DNA of 64,000 bases from Apostichopus japonicus. Its lineage: Eukaryota > Echinodermata > Holothuroidea > Aspidochirotida > Stichopodidae. Location: the NCBI RefSeq assembly GCF_037975245.1, contig NC_092583.1, positions 16,888,764 through 16,952,763 on the forward strand. Direction: 5' to 3'. The first letter of the stretch is position 1; each line of letters opens with the position of its first letter. Below, piece after piece: positions 1-64,000 of the stretch. The position numbers were made by a program, and so were the translations under genes. The notes beneath the pieces are model-generated. The model did not search any database and was not told the origin of the DNA. It worked only from the letters and a program-made list of their open reading frames with translations.

Positions 1-434
1 GACAGTGAATTTAAAGCAGTTTTTTGCATTTGCTAACAATTTTCCCAAAATTTATCAGGTATTACTCGAAGTAAGATTGTATTTGATCGACAAACTAATA
101 GGTTTTTTCAACCGATAAGTGTGAATGACTAAGTAATTAACGAATTTGATAGTATCGTGAACTCCTCGTTGCCAAAACAATTGTATTATTAATATTCTAA
201 AGCATAATTACAAACATTTAAAACCCACGACTAATTCCTTAAATTGGAAGTTGAATGCATCCTCATGATTGTAGTGTTATACTGTATGATCTGAACTATT
301 AAGTCTACGTTTTAGAATTGGAAGCAAATAATGTCAAAGATTATCTTTATTATACAATAAGTGAAACCTGCTCTGCACAGACATTGTGTTTGTTTTCATC
401 TTTTCTCCAATGATTATGTTCTTCTTTTACACAG
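1..434 (+). other. LARP4-like intron, 3' part
   Basis: AT-rich sequence ending in a pyrimidine tract and acceptor at 434. No other feature seen. Confidence 0.6.
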
Positions 435-674
435 GCGAGGATAAAAGCCAAACCTCTCCAGAGATTTACCTACACCCCTACTAAGGTCAACAATGGGTTT
501 ACAGCGCCCGTTGGACCAGCACAGCCAGTGTACCAACCACAGTTTCCGTTTCCCCCTACCCAGCCTAACAGGGTCAATGGGGTAACCAATACTCCTCAGT
601 ACCAGGCATTCTACCCAAACGTCATTCCGCCATCATGGCCTACTAGTCCTACCTATTTCGATCCTGCCAATATG
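435..674 (+). CDS. LARP4: LARP4-like exon A (RRM end, Pro/Tyr-rich)
   Basis: 240 nt, phase 0 on both sides. Acceptor ttttacacag at its left, donor gtgagt at its right. Starts ARIKAKPLQRFTYTP and ends PTYFDPANM. The first six residues fit the last strand of the LARP4 RRM; the rest is a disordered Pro/Gln/Tyr-rich region. Confidence 0.85.
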
Positions 675-3600
675 GTGAGTCGACCATTGGAATTTGCAGA
701 GGCAATTACGATCTATTTTAAACAGTGACATCTAATGTGTGATAATATTTCTGATGTGTTCTTGCCTGTTCACTTGTTCCTATGTAGACCTGTACCACCA
801 CCACCTCCAACAAAATAGGAGGGAGGGAGGGGGGAAGGTTTGGTCTTGAAAGAAGTGCAAATGAGTAAAGAATGTTGCAATTATTTTATAGTTGAGGCTG
901 TGAATTAAGCTTGCTTAAGTGACCCATCTGTACAAATAAACTTTGTTAAAAAATGTACCTACAAACGCACACAAAGGGATGGTAGTCTTTAAATATTTCA
1001 TTGTTAGTAGCGGTTCTGCTACGTATTATATTTATCTTCACTTTATGATGCCATATTTAATATACTACTGCAAGGTCACCATCTGTGGTTTAAGTATATG
1101 TCCCCCAACCCACCATCCACATACTCCCACTAGTCCACAGTAAATCCACATGCTAGCACAAGTTGATTTTAAAGAACTATGTGTCCAGATGTCAAGTTAT
1201 AAAGACATTTGTTCAACTATTAAGAACAAAACATACCTAACAACCAAGTGTGTGTGTTTCTATGTCTGTTCAACTATTTTTAGTGCTGTTGCATGTGTGA
1301 AAGCAGTTTCATGCTTGAATAAAACTGGTCTGCAAGTAGTTACTATGAAACAAAGACAAGCATTAAATGTGGTGTGAATGCAGCATAAGAATAAAAGCAA
1401 ATAGAAATATGCAATCAAGGGGGATAGTTTGATGTAACATTAAAACCTTTTGAACTTTTAAACCCCCTCCACCCCCCTGACCTTTCCACTGTGAAAGACA
1501 CTTTACGTATTTTCATTAATGCTCCTTTCCTGGTAGTGGTGAGGCTATGCTTGACTTATGCTGCAGCTCTCTGTTAAAATGTCAAGGCCAGAAATAAAAT
1601 TGTCAGTAATGAAGTATGAGGAGATTGTGCTTTTGTTGAAAGGAGCTTCTTGGGTTTGCTGGTCTTCTGGACTTTGTCTTCTCCTTCTTAAATTCTTTCC
1701 ATATTTATATGAAATGAAATAATAATGAGCCATTAGTTGCAAAGAAGAGGATTACTTTATCGCAAATAATATGACTATACAATGTCATTTGTCTGTAGCA
1801 GTATGTTTGGTACAACTCTTGCTAGAAAACAGGTGCTGAGAAATTATCGGTGTTGTTTAAATCATAATTTAGAGATCAGTTTCCCTAGATCGATGTCTTA
1901 TAAAGGAATTTATTTTTAAAATTGATATAAAGTTACAAGTGTTTTAGTCCATAAACATGTATTCAGTGATTACCATGTAAGCCTTGGTAACCCAACTATT
2001 GCAACAATCTATTGTTCAAGTCTTGATTATCCTCCCCTCCTCCCTCCTCCCTCCTCCCTCCTCCCTCCTCCCTCCTCCCTCCTCCCTCCTCCCTCCTCCC
2101 TCCTCCCTCCTCCCTCCTCCCTCCCCCCTCCCCTCCCCCTCCCCTCCTCTCCTCCCTCCCTCCTCCCTCCCTCCCCCCTCCCTCCCTCCCCCTCCCTCCC
2201 TCCCTCCCTCCTCCCTCCCTCCTCCCTCCCTCCTCCCTCCTCCCTCCTCCCTCCTCCCTCCTCCCTCCTCCCTCCTCCCTCCTCCCTCCTCCCTCCTCCC
2301 TCCTCCCTCCTCCCTCCTCCCTCCTCTCATCATTCCCCTGTGTGTCTGCCATCATTTAATATTGTTAATTATAGACTTCCCTTTAATATGTTTGTTAATA
2401 CAGGTCTATCTTTAGTAGTGCCCTTTTTGTTTTTTACTCTTCTCTGTTAGGTCGTGAGTGTAAAGCCTAAAACTACACTTGTTTTTGTTTCTTTTCAGTC
2501 GGCATACGGACCACCAAGTGCCTTTCCTCATCACAACTACCAGGTGACAGGGGTTGCCAGGTACCAAGGAACAAGGACTAAGTAAGGAATGATACTAATT
2601 ACTGATTTTCATCACAATGTGTTATTCTGGTACACAGTTATTTCTGTAATACAGACCATAACAAATTAGCAGTGTGCACTGCCAGTTATTTATAGGAACA
2701 GAAGTAATGTGATATTCTTATCATATACTTTCTCTGGTTCCTCAACAAACCATTTTAGGAAGTGAAATGGTAAAAACAGTACATAAACCCCTTAAATGTT
2801 GCCCTTACACATTGTATTGTGGAAAATGAAGCTATGATAGGGAAGCGACCAAATTATACACCTAATCACACAATAATAATTTAATGATAGAAGCCATCAA
2901 AATTAACATAGCTTTTAAGTTGTCGATTTGAGATTTAACAGCCTAGACATGTGTGTATATAATTATGGGTCAGACTGGTATGAAAGTTTTTAAACTTTCA
3001 TAAGGTTAGTAAATGAATTGTGTTATTGAGAACTTAAATCATTAGTATGCAAATTAAAAGATTTGCATATTCTTTCCTCCTAACAGCTGTTGTTTCATAA
3101 CCATATTCCACCTAACAGATTCACTTAAGTTACTATGGCAATCTTCTGTTAATTTACTATGAAATTATTTATCCTCAAATAATCCTTGAGAATAAAAGCT
3201 CCAGTCTGGGTGCTTGTATTTAAATTAGCTTAAATACCTCTGCTATGAACATGTGTGTAGGTCTAAGCTAAGTGTTGTTACACTGTGTTGACCAGTACTA
3301 ACAGACCTTTTTTTGGCAATTTTAAAATCTGTTGTTTTGCAGCAGGCCATTAATGCAAGTCTGTTATTTCCATGGTTGAATTATTCCATTAACTTTAGTA
3401 AGGGTATTTTGCAGCACACAAAGTTCTTTGTCCTAAACACCTGACTACTGCAATTGTGTAAAATACTCTTGCAAATAATAAAATAATAAAAATAAGTTAG
3501 GAGTGTGATGTATGGTTGTCAAAACAATTTTAGAAAGACAAACAACTTTGTTGCTGAACAATACCCCGCCTAAATAAATGGAACAATTCAACTGGGGAGA

Positions 3601-6600
3601 TAGGAGACTTGATCCTGATAATGAAGTTTGTATTAAATGGTTAGAGGTAGTATGCTGGAAATGCTTCAAGTTGCATTTCAGTGCCCTTGTTGTTGATTTG
3701 AACATTTTTTACGCTACATTTAAAGATAATGGTGACTACAGATTATCAAGACATATGTTAAGGAAGTGGTGCTCGTTAGGCCTTTTATGGTGTAGAAATG
3801 TCCAAAATATCTAAGCTAACAGGTACTCCAAGGAACTGTTGACAAGAAAGATAATCAGAATTGCATCCAAAATGCTTGTGTTAGGACTGATTTTTTGCTG
3901 ATTTGGCTTTTCTCCATCTCTTCATTGTCAAAGTTCAAGAGATAGATAGAGGAAGCGTTTCTTTCAAGTATCTGTTCACTGCCCCATAGGCCCTGTAAAT
4001 GTCAAACCTGTGAAGTGACATTTTGGACATTAGTAGTGTCTATTGAGGATGCCAAAAATCCTCTTAAATATTTCACGGTCCCTTTACCTTGTCAAGTCTT
4101 AGTGAGGACTCTTTCAGGTACTTAACAGTATGCCTATAGTTCAGAGAGTACAAATGAGCGATAGCTCAATCAGTGGACAGTCCAGAGAAAATAAATATTA
4201 TATTTTTGAGCTAGTGTCCTCGTAATTCTGTCGGTGGGATTATGCTATTTTGCTTTGTTGCTTGACATGGTATTAGCTATACCATTCCCTGGAGGGGTGG
4301 GGGAAGCTGTTCCACAACAGATACTAAGAAAAACCTATTAAAGAAAAAATAATGAGATCTTTCAGTTTGAACAGTGTCCTCTTTTTTGCCAAATTTGCCA
4401 TTGATCCCAGTAGGAACAGATCAGGAATAAAAGAAGATTGGATCTCATCAGGATCCACATGTTTTCCTACTACCCCTTCTACTACCCATTTCCACCTTCC
4501 CTCTTCTCTCCCTCCCTGGTTCCTCCCCTCACCCTCAACCTTCCACCTTTCTGAACAGACATACAGTAATAGTAGCTGAGAGACAAAAGATGTATAAAAT
4601 ATGTAGAATTATTAGAGAACCAAGGACAGGAGGGAATACAATCAAAGTAGCGGCGATTGCTTTATTTACATAAATGGGAGACAAAATTCTGTCATGAATT
4701 TCTATAATTGAGGCCCCCTCCATCTCTGGTGGTATTTTTGTCTCTGAAGCATCTTTGCTGCGGATTGGCCCTTTTATGCATCAGTAACTTACTATGTGGA
4801 TAGAAAATGGAATGATAGAACTATCTCTGACAAGGGCTTGCTGTGAATAAGGATGACGTAAAACTTTTCACTTTTCCTGTTTAAATAATTGTCAATTATT
4901 ATTGTAAAATTATTATTAAAAGAAACAGCGGGTGGATGGGCTATTAAGTAGAGAAAAAAAACATCTTTGAGCGTATATATTTATCAGAATAAAGTCAATC
5001 AATGAAAAATGTTTCAAGAAATTCATGATTGCATGGTGTAAACTTTGGATTCCTATAATCTTAACATCTTAGAATTCCTAGAAAAATGATTTTTTCATGA
5101 TTAATGTGAATGGTTAATCCTTGTTAATCCTAGTATGCTGATGCTGAATTGACAGTAGTGACTCTGTTGCTGTGGTCTTGAATGTGAAGTCAAAGATTAT
5201 CAAGAAGTATTAGGACATTAGGTAACCTGTTGTTTTACTCAATTTCCTTATACTTGGCAGGAACAATAACAGAATCCATCCCAGGTCTGTGAGCACCCCA
5301 GAATTACCGTCATCCGACCGCATCAGCCTTAATGATGCAAGTCCTACGATAAAGACGAACAACATGGAGAGACATAGTCTACCAAATGGGTCCATCTCCC
5401 CAGCCTTAGTCAGCCAACGTGAGATGGAGAGGAGAGAGGATACAAAGAGGAAGGTTGGTGTATATGCTCAAGGGCGGTCATCAGATGATGCAGTCATTAC
5501 TAACAGGTAAGATCAAAGAACCAATTGAAGAAGAATGGTCTACTGAAAATTAACAAAGATTGCTGTTTTCACATTGGATTTCCAAAGTAGCTGAACCTTG
5601 AAAGACTAAACAACCCCTTTTCATGTTGTTAATTGCCATGGGTGTGTATGTATATGTGTGGTTATGTGAGTGTGTTCATGTGTATGTATATGCATCCATT
5701 TTCAGTGATACCCTAGTGTGCCATGATATCTCATATTATTCACATCAGCACTGCTTATATTTCATGTGTGAATTGCAAGAGAAAGTACAAGACCCTGCTT
5801 TTGAGAGAAGATAATGTGAAAATCTTAAACACTCAACATTTTAACCACAAAGATTAGTAGTTATTGATGTGCAATTTGCATAAGGTCAAAGGTCAGTTGA
5901 AGTTAAAACCTGAAACCTTGTAAACACAATATCCCCAGATGTCCAACTTTAGTACTTCCCATGGTTGTGACTCTGAATATGTGCAAGAAATTTAATATTT
6001 GCAATCAAAATTACGTGAGGTCAGAGAGGGGCCAAATTGACCCTCTTGAAAACATATAAAAGGACCATAACATCATAAAGGATATCTGACAGTTTCCTAC
6101 CATTAGTACAAACAATTGATTGCTTTCAGTAAAAAATATCTTTGGCATGGTTGTCTTTATAAATATCTTAATGTTTCCTACAAGGGGGTGGGTGGGGAAG
6201 GGGAATCTTTACTGATTATTTGTCGAGTGATTGGTGTGTTTTTTCCCTCAGACCTTTTTATTAGCTACCTTAGGTGGGGCCAGTGGGCCTCAGTCTCACC
6301 AAATGTTAGTCTGCCCCCATCCCCCCAAAACTGGATTTTTTTTTTTAGAAAATAGATTCTGCCTACACCCCCTTCCCCTCCATAAAAAAATGCATCAGAC
6401 CCCTTAACAAAGAAGTATAGCTACACTCCTGTCAGGGCTTTAGACACTACTACCTATCTACCTAAGGTTTGTATGTTGTGAACTTTACCAACTCTCAGAG
6501 TGAAACAGAGACTACAGGGAAACCTTGTATGGTCAGAATTCCCTTGAAGCTGTTTCAAGGATCGTAACAACAGAAAGAACCTTATTTAATCACCCAATGC

Positions 6601-9600
6601 TTAATATGTAGAATACAGACTCCACTGTTACTGAGCCCTCCAAGAGCTCACTGAAGACACATTAGAGAGACAGTTTATTTTGAACTGTATTTCACAAGTT
6701 TTCCTTGTCTTCAAATTTAGCCTTGAAAATCTTCAACCTTGGAAAATTTGTCAGTTTTAGTGTGTTCTCTCTTCCTAAAGGTAAATTAATGCCTTGGAAA
6801 GCCCTTGGGGCTCCTTATGACATTGATTTTCGTTTGATTATTCTGCGGTAAAAATATTCTGTCACAGGGGAAAACCCTTGATTCTTGGAGGTACACTGGG
6901 AATGATTTCAGTGAGAATTTTCCCATCAATATGCATTTCCTGCTTCTGGGAAATGAATGTGCCTTGTTTGAAAGATGGTTGTTTACTTTTCTAATTTGAA
7001 CAGGAGGAATGTCAATAGCTTGCCTCAAACGTCTCACAGATTTCGGAAAAGGCACGAAGACAAATTATCTTCCTTTCATAAAAAGAAAGAAGAGGTAGTG
7101 GAAGTTACCCCTCCTTCGCCTCCAGACCTTTCCTCTTTCCCCCCTTTGCCGGGGAGGCCAGTCGCCTCGAGTGAAGTTGGTAAGGAAAATGGGGATGAAC
7201 AGGTGTTTACACCGATGGCAGATATTGTGAAAGGAGTCAAGGATCCAAAGGTCAGTTTGTTGCCCTTTCCCTCTTCTTATGTCTACTTACTGCTTTATTA
7301 ATAGTTGATTTAAGGTTCCATGTATTGTAGATGTATATTAAAAGTATCAGTATGTCTTTTCATTACAATTTGAAAAAAAAAAAAACATGCAATTTAGTAA
7401 CGTTGTCAGGAAATAGTCATTAATTTTCGTTTTTTATCCTGTTCAACTTCTTGAGGCTCTGCTGAATTTGTTCTAGTTACTGTGTCTTTAAAACATTAAA
7501 TGCAAAAAACATTCATGAATGGTGGGTACTGTGGTTGGTTGCCCTTAAGGTATAATATAGTGGTGTGGCAGTAGTCATGGTAACAGGAATTGAACTGAAC
7601 ACTGTTTAAAGGTTGTGTTGAGTTAGTAAGCATCTGGTGGTATCCATCTGTAACACAAAGGAAACATAAGGCCTATAAAAAGGTTAACTTTTATTGTAGT
7701 AGGAGTAGTAGTAGTTACCCCAGACAACAAAAATTATTCAAAATTAAACTAAAAGAAAAGCAGTACATTAAATTTGTGAGACACAAAATGTACTGCGACA
7801 GTTTGAATGTTCAATAACTCCGATGATTATGAGCATCAACCAATTGATTATAAATGACATGTTGATCTCATAGTTAGATTTAAGGATACCTAAACCCGTC
7901 AATTTACCACATTGTTGGTCCTCAGAATGGTACAAAGTAACAACCTCACTCAAAATACCATCGTTATAAGTCACTGTGTGAGCAATTGAAAAATACTGTT
8001 TATGTTGTTATTTTTATTGTTTCTACAGAGACCACCTGTCAAAGCTCCTGAGAGTAAGCAACGTCCCAAAGAAAGTGCAACTATTACTAACGTATCATCA
8101 TCATCGTCATCGTCATCAACATCATCATCGTCATCTAATGAACCTGTTAAACCCACTGAGAAGGAGGAACCTGTGCAGTCTCAGCAGCACCATCAACACC
8201 AGCAAGGTCCCAAACAACCCTCAGTCAGGTAAATTAACACTCACCCTCACCCCATCACTTTATGCTAGAACATCACCACACATATTCAAATACCTGAGTC
8301 TAAATACCTCTCAGCTGCACCACCAGCAAATGTACCAAACACCCCTAAGTTAGTTTAATTAACACCCCCTCTTCTTCCCCCCCCCCCAAAATTGTGCTAG
8401 AACAAGACTCACATCGTTAGATACCTGAGTCTAAATACCTTTTAGTTACAACAACAGCAGCACCACCAGCAAGATCTCACTGACATACAGTCAGGTAAGG
8501 TAACCCTTCCTCTCCCACTAACATTATGCTACAACAACCCCCACATTCGTACAAACCTTAGTCTAAACAAGTCTCAGCAGCAAGAACAGAAGACAAAATA
8601 TTACCAAAATTACTACTTTTTTTTTACAATTTATTTATTAGTTGGTGTTTTGATCAGTTTTAGTCTCTTGTTTGTTGTTTGTCCTACTTAATTAGTCAAA
8701 CCTTTTAAGACTAAACTTTCCCTGTATGTACTTTGCATCACCCACTTGTTTTCATATTTGACACAAATACCTCGGCAGGAACTAGTCTGCTATTGTAAGC
8801 TCTTTGGCACTCAATCAAGGCTCTTACCCGTGAGATTAAAATTTGCTCATTTGTCTGTTCTGGTAAGAAGTAAAACAGGATGTTTTTCATTTGTTTTCAC
8901 TGTCTCCATTTTCCTTGCAGCCACGGTCACACTCAAGTAGTTCCTCCACCGTCAGACGCCGATCGGAAAATTGCCAAAGCAGACACAACAGACGACAAGA
9001 ACAGAACAACTCATCACCCACCACATGGCCCCTCCTCTTCAACAGTTGCCATGACAACAGTGACCTCATCTTCTTCAGCGGTTACCACAGCAACTAGTGC
9101 TGTGATGTCAGTCAATTCATCGTCAGGTGCCTCAGGGAATCCAGGGAAGGTATCAGCAGCAGCTGCAAGTATGGTAAGAAGGACTTCCTTTCTGGTTAAA
9201 CCGTCTGTTTTAATTTTTTATAGGTTTGTTGATAACAGCAAGTTGTTGTTTGTAAATGTGGTTATTTTATTTATTTCTTCTTTTTGTCTTGTCCACTTTG
9301 AATAAATTCTTGTCTTAGGGGGTTGTCAATAGCAGGAGTGTAGAGGATGCTGGGTTTGCAAAAGTGCATGTCAATATTCTCTTGGTTTGTGTGGAGATGT
9401 TTGCCATGGTTTTGTGAACCTCATGTGAACTCTGTTTAGCAATGGGTAATTAGTAGAAGGAGAGCTGCTGAGGTAATTCAGTGGTTCTATGTATTTGAAT
9501 GAACAATGAATGTGGAAAGTGGAAACACTGAAGTAGTTTGGTAAACATTGAAAGGTCATTGGATTTCTGTTAATTAGTATTAAACCAGAGAGGTTGGCAA

Positions 9601-12600
9601 AGCTCTAATGGTATGGCAATGTGTATTACTACTATATGACATGTAGTTAAGAGAAAAGGGCAGATGGGAAAGCTGTTTTGGGGAAAGAATTTGGGAAGGA
9701 ATTAAGGAGCAATGCTGTCAATTTGGATTGGCCACTTGCTGCGATTTGGTTAAGGCTATAAAAAAGCAATGTTAAGGTTTGACAGTTTTTGTTTGTTTGT
9801 TTGTGTATTTATATCTTTATATTTGGTCTAAATGGGAGATTGGGGGGGGGATGGGGGGTGGGGTGGGGTTAGGGGATGGGGGTTCAGTGTAGAGATTTTT
9901 ATTGACAAAAATATAAACTTGTTCTACATTTTGATAGTATTTTAAACCCAGCATACATACAAGAAAGTACAAAAAAAAAAAAAAAAAAAAATTGCTACAT
10001 TTTATGATTGCACATTGGCTGGTAATTTTATCATGTGAAGAGAAGTCAAAAGTCATTTGGAAAAATGACTTGAGAGTCAACTGAAGCTGGTTTCTTGAAG
10101 TTTCTGTTTTGTGATTCTGTTTGGGATAGGATATTATTCCCTTTGTTTGACTTTTTCATGTAGAGTATGTCACTTACGAAACAATTTTCCAAGGCACTGA
10201 AATTCCTTGCAGAGTTAACAAATCAGCCTCAGTAGATGTTGATGGTAGGATAAGATTTTGCATCCATTTGCATCCATAATTTAAAAAAAAGAAAAGAGGA
10301 ATATGAAAAACAAGTAGTTGCCTCGTTATCCTCTTAGGAAGCTGCTGCAACCTCAATCATCAATTTCATGTTTCAACAGAGATACTTCAGCCTTGAGAAT
10401 GTTATTATGCTCTATCACACTGCTCTTGTATGTGTCAGACTCAGGTGGACGTAAGAGCAGTTGCCATAGCAACCTACTAATCAAAATCCTTGTTTGTGTG
10501 TGTTTTACCTCAAGATCTTGTGATAAAATGCATTTTTTTGCAGTAGAATATTCAGTTTGTTAGGTAAAGTGTGCCTGGAAAGACTGCCAGGGATTAGGAA
10601 AGGTTACAAAAGGCAAGAAAGCTGTGTTGCTGATGGAAATGCTGGTGTAGTTTGATTTCTTATGTTTCTATGGGTTGAAAGGTATTTATAGGTTACTAGT
10701 GTATTGTTTAAACAACATTTAGGAGTTGGGTAAAATAGTCACTACTAGTTTAAAACTAAAATCACATAACAGTGCAGTGTAAAATGTCAAAGTTGGTGGA
10801 ATTTGCTGAAAAGCATTGCTTTTAACACTGACAAGAAAATGATTTTAGGGACAAAAGTTTCATAATTGAAATGAAAGCATTACTCAGTCGCTAACTGAGT
10901 ATTACTTTCTAGGAAGATCATTTATTAGGCTTTCTTAGATAAAACAATGGCAAGTCTCATATTTTGAGTAATATGTCAATTTTCTTGACAAAAATAAAAG
11001 AAAGAGCTGCTAATTGATGGAAATGCAAGAGAAAAAATTAAAGATAAAATCATGGACTTGTTGAGATTGGCCTTTTTGGAGATCAGATTTGGTATTTTAA
11101 TTCAATTAGAAATTAAAAAGAAGTAAAGACTGTCTTTTGGTTCAGAATGAATTTACAAAGAAGAGGGAAAGCTGAGTGAAGAATGTTTCGAGTCAGAACA
11201 TAGTTGTTTTAGCTACACTATCTTATGTTAACTCTTATTTCTGAACTTTCCTTGATTCTGCTTGTAAATTTATCCTTTCACATGTTGTATTCTTACTCTT
11301 TTAAATATGTACTATTATGCGAGCATGCAATTTCCCTCTGGGATATAATAAAGTTATACTTACTTTCTTACTGAGAAGAATCTAATTTGTGTAAAAGTAA
11401 GTTGGCCTGACGTTTCGATCCTAGCAGGATCTTCTTCAAAGGTTAAATGACAAGTAACAGTAACAGAAGGGACAAAAACATGCACTGTGTACAGATAGGT
11501 TAATGAGCATGGTGAATACAAAGAGATAGATGAAAGGGGATTAGTAGACAAGGGATGGAGAGAAGAAAGAAACCAACAGGGGGGGGGGGGGGGGAAGTGG
11601 AGAGGTAGGAGATAAACAGTGGAGGGACAAAGAGAGGATTAAGGGAAGGGGTTAGGGAATAAACTGGAGAAGGACAAAGACAGAAAGGTGTGGAGAAAAA
11701 AGGGTGGAAGAGAGCTATGAGAAGAGGAGTGATGGGGGGGGGGGGCAAGGGGAGAAGGAGGGGGGACAGAAGAAAAGTTAGTTATGTCCTTCCTGAATGT
11801 TTCTAATTTTAAATAATACTTGCATAGAGCCTTGATAACTTCAAGGTACATCTGGACCTTTGGTCTTATTTTGGTCTGATAAACTTGCATTTATCAATAT
11901 GCTTTTAATATTGATAAATGCAAGGTAATGCACATTGGTAGGAGCAACCAAAAGTTTACATACAATCTTAATGGTGTGGAGTTACAGGAGGTCTCTGTTG
12001 AAAGAGACCAAGGTATCTACATTGACTCATCTCTGCAACCTTCTAAACATTGTCTTGAAGCTGCTAAAAGAGGTAATAGGGTTTTAGGTATGATCAAGAG
12101 GAACTTCAGTTTTCTGAAAGAGGACATCGTAGTTAGGCTTTATAAGCAGTTGGTTAGGCCTCATCTGGAGTATGCTGTGCAGGCTTGGAACCCATATTTT
12201 GCTAAGGATAAGGAAGTACTTGAAAAGGTCCAGAGGAGGGCTACTAGGATGATTAGTTCCTTAAAGAGTGTTCCTTATAATAGGCGGTTACAACTGTTGA
12301 ATCTCACCACACTGGAGCTTAGGAGGTTACGTGGGGACTTGATCCAGGTTTTCAAGATTGTGTATGGTTTCGACAATTTATCCTTTACTGACTTTTTCAT
12401 GTTTGCTAACAGTAGTTGTACCAGAGGTCATTGTCTTAAACTCCAAAAGTCACATAGTAGGATTAATATTCGGCATAACTTTTTCTCTAATAGGGTTGTC
12501 AATGAGTGGAATGGTTTGCCTGAGAAAGTTGTACTTGCAAGTAGTGTCAATGGGTTTAAGAATGCTTTAGACAAGCACTTTAAGCATTGTAATCGGGTCT

Positions 12601-13118
12601 GAGTGTTTGTGTCTTCAGTTTTTTTCTCTCTCTCTATAGGGTCCTTGATGGGAACTTAAGTGTCCCTCCTGATCCTTTTTTTCTACTAAACTAAATTAAA
12701 CTAAACTTATTTCTCTGTCACATCTTCTTCTGTTTTTTTTCAGGACAATGGACCAGCTCGTCTAAGCTATGCCCAGGTAATAAGCAAGCCAAAGCCAGCC
12801 AATAGTGAGTCTGCTGAAGCTCCCACATCTCCAGTGGAGACTCCACCAGAGAAACAGGGCTCAAACCCTCTGTCAGGGTCAGCCGCTGCTACAACAACAA
12901 CAACAACAACAGGTCAACAAGCACAACGAAGCCAACAAGGTAATGGTGGTAGTAATAGTAGTAGCACCGATTCCAAATCAAGCCATCCTCCCAAAGCTCT
13001 GAGGGACAGACCTCGTTTTCGAAAAGGTGACATTAATGGGGATATCAGGCCGTCTGGAAGGAGAGAGGCCCATGGAGGGCGTAGGTCCCCTCCCCACCAG
13101 AAACCGTCAAGTAGATAA
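435..13118 (+). CDS. LARP4: LARP4/LARP4B-like La-related protein, 3' part of the gene (7 exons, 5' end outside window)
   Basis: Spliced CDS: 435-674, 2499-2581, 5261-5506, 7004-7250, 8029-8228, 8921-9173, 12744-13118. Every exon has AG/GT borders and the phases join without a stop (0, 2, 2, 0, 2, 0), giving about 548 residues. LARP4 proteins bind poly(A) and PABP in the cytoplasm and stabilise mRNAs. The first residues (ARIKAK) match the end of the LARP4 RRM. They are followed by the Pro/Tyr-rich stretch with IPPSWPTSPTYF. Exon 4 carries FPPLPG and then DIVKGV, the same order as in vertebrate LARP4. The last exon opens with RLSYAQVISK, like the KPSYAEI segment of LARP4B, and ends in a basic RR-rich tail. 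The La motif, most of the RRM and the PAM2-like motif would lie upstream of the window. Vertebrates have two paralogues; I cannot say whether this is LARP4, LARP4B or a single ancestral gene. Confidence 0.88.
675..2498 (+). other. LARP4-like intron
   Basis: Bounded by gtgagt and tttcag. Apart from the CTCCCT tract at about 2030-2325, nothing coding is seen; open frames are short and lack splice support. Confidence 0.6.
2030..2327. repeat. (CTCCCT)n homopyrimidine tract
   Basis: About 300 bp of nearly pure pyrimidine on the + strand, built of CTCCCTC variants, with a more CCCTCC-rich irregular core around 2120-2225. Frames through it are Ser/Leu/Pro or Arg/Glu/Gly low-complexity artefacts. 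Homopurine-homopyrimidine mirror tracts of this kind can form triplex DNA. Confidence 0.95.
2499..2581 (+). CDS. LARP4: LARP4-like exon B
   Basis: 83 nt, enters in phase 0 and leaves in phase 2. Acceptor tttcttttcag, donor gtaagg. Encodes SAYGPPSAFPHHNYQ followed by VTGVARYQGTRT. Its frame links exons A and C without a stop. Confidence 0.8.
2582..5260 (+). other. LARP4-like intron
   Basis: 2.7 kb of AT-rich sequence between donor gtaagg and acceptor cttggcag. No repeat or gene recognised. Confidence 0.6.
5261..5506 (+). CDS. LARP4: LARP4-like exon C (Ser-rich, disordered)
   Basis: 246 nt, enters in phase 2 and leaves in phase 2. Acceptor cttggcag, donor gtaaga. Begins NNNRIHPRSVSTPELPSS and ends with DDAVITNR. 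Low-complexity polar sequence with several Ser/Thr-Pro and basic patches; no folded domain seen. Confidence 0.82.
5507..7003 (+). other. LARP4-like intron
   Basis: 1.5 kb with a short TG-rich stretch around 5640-5690. No other structure recognised. Confidence 0.6.
7004..7250 (+). CDS. LARP4: LARP4-like exon D (FPPLPG / DIVKGV signature)
   Basis: 247 nt, phase 2 to phase 0. Acceptor tttgaacag, donor gtcagt. Holds basic RFRKRHEDK, then PPDLSSFPPLPG and MADIVKGVKDPK. This order is the main reason for assigning the gene to the LARP4 family. Confidence 0.87.
7251..8028 (+). other. LARP4-like intron
   Basis: 778 bp between gtcagt and tttctacag. AT-rich; nothing else recognised. Confidence 0.6.
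8029..8228 (+). CDS. LARP4: LARP4-like exon E (poly-Ser, Gln/His-rich)
   Basis: 200 nt, phase 0 to phase 2. Acceptor tttctacag, donor gtaaat. Contains a (TCA/TCG)n-encoded serine run and then QQHHQHQQ. The Ser run is a coding microsatellite that may vary in length between individuals. Confidence 0.8.
8165..8600 (+). repeat. Degenerate tandem copies of an exon end plus donor
   Basis: The 3' end of exon E (CAGCACCATCAACACCAGCAA through cagtcag/gtaa) and its downstream intron are followed by related copies near 8310-8360, 8445-8497 and 8575-8590. Shared blocks are tacctgagtctaaatacct, a CAGCACCACCAGCAA-like block, and (in the 8445 copy) catacagtcag/gtaagg. Using the 8445-8497 copy as an exon would add 37 or 49 nt and shift exon F into a frame with a stop, so it is probably a pseudo-exon. 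Confidence 0.6.
8921..9173 (+). CDS. LARP4: LARP4-like exon F (Ser/Thr/Ala-rich)
   Basis: 253 nt, phase 2 to phase 0. Acceptor ttccttgcag, donor gtaaga. Only the frame starting HGHTQVVPPPSDADRK is open to the end; joining in phase 0 instead reaches a stop. This frame therefore fixes the upstream join to exon E directly. Confidence 0.8.
9841..9882 (+). repeat. G-rich tract with quadruplex potential
   Basis: Several runs of 4-8 G separated by 1-3 bases, on the coding strand of the LARP4-like intron. It meets the usual run-and-loop pattern for a G-quadruplex in DNA or pre-mRNA. Confidence 0.6.
11388..11802 (-). mobile_element. Penelope-like element 3' end fragment
   Basis: Read on the minus strand this matches the 3' part of the Penelope-like element at 45949-46345 almost base for base. 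It includes the GATCCTGCTAGGATC stem followed by gaaacgtc, the acaagtaacagtaacagaaggga block (on +), G-runs and the end at atgtccttcctgaatgtt. It carries no coding domain here and abuts the LINE fragment. Confidence 0.75.
11898..12712 (+). mobile_element. CR1-like non-LTR retrotransposon, C-terminal RT fragment
   Basis: An open frame from about 11904 (FNIDKCKVMHIGRSN) to the stop after CNRV at 12600-12602. It has the features typical of the RT C-terminal region of CR1/RTE/Jockey-type LINEs: KCKVMHIG, LGMIKRNF, YKQLVRPHLEYAVQAWNPY, VQRRATRMI, RRLRGDLIQVFKI and FFSNRVVNEWNGLP. The catalytic FADD region is missing, so the copy is 5' truncated. The 3' end near 12685-12712 has repeats of the type aaactaaatt, like LINE tails with short tandem repeats. 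The frame is unbroken over 230 codons, suggesting a fairly young insertion. It sits in the sense orientation in the last LARP4-like intron. Confidence 0.85.
12744..13118 (+). CDS. LARP4: LARP4-like last coding exon with stop
   Basis: 375 nt in phase 0, ending in TAA at 13116-13118. Acceptor tgttttttttcag. Opens DNGPARLSYAQVISKPK, comparable with the conserved SYAEI block near the LARP4B C-terminus. It then has a (ACA)n-encoded Thr run, a Ser/Asn-rich stretch and a basic tail with RFRKGD and GRREAHGGRR. Confidence 0.85.
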   Translation, partial: DNGPARLSYAQVISKPKPANSESAEAPTSPVETPPEKQGSNPLSGSAAATTTTTTTGQQAQRSQQGNGGSNSSSTDSKSSHPPKALRDRPRFRKGDINGDIRPSGRREAHGGRRSPPHQKPSSR

Positions 13119-16100
13119 GTGATTTGGCTAAAGGGCACCCGTACAGTTTTCAGCCAGGGCAAAATTATCCGATGGTGGAGACAGAGAAAAGAAGAGCACA
13201 TTATGACTCTTTTTGTAGATGTTTGCGCACTCTAATTGCCGAACGAACAAATAAGGAGATGAAAACATGTTCTGGAACCATGGAATGACACTGTTGTTTT
13301 TCTCCTTTTGAAGTGGAGATTTGCTGGAAGCTTGCCTTAGCAGAAGATTTGAGATTGCGAGCAGTTTGGTTAATATAGAGAATTATATATCTTCTGAACA
13401 ATATGGCATGTAACATGCAAACCTGAACAATGGACGGTGTCTATAAACCATTGATACATGGTAAGCCTCATTTTATCAAGGGCTTGTAAAAAAAAAATAT
13501 CAAAAATATGAAATCAAAAACATTAGTTTAAAAAAAAAAACTTCATCAATGTGTGTGATTCGTTTCCTTAGTTTCAGATAATTGGGGTTGAGACTAAAGG
13601 TATGAACTATCCTATTTTCATCGGAAAGTGTTTTCATTTCACTTGTGTTGAGTTGTGGAACAATTTCTGAGCACCGACAACAAGCAAAGGGAGTGATTGA
13701 CTTCAAGTTAGAAGAGAACACTTGTATCAATTGAGGAGAGAGTTTTGCAATTCTGTAGTCATCCAAACTGACAGCATATGAGAGAGAGAAAAAATGCTTA
13801 GTTGTGCCTTGATATGATAGGGCAGAAAAGGGAAAAAGAAAGAGACTGATTCCCATTTTTGCCCAATTTTGGAGAGAAACAAGGGAACCATCTTAATCAT
13901 TTTACTGATAATGACAGTTCAAAAGAAATGATTGAGGTTTTGGTCGTATGGAAATTATTTGAAATATTTGTGAAGGACTCTCAGGAACTAATGATGATGA
14001 TGATGAGAGGGAGAGCTTTCACTGCATACTACCTAAATACAAGCAGCAAACTTGAAGCTTTGCAAGAGAATTTTTAAAATCACCTTGTGAGTTTGGTAAT
14101 ATTACCTTTAAAAATTCAAACACATTACCACTAGTGAGCTTTGTACATTGGTAACTAAAAAGTGTAACAGATTGCGGTAAGGAGGTTTGCTGGACGCTGT
14201 TTAACTTTATGACCTGTCTCTGTGGCGAACCTTAAAACAACTGACCGAAGCTCTTATTCAAAGGATGGCGTCGTTGGTTAAAGCTATGTATTACGCTTGG
14301 AGTAGGGAGTGTAATTTGCTTCCGGTGGAATTGTCGCAAGCCAAATATTCTTTTCTGATGAAGTGAATATTTTATCATCCATAGTGTCAGTTGGAAATTT
14401 GTTCAAAACATCGTTGATGATCATTTTTCCCCTTTTTGAACAAATTTGATCTTTCAAAGTATTTCTTCTATTTCTTTTGAGGAAGGTTATGTGATACATG
14501 GCTTAAGCATATTCCAAGATGCAGAAAGTCCCCAATTTCATCCTCTTTTAAAGTGAATTAGAGAAAATGCAGAGAGTCTTAATGAAGTCTTGTGGATGCT
14601 GTGATGTGAAACTAGACAATGAGTGCAATCAAGAGGACATTTTTCTCTTAAATTGTGTTGGATTCAAGAGGAGATGAAGGGACTGTGTTGTCATCAACTT
14701 GCATTTATCAATCCAGTAAATGCCAAGACTGGTATATGTCTTGCACTTTATATAAGGAAATCTGACAAATGTTAAATAGTATTTTAAAGGTGTATCTCTA
14801 ATTGTAGACTTGAAAGTTTGCTTAATCTTGAAGTTATTTCAAGGAGAATTAATAACTTCTAGATTGAAGATATATATATCTTGTTTGCAACTTGATATGT
14901 CATAGTTCACTTGAGCATTTAGCTGGTCAAGGTTTTAGCAAGGCGATTTTACTCTGGCCAAGTTTTGTATTTGGTTGTTGTTGGACGTTGACTGACATGC
15001 AGGTCGGAAGTGCTGGTATGTTGAAAGGTTTCATGTAGCATGCTTTGGACAAGTTGACCTGATAACATCGAAAAAAAAAACAGGTGGCTAGCATTTGGCA
15101 TTAATTAAATGGTGAAAGGGTGGATGCAGTCAAAGATATAGGTACTATAAGAGAGATTTCATTCCACAGAGAATGCTATGGAAGAATAAAGAGCCACATT
15201 CTGAGAGACTAAAATGCTTGTCGCTTAAAATTGGGTGGGCTGGTTTCATAAGTGATAACTTTGTTGGACATTGCTAATACCATTCTAGTCATTATTGGCT
15301 CAGTCAAATTGGATGGGGATGCAGGTTTTGGCTTGTTGGCAACTTTAAGAGCTCTTTGGATATTTTGTCTTTGTTCATAGGGTCCTTTATTTTATACCCT
15401 TTTCTCAACTTACATCTAAGAATGGGCTGTGGATGAAGGATCCTGTCATCAAACTGAACTTGTTCTTCGTTGAAACCTTCACAGAATAAATGTTGGAGTG
15501 GCTTAGAACTAATTAGAGACTGTTTTAAAATTCAGTCAGTAGGGTTTAATGTCAAATGTTGGAGGGAAGACTTTACATCACAAATGCTTTTAATCCTAGT
15601 TGCTTTTCAAGTTTGTACATTGAACCACTGTGAAGTAAAAATTGTCAAGGGACTTTTGTTTTAAGTAGTGAGCTAACATAGCTTAGCTGTCTCTCAGATG
15701 CTTTCATAGGTCGTATAACTGCAAGGTTGGGTAGTGAGGGCGAGTTGGATTAAAGGGAAGCATGGCATATTAGAATCATCTGTGATGTTGCTGTGCTGCA
15801 GTGTGGTTGGGGGTGTCTTCATACCAGTTACTAGACAAATGCATGATAAGTTTGGTGACTCACAAATATTTAGTACCAAGCTAGGGTCAAAGTCTGCCGT
15901 CTACTCAAATGATTTTGACAGATGAACGTAGCAAGCATACGACCTCACATTTTCTCCTCTGTATGGAAAACGGGATTGGGGTAAAGGTACAGATGCTTGA
16001 AAGTCGTGAGGGATCTTACAAATAGAAAATACATTCATAAAAGGATTGACACAACAAGAGACCAGTCTGACAGGCTTCATTTGTGAAGGGGCTTGAAAAG

Positions 16101-16984
16101 TGTTGTGTAAGTGATGAAACTTCTAATGGCATAGAGAGGCGAAAAGGAGATGCCGAACTTAAGAGCAGGACTCTGTAGTGGGGTGGATGATGATGCACTA
16201 GGGTAAGAGGGAAGTGGTTCACTTTGTACAAAGCTCAAGTGGTGAGTGAGAAAGTTAGCAGTACAGAGGCCAAAATATGCTTCCACTGTTAGAAACAAAG
16301 ACAAAAAAAAAGAAGAAAGAATATTTGTAAATGTGTTATTTCAATTCTAATGGTTTATATGAATTACTTCTATCAAAGATATATGAACATGTTTTTTTTT
16401 CTTTTTCAGTTGTTATTTTTTTGTCCAACTTTTTTGGGGGAGGGGGGTGTGGGGGGATTCAGTATGAAACATGGAGCTGGCTAAATTGTAGAAAGTTGTA
16501 CATTCAGATTAAATGAAAATAGAAAAAAGATTTAATGTATCTATCCTTGTTCCATTTTCTCACTGCTATAAGGTATATTTACCTGTTGAAGTCGGTCATT
16601 TGTGATGCACTTGTTTAATAGCTACAGTGATTATTTGTAAACTGTTGAGAAATTGCTTTTATTAATGTTTCGTTTCTATGGATATGTCTCGTCATGGTCG
16701 TTGATGAGATTGGGCAGATAGTTGTTGTTATCATTCATTGTGATATTAAATGTTTATATATGTCTCGTGTTTTGGCATGTTCAGTTTGTGATATAGTCGA
16801 GCATATCGAGGTGTTTAGTGTACGTAAAAGTCAATATTTGAAAGAGGGTGGGGGATGAGGGGTGGGCCCTCTTTTTATAGGGTACCTTCCTTTGAAGAGG
16901 TTAGGTTCTAACTTTGTGAATGCATTTAAGAGAACCAATACCTTTTCATGTTGATAATTTGTATCAGTTTGAGTTTTTTTCTGC

Positions 16985-16990
16985 AATAAA
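16985..16990 (+). promoter_or_regulatory. Candidate polyadenylation signal AATAAA
   Basis: AATAAA in a T-rich context about 3.9 kb after the LARP4-like stop. It is one of several equal candidates (15185, 25306); transcript ends are needed to choose. Confidence 0.25.
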
Positions 16991-19900
16991 TATTTGGTCA
17001 AGGATTAGCTGGTGCATGGAAGTAATAGATTAGTAAGGTCTGCTTTCCAAAATGGAATAAGTTTGGTTAGAGAAAGGTCTTCTGTACTTAGTTACTCATT
17101 TTACTCAATATTTGGTGGTGAGCAGTAACTAAAACATGAACTAGAAAAGCAGTTCATATAGTGAAGCAATAGTTAAATTTCTTCAAGTTCACATAGTTTT
17201 CTTCAAAAATGCAACTAAAAAACTACTTCTTTTTTCAGTATTTTAACCTTGGTGGGTCTTTTACATTCAGCAACTTTTTTTCAGACACAATAAGTAAGTT
17301 AGCTGATGTTGTTCTGGGCTTTGTGTTTTGAACTAAAACAAGGTTCTACAGGTAGGGTTGAAATTACTTCTTTCAAAGTAGCCAATATTTTGTTTTTAAA
17401 TTTTTTTTATCTGCCAACTAGTTTGTATATGTTGTTTTTCTTTGATGAAAGTTCTAGACATTGCTTTTGTCATTTTCAAATTCCTAGTCGGACGACTGTC
17501 GTTGAAACTTGGTGGTGGAGTTGAACAAAAATTTGTAAAATTGTGATGAGATCATAATTGTCAAAAGTCATAATCTCTCTCTCACTCTTTGATTCATTTG
17601 TAACCATCAGTTGGAAGTTTTCTGGTGGTTTTACTTCAGCTTGGTTGAATTTAAAGGAGTCTGGTCTGAAATGAATCTTGAGCTGAAATGAGAACATAAA
17701 CATAAATAGAGCTAGGTGTGGGTATCTAGATTTACTAATGTCACTTTAGTCTTTGTAAACATTGTTCACCTAATCCTGTTATGCCAACCAATGCAAGCAG
17801 TATTATTTCTGAGAACCAACCATACACATTACTTCCTAAAAGCAGTGTGCTTGTTCTAAAGCTTACTTCAGATCTTTCTGTTTTTCATTTGTTACTATTC
17901 TGCCAACTTAGGAAAAACATCTTAAAATCATTTTTTGAATCTCGCAAGTAGTATTATTTACCTAAGCATACCGGATCAGCTGTTTGTAAAATAAGCCCAT
18001 TTTAATTAGAAAAAGGGGAAAAAAAACCACAATTACCTCATTTGGCATCAGTCCTGCAGTGTCCTCTGGCTGTAGGACGATGTACAACGCACTTCAGACA
18101 GCTTATTTTTAACTTACATTTAAAACCTTAGGCAGCTTCAAAGCAGGAACTGATTGCTTCAAGGTTTGTGACATCATTCACCTTTGACCTTGAAGTCTTT
18201 CCTGTCTTTCGGATCATTTCATGAGCAGTTGATGTAAAAAAAAAAACAGTTGTTGCAGTTTTTGTGAGTAGTTATGTTTGCAAACCCCGCCACCCCCCCT
18301 ATTTTAGCACCCCACCAGAGATAGTTTGAATCATCAGGCAGGTTTTCCTTGTCGAAGAAAGAAAAGTACAAACCTCATCTTTTTCCAATTTGGATCACTT
18401 TCTGAATTGTTCAAATCCCTTTTTTGGGGGGCAGAAAGTTTCTACTTCTGATTGATTTCATTCTACTATGCTTGATATTATTGTATGAGTAAATCAGAAA
18501 ATAAAAACTAACTGGACTGATTATCAACAAAGTATAGAAGCTTAGGTAATTACTACACCCCCAAAGAAATGAATGGAATAATCCATTTAATACTCATTAT
18601 ATTCAGAGGCCTAGACAAGATGGCTTCTTGATCAAGGTCCCTTTCTGGAAAAAGGGAATGTGCGAACCAAGAACTATTTTGAAGAGAGGACAAGTATAGT
18701 AAATAGAATGGTTTGATTGCAATTGTTATTAGTAGCAACAAGTGCTGTTGTCTTAAACTTAGTTGCTATGACAACATATTACATGAGACATATTACTTGA
18801 GGTATAAAATCTATAGTACAAGTATATTGTACTAACTTATTTAAATACCCTTAGCATTCTTTTTGCAATCTCAGGACAAACGTGTTTGCAAACAAACCAA
18901 ACACCGACCTTTTTGGATCGCACTACTACATAGCTGGATAAAGGGAATCATTTTGTGTAGCCTTTTAAACGCTGTGTAGTTTGTCCATTTAGAAAATATT
19001 ACTGTTCCAGTGTAAAAAAACTGCAGTACAACCTTGGAACTATGTAGATATTTGACCTACTTAGATATTTGACTTAATTAGATATTTGACCTACTTAGCA
19101 TAGCATTTTGTGATGCGATACTGGATAAATTATTCCCTGAAATGAGCTGAGGTCTGTCCCGACTTATGGTTTGCAGAATATAATAGTGAACAGATAAATG
19201 CACCATTATGGGTGAAAATAATAATACTTCATAACTTTCTTACAGAATATTGTGCTAGTATTAGGTCCAGTTTGAAGTATGTATATATGTCAAAATAAAA
19301 TGTAAACCAGCGGCTGAAAATAGTTTGAGCTGATTAGCTGCAAAATTCAATTTATTGGCACATTTGTGATTTCATGTCGATCAGTTAACATTCATAAATT
19401 GCTCTCCATTGTAGCACAGTTGCTCATAAACTCTTCACACAGGTGGCACAAGAATCATTGAAGTTATATATTACAACTTTTTTTGCACAAAATCCAGTCA
19501 GTCTCTGAAAACTAACTGCTTCTCTCCTCAAACAGGAAAATTATTCTGCATTGAACAATATCTAGAGGTGTATTCTTGACAATCTACAATCTTTTGATTT
19601 AACATGTTAAGTTTAGATTCTGAATTAAAGCTTGTTGTGTACAGCATCTTGACATGTTGGACCTTCTGAGTGCCAGGGAGCAAAACATGCCAGAAGTCCT
19701 CCCAGGAATAGTGCAGGGGGCTAACTGACAGAGCAGAATTGATAACATTTAATAGAGTGGTATAGAATGTGTCTAACCACTGGGTTTATTTGTTCATGTA
19801 TTCAATTACATCTTGGATTCATCATAGGCATCTTTTGGGATGTTGTAAAAGTCTGTGAAGAAACTCCGGACAATGGAGAAAAAAAACTCTTGAAAAATGG

Positions 19901-20200
19901 TATTCTCTAAATGATCGATTTGCCAGGACTGCCCGTCTAAAAGAGGAGAGCGTAATTAAGATCAGATAAATGGTGTATCATGTATGGTCTGTGTGGTTCA
20001 ATTGTATATAACAGATTGGTTTTCTCTTGATAGTGATTTGTGGTTTTCATTTTAATTTAGCAGTCGTGTGACAAGAAATCTCAAACCTAGAAGAAAGTAA
20101 CAAGTATTACCTGACAGTCTAGTACTTCTTAGGAATATTCCAAAACACCTCATCCATTTTGAACCACCATAAAGACAGTACATTATTATTCAGAGTGATA

Positions 20201-20231
<31 letters not shown>

Positions 20232-23200
20232 CTTGATTAAGTCTGTAAATATCCATCCAATTTATGAATAAAATCCTGCAAAAACAATGGGACTTAATTA
20301 ACTCTCTGCAAAGAGATTGGCTGGATTTAAATATTGGCTGGATTTGAAAGCTAAAGATAAGCACCTGAAAATGAGTCTCTCTGTTGGTCTTAACCAGAAT
20401 TAGAGGCGGTGTGTTTGATAACCAAATTGTACATTTTGAACTACGATGTTCCAAAACTCATCTTTCAAATATCCAATCAAATGTAATCTTTCTCAATTAT
20501 TAATATTGAGATTTTACAATATTAACGGTAATATTTGTAAACTTGGAGTTTGAATTTGGTTTCTGATTGGGGTTGATAATTTTTGTAACCTTTTTTCACT
20601 TTGGTAGTTATGTTCGATAGTTATAGTCATTTGTTGGTCATTTTTCTTTTCCTTTTGTTGCGGCCTTTTAAATTTTCTTCATGTTTTGTTTGCAGCGTTT
20701 AAAGTCTAACGTCTTCAGTGATTTCAAATGTAGTTTTTTTAGTATTGGTACTGGATGTATTAGTAAGTATTAAAGTTACCTGTATTAAATAGGATAGATT
20801 GCTTAATAAGACTCCCAACAGTAATTAAGGAGATTTATTACAGACACTTGCAAAACCTGGTTGGAATTCCATCTTTATTCTAGCCAAGTTTTTTTTTCAT
20901 TTGTATCGGCAATTGTAACAAGAGAATATTATTACTTCATTTGCACCTGGGCACGCAGTGGTGTAACTATAGTTTAAGAGGCCCTTTGCTTTAACTTGAT
21001 ATAAGCAGCACTTGACACATAAAGTTATGCAACAAACCACAATGCTATACGGCTATCTCACTCAACAGGCAGTTGTGGTTGGTCCTGTTAACTTGTCGGA
21101 ATCTACCCTTGGGAGGGTCCCTGGACAATGGTGCAATGAACTACCATGAACTGCCTCTTGCTTTGCCTCTGCCTGGCTTGTGAAGAGCAGGATCTAAACA
21201 GTCATTATGTAGAGCTGCTTTGCAAGCTCTTGAAGCTTTGATGTGTGTACGGTGTTCTCCAAGCTGGCGGGTAAGATAACCTGGCCCAGTCTGTATAAAA
21301 TGAGATAACTTTACACCCCAACATGCATTTTTAAAACCACCTTTTAAGTGTAAGGAAGGTAGAGACTATAAGGTTTCAGTGGAATTATTCCCATACCACA
21401 AGGTACACCTTTCCGATTGTGATTTCAAGTTTTTGATTTTCTGTCTGTTTTAGTCAAGTATAGGCTTACAACAACTACACCATGGTAAACTAAAGACTTG
21501 TGCTTGTGAGACCAATGTCAGTAATATCAGCATAACAACAAAATTCAGAAACCATTTGGTTGATAATTCAACAACCAGATGAAATCATTTGTTTTGTCCC
21601 ACTGATTGTTTTCCTTTTCAATATGCACGATAAGTTAATCCTGTTCAACTGGCCTTTGATGTTTTCATATTCTTCAGTATGTATCTTGATGGGGCTTTCA
21701 TAACATTTAGTGGTATCTGAAACTTTTAACTAGGGTTAGGTTTGCGGTCTATTCATACATCATACCATAGATTATTCATTTGTGAGATACTGTTACATCT
21801 TTTTGTTTCTTACTTGCGTTTTTTTTAAACATTTTCCCCTTGATTCACTCTTTAGGGTTTTGGACATTTTGATCAGTTCTGTGACGGTACATGTACGCAA
21901 AATTTAAGCGGCTGGTTTCGCTCAGAGAAAGCTGAAATATTCAGAGATTATATCCAATGTATTCATTTTAGTGGAGTCGATTAACATGAAATGGGACAGC
22001 CAACATTGTATACCAAGTATACCAAGGCATATATTTCTATGAGACTCACTTTCAGATTTAACATAATCTAACTCAAAATTTACTACCCATCTCCCCCTCC
22101 CCCTGGTAATAATTTGATAACTATAATCTATTGATTGATGCAGGAGTTCTTGTGATTTTACTATCCTACACTGGTAGTAGCCTTCTCTAACCACCACTTT
22201 CCAACCGCTCACCATTACAAGAGCCAAAATTTTTAATTTCTCAATAAAACTGTACCACAGAATTCATTTTTTGTATAGCAGTGGTAATTGGAAGCAGTTT
22301 TCAACTTGAAATTTGTCTTGTTCACTAATGAAAGTAGAATCTGGTTCGGGGAAAACTTGATATATTTGGTAAAATTTTTAAGAATTGTTGGTTATTTTTT
22401 ATTAGCTTATATAATATTTTGAATGGTTCAAACTAGAATTATCTGGACATTTATCTATAAACTGACCTTCTGGGTCCGAAAAAAAAAATTTAACAGAAAA
22501 GGAAGAAAGATATCCAAATGTTTTTGCAATTCTTTAAGTTACATTTCATTAGCTTTTATTGCTTGCAAGAAAGTAAAAGTCAGTCTACACAGTTTGGTAT
22601 TTTTTTTTTATTCTCTTTGTTTTTGGACTAATTTGTGGTTTTGCCATTGTTTATCTTTACGGAAATTCTTCATTTTATAGTAACAGCATGTGTTTTGACA
22701 AAGCAATTAAAAATGATATGTAATTGTAGCCAACTAATTAAAAGTATGATTAAAAATCAGGGTTTTGCACTCAGTGAGAAATCAGATGTATAAGAATTAG
22801 ACAATGTGCAAATTTTCCAATAAGATTTGTGGAAATGAAATGCAAGTGGTTGTTTAATATTTAAAAAACAAATTTGAATGATTGAAAAAAATGTTCCTTT
22901 ATGGTTTTTACCTCTCATTTGCTTATAAGAGACTCTATATATCTGAATGATAATCATTTAAGTAAAAGTTACTAATTTATAATTCAGAAATGTGATACAA
23001 GAGTAATCTGCCAAAAAAACACACAAAAAAATCACAGAGATATAGGTGTCACACTGATAATAGAGGATTGGTTGTAAGGTTGCATTTCTATCTATATATT
23101 AAAAAAAGATTGCAGCAAAATGTGATGCCAGATATGTTTATATCATAAACACATTCAGGCTAAGATAGGTTGAACTATCTTTTGCCATCTTGCGGTTAAC

Positions 23201-23744
23201 AGTCTCCTTAAATGGTCATTAATGTTGCTTCCCAGTCTTAGATTTCTAGAAATTGCCAGATTAAATCAAATGCAGTTTGCTAGAGATTCTTTCAGTCTGA
23301 AGGATTTCGTAGATAATCAATGTTAAATTTGAGGGACAATACTTTGTGGCCAGTAGTAAAATGCTTCTGGAAATTTGAACTAAACAAAAGGAAGTAACGG
23401 GAAACAGTTTTCTCAAAACATTTTCAACTTCCAGATTGGCAATGTTTGCATCTAGGAGCCTTGACAACAAGTTATGGAAGCAAAAGAACTGTGATATTAG
23501 TTCTAGCTTATGCCATTATAGAATCTCAAGTTTTATCTTTGAGAATTGTTTCGAGTATATCAGACTAAATGTGTTTTGTGTTACTACTGAATAAGAACTC
23601 TCGCTACAAAACTGATAGAAGAAACATTCTTATAATAAACCGCTTTATATATACTTTATATACATTCTTAACTCGCCAAGGGTTAAATAACTTAATTGCA
23701 ATATAATACTATGAAATGAAATTCATATGACTAAAAGTATGACC

Positions 23745-24185
23745 AACCAGAGTATGGTACATGATGTTATGGAGATCAGTTATGATGGTGTGGTGAAACC
23801 ATGGCATCATGATGAACCATGGTCAGAAAGATGATAAGACGGAACCATGGTCAAGAAATTTCCATGATGAAACTATGGTCATAATGTGTAGTATGCTGTA
23901 GCCATGCTATGATTACCATGGTCATAGTAGCAATATTACTTAACCATGTTCAGAATGGTAGCATGCCGCAGCCATGATGTAATAGCAATCATAGGGGTCA
24001 TAATAGCAATATATTGTTACCGCGGTCTTAATAGTGGTTATGCCATAGGTATGTGATAACCGTAGTCAGAATAGCAATATAATGTAATCTTGGTCAGAAG
24101 GTTAGTATGCCGTAACCTTGATCAGAATGTTAGTATGATGTCACTCTGGTCAGAATTAAAATATATGAAACCAGTCAGAATGTGG
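23745..24185. repeat. Degenerate CCATGGTCA-type minisatellite
   Basis: Recurring accatggtcagaa and gtagtatgccgtaacc motifs at irregular 30-50 bp spacing. The repeat is decayed and its unit length uncertain. Confidence 0.5.
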
Positions 24186-25445
24186 TGGTAATGTCCTTCC
24201 ACTGTCACAAATCTAGGGAGCGGATCATTGTTACATGTTAAACAAAAACTGATGACATGTTTAGGAGTGACCGTCCAAAGAGGATAAGGCCAGCTTCCAG
24301 CCTTGGCTGTAATTTATTGTAGATGTTGGAGAATTACCACAGATGCCCTTTATCTGGACATGAAAGCCTCTGCTATAATCTCACCCCAAAACACCAGAAA
24401 TTTAGAAATTTTGGATGTTTAAGGCATTTTGAGGGTATTGCATTATAGTTTAGTTAGTCCATAATTAAAAAATTCTAGAATATTTCTGCTCAGATTTCAA
24501 AAATAGTACTTGTCAATATTTTTCAAAGTTTATAAAAAGAACTGTAAGAAGCTTTTCTTAAGTTGTTGCCTTTGTAATAAGTCTGTAGGGTAAAAATTAG
24601 TAGATAGATTTAATTGTGGAGTTAGTTTTCTTGTTATTGGAGTAAATCATGTGAAACTGTGGAAGCTGTGAGGATTTTTTTTAGGGGGGGGGGGAAGTAT
24701 TTGTTTCTGCAAAATATTTGCTGTATTTAATTTGAGGTTAACAATAGTGCTGGGCACTTAATGACAGGTGTTTGCAAGAAATTAAAAATAGTATCTTTGG
24801 GTTTATCTTAATCTGCCTTTGTTTTTGTGTTTCTTTTTTTCCCTTTTTTTTTATAGAAATATTCAATATAAAGCATGAGAAAGTTTGTTTTAAGCACTGT
24901 TACCTTTTTTTCTTCAAATGCATGCCTACAAAGCATTAAAAAAAAATATTCTGTTATTTTATTTTCCTTTGGTTTCATTCTTTAAAAGGTTTTAAAAAAA
25001 TATTACTCTTCTTTATTGCTTTAAGTTGTTTAGACTGGAATCTGGGGAGTGTAAAATGCAAAATTTGAGTTACAAATTAAAAAAAAAAGAAAAAAAGAGA
25101 AATATGTTAGTGATTGTCTGGTATGACTCTTTGGGTAGAATCTTATGTTTAGAATGTAAAATTTAACACTAATGTGCAAGAACACTCTCAGCTTCTCTAG
25201 TTTGCTATCTTTACCTCTTTATCAATTTATCTTGAAAATGTGTAAAATATGAGGAAAACGTATGTGCTCGTCGTCAGGACGATACCACTTCCATCAAAAA
25301 TGATAAATAAACACAAAATTGCATTCTGAGTCTTTTTCTGTTTTTCTCTCTCCTCGTTTCTTTCTTGTTCGTCGTTCTGTAAATTTTAGCTGGATGTAAA
25401 ATTCATTGGTGTTAGTTTTCCAGAAAATACTCAAAACATACAGAA

Positions 25446-25697
25446 TACACTCAAAGGAGTGTTAGGTCAGTGGTTAACACCGATGCCTTTCAATCGTAAG
25501 GTCCCGAATTCAAGTCACTCCAAGATTAATGTATGTCGTCCAGTTACAGAGTTGTTGACAATTCATAATCATGGACGTTAAATATGAATCTAAGAGACTG
25601 ACTTCGGTCAGCTTGCGGCTTTGATAAGCCAATGAGGCTTTTTCGCAAGTTCCTGCTTGCAGGAGGATCTAAAATACATACAAATACAAGAAGATAG
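25446..25697 (+). mobile_element. tRNA-derived SINE
   Basis: The head folds like a tRNA: GGAGTG...CACTCC can pair as an acceptor stem, ttaggtcagtgg resembles the Pol III A box, and gaattcaagtc resembles the B box. About 180 bp of unrelated body follows, ending in an ataaatacaaatac-type tail. The head is shared with 40446-40489, showing that it is dispersed. Confidence 0.65.
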
Positions 25698-27403
25698 GAA
25701 TCATTCCTAATTTATAAATCTATACTGTACCACTGCCTTCACCTTCTGTTACCCTCTTTCCCTTAAGTAATCACCTTTCCATGTCCCCTCCCAATAATGA
25801 CCCCTCCCCCCCCCCCTTCAGCGTTTGGTTGATCTCCATAGAACAGACCCTGATGTTATGAGGCAGAACTTCAAGAGATGCAAATGCCATAAACAGCAGA
25901 CTTACTCAAAGAATTCATCAACAACTTGTGAAGGGTGTGCAAAAGTTTTGTTTTCTTAAATTACTAAGGGTTGTTAATAGATAAGATGTAACAGCCAAGA
26001 AGGACAGGTATAGAAGTAGTGTAAGCTGTTCTGGGAAGTATCCATGAAACATGTAAATATGCAGAGCAAGAAAAGAATTATCCACTTTATGTATCTGTTG
26101 GTGTAGCCATGTGGTGGTGAAGGGGTAGGGGAGGGTCCTCTTACATAGGTAAGAACAATCATGCCTGCCTAGTCATGACTGAGCTTCCTATACATGTTCC
26201 CCTTGACTTTTAGTTCCATGCGTCTCTCTATTCAGCTGGTCAGTCTCGAGAGCGATCAGTATCAAGAAATCCACAAAAAAGTTTTCAAAAATAGTTATCA
26301 CACACAACCATGGCAGGTTCTAGTTTAGAATCTTCTCCCATCTCCTGGCTCTATTTCACTTGACACTCCCAGTTCTCTTAATGGAATAATTGAAAGACTG
26401 CTATTCATATCTATGTGATAGGGGGGGGGGGGGGGGATATGACCTCATGCAAGTACCTTACTTTAATAATACAAAGTTATGGCCTGACCTGCATGAAGTT
26501 CCTCCAGTCAATGTCCCTGGGAGATTGACTTTTATACCTACGAGACCTGTCACCTCAAATTCCTGGACAGCCAAAATAAATACCAGGCAACAAATCGACA
26601 ACTTATTGCCATTTGTGAATCATCTCTGTCAAAGGAGCATTTTCTTTTATTCTTTCTAACAACAGTCCAATTGACCAGTAAATGACACCACAAATGACCC
26701 ATTACCCAATGCTAAGTATGAAGACCTTAAACAAGTTTGATATGAATAACTGTGAGAGAAATGTTCAAGTATCTTTAAGCAAAAACTGAATGAGATCCCA
26801 AAACGACATTTTACCTCAATTCTTGAGCATTCATCATAAACCACTTCACTTGCAAAAGCATTTTTTAAATTAAGGACATTAACAGATGCATACCAGCCCA
26901 ATGTGCAAGCTCACAAGCTTATAAAATGAAAAGATAAAATGGCCAGCAGAACAATAGAGAAAGAACATGAGTATTCCAATTACAAAATTCTTTGCATTTA
27001 TTTATTTAATTCTCCACATATGGCTATAACGAGAAGAAAGTTACCAAGGTTATGCTGGTAACGAATCATTTGAAGAATATGTTTACAAATTAAAAAGAAA
27101 ACTTGTATTAAGTGAAGGTACTGTATATGATACATGTACATGTTCGTGGTATGTAAGGCAAGGCAGATCAAACATGGCATCGATGGCAATCCCTTAAAAA
27201 ATAGTTTACAAACATGTAACATCCAAAATAACTTTTAATTTAAGGCATGACAGAGAATTAGAAATACTCTGGAGATTCTATTAGCTGGTTGAGTACAGTA
27301 GTAGAATTTTAAACTCCTGGCTTATAAAAGATGGCGACAAATTGCCAGACTTTTTAGGAGTTGCAAAATAGTAAATAAAAATTGCTCACCATAGAGAAAT
27401 GCT
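25698..27403. other. Non-coding stretch
   Basis: C-run at 25805-25820 and G-run at 26420-26435. No supported gene. Confidence 0.5.
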
Positions 27404-27766
27404 TTAAAGGCATTGAAGACTCCCCCCAAAGGGCTTGCCCTGCTCTGAAAAAGTTAACTTTCCGTTGCTTGCAAGTGAAGTTTTCTTCTTGTCTCTACAA
27501 AGTGCAGTCAGTAATGAAACGTGATACCTTGTTATCTTTTATCTAGACCTGATGTCCATCGCTGCTATGTACACTGTGTTTTGGGTATTGACCATAGCTG
27601 TAAGTATTGACTGTACACTAGTGTCTAATTACTGACTGTAGCAAGTTGTGTGTGTATTTTCTGGGATCGATGGTGGTGTCTAACACTTCTGTTACACCTT
27701 ATTCGAAACTAGGTCAGATTACCGGCATGAGACGTTTCTTTGTGCGCGAGTCTTCACACCCTTTAA
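27404..27766 (-). mobile_element. piggyBac-like MITE, copy 1
   Basis: 363 bp flanked by TTAA on both sides (27404-27407, 27763-27766). Terminal inverted repeats are about 15 bp: AGGCATTGAAGACTC at the left and, inverted, AGGGTGTGAAGACTC at the right. It is similar over its length, in the opposite orientation, to 44229-44570. No coding capacity. TTAA targets point to the piggyBac superfamily. Confidence 0.72.
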
Positions 27767-30332
27767 GGGTGGTATGAATTTTGAGTTTTGACCAGAACTG
27801 AGTGACCATCGTTATTTGGCTTTTGTAGTATATCAGGGGTCAATACTAGCAAACTAGAAATTCCAGCAGTGGGAATTAACCATTGTGCAAGGAAGTTGGT
27901 TAGAAAAGGACCATGTAAAAAATAAGAAGAAGGCAAACAAGAGTAAAGTATCATTCAGATATTTGAGATTAAGGACAACATATATGTATAATATTTGTAT
28001 GTGATATAACTGAATGAATATAAATTACTTTGCTGGGTCCTTTGAGATGTATTAAGGCAAAGTATATAAAACTCTAGGTCTAACATAAATGAAATGTTTA
28101 AGTCTTGTTATAAAAAAGAATAGCTCAATCAACTTGCTTTATGCTATGTGTAGCTATTAACCATTCAATTTACTATATTACATCAAAATTTTATCAGCAA
28201 AATATCGCCTGGGTACTGTAGATACCATTTTCTGTAAAACAAAAATACTAGAAAAAGATGACTATATGTCACCCAAGCTATAAAAAGCTATAAAATCAAA
28301 CTCATTACTTGTACCATGGAGCTATAAACGAGACGTTTATAGCTCCAAGCTTGTACTAGCACTCTTTATATTCTGGTACTCCATCCTCTGCATACTGTAC
28401 TAGTTAGTACTCAAGGAGTACATTTTTCCTCTTGTCAATGTTGAGACACTGTCCTATCTTAGTATGTTATAAAGTTTGAATTAGTAACTCACATTCATTT
28501 GAACATTGCAATAGTATGTGAGTACATGTACTCATACTAATGGCATTGTCCTATCAGTTCATTTGAACATTTATATAAGGTACTCCACATCAGTAGGATT
28601 AGACCTATCCTAGGGTATAAATTTGAATTTATTTTTATATTATATATAATATTTATATATATATATATAATATTTATATAAATTTATATAATTATATATA
28701 ATATATTTTTATGAATTTAATTTGAATAAGGTACTCATCATCCTAGCTTGGTACTCCTTAATGTCCTCTGTTGCTGGTACTCAATTCCAGTCTTTTGTAC
28801 TAGCACAATAAGATCCACTCCTTGATAGCATACTTACTTTCCCTTCTTCAACCACAACTTTAACATGAGGATAAAATCAAGCATTTCAAAGAGATTTACA
28901 GATTGTTTATAGATCATGCACTCAAAAAAAAAACAAAAAAAAATTTATAGGCAAGAAGTTAACATTTTAAGAACCCTGTCTTTTAATGGATCAAGACAAT
29001 GCAGTAGTTTGACCAATTCAAACTTCTAACAATGACATTGCTGGCTGTGGCTATCTGTTAGGTCCATTCATAGGCACTTTTCTTTAACGGTTTGCATACA
29101 CAAGGAATTCTAAATCTGGTAATTGGTGATAAAGACTGACCTTCACCAGTGGGGAGGGGAACAAACTAGTCTGGACCTCTTTGTTCTTAACAAAGGTTTC
29201 TTGGTAGACATTCAAACATTTCATATTAGAATCCTTACTCCCACCATGCTGTGAAAGGTGCCAGCTCATCCGATAAAAATATGAGGCATGGGCCCCAAAG
29301 GTCTAGGGGCTCACAAAGGTTAAATGGGCCCTCAAGTTTGAGGGGCCTTTATGAATACTTCAAGGCAAAACATACCAGTTGTGCCTGCAAACCTTAATAA
29401 TGGAGGATCAAGCATATGTTGCTAGAGGACACTAGAGGGTGTTGTCTGGTACCAGCTGGAATGCATTTTGGGGTCCTATGTTGAATTTTTAATGATAATT
29501 CCCCAAGCCATCCCCCTCCTGTTCAGCACAACAGTTAAAGCCTGTGTTCAGATTTCTTATCTCAAATTGTTCTAGGATGCAAAATGAACAAGCATTTGTT
29601 GAATCCAAATATAAACTCACAAGACTATATACAAAATCATCTGTACCTTAAGTCACTACGAGTTTCCAAAAAAGTACTTTGCCATTTGATTTAAACCTCC
29701 AATTTGCACCCAGACATTAAGGAATTAGAGTATTAAGGGAGGGATGTGGTTGCTAAGTCTCAGAATTTAAGAAAACTACTCATAAGGAATATAAAAATTC
29801 TCGTTAAAAGTATTCCAGGAAAGCAATTATTTGATGGAATCAATTCTAAACTGAGGAGAATAATTGTTGCTAAAAGCGCTATTACAAAACACAGAAAAAA
29901 GATCCTAATATATTATATCACAAACTTGGATTTTATCATAAAATTGTGTAATATTACTAATAGAAAAGTAACAGAGAGGTTGGATATTTCAGCTGCAGGG
30001 TTCAGCCGTTACTATTACACACGAAAGGAAGTGAACCTATATAACGTTAGAAACAATAGTCAAAAAGAAAGTTTAAAATTCAAATAAGGGATAAATCTTA
30101 CCTCCATAACGAAGCAACAACTTCATTGGGACAGTATATAGTAACTAAATTGTTTGACAAGTTGGTAACAACACCAACTATCTTACAACTTGGGTGTTTT
30201 TGTTCTTATAATTCTTGGAATGTTTTGGAATATGTTGAAAAGTGTTGCCTTTTGCAAATATTTCTATTGACATGGTATTTGACTAAATTATGAGTAAAAG
30301 TGTAACATCTATCTTTGCTGTTATAAACCAAG
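27767..30332. other. Non-coding stretch with AT-rich simple repeats
   Basis: Contains a (TA)n-rich block at 28635-28705 and otherwise unique-looking AT-rich sequence. A 113-codon frame at 29746-30087 has no recognisable domain or splice support. Confidence 0.5.
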
Positions 30333-30340
30333 TTACCTAA

Positions 30341-30553
30341 CAGGCGCGTAGCCAAGGGGGGGGGGGCGAAGGGGGCAGCCGCCCCCCTTGAGCATTTTTT
30401 TTTTTAATGATTTTATGATATCGCTAGTAATTTCAAAAGAGAAAATGCTAAGATGCAACTTACAAGGCCTGGGAAGTGCCATTTCCAGCGATCTTGGAGG
30501 CATTTTCAGCCAAAATTTTCTTGTACGCTTCGAAATTCCTGGCTACGCGCCTG
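30341..30553. mobile_element. hAT-type MITE, 213 bp
   Basis: Terminal inverted repeats CAGGCGCGTAGCCA and, at the right end, TGGCTACGCGCCTG (one base apart in register). They are flanked by near-identical 8-bp target duplications, TTACCTAA at 30333-30340 and TTACCTAT at 30554-30561. CAGG-type termini with 8-bp duplications are characteristic of hAT elements. The internal block catttccagcgatct is shared with 41039-41275, about 41915-41935 and 42620-42640. Confidence 0.75.
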
Positions 30554-30561
30554 TTACCTAT

Positions 30562-31690
30562 AGAGTACTTTAAGAGCTGAATTTGATGTTGAATCTGAAC
30601 ATTGGTTGCATAACATTGTTCTATTGCAATAATGCTCATTATTGTTCTGTTTGTTACCATTACTGTTCATTATTTTACTTTGAAATATCAGAACATTTAT
30701 GTTTTTTCTAGGGGAAGGGGGAGCGGGGGAGGGAGTTTGAGGGGGTGGCATCCATGTCATTAAATGCTTAAGACTAATACAGAGAACTGCCCCCACAACA
30801 AATTTGTTAGAATGAATCATTAATTACTACTTTAAGAGATAAAAGTGGAAAGTGTGTCTTAGGTTGATTGGATGCCAATCATAACATGTTTCTTTGTACA
30901 TTTCATAAACATGTGGTAAACCAGTGAACAACTAAGCTAGAACCTATATGGTCTTGGCCTTGGCAATATGCTTTCTGGTATTAAGGCACTTTGCTCATTT
31001 AAACAGTTTGATGATGAAATCAAGAGGAATATCTGGATTAAATTTGTAGGATATCTAGTTTTCATATTAAAAGTCACTGTTTTACCTTGAATATGATTCA
31101 GTTATCTCTCTGGTATATCACTGGTCTGTCAAAAACTATATCTGCACAAAATACGTCGATATCTTCATAACTGATATCTTCACAAAATATGTTGATATCT
31201 TTTATATATATATATACTTTGTCAGGTATCACACTGAATGTGAACCTTGAGTGCAGTTCCAAAGAAGATACCCATACTTTACTTTCTACCCTGGTAACCA
31301 GCCCCTTTAGATAAATGACTTTCAAACACTTTAAACGATACAAAAGGAATTTGATCTACACTTATTAGGGTTTCTTATAATTGTTATAATGTCTCGTACG
31401 TCAGCAATACATAAAGGTGGAAAAGATTGATGCTGCTTGTTGATGTAAGCAGCCGGAGGATTCACTACCCCATTGTCATATCTCATCTGTAACATTTCCA
31501 TCAGAGATGTTGTTCTCTAACCCTGCAGGTGATGAGATGATCCTGTAAACTGGTGAACCTTCTCTTATCTCTGCATGAAGTCTTCACACTCATCTGTGGA
31601 GAACAACAAAAAGAAGTAGTTATCAATTTGAGAGCTAGAAATGAAACGAACATTTTATTTGGGATGAAATAAATATAGAGCTGTATTAAT
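30562..31690. other. Non-coding stretch
   Basis: No supported gene; short repeats of gatatcttcacaaaata at 31130-31205. Confidence 0.45.
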
Positions 31691-31700
31691 ATTATTATTA

Positions 31701-32457
31701 TTCAGAATTCTGAGACCTGGTTTATTCAGAATTCTGAGACCTGGTACATTCAGAATTCTGAGACCTGGTATACTCAAAATTCTGAGACCTGGTACAGTAC
31801 ATTCAGAATTCTGAGACCTGGTATATTCAGAATTCTGAGACCTGGTACATTCAGAATTCTGAGACCTGGTATATTCAGAATTCTGAGACCTGGTACATTC
31901 AGAATTCTGAGACCTGGTACATTCAGAATTCTGAGACCTGGTATACTCAGAATTCTGAGACCTGGTACAGTACATTCAGAATTCTGAGACCTGGTATATT
32001 CAGAATTCTGAGACCTGGTACATTCAGAATTCTGAGACCTGGTACATTCAGAATTCTGAGACCTGGTACATTCAGAATTCTGAGACCTGGTACATTCAGA
32101 ATTCTGAGACCTCGTTTATTCAGAATTCTGAGACCTCGTTTATTCAGAATTCTGAGACCTGGTACATTCAGAATTCTGAGACCTGGTATACTCAGAATTC
32201 TGAGACCTGGTACATTCAGAATTCTGAGACCTGGTATATTCAGAATTCTGAGACCTGGTACATTCAGAATTCTGAGACCTGGTATATTCAGAATTCTGAG
32301 ACCTGGTACATTCAGAATTCTGAGACCTGATATACTCAGAATTCTGAGACCTGGTACATTCAGAATTCTGAGACCTGGTACATTCAGAATTCTGAGACTT
32401 ATAAATTCTGAGACCTGGTATATTCAGAATTCTGAGACCTGGTATATTCAGAATTCT
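31701..32457. repeat. 24-bp satellite with EcoRI palindrome
   Basis: About 31 head-to-tail units of roughly 24 bp, consensus attcagaattctgagacctg plus gtac/gtat; a few units are 28 bp with an extra cagta. Each unit contains TCAGAATTCTGA, a 12-bp palindrome around GAATTC. Minus-strand frames reading TRSQNSEC are a by-product. Confidence 0.95.
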
Positions 32458-33825
32458 CTATGTGTTGGTTCACTTTATTAGCTACAAATTGTGTTTCTTA
32501 GCAGAGGTAGCAGTCCACCTACAGATAGATATGAAGGAAAACAATAGTTAAAAATTAAGAACACAATTATGATTAATATATTTGAAGTTTTCCTCTAAGT
32601 TCTCGTTTATAATAGTTTTCTGCTTGCTGATTATTTTGCTTCTTAATTTGTGGAGAGCCAGTTCATGTGAAGATGGTTAATATCGAAGATACTGCATTGT
32701 GGGGAGGTGCCACAGAAAGAGGTACATCTGTATTCTCTCCAATCCTCAAAACAGATCCAAGTCCCTGCTCAATACCATATGATACGTAACAGCATTTCAT
32801 TATTAAAATACTACAACCACTACTACACATGCCTATGAAACTCATAACCCACTCCGATACTAACAAGGACATTGTGCCATGTGAGTGCTAGTACAAAGCA
32901 TTTTGCACAGATCTCTCTTGAATGGGTGCAATGAACTGATAATAAGTACCTTCAAGTTCAACTCTTAATGACAATAACATATCTATTAATGAGTAAACTA
33001 CAGTATAAGTTAATCATATGTTAGGACACTACAGTGCAACAAACCTTTAGTGATGTGTGTGTATTAACCTGATGGAATATGTTGGCATTGTAGATTAAAA
33101 ACACATAATTTATGAAACTTGAAAAATCCAATATAAACATGCGAGAAAGACTTCAGAAGGGTAGATTAGGAAAGGAGGAGGTTAGTGATATTTAGACAGG
33201 GTCATTGGGGGGTGCAGGGCAAGAATGTTACCAGTTAATAGGCTGAGGTACATAGGTGTGCATAGGTAAAGGAGACAGTAAGTGAGGAGTAAAGTAACTC
33301 ACTACAGTAAAACAAATTTATAATGCTGTGTGCGTATTAACCTAATGGAATATATTGGCATTGTAACATCTTATAATAAAGACTGCTGGCCTTCTATATG
33401 TTTAATGAAATAACAAACGACTGTATTCAATTGTAAAGTTAACTCTCACCCTTAACCTTTATCCCTCATTTGCATATCCGAAATGCAAAGACGATATAGG
33501 AATGATGCCCTTTATTTTTGTAACAACAGTTAATCCTTTTGTTCAGTCATGCATGTTCGCTGTCGGCAAGCCCTTGCTCGCTGGTGTATGCTTGTAGCTT
33601 GGCCACGAGGTGTTACAAGGAAGAACTTTGATTAAATATATGTTACACACGGTTCCTAGTGTTGTACATAGTACTTTGATTAAATCTATGTTGAGCACAG
33701 TTCCTAGTGTTGTACATAGTATATTTTTGTATCCTTCTGAACTCTATGTTTACTGTGATCGGCCTCGCTTACAGCATTGTTGATAAAATCACATAATTAA
33801 CTTTAAATAAATTTTGCATTGAATT
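32458..33825. other. Non-coding stretch with short duplications
   Basis: Two diverged copies of about 70 bp at 33027-33095 and 33300-33372 (attaacctgatggaatat), and a tandem pair of about 48 bp at 33625-33722 (ttcctagtgttgtacatagt). No supported gene. Confidence 0.5.
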
Positions 33826-34026
33826 TTGACTCAATCAGTTGGTATGATGCCTGATCGGTTTAAGGACGTACCAATCACAAACATTTATTCCTTACTTTAC
33901 TCCACTAATATCTCATCAGAAATGATGAAAAACATGAGACACCTGACACCTTTAGAGAGGGCAGTGCAGAACAATCTGTCCTTTAGGAGTAAAGAGACTC
34001 TTCAAGTTTGGGTGGCCAAAACTTGA
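33826..34026 (+). other. Unassigned open frame, possible terminal exon or pseudogene fragment
   Basis: 66 codons with balanced, protein-like composition: MMPDRFKDVPITNIYS, then MKNMRHLTPLERAVQNNL and LQVWVAKT before the stop. An AG (tcaatcag) lies just upstream of 33838 and could be an acceptor, but no upstream exon was found. I do not recognise the family. It could be a relic of a retrocopy. Confidence 0.2.
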
Positions 34027-34233
34027 TCCTATTTCTAGCTAAACTTGTTTATGGGTAATAAAAATAACATTGAAGGTGTCTTGAAAGACCAACATGTTCA
34101 GCCACACAAAACTTGGTTTTAGAGACCACTATTAGTGTGTATCAGTCAAGGTGGAATATTATGTGGAGTATGCTACCTTATTACTTCTCACTTGTAAATG
34201 TTCCATTAATTACCATAAATTACCATATTAATT

Positions 34234-34353
34234 CTATTTCCTCATGGCTGATGCAAGTTGTTTTGTAGTTTGAGCAAATCCAGCTGCCTGGTTCCTCATC
34301 GAGCTAGTTGCGTCTTCTAATTCCCCGAGCTTCTCTCCTCGTTCGGCTGCTGC
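34234..34353 (-). CDS. SNARE-like gene, last exon (R-SNARE half motif, stop)
   Basis: 120 nt in phase 0 with stop at 34234-34236 and acceptor tttacag on the minus strand. Encodes 39 residues with the VAMP-type pattern ER(0)..KL.EL.D, then A...F.....K.L. It ends AMRK, not in the KYKDKKWYQF tail typical of tomosyn nor in a membrane anchor. Confidence 0.75.
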   Translation of the reverse strand, partial: AAAERGEKLGELEDATSSMRNQAAGFAQTTKQLASAMRK

Positions 34354-37300
34354 CTGTAAAACATTTGTGACAGAAACATGAATAAATTTAACGACACCAA
34401 GATCACAAGATGCAGCAGATCCTGGTAAGAATCATACAAAATGTCAAATATTCAAAGTTACTTAGCATCGACATTTACCTAGCATCAAATATGAGCTCAT
34501 CAAATTTTAAACCCTTTCTGCATTAAGCTATAGCCGTAAATAACAGGCCTTGTTCTAGCTGAACATACTCCGGTCGTTTTCTTGTCTGAGAAAATAACTT
34601 TGCATTAAGAAATCCTTACGAAAGGTGACTCAATATCCCTCTCTAACAAATATTCTTAAAGGATCAAAATGCTACCTTGTGGTTATACTTAACCATTTAT
34701 TCTTATATTATTCTCTTCATGGGATTTATCCTCACTGAGGCTTTGAATGGGACCACTCTTCATATTTGGTGGCAGTGCCATGGAGGGTTGGAAGTTTCAG
34801 GAACGTACATTTGAACAGGCTGTCAATTTTAAGTTTAAGTTACTTAAAAATTGGGTGGGGAAGTCAGGAAGCAGTGGAGCTTGGGTGTGTGTGGGGAGTA
34901 GAGAGGGGGGAGGGGGTATACAGGAATTTATGGGTGTACCTTTCTCGGATCCCTAAATCCTTGTGTCTGTTGCTTCAGTTTCTCCTTCTCCTCTCTTTCT
35001 TTTTCAATCTTCTCCATCCTCTCTGCCAAAATTAATAAATAAAATACAACATTAATAAAAAAAGGGAAAAATTTGAAACTGTCCTATAGTCTGACAAAAG
35101 ACTTGTCATTGTGCTGCTTAATATAAAAGTCATCTTTGACAGGACACGACATGCATAAAAACACTGAAACTCACCTCTCGCATATTTCGATTTCATTCTG
35201 GAGGATGAAACCCTTTGAAGTTTGCCCCTCTCAAAGTTGCCCGAAGAAGCTGTAAACATCAATAAAGATGGTGAAATATTTAAGAATAATTGGGATAAAG
35301 TAATTAAGATGACTTACATCATCTCTGCTAACAGGCTCTTCCTGACGTGCATAACATGGACGAACAAAGAAACAACACCATATTGAATGTTTTAATCTCT
35401 TAGAGATACTATAAAGGCTTTATACACCATTAAGGGACACTACAGAATCATAAGGCTAATCATATTCCCTATAAACGTTAAGGTAATTATGAGGCTAACC
35501 AAAAATTCTCTAATCTGATTCATCTTGCTCTGTGAATTCAAAGCACATTAAAAATTGGCAAAAAGGAAACAAGAAATCTCCAAAAAAAGCCATAGCAACC
35601 AAATCACCATTGATCTTACAGTTGAACCAAAAGCCAGGGTGAGACAACAAATAACAAGAAGACTTTTACAGGTTTGGACAGCAAATATTTAAATATTAAG
35701 ATAAGATCAGCCACCCAATGCCACAACATTATTACAGTAATTCTTCAGTCCCATCACATACTCTTTTAGTTATGTTCAACCATTACCATTACCATCTTTT
35801 TAATGCATGGAAACTTGCTGCCTAGCTAAGCGCCTCAAAAAGTTCAGTTAGTTCAACAGTTTGGGAAGAAACTGACTCAATTCGAGTGCTTTTTGCTTAA
35901 AATACAAAACCTTGCAACCTAACTCTACACAACCTGCATAATTTGGAAGAAAACAAAGAGTAAAAAATATACTGGTAGCATTGCCCTGATGTATTTCTCA
36001 TACATCTGTTATATTATCATGAAGATTCTTGTACTTGAAGATGCACAGGACTACACATTACGAAGACCATATGGGAAGATATCTACACTATAGCATACTA
36101 CCAGCAAAACTTTGATATCAAGGATGTGACAGCCAGTAATAGTATTAGCTTAGTATTGGCATTACATGCCACATGCAGTCTGTAGGTTTTCTGAAACACT
36201 GTACATATTATTTTACTTTAAAATAGCATCATACTATATCTCCTTGTCCAAAATGTGTTACATACAGTATGTGGGATACATATTTGTACAGCTATATACT
36301 GTATCTACAGTGTCCATTTTACATTTAACTGAAGTAATATATACCAACCAATCACAGTGATAACAGTAGGAATTGTTCAACACTGCAAGTACAGGTCAAC
36401 TGCTTCAAAGAAACTGGCTGTTTTTGCATTCTAACTTCTAAAGTTATCAAAATGGCTTCTCTAGCTATCACGTTAGCTTCTCTAGCTATTACCTAAGCTT
36501 CTCTCGCTACTAACTTAACTTCTCTTGCTATTAACTAAACTTCTCTAGCTAGTATTAACCAAGTTATTAAGTTAGCTTCTCTAGATATCACATCAGCTTC
36601 GTTTGCTATCAAGTTAACTCTCTAGTTATCAAGTTAGCTTCTCTAGCTATTCCTTAAGCTTCTTTAGCTACCACCTAATCTTCTTTAGCTATCACCTAAG
36701 CATTTCAAGCTATCATCTTAGAAGCTTCTCTAGCTATCAACTAAGCTTCCCTAACTATCAAACAAGCTATTATGAACCATGGTAGCTCTGTAATCCAAGC
36801 TTCTCCAGCTACCAACTAAGTTTCTCTGGCTATCCATCAAGATTAAATTAATTTTCTCTTGCTAGTTTGGTTGTACAAATGGCTTCAGGGATGATGTCTG
36901 AAACTATTTCCAAATATAATCAGCCTTAATTGTTGTACAACTGGAAGAGACTATACCTACAATAAATACTATACAAATACTGTACCTGTGCCTTACAGAA
37001 TCGACCCTCTGGTCAAAGGACTGGGGTGGAACTGAAACTGGAACATTTAACCCCACAGCAAGTTATAGTACTTATTTGAAGGTGACTACAGGTATGAAAT
37101 GTAAACAAATCTGTTATGAAGCTAATTCTTTCAAGCATTTCTTGATCTAGAGTAGGCCTACATCTGTTAGGATAGGCTGCATGTATGATACTGTACTTGC
37201 TATACTTTCCTAACATACAGTAGTATAACCCATTCACTAAATGCAATTGTACTTGCTTCCCTCTTCATGGAACAAATGCAAATTATAAACCTTTACATGT

Positions 37301-40300
37301 ATATCCCAACAATGACAATACAATATGGTCGTAACTTCTCCCTCTTACATAGTATTCTATCAGTGAGCTGTTTTAATTGTCATGTGGTTTATGAGTGACA
37401 ATTTCATTTCTCGATGAATATAATAAAAAATATATAATAAAACACTAAACTATGCAGTTGTCATAGTAAGAAAACAGGCATAAAATTATACTCATGCAGC
37501 AAATGGAGAGAGCCTTGCATTCACCATGTACCGGTGTATATAATCTTAGGGAATAATTTAGTCTTCAAATTTTGTGGAAAAAGCAGTGAGAGCTCTGAAA
37601 TTTTTCCCCTGAATGTTTCCTGTGTACAAAACCTGCTACATCTTTCATCTTTGCACTTGTTAAACGAATTTGTCCATTTTGTTATGCCATACTAGCTACT
37701 GTATACATTCATCCCTAACCAATAGTGATAAAGGCTTAGTTTTGACTGTACGATACCTGATAATTGTCCATCTTCACTGCACGCACTATCCATAATGTCT
37801 GTTCAAGTTTAATATCAGTCAATGTAGCATTTAGTCATCAGGAAGCACATTACACCATAAATAAGTTCTTTAAGAAGCAATGCTTGCAGTGTTCCCAGAG
37901 ACCATCACAACAATTTCAGAGAATCACAATATAACACCCTACCAATATAAATCACAATCATCCAAATAATGATAAACTGTAAATCCAAAACAGATGATGC
38001 AGTTTGCATTTCCTTTTACATTAAATCTCACATGCTAAATTGTATAAATTTATCCAATAATCTCTGTTTCCCCTGCAAACTAGGTTAGGCTTATAATTAC
38101 AGTACTCTTGTCTGCGTTGATCCGAGAGTTGTACTCACGAATAAAGCACGATGATCAAATTATGCAGAAGATCATCCGTGTGGAACAGAAGAAATTTAAA
38201 TCCAAATTAACTGCTAAAGATTTGCCTCAACAGTATATCAAATCTATATTTTTCACGTCTCAAATAAAGCCATGCTGTACAGCAGTGTACAGTCCTTGGT
38301 TATTCTACTGTTTGTGGGCAGTGTCAAAACAAGTTCACTCTAGCATATCCACATTATGCACAGGAAATATTTTGGATTAGATTATTAATTTCAGCAGCCA
38401 AGCTGTCATAGCAACAGTGGAAAATTATCATAAAATTTATGGCATTGTCTCAGAGAGGATGAGTTCTCTACAAGAGAGGAAACCATGATTTAGTATGGTT
38501 ATGGTAATGACTAATCATCGTTAGTAAAACTAGACAATTAACAGACAGCACAAGTCATGAGCTAAAACTGAACAAACTTTATACGGGATGCAATCGAGTC
38601 ACAGTGTCCAGACGTATGTAGCTTGTCTCAATGCAAATTAGAAGATTTCTTGGTCAATATGTCCAATGTGTAGGCATACAGCTATCCAGCTTATTAAGTG
38701 AACAACAAACTTGGTAGATGAGAAAAATTTTCAAAGTTTGGCATTCCAACTTTCACAGAAAAAATTAGCACCTGGGAATAACAAAATAAACACAAGAAAT
38801 CACTCTTAGCTTCCCTTTACTTTTTGTAACAATTTGTAAGTTACATCTACACATGAGAGACTAGTGTACAACTGTATGTGAGTAGGACTTCCTCAGGATT
38901 AATCTAGAATGAAAAGTAAGTATCACAATAGATCCCTTGAGAAAAAGAATTTACAAATAGTTTGCTTTCTGGTAAATTCCTAATATTTTACGAAGTTATC
39001 CTCCATGATGATCAAAACACAGTGATACTGTCAGCTGTAATTACAGTACTTCAAATTGTTATCATGACCAACAATTTGCCACAAAAATATGGATCAAAAT
39101 TCCTATAACAACAGCAAAGTTTATGCAACAGTCACTTTTATAATGTATAGCAAAACACCATGTACGGTAATATGAGCAGCAAATAAATGACTTTCATCGC
39201 CACCTACACAGAGATGTGAATAGGAAACCTCATTACGATTTTGAAAACTAATTAATCTTCATGCATGGCTATAAGTAGTGTTTCCCTCAGAAGCCAAGCC
39301 ATAACTTTAAGGCCTCCCACTAAACTGAATCCAGCCTAATTACAACTTTTCTCTTTGTTTTTTTTGTCTTCTCACTCTACAAAATACTACGCATAATCAA
39401 CCATTCTATCCTGAAGGTTTTCACCTCCCATTCAAGTAATTACTGCTTCATTTTATTTTTTAAGCACCTTTGTTTTTACTGATGAATTCTTCATGCTGCA
39501 ATGAAGTGAGCTACTGAAGTATGAAATCCTAGAATAAGGGTTGACCTTGTGAGTGTTCAGTGCTCTCTGAAATATTAATTAACGATGGTACTATTAAAGG
39601 CTCAAAATCATTATTAGAATGTCAATATATCAGAGGGCACGAAAAAAATATCAAAGACAACAAAAATATCAAAGAAAAAAAAAATGATGAAATAAAAGCA
39701 GGGATGTAAAATGGTTTATTATCGACTAAAAATTATTTTCTGACAAAAAGAAAACGTTTACATTGGACTTCAAAGGAAATTGGCCTTTCGTAGATGTTCC
39801 ATATCATTGAGAAAGTCCTTCACAGCATGTGAGTTCAGTAGCTGTTTATCAATTTCAAGTCTTAGGTTTCACTGTAAGTATTAAGAAAAGTTATGCTAAG
39901 ATAATAATGCTTGACCCATCTGTACAAGCACTTTTCAATATGAATTTACATGAACTCAGAAGTTCAAACTGCATTCTAGTCTTGGTGATGTAAATTTTGT
40001 AATATAATAAGGCAAATATTGACTGTTTTCTCATCATAAAGGAGGACTTGAAGCAGAATTTTTGAATATGTGGTACAGTAGTCCTAGAATAATATAAATT
40101 ATCAGAACTAGTAATGATACTCAGCTTAATGATATTAGCTACAGTAAATCTCTTGAAGGTTAAGTGTTTTTTTCATAAATTTTATTTATCCTTGATAAAG
40201 TTACAATGTATGATAACAAGTATGTTAGTTGAGGCAGGGATGTACATTATAAGTACTATTCTGACAGACACCATAAAAGTCTTATGTTTTTCCCTTTTAG

Positions 40301-43300
40301 TTTTGTGTTGCACTTTGGGAACTAAGCTGATGGTCTGTGTGTTTAACTGTACTTGTACTTCATACACAATTTCCATTGATCAATGTCAGATGTTTACAGG
40401 GTCACTACAGTATTAATTATGTACTACAGTTACAGTATTGTTACAGGAGTGTTAGCTCAGTGGTTAACGCCGGTGCCTTCCAATCATAACAGGCGTGTAT
40501 CCAGGGGGGGGGCGTTGGGGGCGCGCGCCCCCCGGGTAAGAAAAAGAGGAGAGAAAAAAAAGAGAAGAAAAAAGGAAAAAAGAGGGGAAAAAAGAGGAGG
40601 AGGAGAGGAAGGGAAAAGAAAAAGAAGAAAGAGAGAAAAAGGAGAAAAGGAGGGAGTAAAAGAAAAACGCGAAGACACCGGGGAGAGAAAGAGGAACAGT
40701 GACATCATTACAGCGCTGAAGGGTAGCCAGTGATGGATCAATGATTTCGTAAAAGTGTGACTCACCCTACCCCTTACACCGACAACTCCATTTTTTGACG
40801 TTTCCATTTTCCTCTCTCACTAATGATCTATATATGTACTATATATGGTCTATCATAATGCGTGTGTAGAATTGTGCTATGAAACCAACTGTGGCTGGTC
40901 TCGAACTCGACCGTGTCGTCGGGGAACATGACGCATTTTGGGATGGGGGCGACCGCCCGCCCCCCCCATTCAGCATTTTTTTAAATGATATCGCTAAGTA
41001 ATTTCAAAATAGAAAGTGCTTAGAGGCAACTTACAAGGCCTGGGAAGTGTCATTTCCAGCGATCTGGGAGACATTTTCGGCCAAAATTTGCTTGTACGCT
41101 TCGCGCTAACAAATGGTCCTGGGTAGTGCCATTTCCAGCGATCTGGGAGACATTTTCGGCCAAAATTTGCTCGTACGCTTCGCGCTAACAAATGGTCCTG
41201 GGTAGTGCCATTTCCAGCGATCTGGGAGGCATTTTCGGCCAAAATTTGCTTGTACGCTTCGCGCCAACCTATGGTGGCGCTACGCTTAGATAATTTGCCT
41301 ACAGGCTTCGCCCCTCCCTTGGCAAATTCCTCGCTACGCGCCTGTTCGAATTTGTAACGCAAACAGCAGATATCACATCATATCAGTGAGCATGAAAATG
41401 GCATTCCAGGATGAAAAGCCTCAAAACTGTCCGACTTGCCTGAAAAAATAACCAAAAATTTTCGCGCGCGTTCAACGTCTTCATGTCAATATCATATAAG
41501 CAAGCATCGGTTATTACATCCCATGCCATCATGTACCGTACGGTCCATTCAAATTGCGCAGTATTTCGCGGGATGCTAATGTAAACAACGACATGTCTCA
41601 TGTAGCTATATAAAAAGCATGGAGGTCCAATTATGTCAAAACTCTCTTTTACATTAGTAATGGCGAATTAGGGGCTGCACCCCCGCCGCACAGTGGCGGA
41701 GCGTCCATACGGTCGGGGGGGTTGGATGCCCCCCCCTGACGGACTCAAATGGACTGCTGGCGCCTTTTTCAGCTCTTTACCACTTTTTACTTATTCTAGA
41801 TTATTGACTTTTTTATTGCGCTCTCATCTACTTATTGACATTTCTCACATTCTGTTGGTGTAATTTGGCGATGACACCTATTTATTCTTCGTTTATCCGC
41901 AAATTAGCCAGGCCCGGAAAGGGTCATTTCCGGCGATCTAGGGAGTATCTTTATTCAAAAATTTTCTGTACGCTACGCGCCAACCAGTGGTGGCGCTCCG
42001 CTTAGATAGTGTCGAAAGCGCTCCTACAAACCATTCTCGCCACTCCTGACCAATACCCCTAGCTCCACCACTGCCGCCGCGCCTCCTACGCCTATGTGTG
42101 TAGTGTTCGGTTGAAGGAAATATCTGCTATTTTTTCATTTCCTTCAACCAAGTTTTATAATAGCCGTTATAAGAGGTTTTAATGTTTGTACACCAATAAA
42201 TTAACTGTGTCGGAATTTTCGAAAATTTCTGACCAACATTCTGCATCACACTTCCCTCTACTCGTGCAATTTTCACCGGTCTGTTAGGGGTTGAAGGAAG
42301 TTTTTCTATATTGGTTGTCCATAGATGAAATTTTGTACAACATTATGGGTATGTTTTGAAGTGAGTTTATTCACGAGAAATGTGAATTTTCAAATTCTGA
42401 ACAAATATGGGGCTTAAAACCTTGAAAAGTGGGGCTGACGGGTATTGTGGGCCGCGACATAGAATCACCTACAAAAGCAAAGACCCACAGGAGATGCCAT
42501 CAGGTCGAACATGATGTGTGCCGGGTTGACAAACTTCAAAAAGGTTATGGATGGAAAAAAAAAACTATTAGGAAATACCTGGTTCTCAGGCAAAAAGTGT
42601 ACATCTGGTTGGTCATTTCAAGCCCGAGAAGTGCCGTTTCCGGTGATCTGGGGGGGTTTCAAAACAAGAAATTTTCTTGTACGCTGCGCGCCAACCGATG
42701 GTGGCGCTTCGCTTAGATAGTAATTCGCGCCCCCCGGGTTTGAAAATCCTGTATACGCGCCTGCATAAGGTCCCCCTACTATAGCTTCACCCCTTAGTTA
42801 CTGTACATACAGTGAAAAGAACATAAGTACTGTAGCAGGTACATGTGTTCATTGACTATCATCCCAAAGGCAAAGGTTATTTATTTGTCAAAAGAACCAA
42901 AATGTTAGAGACATTTGAAAGGTGGTAGGTTTACCAGGTATGTCATTCCTGGAGGGAATGTGGAGGGTTTGGTGCTTATTACAGCAGTGTCACCAAAATG
43001 TATAACTTAACTGCAATGTAAAGCATATTAAGCATTAGGCATTAAGAAAAAACCAATCTGACCAGTTGATCACAACATAATTAACAGACTTTAGATTTCA
43101 CTGTTGTAGATAATGCATACAGTACTTATCAAAACTAAAGGCATACTGACAGATATCAGATATAGTAATTTCTACAGGGTTAAGTTGAGAGGTCACCTTA
43201 TTGTATTATGTTTTACTTCTGTATCAAACAGAAATGTTACACAGTCAGGACTAAGGAATATACCTTAATCAAATTGGTGCCTCCCATTCCAACCCACTAC

Positions 43301-45333
43301 CTCCCCTCTCCATGGATCGTCAAGACTGTATATCAGAAGAAACTTATAATTACACAACTTTGTAGTACAAGCTTCATTTGTCTCCATTAAATGTCCCAAC
43401 ATATCACCAGACAATCACCTCCCTCCTCTCCTCTCTCCTCCCATCCCTCCTCCACTCCCTCCCCGCCCCCACCCACATGGACAGGTGCCTGATCAAAGGC
43501 AATACAAACTGAACATTGAATATCTTAACAAGCGACCAGCATGAAGTTGCAATAACTAAAGCTACACAATTCAAGTATCTTTCTTTGTATACTGTAACAT
43601 AAAACCTTTTCGAGTTTAAATAAATTATCTTGTATTAAATGTCACAGAAATATAATACTTCTAAGATCTATAAGCATGTCAGTCTTTGCAACAAACAGGA
43701 AACAGTGTAGAATATAAAGTGTACTGTGATATGACATGCTCACTCTGTTCAAAGCTGTTGTCAATGAAATTTGATGACCACATTGTGAAACACACACGCA
43801 CAAATATAAACAGTCAAATTTATTAATAACAGGAAGTAAATATATATTGGTCAGAACTATTTTTCTTAGACTGAATAAAAAAAAATTCTCCAGTGCAATA
43901 AACATGTGTGAATTTCCACTATAAAGATCTGTGTAAAGAAATGTTTTGTGAGAATCAAAACCTGCTCAGATAAGTGTTCTCTTTCTTATAATTTTTAAAT
44001 ATTCAGAGGGCGTGGCAGGCAAACAGAGAGGAGGGACAAATGTGTGTGTCAATTATTTTACAGATTCCTCGTTTTGTCCTTTCGGCAGACAGACAGGTCA
44101 CTGTCATTACAAAATTTTAACATCCATTAATCATTAATGGTATAATAATAGAAAAGCAGTTAATATAAAGTAGCATACTGTAGATATAATGTACTGTAGG
44201 CTATGTGCTTGTACTGCACAAAAGTACATTAAAGGGAGTGAAGACTCCCGCACAAAGAAAATGTCGAATGAGGTGTAACAGAAGTGTTAGACACCACCTT
44301 GATCACCATCGATCCCAGAAAATACACACACAGCTTGCTATCGTCGGTAATTAGACACTAGTGTACAGTCAATAAATACAGCTATGGTAATTTCCCACAA
44401 CACAGTGTACATAGCAGCAATGGACATCTCAGGTCCAGATAAAAAAGGTATCACGTTTCATTACTGTCTGCATTTTGTAGCGACAAGAAAAAACTTCACT
44501 TGCAAGCAACGGAAAGTTAACTTTTTCAGAGCGGGGCACGCGGTTTGGGGCGAGTCTTCAATGCCTTTAAATATGGTAAAAGTGGGTGGTAGATAAACCT
44601 GGACAGGGTTGTAACAGGTCATATAATTTTATATGCTTGTCACTATGATGTCATGATGCTTGGGGTAACATATCTTAAACTCTCTACATTATGCTCTGAT
44701 CCTCTTACCTATTTTTTCTTTGGCATGCTTCTCCGCGTATTTTTGATGATGGTGTTCTTCTCCATGCTTGATCAGAGCTTTCTTCACCTTTCCAGCGGTT
44801 TTTGTGACTTTTGATGTCACACCGAAACTGATGTGTTTCTTCTTCTTTTTCTTCTTGGCATCCCTCTCTTGCTTTTGGTTGATTTCATTCGACACTAACG
44901 CAGAGTTTTCACTTTCAGATATTGTCTCATAACTACGGGTATCATCAGAGAGGTTAGAGGTATGGGGTAGAGGGGCAAATGTCACATGACTCTTCTCCTC
45001 TATTTTTCGATTACCATCACCGGAAGTTTCTTCATCTTTCTTTGTATTTGTCTCTGGTGTCTTCTCCACAACTACTTCTACAGTCGTCTGAAGGTTTGAC
45101 TTTGGAATATCTGCCTGACTTTGTGGTAATGGCTTGTCTAATTGCCGTGGTCTCACAGAGCCACTTTTTACTAATCTCTCAGTTTCTTTCTGAGGGACCC
45201 ATGTCTCTGATGTTTCTGTTGTTATGGTGCCGTAACCTCTCTGGCTATGGATAGGACTGTTTGCTACAGGGCTTCCATCACTGCACTTGTCTGATCCATC
45301 ACTGGGATTCAAACATGAACAACAATTACCCAT
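34234..45333 (-). CDS. N-terminally acylated, TM-less R-SNARE-like protein (4 coding exons)
   Basis: Spliced CDS on the minus strand: 45333-44709, 35249-35175, 35022-34940, 34353-34234. Junction phases 1, 1, 0 all agree and give about 300 aa. The start at 45331-45333 has A at -3 and G at +4 and yields MGNCCSCLNPSDGS. Gly2 fits N-myristoylation; Cys4, Cys5 and Cys7 are candidate palmitoylation sites. Residues 20-170 are polar and disordered. Next come a Lys run (DAKKKKKKKHISFG) and a His/Lys-rich helix. A charged coiled coil follows (RMEKIEKEREEKEKLKQQ), and the last 39 residues are AAAERGEKLGELEDATSSMR and NQAAGFAQTTKQLASAMRK. This end aligns with the C-terminal half of VAMP2 and amisyn, including the zero-layer Arg in ER..KL.EL. 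No membrane segment follows. Likely role: a lipid-anchored or regulatory R-SNARE in vesicle fusion; this is inference. Extra exons within the 9.5-kb intron cannot be excluded. Confidence 0.72.
34940..35022 (-). CDS. SNARE-like gene, exon 3 (coiled coil)
   Basis: 83 nt, acceptor ttttggcag and donor gtacac. Only one frame is open: RMEKIEKEREEKEKLKQQ, then TQGFRDPRK. Phase 1 in, phase 0 out. Confidence 0.7.
35175..35249 (-). CDS. SNARE-like gene, exon 2 (basic linker)
   Basis: 75 nt, acceptor tttacag and donor gtgagt. Only one frame is open: SSGNFERGKLQRVSSSRMK, then SKYAR. Phase 1 on both sides, matching its neighbours. Confidence 0.68.
36425..36850. repeat. Degenerate ~22-bp repeat (cttctctagctatca)
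   Basis: Roughly 18 imperfect units of gcttctctagctatcaagtta, with spacing drifting between 18 and 30 bp. Clearly tandem in origin, now diverged. Confidence 0.75.
40446..40489 (+). mobile_element. tRNA-like SINE head, interrupted
   Basis: ggagtgttagctcagtgg through ccaatcataa matches the head of the SINE at 25446. It stops where the hAT-type composite begins; cataaggtccc, the next expected SINE bases, reappears at 42764-42774 on the far side of the insertion. Confidence 0.6.
41039..41275. repeat. Three 79-bp tandem units
   Basis: Units start at 41039, 41118 and 41197, each beginning cctggg(a/t)agtg and containing catttccagcgatctggg and tacgcttcgcgc. They differ by only a few bases. They are an amplified internal segment of the MITE family seen at 30341-30553. 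Confidence 0.9.
41691..42073. mobile_element. Nested hAT-type MITE, 383 bp
   Basis: Inverted ends CAGTGGCGGAGC (left) and CAGTGGTGGAGC (right, inverted). Flanks ccgccgca (41683-41690) and ccgccgcg (42074-42081) agree at 7 of 8 bases, the 8-bp duplication expected of hAT insertion. It lies inside the larger composite and carries a diverged copy of the shared catttccggcgatct block. Confidence 0.75.
44229..44570 (+). mobile_element. piggyBac-like MITE, copy 2
   Basis: 342 bp with TTAA at 44229-44232 and 44567-44570. Ends AGGGAGTGAAGACTC and, inverted, AGGCATTGAAGACTC. Same family as 27404-27766, opposite orientation. Confidence 0.75.
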
Positions 45334-45367
45334 ATTAGACACCTTACAGAGAGATACGACCATACAT
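44709..45367 (-). CDS. SNARE-like gene, first coding exon (MGNCCSC start)
   Basis: Acceptor atcaacag before 45367 and donor gtaaga after 44709. A 34-nt leader holds a tiny upstream ATG frame and a second in-frame ATG in weak context. The ATG at 45331-45333 is preferred for its Kozak match and acylation signal. It encodes 208 residues, including the VTKTAGKVKKALIKHG basic segment, and leaves in phase 1. At least one 5' non-coding exon must lie upstream. Confidence 0.75.
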
Positions 45368-45948
45368 CTGTTGATACAAGGCTGGTACCATCTTAAAAGT
45401 CAGTGCTGCAAAAAAAATAGAAATGATACTGTATGTAACCTAGCTGAAGATATGTATACCGTAAACCAGTTCAAGGTAGGCTAATTACAAATGATGCAAA
45501 GAGAATATTCAATATTCCCCAAACATATTCATGTATTATTGTCAGAATATTTCCGCTCAAATTAGCTTAATGCTAAGGGTTTCTCATTACTAAAACATAT
45601 TTGAAGCGTTGATGGCCGACACACTCAATCACCCACCAAGAAAATGAATATATTGCATTTCTATAACATATTTAACAAGGGAGTCTAAGAAAATGGGACC
45701 CAAGTCCAAGACTTTGACAGAAGTCAACATCACTGGTTAGTCCTCATAACTCATAATAATAAAAGGGTGATACTCTCATAAAATCATTGCTTTACTTGAT
45801 TCCTCATCCAGAAAAGTGCATATGGTATAGAGTCAGATAGCTTGAATTCAGCTAAGACAGTATTGCACTGGTTAACTTGTTAATGCTATGAACTTTGTGG
45901 TGTTGGGTGAGATCAATTGTGAGATGTCTTGTAATAACATTCTATTAT

Positions 45949-46880
45949 GTGTAAAAATAAGTTGGCCTCACATTTCGATCCTAGCAGGATCTTCTTCAGA
46001 GGCTAAATGACAAGTAACAGTAACAGAAGGGACAAAAACACGCACAGAATACAGACAGGTTAATGAGCATGGTGAACACAAAGAGATAGATGTAAGGAGA
46101 TTAGTAGACAAGGGATGGAGAGAAGAAAGTAACAGGGGAAGAGGAGAGGTAGGAGATAAACAGTGGAGGGACAAAGCGAGGATTAAGGGAAAGGATTAGG
46201 GAATAAACTGGAGAGGACAAAGATAGAAAGGTGTGAAGAAAAAAGGGTGGAAGAGAGCTGTGTGAAGAGGAGAGATGGGGGGGGGTGGGGGAACAAGGGG
46301 AGCTGGAGGGGGGGACAGAAGAAAAGTTAGTCATGTCCTTCCTGAATGTTGAGCCCATGAGGTTGAATGGTGCGAAGGCGTTGCATCTACAGCCCCTCTC
46401 TCTGCTGATTCGTACTAGGTCAGGGCGGCTACCTAAGGATTCAATCCCCTGTAGGGACATGTCGTTAATGGTATGGTTGGGAAGGTTAAAATGTTCTCCA
46501 ACTGGGGTATCAGTCTTCATGGTGTTGACTGTGGATCTGTGACCATAGATTCGCTTCTTGAGGGTGGTTTTGGTTTCGCCAACATATTGGATGCCACAAA
46601 CTCTACAAGAGATCAGATAGATGACATTAGTGGTTGTGCAAGTGATGAGACCTTTAGTCTTGTGTTTGAGTTGCATGCTGTGGCTGGTGATGGAATTAGA
46701 TTCAACAATGTGGTGGCTGCAGATGACGCATCTCGAAGTACGATCACATTTGAAAGTATCATGCTGAATGGGTGTAGGGTTAGAAGTTAGAGGTGGAACA
46801 GCAGCACGCACAAGAAGGTCTCGTAGGTTGTGGACGTCTGTAGGCGATGGTGGGTTTTTCAGGGACGGCTTGCTTGTTTT
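45949..46880 (-). mobile_element. Penelope-like element, GIY-YIG domain and 3' end
   Basis: Minus-strand frame from about 46850 to about 46370. It contains a Cys/His linker (CDRTSRCVICSHH), then NVIYLISCRVCGIQYVGETK with TLKKRIYGHRS, the GIY-YIG endonuclease core of Penelope-like retroelements. PVGEHFNLPNH and RISRERGCRC follow. The reverse transcriptase part is absent, so the copy is 5' truncated. The 3' non-coding part has G-runs and a terminal stem GATCCTGCTAGGATC. A matching 3' fragment lies at 11388-11802. Confidence 0.85.
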
Positions 46881-47545
46881 TACTTTAACATTCTATTATA
46901 TAAGAATGAACCATATCTTTGGGCACACCTGTAACTTAATATATTGGCGAGCTTATATATTCCGACTTTAGATGCACATGTGGTTAGACCAAGCCGAAGT
47001 TATTTGTACATGAATCACGAGGTTAATCAATCCTGACGCCCTTGTTTGTGCTATAAAAAATATGCCTAAAAAGTTAGGCTGCTGTAGCCTAGCCCACAAA
47101 CTTGAATCTAAAACTTTCAATTAAGTTACCGAATTGTTTTGGAAATCACTTTGTTAGCGAAACTTTCTTCTAACTTAGCCTGTCTGATTTAAATATAGCC
47201 TAGGCCATGTCTATGTAGTGAAAATGAAACGGAAAATGCTCACTGTGACTGTCATATTTTCACGAATCGCTGGGAAGTGGCATTTGAATGTTGTGCAATT
47301 GCACTGAGTATGTATTGTGCGAAATATAATAACTTGGTCTACGATGATGACACTGTTGTATGTTTACTCAAGTCAGCTGACCGTACAAAATATATGTTTG
47401 GGATTTACGCCCTCTAATTCTGAAGTAGCTAATTTCCCCGAACGATTAGGCGCGATTCTGCCCGAAGTTTTCATTTCTAGTGGACAACGAGAGGTATCAA
47501 ATAAATAATGAAGCATCTGTGATGTAAGCCATTTGGGAGACGTTT
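46881..47545. other. Non-coding stretch upstream of the SNARE-like gene
   Basis: AT-rich, no gene recognised. It may contain the 5' non-coding exon and promoter of the minus-strand SNARE-like gene, but no clear signal was identified. Confidence 0.35.
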
Positions 47546-47556
47546 ATAATACTTAG

Positions 47557-48387
47557 CATAGGCGTAGGGGACAGTCCCAATTTGGGCGGAAGGGGAAGGG
47601 GGCAGAAAGTTTCTGTCCGAATTTGAAACTTTGTCCGAATTTTCGAAACTTATTACACAAGCCGCATGAAACATGCTTGATGCCGGTTGCGAGTATGATT
47701 TTATTGAAATTGTCATTTGTAAGCGTACTTAGAATAGTTGGTACCCGGGACGGACCGCCCCACTTAGTACGCCATTGTATGTAAAGGTGTTCCACAGTCG
47801 AATATAAGAAGTTTCGAAATATTTTGTAATAATTATTACTAATAGGCACACCTTTGTGTGGCTGTTGGCATTAATGTTATAGAACATGGGTTTTAGTACA
47901 TACGAAGGAGACTAGCCAAGTATATTATTACATGAGCAATTTGGACGGCCTTTAAACTATGTTGTCGATTACAGTCGAAAAATAAGTGTTCCGAGGCTGC
48001 CGGTATTTTCAACAACCTTTGAAAAGGCTTGCAATCGTTTTTATCTCCCGACGTTTTCATTACGTGTTAAAATACTCAGGCAAGAATCGTTGATGATTCG
48101 GGTAAGAATCTGAAACGATTTGGACGAGAATCTGGAACATTCGGGCAAGAATCGGAAACGATTTGGGAGAGAATCGGGAACATTCGGGCAAGCATCGAAG
48201 AAAATTTGGGCAAGCGACCGTGTATTAAACCCTTTGCAATATCGTTTCAATTATAAATTAAATTACATTTTTTTCCCGAGGCTGCCCGAATTTTTCAACA
48301 AATTTTGCCCGAATTTTGATCCCACTGATATTTTTTTCTTGGGGGGGGGGGAGTCTGCTCCCTGCCCGCCCCCACGATCGTGCGCCG
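47557..48387. mobile_element. 831-bp insertion bounded by 11-bp direct repeats
   Basis: Identical ATAATACTTAG at 47546-47556 and 48388-48398 flank a GC-richer segment. The segment begins cataggcgtaggggacagtc and ends cgatcgtgcgccg. The ends show only a weak inverted match (GGCGTAGG versus GGCGCACG). It contains repeated (t/g)cccgaattt motifs near both ends and a 38-bp tandem repeat at 48085-48200. No protein domain recognised. Confidence 0.55.
48085..48200. repeat. Tandem repeat of ~38 bp (gggcaagaatcggaaacgat)
   Basis: About three imperfect units alternating cgattcgggtaagaatctg and acgatttgggagagaatc. They lie within the 831-bp insertion. Confidence 0.7.
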
Positions 48388-48398
48388 ATAATACTTAG

Positions 48399-49470
48399 TA
48401 CCACTCTACTGTCACGCTTCAACACACTCGACCATTCATCTGGGTTGATGGCGACATCAGGCGCGGAAACAGGGCATGTGGGGTGGTACCCCCCCCCCCC
48501 CCCATAAACACACAAAAACATCTTTTTTCAACCTCGCACAAAATTCCATATTTTTTTTAGCACAGGCTTCTGTATAGTCTAAACCTATACCCCAGAATAC
48601 ACCATCTGCCACACCCCTCTTTAATAAAGTCCTGGATTCGTCTCTGACTTTTCCATACCTACCTTCCATATACCTGTACCAGTCGAAGAAATTTTGAAGT
48701 GAAATCCTGTGCTTGCCACTGAAAGCACTTGCTACGATAATGTGATCAATTCCGAACCTGTATATCTGAAATAGGATATTCATGTTTCTCCCATTGTTAC
48801 TAAACGTGCTTGAAAGCAGGACCCGAAAACACCATAACGAAAAATAGTCTCAAATGGGTGTACAGTTGTTATAACTTTCTGTTTAGAGTATTTTCTTATA
48901 CCTTGCAATATAAGCCAAATTGTTCAGTATATGACAAAGTTTTTAACAAATCACAAAACTGAGTAATATATATCAATAATAAACAGACGGAAGAAAAATA
49001 TATTTACCATTTGAAATATTCTATTAAATTATAAAAATATGTAAATGTTGGGAATCTCTGACGAGAGAGGAAGAGAAGATGGATATTACCATAGTGGAAA
49101 TGAATTTGGGGTGTTTGGTCAATCTCGAGCCTTAAAGCCTATATGAGTTCGACTAATTAGAGGTAAGGTTGACGATTTTGATATACCAAAAAGAGAGCAA
49201 ATATTTGTACAATTAAAGATCTTAGACTAGTACACAGCAAAGCCTCTTTGTAGATTGTAATGACAAGAGGTATCAAGCGCTAATGATGTCTGCAATAAAA
49301 GCAATATTATACTTAAAAAGACAAACAAAACGTCGGAAATTTTAACTGAAGCTTCATCATTTTATTTAAATCTTCCTTGAGCTTTCTTTGCACCTCGTTT
49401 AGTACAGTTAATTAGACGTTTACAGTGATTTATTACGTCACAATCAATAAATAATTATTAATTAAAGAGG
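48399..49470. other. Non-coding stretch
   Basis: C-run at 48490-48503. A 108-codon minus frame at 48457-48783 has no recognised domain and runs through the C-run. Confidence 0.45.
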
Positions 49471-49530
49471 GCTTGACGTTTTGATCTTATCAGGAGCTTC
49501 TTCAGAAGCTTTTTGAAGTAGATAAACAGT
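49471..49530 (-). mobile_element. Penelope-end fragment
   Basis: On the minus strand, ctgaagaagctcctgataag followed by atcaaaacgtcaagccc matches the terminal motif of the two Penelope fragments, with changes in the stem. Only the end motif is recognisable. Confidence 0.5.
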
Positions 49531-50162
49531 TTACTAACAAATATTCCTCTCTTTGATTTAATAATAAAATTAGAGCTGAATAATTGTTTAATTTATTAAA
49601 ACAATAATTCGTTAACATAAAGTTTTAATTTCAAGCTAATAATGTTGAGATGTTACTGATAGTCTTACAATATGTTAGATCAAGAAATGTAAACGGATCC
49701 TTTATTGGATGTTTCGTAAGAAAGAAAATTATTTAACAGAGATAAAAGACCTACAATCATATCTTATACAGGAACCATTTTAAGCTTTTCATATGAGACA
49801 AACTCTCCTTTTTTCGTGACACAGACCCACGTTTCTCGCTAAGTAGCTTTGAAGGTAACATTCTTAATCGATACAATATATTTCGTTATAAATATTCAAT
49901 ATATTTGTTCAACCAAAGTTAAGTGGATTCATGACTTCTGTACAAGCTTTAACCGTCACTGGGTATAGTTTATGCGTTGCCCATTTAATTTTCCGATCTA
50001 TGATCCGTGTCAATGTTTAGTTCAAGAGGTCCGAGTCGTATTGTTGATAGATAAATCCGAATTGCAGTCGCTCACGGAGACACAGTTTCTCCAAATAATC
50101 CAATTTGTGCCATGGGGCATTGCTTTTGATAACCTAAAATTAGGTTTGTAAATGAGTAGGTT

Positions 50163-50434
50163 TTAGGCACAAATTGTCTTCTCCTTAAATGTTCGACAAT
50201 TCATTTGCCTGGACTGTTGGTACCCTGCTCTCGTCTCCAACGAAACTGCAGAAGAGAGGGCGGCATAACATATTTGAGTTTCGTTGTCGTACAAAATCGC
50301 ATTACAATGCGCCTGTTGACAGAGTGCGCAGCATTTCGTTAAACTGTGTATATGGTGCATCGACGTCATCTTCGAATCATTTGGAATGTCTTCACCCATC
50401 GTCGCGAATCCATAGAATTCACCAACGTCTATAC
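50163..50434 (-). CDS. Lectin gene, last exon (PAN/apple-like Cys-rich)
   Basis: 272 nt, acceptor cctcaacag, stop at 50163-50165. Starts IDVGEFYGFATMGEDIPNDS and continues LTKCCALCQQAHCNAILYDN, then MNCRTFKEKTICA. The Cys order matches the terminal exon of the neighbouring paralogue at 63609-63874. Confidence 0.75.
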
Positions 50435-53400
50435 CTGTTGAGGTTAATGTTTGAGAATCAAAACTATAAAGCCAATTAATGTTGTAACTGTTAGTAAACG
50501 AGATGATGGTAAATAGTTACATATAAATGTAGTCACGGAGGAGGAACCGTCCCAATGAACATAAGTCGAACTAATATAAAAAAAATATAAGAAAAATGTA
50601 AACTGTTCAATTGATATTTCTGATCACACTTCGATGTCTTTTAGTGTCCGTTTGTGTGTCTGGTGGAGGGCCAGGGCCGGGAGGGGGGGGGTCATACACA
50701 CTGTCATATATAACTTTTGTTAAATGACCACTAACCACTCCACAGAAGTGCACCTTTCGTATTGCTCTATTAACGTGTATGATTGTGGGTGACCGAAGAG
50801 GCATATGGATACATAATATTAGAATTGAAATTAAACCTCTTTCTTTAATAGACATAACACATAGAGGACCCCCCCCACCCCCTAGCCCCAGCTCTCTCCT
50901 GTCAACCCCCTACGCAGAAAGGTCCAACAATCTATCTATTAAGATATGGAATCATCAATAATATACCTGGAACTTGTGTGCTTTCATCAAATGTTCTAAT
51001 TTCAGTGGTTTCGTGGTTTCTTGTGGTAACTGAAAATAATAAATAAATTGTTTGGTAATATAGCAGATTTGTTTATGACACTCACTTAGGTTTGCTTATT
51101 TTGTTCTTCGGGCCATTTGATCTACAAAAAGGTAAATTAGAATTTACTTGTATAATATGTAAATAAATATTATATAAATAAAAATGAAACGTTTTTGAAA
51201 TAGCGCGATATGAAAATATAATCTGGTGTATACAAGGTTAGAAAATAAATTTTTGAAGCCGACACCAGAAGTACATGCCAGTATAGATATCACACTTCAT
51301 ACATTAACTTGTCGCATACCTAGCAATATAACGAAGACAAGATTGTTGCTCGTCAATATATACCTTTCCGTTGTTGTTTGGTAATTGAATGTGCCAGGAT
51401 ACATCCATGTGGCTCTGAAGTGATTTATAGATTAGGTCGAACTTAACTCATCAATGAAGCAGACGAGTAGTGATGGCGTACTCGTATTCTAGCATATTTA
51501 CATGTACTTGTTACCCGCCCTGGACCCCCACTCCCACAACTCCCCTACAACCCCCCCCCCCCACCAGGGCTTTGAAATCAAGTCCATAGAAGTAAAATTT
51601 CTCTCTCAAATGTATTTTTGCGCTTTAAAGCCGCTACGAGAGAAAATGGAATATTTGTATGTATGTATGTATATTTGTATGTATGTATGTAGGAATATTT
51701 ATAAAAAAAATGAGCCCATGGACCCCCACAGGGCCCTGGACCTACACTATGGCACCAGAACCCCCAATGGCACCTGGACCCCAACTAGGGCCCTGAGACT
51801 TTTACTGGAAATTACCTTAATTCTATTAAAACTAATTACTTGGATATGTTGTACTCTTTCTAGCCGTAGTGACTAGAGTTGATCCGGTGCGAAATTCTGT
51901 AGTGACTGAGTTGAAAAAGAAAATATCAAGTTGATGCTTATTATATATACGCCTATTTCAATAGCTGAGCGGGACGATACAACATTATTCTGTTAGATTA
52001 AATTCAGAGAAAACTAATCTCCCTAAAGGTACATCAGAAAACTATTTTGATATGAAATTATTCTCCAAAATGCGTCCGCATTAACGCCGTCTTTGGTTCT
52101 GGAAATTTGAAATGACAACATCGTTTCATGAAGGTAAGTTATTAGAATGAATATTACCTGGCAACGTACTCTCACCATCTGTAGTGTACTGGGTAGTTTC
52201 GCGAACTGTTGTAGTGGCTGGGGAAAAGGAGTATATCCTTGGTTAAAGTGAAACGGAATTAAAACTTTATTCCATTTGCTAATTAGATTCTACATCATTG
52301 CCATGTAATCATAAAGTATCATAAAGGTAAGTTATAAGAATGAATATTACCTGGCAACGTACTCTCACCATCTGTAGTGTACTGGGTAGTTTCGCGAACT
52401 GTTGTAGTGGCTGGGAAAATGAGTATATACTTGGTTAAAGTGAAACGGATTTAAAGCTTTATTCCATTTGCTAATTAGATTCAACATCATGGTGACGTCA
52501 GCCGAAGGACACACGAGGAAGAGGACTTGGGAATGGGTGAGGGGGGGGGGGGGCATATAGTGTCTAAGGAGAAGGCCGAGTATAAGCAAACTCAGGTTGA
52601 AGCAACCCTTGGAATCCTCGCAAGAGTTGTTTTAACTAATTGAAGAAGATGGTCACGTCCCTGTACTGAATTTGACAAATAGTAAACTGAAGACTCAAGC
52701 CGTTCATTCAGTGATTTTAATTTGTTGTTGTTGTTGAATGTTTTGAACAATGCTAAAAAGATCAGTGTTAAGTACCTCACTTCTTGTCATTGTACCGCAA
52801 TTGATGACTCCGTTAACTTATACAGTAAATTCATTCCAAGCCTATTGTATTATTGAGCACACGGGTTTACGTTTTCAACTGTCTTACCCGACCCACCACT
52901 ACATGTGATAGCTGATTGGTTGTCCCGTCATGGCATTTCCAAGTTTCCATATTATAACCAAAAAAATAATCCAAAACTTTTACGATTGCCCGACCTTTCC
53001 GTCAATATCAAATTTAATACAAAACAATTCTAAAATGCTTGAAGTCCCACATCATCTGTATTTTGATATTTGTTCTTCAACATGAAAGCATACAAGACAC
53101 GGTGATATCTGAAAGGATGACAAAACGATCCTCCTTTTTAAGTCATTTTAGGAATTCTTCTAACAGATGAGTAGCCTTTTTGGAAGGATGTACACTATTC
53201 TAATTGTTTCATGATACCTGTAAATGCTATTTATGTATCCATCCTAGCCCCCAAACATGCAGCTAACTTTTAAATCAATGCTCTGTATTCATGTTGAATC
53301 GAATCTTGATGAAAAATTCGAAAATATGTTCACTAACCGAATCATTCTCATACGTTGACAATTTCAGCACAGTATAGGACTCTTTAACTTTAGAGAAAGG

Positions 53401-56400
53401 CAGGACCTTTGAAACGTTCATTGTGGACATTCCATTAGACAATACAGACAATTTCCATTGCTTTCACACGGAACAGTTATCGGTAATCCAACGGGATTAA
53501 TGAAAGTAGACGTATGCCAAGCTTTTGTTTTAATTCCAATAAGAGTTCTCACCGTCTCTCTTTCTAAATGTTTTCTATACGGCAGAGGAAATAATGCTTT
53601 GAAAAGATAAGTCAACATTCATCGTTTTCGATCTTAGTTCATTTGAATGGTATACAGGTGATCCAATTGACATTTACATGCATAACGTATTACTCTGTGT
53701 ATACTGCGTTAAGCGTAGCGACAGGGAAGTACTACCAGTGAGTTTTTGTTGAGAATGGATCAAAGTTGTTTGTTTTTGTTTTTGATTGAATTTTCATATA
53801 GAAACTACAGTTAATCTGTGTGCTATCATGGCACTAAAACTATGCTATTTTTTGTGCACACGACGAGGAAGTCCATTCCGTATTGGGATCGAGTGTTTAT
53901 CACACTGGAGCTGTGGGAGAGCTTATTTACACATATAGCCTAACACATAGCCTAACTGTTGGACGATATTGATACACACACAATTCTTGGTTCTTTGGAG
54001 GTTAAGTAATACACAGGCGATTATGCAAAAAAAAAAAAGTCATGAAATAAAATGACCATCAATATACAAGTTTCAGGATCTTCTCCTTCCTGCAACTTTG
54101 AACGCATTTAATATCAATTAGATATGTCATGCCCATACATGAAACTCCTCAATGACTTGCGAATAGCATACAGGGTCAAAATCTCACGGATTCTTAAATG
54201 CGTTTGTGCAAGTGTAATATGCGAACATTTGGAGGCAGTACTGATATCGTTTTCTTCCCGTTTCATCCGTTTTCTGGTTTACCTGGTAACCTTTACAACT
54301 GCAACTACGACGGTTGCCCTTCATCCTTCGACTGTCTGGACCCATGGGGTAATTATTCAAATATATTTGAATTTATCAGTCATTTCGTTGGTGCTGTTTA
54401 AGTCACTCTTTTAATCACAAGCAAGCAAAATATGAAACTTTTCCGTTCGTAAATTATGTACTGATTGCGATACTTCAGTAACAACAGAATCACTGGCAAC
54501 GCAAAGACTTAGACTAACCAAGCATGGCCTTATAATAACCATGCATGGCATTAGAACAACCATGCATGGCCTTAGACTAACCATGTATGGCCTTAGACTA
54601 ACCATGCTTGGCCTTATAATAACCATGTATGGCCTTAGACTAACCAAGGAAGGCCTTATAGAATAACCATGCATGGCCTTAGACTAACCATGCATGGCCT
54701 TAGACTAACCATGCATGGCCTAAGCTTAGACTAATCATGCATGGCCTTATAATAACCAGGCATGGCCTTAGAATAACCATGCATGACCTTAGAATAACCA
54801 TGCATGGCCTTAGACTAACCATGCATGGCCTTAGACTAACCATGCATGGCCTTAGACTAATCATGCATGACCTTATAATAACCAGGCATGGCCTTAGACT
54901 AACCATGCATGGCCTTAGACTAACCATGCATGGCCTTAGAATATTCGACTGAAGATATAATATCTCCTTTCAAAAATTGTTTAGTTACACAATCATGACT
55001 TTCAGAAATAATTTGAAACTTTCAAATTGTTATTTGTTAGGAATTCCATACGTTTTCAGTTTATCTGAGAAAATAATACATTACTCTGACACTATAAGTG
55101 TTATTTCTATACTTATTACGTCTAGCAAGCTATAAGTATAGCTGTAGATATTTAGGGAACATTTATACCCCGGTATATCTTTTTTTCAGATGGATTATAT
55201 TTGTGCAGGATTTCACAGGAGTAACCATAGGACGGGGAACCTGTGACGAATGGAACCCCAGCCGTTGTTTTAAACGGGCAATTTAATCCAACTGACTCAA
55301 TTAAAGGAGAAATTTGAAGATGGAATATTTAACCAGAAGAGATGAAATCCCATAAAGTCTATTGAGGGGGTGAGTTAACTATTATCATATTTTCCCGTTT
55401 ATCTAAATGTTGTTGAATCATGCATAAATGTTACACACAGTTTGCACTTCAACCACAGTAAGAATTTCAGTCATTTATTTATTCAGCAGAAAGTTTGTCA
55501 TAAAAAATAAGTGAATTTTAAGTCTATTAGGCTATTAGTTCGTAAATTCGTACTGCCAGGCATGCGCAACATCACTTCGGTTATCCATGGCTTCTAGCTT
55601 GTTGTAAAATCAAGGTCACGCCAGTTTTAACATTACCATAATTTACCACTTTGAATAGAAATAGCGGCATTTTTTTGGGGCACTCGTCATGACGTCAATC
55701 TGTCCAGGGGGAGGAGTGTCAGAGATGCCTCCCTGGTCTGGGAACATAATCATTCATACATTTTCTTTCTGATAAGTTAATGTGTATTTTACATTGTAAA
55801 CATAAATTGTTTAACTTACCCTGAGTTGTAGGCTCGGCCTTAACTGTGGTAGGGACGTAACTACAAGCAGGGTCTGTAAGAAACCAAAGCCACATCCACA
55901 GTTACGTAAGGGACACTAATGTCACCAGGAACCCCTTTGCACTCTCCTTATGAATATGAATATTGCAGTATTCTTTTCTCTTTATTTTTCCGGCATGCCG
56001 CTATTTCCAGAGCTTTTAACCCGACTGACGACCCCTCCCACGATCGTCACGCATGATTGGAGTATGTTAATAAACTCGAAATAACGAGATCAACAGTAGC
56101 GTAACCAGAAATTTGGTCGATGAGACCATTCAAGTGTTAGTTAGGACAAGGGTGGCGGAAGCACTTTTAATCTGGGGGGGGGGGGCACCGACATCAAAGG
56201 GCACTTTGCAGAAATTCGATTGGACTGATGCAGCCTTATATTTAGTACCCTTTATAACTCTTATTGTATTATCTTATTTGCGTATACACATTACCCCATC
56301 AACGCCCCCCCCCCCCTTCAAGGAAAATATGCATACTAGCACTGCAATATCCAATGTGCAAATTGGGAAACAAGGAACACATTTTCTTTTGACTGAGACA

Positions 56401-58611
56401 AAATGAGGTGAAATCATGCTAGGTGCTAATGTAGGAATCTTCCGAATTAGAGTTTATTTCTTGTCAATATCTTAACAATTTGTTTCCATTCGAAATAGCT
56501 TTGAGTTTGGCCCACAGAAATTCATTAAAAGTCAGGGGCGTAACCAGGATTCGCAAAGTTGTATGCACGACTATCTGAGCGGAGCGCCACCATCGGTTGG
56601 CGCGGAGCGTACAAGAAAATTTTTGGTTTTACAAACCCCTCAGATGGCTGGAAACGGCCCTTCCCGAGTGTTCATTCTGGTTCCCTGGCCTCTTGCTAAC
56701 TTGAGACACCTCAATGTTTTATGTAGAAAAAGGGCACATTTTTAACCTGAGGAAAAGTGGGGGGGCACGTGACCCCTGTGCCCCCCGGTTCCGCCGCCCT
56801 TGAGTTAGGAGGGGAAGGGGTGGAGGGGGGGGGGTTGTGATTCTCGACCTTCCCAGGCTTGGTCAAGATATTGAAGATAATTCACAGAATACAAAGCGAA
56901 TGTAACGAGCCATAAGCTACGGTATATGCATACGGTAAATACAGAAAAGATAATACTGTATAAATATTCCAATCATTTAAAAAAATATAAATAATGCAAG
57001 TATAGTTCCTTTTCGTTTACCTTCGGTCTCGCAAATGTACCCCAAGTTGTCTCTACAGTCATGGTCATGCCAGGTGTTTGAGGGAACACCATATCCAGGC
57101 GGTGCAATTTTATAACATCCTGAATCATCACCAAAGGGTTCGGTCCAATCAACAAAGTTAAAATACTGCACCGTTGATCCATCATCCCACGTCATTATGT
57201 CAAACTCTAATCCGTTTAATCCGATCCAATAGAAAGTATATGCAACATAAATCCGAGCGAGATATTCTACCTCCTCCGGTGATTCGATAAAGACGAGATG
57301 CGAAGATGAAGACTCACACTTTAGTCTAGCGTCTGATATATCGAGTCGATCACTCTGGTTGGAGATTACTTGATAGCAGGAGCAATTCGACTGATGAGGA
57401 AAGTCGATGGGGCAAACTAACGAAAGATGGAGAGAGAGAGGTGGAGAGAGAGATGGAGGGAGATGGAAGAATTAGAAAGGATTCTTTGAAAGACACTGAC
57501 TGAACTAAATTATATCAAAGTATAAGATCATATATTAACAATATATTCCTTTATTCCAAAGCGCATATAGCATAACACTATAAAAAGGCTCAATAATGAC
57601 TCAAAAATTGATGCTAAAATGACCAAAAAAGGTTTTAAAAACACGTAAATTACATGTTGGCATATCTTGAAAAGTTTCAATATACCTATTTTATGGTTTT
57701 CATAATTTTGTGGCAGTCTTCTTTTCACTATAGTTTTCATGGTAACATGAATTGAATGAGGCAGTCTTCTCTTACTCACAAACTAAAATGTGCTCTTTGG
57801 GAAAAATGTGCGTAAACTTAAGACAATTTTGTTCTAGAAAACATGAAGTCCGAGTCATTCGACTATAGCCACTACAATATTGGTAAACAAGTGCCCAAAA
57901 GGTTTTATAGCTATTATATAGCAAGCTATCCAATATGATGCATGGTGGTAAGCTGACAGAACATTGCATCCGCAAATTCGTGCAACTGGTACCGTATACA
58001 TTAGTTTTAATAGCGTAAGGCTGCGTTGCTATGGTTACTACGCATCTTCGTTCCATGAATGAAATCGCGCATGCACAAACTGATATGGCAGATGTGAGAG
58101 GTTCAGAGGTAAATCGCCTATACATTTAGTGCTCGGAACAATAAATAAATCTCTTTTAAATAAAGAGACAATTTCGAAATATTGACATTCATAATGTTTT
58201 CGATGTTTAGGCCTATATATACTTTATTATAACAGTTAGGCATGCACAATTTAAGGGTATATCAGATGGACAGTGCATTTCCATGAAACAATTGAGTATC
58301 CTTTTCTTGCATATATCCTTCACAAGCATGCATGAACATTTCCTATCGACATTTGAGAGCGTACGTGCAGATAATTGGGGATTGTTATTAGGTCATAGGT
58401 GGGACATTTCTTATCCGATGACCTTTGACATCATATCGCTACTTCACATTGTAACCTGTTCTTGTTTGTACAATGCCCTAACATCTTATTTCATATTTAC
58501 TAGGTTGATTAGGCTATGTACTGTGACCATTCATGAAGAAGGCTTACCTGAATGAACGATATATATTGAAGAAACAAATAAGAGGGCTGAAAATCCGGAA
58601 ATTGGGTCCAT
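50163..58611 (-). CDS. Secreted C-type lectin with Thr-rich linkers and PAN/apple-like C-terminus (7 exons)
   Basis: Spliced CDS on the minus strand: 58611-58548, 57416-57021, 55873-55820, 52410-52351, 52217-52158, 51029-50967, 50434-50163. All introns are phase 1 and every junction stays open, giving about 322 aa. Residues 1-21 (MDPISGFSALLFVSSIYIVHS) form a signal peptide. A C-type lectin domain covers about 22-153, with six Cys from CSCY to YICE, plus YWIGLN, WDDGS and WHDHDC. The EPN/QPD sugar-specificity triplet reads EPF, so classical calcium-dependent mannose or galactose binding is doubtful. Four short Thr-rich exons form a mucin-like stalk. The last 90 residues contain six Cys in a PAN/apple-like order (C..C....C). 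No membrane anchor follows, so it should be secreted. Role in extracellular recognition is inferred. Confidence 0.78.
50967..51029 (-). CDS. Lectin gene, linker exon 4
   Basis: 63 nt, phase 1 both sides, acceptor attttcag, donor gtatat. Encodes TTRNHETTEIRTFDESTQVP, a diverged relative of linkers 2 and 3 (ETT, DEST/GEST, P at the end). Confidence 0.62.
52158..52217 (-). CDS. Lectin gene, linker exon 3 (duplicate of linker 2)
   Basis: 60 nt, phase 1 both sides, acceptor ttcccag (ttttccccag), donor gtaata. Same 19 residues as linker exon 2, produced by a 193-bp tandem duplication. Confidence 0.62.
52351..52410 (-). CDS. Lectin gene, linker exon 2
   Basis: 60 nt, phase 1 both sides, acceptor ttcccag, donor gtaata. 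Encodes TTTVRETTQYTTDGESTLP. Identical in protein to the next exon. Confidence 0.62.
52494..54485 (-). other. Lectin-gene intron, unannotated part
   Basis: No repeat or exon recognised apart from a G-run at 52540-52553. A + strand frame near 54200-54350 (FFPFHPFSGLPGNLYNCNYD) has no splice or homology support. Confidence 0.45.
54492..54945. repeat. 21-bp tandem repeat with ATGCAT
   Basis: About 20 units of accatgcatggccttagact with variants (ataata, aggcatgg, tgtatgg). Contains the palindromes ATGCAT and GGCC. Located in the lectin-gene intron. Confidence 0.92.
54946..55819 (-). other. Lectin-gene intron
   Basis: AT-rich; no exon recognised. Confidence 0.5.
55820..55873 (-). CDS. Lectin gene, linker exon 1
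   Basis: 54 nt, phase 1 both sides, acceptor cttacag and donor gtaagt. Encodes PACSYVPTTVKAEPTTQ. The single Cys is unusual among the linkers. Confidence 0.6.
56147..56802. mobile_element. hAT-type non-autonomous element, 656 bp, perfect 8-bp target duplication
   Basis: Ends CAAGGGTGGCGGAAGC and, inverted, CAAGGGCGGCGGAACC. Flanked by identical AGTTAGGA at 56139-56146 and 56803-56810. G and C runs lie just inside the ends. An internal CAGGGGCGTAACCAGGATT at 56533 looks like the end of a second hAT family member, and 56575-56660 matches, inverted, the gccaaccgatggtggcgct block of 42690. No transposase. Confidence 0.8.
57021..57416 (-). CDS. Lectin gene, C-type lectin domain exon
   Basis: 396 nt, phase 1 both sides, one exon for the whole domain. 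The acceptor at 57417-57475 is preceded by a long CT-rich tract; donor gtaaac. Reads CPIDFPHQSNCSCYQVIS, later LVFIESPEEVEYLARIYVA, FYWIGLNGLEFDIMTWDDGS, WTEPFGDDSGCYKI, WHDHDCRDNLGYICE. Residue order and spacing are typical of long-form CTLDs. Confidence 0.88.
57421..57475. repeat. GA-rich tract before the lectin exon
   Basis: agagagagaggtggagaga-type sequence; on the minus strand it is an extended polypyrimidine tract of about 50 nt ending at the acceptor cgttag of the lectin exon. Confidence 0.7.
58548..58611 (-). CDS. Lectin gene, signal-peptide exon
   Basis: 64 nt from ATG to donor gtaagcc. A strong acceptor (cttcttctttgtatcag) lies immediately before the ATG, so a 5' non-coding exon lies upstream. 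Encodes 21 residues with a hydrophobic core (FSALLFVSSIYIV), then one base completing Val with the lectin exon. Confidence 0.75.
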
Positions 58612-61600
58612 CTGATACAAAGAAGAAGGTAGAACACAAATCAATTAGGAATGTTTCTTAGCGTTATTGGACGTATTTCTCCACCAAGTAGTCGTGGATA
58701 TAGTAGAATAAATATACTACATATAGAACTCTCAATGATTCAGTGATAAACACTTCCTACATGCACATGTCATTCTGAAGGTATATTCATATCTGAATAC
58801 TACCCTCATTTTCACTGTTTTCCTTGCCGTACATAAATTGTTTTTAAAGATTAGATCAGTTTTCCCCATTTATGGACATAACATCTGCAATTTCCTTTCC
58901 TCTCTTTTAAATTGAATACTCTTAAATAATTTTCTGATATAGTTTTTTGTTGCACCAATGATTTGAGTGCACCACACGCAATGAAGATTTACTAGTTTTA
59001 AAACAGGATTCGAAAACAGTTACAAGTCCAAGAGAAATGTTTATTACTATGTATTCAACTACGTTATTAAAACTGTTCAGACTACTATTCTGTATTGCTA
59101 TATTATTATATACAACTATACTATACTCTAACTATACTATCCAACATAGTGTCGTGCGCCAAGTAAGAAGTGTTCCATCGTTTCTTTTAAATGATCCGCT
59201 TTTCAATTTTTCTGACTGAAGGATAAAGGCTGACATAAAATTGTGCTAGTGGAATTGGTCGTAATTTTCAAATTAGTTTATCAGTTCTAATTTAACCAGG
59301 GAGCTGCTACTCTAATGTTAGAGTAGCAGCTCCCTGATTTAGCTTACTACATCGAGCAATGTTGACTTTTGCCTGCCAGGGAGAATTTTCATTGCCCCGG
59401 GCAATCAGGCATCCAATTTGTCGAAGACTGTAGTAATGGTTGTGAAAATGTTATCAACCTCAATATTATCTCGACAAGCCCCTGCCATAAATAATGAACT
59501 GTTCTTTCAAGTTGGTCATTTTAGCTATGGGGCCAACTTTGTAACTTTAAATATCCATGATTGAGGGCAGGAAGGCCAATTGCATGATTTGCATGTTCAA
59601 CCATGCATATGTCTTCAAATATTCACAGTAGAGAGATATTAATTATGCAGAACAAAATGAAATATTGTGAAAATATGATCATAGAAAATGATAATAATAA
59701 TAGACAAACACAGAAAAATGCTATAAATGTTCTAGGTTTATTTTGTCTGAAAGAAAAAGTGTTTAAGTTCAACTTACCGCGGAACTACAAAGCTTGCTCT
59801 CTCACAGTATATTCTGATTGTCTTTATTTTGTTAATTTGCAAAAAGCTTCAACGTTGCTCATTGCGGAATTTTTATCGTGCATATTCCTATTCGTACCAT
59901 TGTTATAAATAACAACACCGTTATATTCTGTTTCATCCAGTTACTATATAACAATTGTCTTTTGTCTTTTCCCTCTTTTGTTGTGATGCGACAATTGTCA
60001 TTTTACGATTTGCTGTATTACAATTTGAGCCGTACGTCATAAATTATATGACGGACATTGGCCTACCCTGCATATATAGGTATACGTGCATATTAGAAAG
60101 CGAAATACATATCATTTGAACGAGAAGAAATTAATTAGTCGAAGTTTGACGCTGACCTTAATCGAAGAACAAGAAATCAATGTTATTGAGAATTGTTTAA
60201 CCTATCCAAGGTTTGTTATAATATTGATCTTCAACCACATAAAGTAACATAGTTAAAAACCTGAAATTCTGTCGATGGGGATTGTAAGATGGTTTCGCTG
60301 AGGACACAGGAAATGACCTTTACTGTATCAGATGATTGAATAAGCAACAGAAATGTAACATTCAGTACTCCAAAATCGGTTTCAGTGTTTGTTACTTTAA
60401 TATGAACAAAATATAAAAATGTGCAAGAAATGTTGTACGTAAATCGTTCATATATATGTGAGGAAATTCAGTTCGTTCGTTTTAAGTAAAGAGTTTTTCG
60501 TTTTATAAGGAAGAAGAAACTATTGTGTCCATAAAAGTATTTAATGTTATTCCTATTTTTCTTTTGCAGTAAAATTATGTATTTTGATGTAAGCAATGAT
60601 AAGACATTTTATTTCTTGTATACGACACATTCAAAATATAAATACTTATGATGGTAGTTTTAATGCTATCGACTTGTCTGGAGTTATGTGAGATATCTCA
60701 GAGATGAGACAGTCAAATGGATTGGTACCCAGGATAGATGAGATTGAGGTCGGGAGGGGTCGAGATGGAGGGGTCGGGAGGGGTGGAGGTGGTTAATTAT
60801 AAATTCTTCGGAATGATTTAGTAAGGGACATGAAAAGTGGTCTAATTATTATCGACTGCATGTAAACAATCCCCTTGCATAACGATTTATACTCCCGACT
60901 GAAGATAGAGAAAGGGGCATGACCCACTCACCCCCCCCCTCCCCACACACACCACGGTGATGGATTGCATAGCATATACAGGGACAAACTATTACAATAT
61001 ACAATAAGCAACAGAATATGTATGTAAATAAATCGTTGCCTTCCTGAATATCACTTGTTCAAAGGCGTCGAACCCAGGTCGGGCCCGAGTACAAGTTTGT
61101 AACAAGGACCCCCTTTTCACTTTTCTGAAGTACGTTATGAAAATGAAAATACCATATTCTTTACTCCATTCTTTTCCTAGCCACTTAATTGACCTCTGAC
61201 CCGGGTCTGCACACTGAACCCCACACCCATCCCCTTGACAGACTTGCCTTGGCTTTTGCCAGATATCGTAGCCTACTTTATCGTTGTACTTCATTATAAA
61301 ACAAGGGTAAAACTTATCCTTACAGGCCTCGTTGTGACATTTCTCTTTACTAAAACCGAATACCAGAAATTTGTTATTATTATATATTAGAAGAACTTAA
61401 TCTGTCTGACGTTGTGTGTGGTTTTGCTTCATTTGTGACGTCAGTTGAGAGAGGGAAAGGGGGATGAAGGGGGCAGCAGAAATAACTCTACTCGGAATTG
61501 GATTCACTTCAACGTAACACAGTTTTAAGGATTTTTATAGGTTAACCCTAACCCCTATCATTGCGAGATTTGTGCTTTTAATAACTGTATTATTTTTTGT

Positions 61601-63608
61601 ACAGACTTTCAATAGGGCATCTAGAGTTTCTTGTTTTTCATCGCCGCCATTTTGAGATGCCGTGGCAGTATGAAAGAAGACAGATATGAACCGGTTATGG
61701 AGAAATAACAGAAAATCACTTCCAACGTGTCTTGTCTTATTTATACAGAGATCTTTTATCATACAAACTGAGACAAACTAGAAAGTTAACAAATATAAAT
61801 CGTTATCCAATTCATGTTACAAAGTGCGCATGTACAAATTCCTTTGGAACATTCAGTTTTACGAGGTTGAATTAATTTACAAAATATAAGGAAATAACCG
61901 TCTCGATATATTTGTACCCTTGGCAATACGACTTCGTCTCTATAAACAACGAAAATGACTGAAAATATTCCAGTAAAGGCAAGAGGAAATCTCGTTCGTC
62001 ACTCAGTTTAAGAGTTCATTCATGGAACGCCAACAGGAAGAGCAATCGTATAGTAACCTTTATGCGCTCCAAACCCGTCTGCCAGTTTGAACGTGCACGT
62101 GATTAGTTATGTACGAAGGTGATGTGAATTTTAAAGTATGAACATGCGCAGTAAGTTAATTATCGTGACGTATGAAAACATAGTATTCTCAACGAAGCGA
62201 TTAATTTGACAAAATAAAGTTTTAAAATTAAAACATGGAACATTTGAAGATTACTGTTTGATTGGAGTATTCTTTCAAATTTTCACTGACGTCAGAATGA
62301 TGGATATGTCAATAAATTGGCCACCGTGGGATTTGTTCTTGTCAACTAAAATCAGTCAAATTAAACGACTTAATTGCTTTCTTTCTATCGTTTTCGTCAA
62401 ATTGTGCTCTGTTGAAAGCAGATTTTGCGTTTACACGGACATTTTTTCAAACCTTCCAAGTCAACTATTACACAATGTAAGAGTTTAAATTGATCAAACT
62501 AAGACACATTCCGTAAGTTTTTGCATTAGACGGTAATTAATGAATTATTTACAGTTAGTATTAATCACATACAATAAACATGATTGCAAGATGAAAGAAT
62601 TACTCTATTATTTAAAAAAAAAATATTATTATTGATGATAATAACTTCACTGTTGTGAGATCTTTAGTATCAAAACAGTATCGATTAATTTATAAAAAAA
62701 AAAAATCAAATGAAAACTCGATAAAATGCGAGAATTTCAAATACTGACAGAGACCATTTCATCGGGTATAGTCATTCGTATTATCTAATAAAAATAATAT
62801 AAAGTTGAAGGATTTTCACGAGCATATAAAAGGAGGTGGGTGAAGGAGTACTTTACCCCCTCACCAAATAATTTGCTTATAAAAATATACATTTCAGTTT
62901 AATAACTCTTTCTAACATGTCTAAAAATTGCTAAGAGGAAAAAAATTGTCTATGCTGCAGATTTGAGGGGATTCACCTCTGGTCCGCTACCATGGTACAG
63001 CCTCCCTGTGGAATCATGTATGACGATCTAATAAAAGTACCAAAAACAGCAATAACTTCCTATATCCCCCTGGATCATTATTAGCTCTTGCATATGATAC
63101 ATAGTTTAGTACAACAACAAAATATCTAAGCGCCGATTTTTGAGAACTGATTGGAGCCTTAATTTCTTACAAGTTCATTTAATGAATATTAATCCGCGGG
63201 ATTAATTGCCCTAATTGTAATCTTATGTAAAATGATTAGGCCTATATATAAGTATATCCCTTTAGCAAACTCTTAGAAATAAAAATAGTGTGTATTCGGT
63301 TATGTTACGGATCTCCTGGATCCAACACGTTTATCCACCCCTCCTCCAAAGACCCCCCCCCCCCCACCCCACACCAGAATCTTGTAGTAGTTTACTGTGA
63401 AATTCAAGAACAAAGTAATCCTGTTAGGATAATATTTTTCAAACCTTTGAGACACGGCATGTTCTAATGCACGTCTAAATGATGATGAGCCGGTTAGGTC
63501 AGAAGGGGAAAGGGTTGCGTTGTGTCCAGTTGTCCAGTTCATAAGGAGGGCCACCCGCTTTGGGTACGTTAGTATACGTTACTGGGCAACCCATTACCTA
63601 TACTGTTA
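58612..63608 (-). other. Intergenic region between the two lectin-type genes
   Basis: About 5 kb, AT-rich. Holds a perfect palindrome (59297-59336) and a G-rich repeat ggggtcgggagg near 60750-60790. A minus frame near 61000-61330 (CHNEACKDKFYPC) has no consistent splice phase. The promoter and 5' non-coding exon of the lectin gene should lie near its left end. Confidence 0.45.
59297..59336. repeat. Perfect 19-bp palindrome with 2-nt loop
   Basis: Arms CAGGGAGCTGCTACTCTAA and TTAGAGTAGCAGCTCCCTG, exactly complementary, separated by TG. No direct repeats flank it clearly. Confidence 0.9.
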
Positions 63609-63874
63609 TTAAGTACATATCACATTACTTATTATTCTTGTACACCTCATCAATTTTGAATACATTCTTCCTTTATATTCCATTGGAGGTACCGCCATGG
63701 CGAGTTCACAGACCTTCTCTTCTTCATTGTACATGAATCCATGGCACGACAATGGATGACATTGTAACCCACATCGACCAATTGTAGTCACTGTACTACG
63801 TGACATAAGAACACTGTTGCTAGGGATAAAGATACCAGAAGCAGGCACTCCGAAAAATACTCCAAGGTCAAGTC
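63609..63874 (-). CDS. Last exon of a tandem paralogue (PAN/apple-like), gene continues beyond window
   Basis: 266 nt, acceptor ttttgtacag, phase 1 entry, stop at 63609-63611. Reads LDLGVFFGVPASGIFIPS, then IGRCGLQCHPLSCHGFMYN, EEEKVCELA and LMRCTRIISNVICT. It aligns end to end with the last exon of the lectin gene, with the same start (G-[IL]-D-[VL]-G-x-F-[YF]-G), the same six Cys and the same ending ICA/ICT. Its upstream exons, presumably including a lectin domain, lie past the right edge. Confidence 0.72.
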
Positions 63875-64000
63875 CTGTACAAAAAAATCGAAAGGTTAGA
63901 ATAGGACAGGACGGTAAAGGGAACAAAACAGGACACAAAGACGACACAACATAAACCAAGGGTAGCAGTTGTACTGTAAAATAATCAGACATGAACATTG

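Follow-up and report, generated by a model that had tools for sequence, protein, structure and literature searches.

YKT6 is an R-SNARE that carries a lipid site in place of the transmembrane anchor. Tomosyn and amisyn are wholly without such an anchor and regulate the access of VAMP to the Q-SNARE acceptor complex, as set out in passages of PMC6143360. In the case of amisyn, an excerpt of PMC10670990 describes a protein of 210 residues with an N-terminal pleckstrin homology (PH) domain, oddly placed there at residues 151–210. According to the same excerpt, amisyn competes with synaptobrevin-2, and the PH domain serves its transient association with the plasma membrane. A C-terminal synaptobrevin peptide, as described in sections of PMC7031292, displaces surplus syntaxin and leaves an acceptor complex that readily binds synaptobrevin. 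In one liposome arrangement this peptide gives efficient lipid mixing and very inefficient content mixing, and in the other arrangement far less lipid and content mixing occurs (the same sections of PMC7031292).

The locus described here lies on the minus strand of a 64,000-nucleotide stretch of Apostichopus japonicus DNA, the whole of which is referred to as the window. The gene model, with its predicted joins, appears real and intact-looking, and would code for a protein that resembles the regulatory R-SNAREs but begins with an unusual N-terminus.

Gene model and surrounding sequence

Four minus-strand exons join in phase to give 300 codons and a stop (903 nt). The coding part of exon 1 (44709–45333) ends in phase 1 at TAG/GTAAGA. 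Exon 2 (35175–35249; 75 nt, phase 1 to 1) encodes SSGNFERGKLQRVSSSRMKSKYAR, exon 3 (34940–35022; 83 nt, phase 1 to 0) encodes the charged, helix-prone RMEKIEKEREEKEKLKQQTQGFRDPRK, and the terminal exon 4 (34234–34353) carries the R-SNARE half-motif, layers -1 to +8, followed by the short tail ASAMRK and the stop. A sequence-only reading had proposed these four in-phase exons, and all of them were recovered in place with GT...AG introns and an open frame throughout; both protein ends, MGNCCSC at the start and ERGEKLGELEDATSSMRNQAAGFAQTTKQLASAMRK before the stop, were likewise read exactly. In each of exons 2, 3 and 4, one of the three frames is open and is the frame demanded by the junctions, the frames chaining exactly. 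Furthermore, the GC content is 0.42–0.50 in the exons compared with a lower 0.30–0.38 in introns 1–3.

Splice sites were ranked with a simple consensus matrix. Among the 714 GT sites between 33800 and 45800, the donors of exon 2 (GAG/GTGAGT) and exon 1 rank first and third, and that of exon 3 (GTACAC), at 66th, is weak. On the acceptor side, exons 2, 3 and 4 rank 24th, 20th and 52nd among 790 sites. A candidate scan of intron 1 together with exon 2 gave, at the loosest thresholds, 125 splice-site pairs compatible in length and phase. Five of them are open, with exon 2 as the top-scoring in-phase open candidate after exon 1 (10.5 vs 4.2 for the runner-up). Since exon 2 outscores the other four, it is the one to be expected from the phase in which exon 1 ends. 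At moderate thresholds, none of 37 site pairs within intron 1 gives a further in-phase open cassette exon, and the loosest thresholds yield four weak ones among 123 pairs (scores 0.4–4.2). A 24-nt microexon-like stretch with its donor at 35317 (score 3.8) was excluded from the main product; by eye, it holds a stop in the phase of exon 1.

The chain could also have been assembled from two merged genes, with exon 1 derived from an unrelated acylated disordered protein and exons 2–4, or exon 4, representing the 3' end of another R-SNARE gene, for example amisyn, with its remaining exons overlooked. The length of intron 1 (9,459 bp, repeat-bearing), the weak donor of exon 3 and the closeness of exon 4 to amisyn are compatible with such a merger. 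However, the single open frames of exons 2, 3 and 4 are compatible with the phase in which exon 1 ends, no rival in-phase open candidate scores as high as exon 2, and no second significant match to the R-SNARE profile occurs among the window ORFs. In addition, none of eight scanned intron-1 ORFs reaches a Pfam cut-off, the scan covering 8 of the 20 ORFs of at least 70 codons (seven of ten on the minus strand and one of ten on the plus strand). A merger is considered unlikely.

The repeats of intron 1 comprise three 79-bp tandem copies at 41039–41275, of which the second and third are 96% and 92% like the first, a diverged copy at 41913–41991 and a related 51-bp piece at 42669–42719. These repeats are perhaps of mobile-element origin.

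Exon 1 is located within a stop-to-stop ORF of 236 codons, which is longer than the longest ORF of every one of 60 dinucleotide shuffles of the window (mean 145 codons, maximum 216). Two window ORFs exceed it. In the 263-codon ORF at 46104–46892 (minus strand), Pfam finds a GIY-YIG nuclease domain at 23 bits (cut-off 22.6; E 9.7e-5), and this ORF is perhaps a fragment of a Penelope-like retroelement. The 239-codon ORF at 11883–12599 (plus strand), without a Pfam match, resembles the end of a LINE reverse transcriptase. Exon-like ORFs on the plus strand at about 5200–13115, such as ALRDRPRFRKGDINGDIRPSGRRE at 12705–13115, resemble a LARP4-type RNA-binding protein; Pfam gave no match for the two pieces of this stretch that were scanned, nor for 414–725. 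Elsewhere in the window, a tandem array at 31700–32457 consists of about 31 copies of a 24-bp unit (consensus ATTCAGAATTCTGAGACCTGGTAC) and is open in several frames. A C-type lectin domain exon is situated at 56980–57471 on the minus strand (Pfam Lectin_C, E 6.8e-15), and PAN-like exons, below the Pfam cut-off, are found on the same strand at 50166–50516 and 63612–63998.

The C-terminal R-SNARE half-motif

Judged by its profile scores, the C-terminus is an R-SNARE motif, more than a coiled coil. The last 39 residues (exon 4) match Pfam Synaptobrevin (PF00957), the only Pfam family listed for this exon, with 28.6 bits (E 1.3e-6; cut-off 26.4), and the alignment covers profile positions 27–61 of 89; the whole 300-residue protein, aligned at 26–61, scores 26.4 bits, exactly the curated cut-off. 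A local R-SNARE profile was built from approximate reference sequences of ten R-SNAREs. With this profile, the exon 4 ORF is the only significant match among 3,459 window ORFs of at least 12 residues (E 1.3e-10, next 1.9), scoring 36.8 bits alone and 32.0 bits within the whole protein. Among solved structures, exon 4 is best matched by VAMP4 (2nps, E 8.7e-4), with yeast synaptobrevin homolog 1 next at E about 0.03, alongside tomosyn (1urq) at 0.031. When exons 2–4 (92 residues) are used, VAMP4 drops to E 0.0049, with the ribosomal protein eL21 in second place at 0.02. Taken alone, these structure matches are modest.

Alternatively, the C-terminus could be a coiled coil of the generic amphipathic kind, in an acylated protein of the scaffold or cytoskeleton that merely looks like an R-SNARE and takes no part in SNARE complexes. 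Exon 3 resembles a generic charged helix, a fitting N-terminal half is missing from the motif, and Synaptobrevin is touched by 10 of 10 exon 4 shuffles in which the zipper residues were held fixed, at 11.7–18.5 bits. Nevertheless, none of these ten layer-fixed shuffles reaches the Pfam cut-off that exon 4 exceeds. In the local profile, all 5,000 layer-fixed shuffles remain below exon 4 (maximum 32.8 bits), and free shuffles attain at most 13.1 bits (4,928 scored of 5,000 made). In addition, the ERG zero layer and the register up to +8 are exact, and the generic coiled coil is regarded as quite unlikely. The earlier proposal of a VAMP-like C-terminal half-motif, for which a mere coiled coil had been named as the danger, thus stands, with scores above the Pfam cut-off and above the free and layer-fixed shuffles.

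From layer 0 to layer +8 the residues are R L L T M A F T L, with the zero-layer arginine in ERG, an exact register and suitable residues at all positions. Layers -7 to -1 read E E L Q F P A and do not form the mostly hydrophobic series of an N-terminal half; exon 3, which would carry layers -7 to -2, fits poorly. Since layer -2 is a proline and layers -7, -6 and -4 carry charged or polar side chains, only the membrane-proximal half of the zipper appears to be present. The reference tomosyn sequence is likewise matched by Pfam only at 28–61, so that the profile alone is no proof of a half-motif; since the N-terminal half of tomosyn is also unmatched, a poorly fitting half does not by itself exclude membership of the R-SNAREs. 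The tomosyn motif reportedly forms core complexes.

From +3 to +6 the protein has T, M, A and F, as do tomosyn (1urq) and the reference amisyn; in the remaining eight reference R-SNAREs, +4 is occupied by L. As far as layers 0 to +8 indicate, the motif is of the anchorless regulatory type represented by amisyn and tomosyn. In the same Pfam library, the halves of the reference amisyn and tomosyn score 29.2 and 24.5 bits, the latter under the cut-off of 26.4, so the window protein scores like the halves of real regulatory R-SNAREs. Compared over 32 residues with the ten reference R-SNAREs, the motif is nearest to amisyn (16 identities), followed by VAMP4 (14), tomosyn (12) and VAMP5 (12), and in so short a stretch this nearness is a lean and not a phylogeny. 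The sequence-only reading had announced a new class of R-SNARE with a topology inverted relative to VAMPs. The first part goes too far, as anchorless regulatory R-SNAREs are already known and the motif is nearest to one of them, amisyn. The second does not follow: it is the helix that fixes direction within the SNARE bundle, and the more than 200 residues between the acyl group and the motif, probably disordered for the most part, would impose no orientation, so that inverted topology is not implied.

The stop follows directly after the R-SNARE motif, and no transmembrane segment was found in the 300 residues, in which the highest 19-residue Kyte-Doolittle mean is 0.22. Exon 4 contains no GT dinucleotide, and the stop therefore cannot be bypassed by any canonical donor inside this exon. 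The absence of an anchor, claimed earlier, is borne out by all three observations, and the C-terminal transmembrane anchor expected of a fusogenic VAMP is missing. A decaying VAMP-type gene or pseudogene, once a fusogenic R-SNARE that lost its N-terminal motif half and transmembrane exon, would account for both missing parts and for the weak exon 3 donor, but it is highly improbable, given that all frames are intact, exon GC exceeds intron GC, and the residues of layers 0 to +8 are well preserved, with types that match tomosyn and amisyn rather than the eight other reference R-SNAREs.

The predicted acyl N-terminus and the linker

By eye, MGNCCSC presents an MGxxxS start with nearby cysteines and conforms to the rule for acylation, provided that translation starts at 45333. 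MGNCCS fits the N-myristoylation rule at Gly2, with Cys4, Cys5 and Cys7 suitably placed for S-acylation (palmitoylation). The dual acylation put forward earlier thus finds a suitable N-terminal sequence, the modification itself being a prediction.

The probable 3' end of a 5' leader exon (45363–45405, minus strand) comprises an acceptor, a uORF and an alternative ATG. The acceptor, with an exon start at 45405, is strong (rank 2 of 790) and suggests an additional 5' exon or leader upstream of exon 1. Read by eye from the leader sequence, the uORF (MVPALYQQMYGRISL, then a stop) extends beyond 45363, and an upstream ATG at 45363 is in frame with exon 1, giving MVVSLCKVSN-MGNCC... If this ATG were used, Gly2 would be buried and myristoylation abolished. 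Initiation at MGNCC could be reduced, or prevented, by the upstream in-frame ATG and the uORF.

The linker of exon 1 is Ser/Thr-rich, with a KKKKKKK patch and a basic amphipathic stretch at about residues 160–190. Within it, VTSKVTKTAGKVKKALIK has a net charge of +6 and the top amphipathic moment of the protein (0.46; next 0.45). The KKKKKKK patch and VTSKVTKTAGKVKKALIK could provide extra electrostatic membrane binding. Pfam lists no domain above its cut-off in exon 1, with one match in the linker that falls far short of the family's cut-off (Omp_AT, E 0.05). A single-sequence AlphaFold model of exon 1, of low confidence, contains one helix (140–163) and no other listed element. Its mean pLDDT of 53.6 fits disorder without proving it, and the long polybasic linker is probably largely disordered. 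No PH-type domain was matched by Pfam in the 300 residues, for which the single modelled helix is a weak test. Pfam likewise found no WD40 repeats in the protein, nor in the eight of the 20 longer intron-1 ORFs that were scanned.

Proposed role and comparison with known systems

A regulatory, non-fusogenic R-SNARE-like protein of the amisyn and tomosyn kind, tethered by acyl groups and a polybasic stretch and acting as a half-zipper placeholder that VAMP displaces, is given about an even chance. Tethered to the membrane, it would probably compete with VAMP for Q-SNARE acceptor complexes or hold the place of VAMP on them. From the exons, frame, motif, zero-layer arginine and missing anchor read in the DNA, we infer acylation, Q-SNARE binding and a clamp or placeholder effect. 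The N-terminal myristate and palmitate, together with the polybasic stretch, would hold the protein on the membrane, replacing the PH domain of amisyn or the WD40 body of tomosyn. The half-zipper (layers -1/0 to +8) may then pack into the membrane-proximal half of the Q-SNARE acceptor complex, and the N-terminal half of the acceptor would be left free for VAMP docking. To complete the zipper, VAMP would have to displace the half-zipper, by which the acceptor could be kept ready and the final zippering delayed. Such a protein would be the natural, tethered counterpart of the synaptobrevin 49–93 peptide, and the clamp or hemifusion-type role put forward earlier is a reasonable hypothesis.

A wider proposal, which is doubtful, is a third regulatory R-SNARE architecture of animals, in which a dual-acylated half-R-SNARE primes acceptors and arrests fusion at the docking or hemifusion stage until VAMP displaces it. 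If true, cells would use the same trick as the laboratory peptide in a genome-encoded and lipid-tethered form. Acyl groups with a polybasic stretch would then be, besides the PH domain and WD40 repeats, a third N-terminal solution for placing an anchorless R-SNARE at the membrane.

Relatives were sought in prokaryote and viral contigs, where 580 and 207 pattern matches were obtained and none was confirmed. For an animal gene this null result is expected and is no evidence of absence in animals. In the open-licence literature, neither a study of echinoderm amisyn or tomosyn nor a myristoylated R-SNARE was found, an outcome sensitive to the wording of the query in both cases. The myristoylated proteins in the available passages of PMC7830690 are viral fusogens. 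STXBP6 is tabulated, in a part of PMC11203038, among human orthologues at the base of the tunicate–vertebrate clade, and an extract of PMC2374702 notes no insect similarity for amisyn. If amisyn is confined to the tunicate–vertebrate clade, an amisyn-type motif outside this clade would be of interest.

Amisyn (STXBP6) shares with the window protein an anchorless C-terminal R-SNARE motif that ends a small protein, with 16 of 32 identities to the human reference sequence, and an N-terminal part that associates with the membrane, as is predicted here. In place of the N-terminal PH domain of amisyn, the window protein has a polybasic linker of 200 residues behind an end predicted to be dually acylated, and the reference amisyn matches the Synaptobrevin profile at 10–60, compared with only 26–61 in the window protein. 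Tomosyn (STXBP5) also possesses a C-terminal R-SNARE motif without an anchor, the same T/M/A/F at +3 to +6 and the same half matched by Pfam. Unlike the window protein, it contains WD40 repeats in its N-terminal domain, according to the abstract of PMC3195084. VAMP/synaptobrevin and VAMP4, the best solved-structure match, have in common with it the zero-layer arginine and the C-terminal zipper. The VAMPs differ in their full zipper and in their C-terminal transmembrane anchor, which is described in part of PMC6143360; the window protein fits neither. YKT6 resembles it in having a lipid site, presumed here, rather than a transmembrane anchor. However, the same part of PMC6143360 assigns YKT6 a longin domain and a CAAX motif, and the presumed lipid site of the window protein is N-terminal. 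The reference YKT6 sequence, furthermore, carries a full motif (profile 3–58) and not a half-motif. The synaptobrevin 49–93 peptide, which makes an acceptor complex in vitro (a section of PMC7031292), is laboratory-made and untethered, unlike the window protein. Compared with all of these systems, the apparent novelty looks to be the combination of a predicted acyl N-terminus, a long polybasic linker and a membrane-proximal half-zipper.
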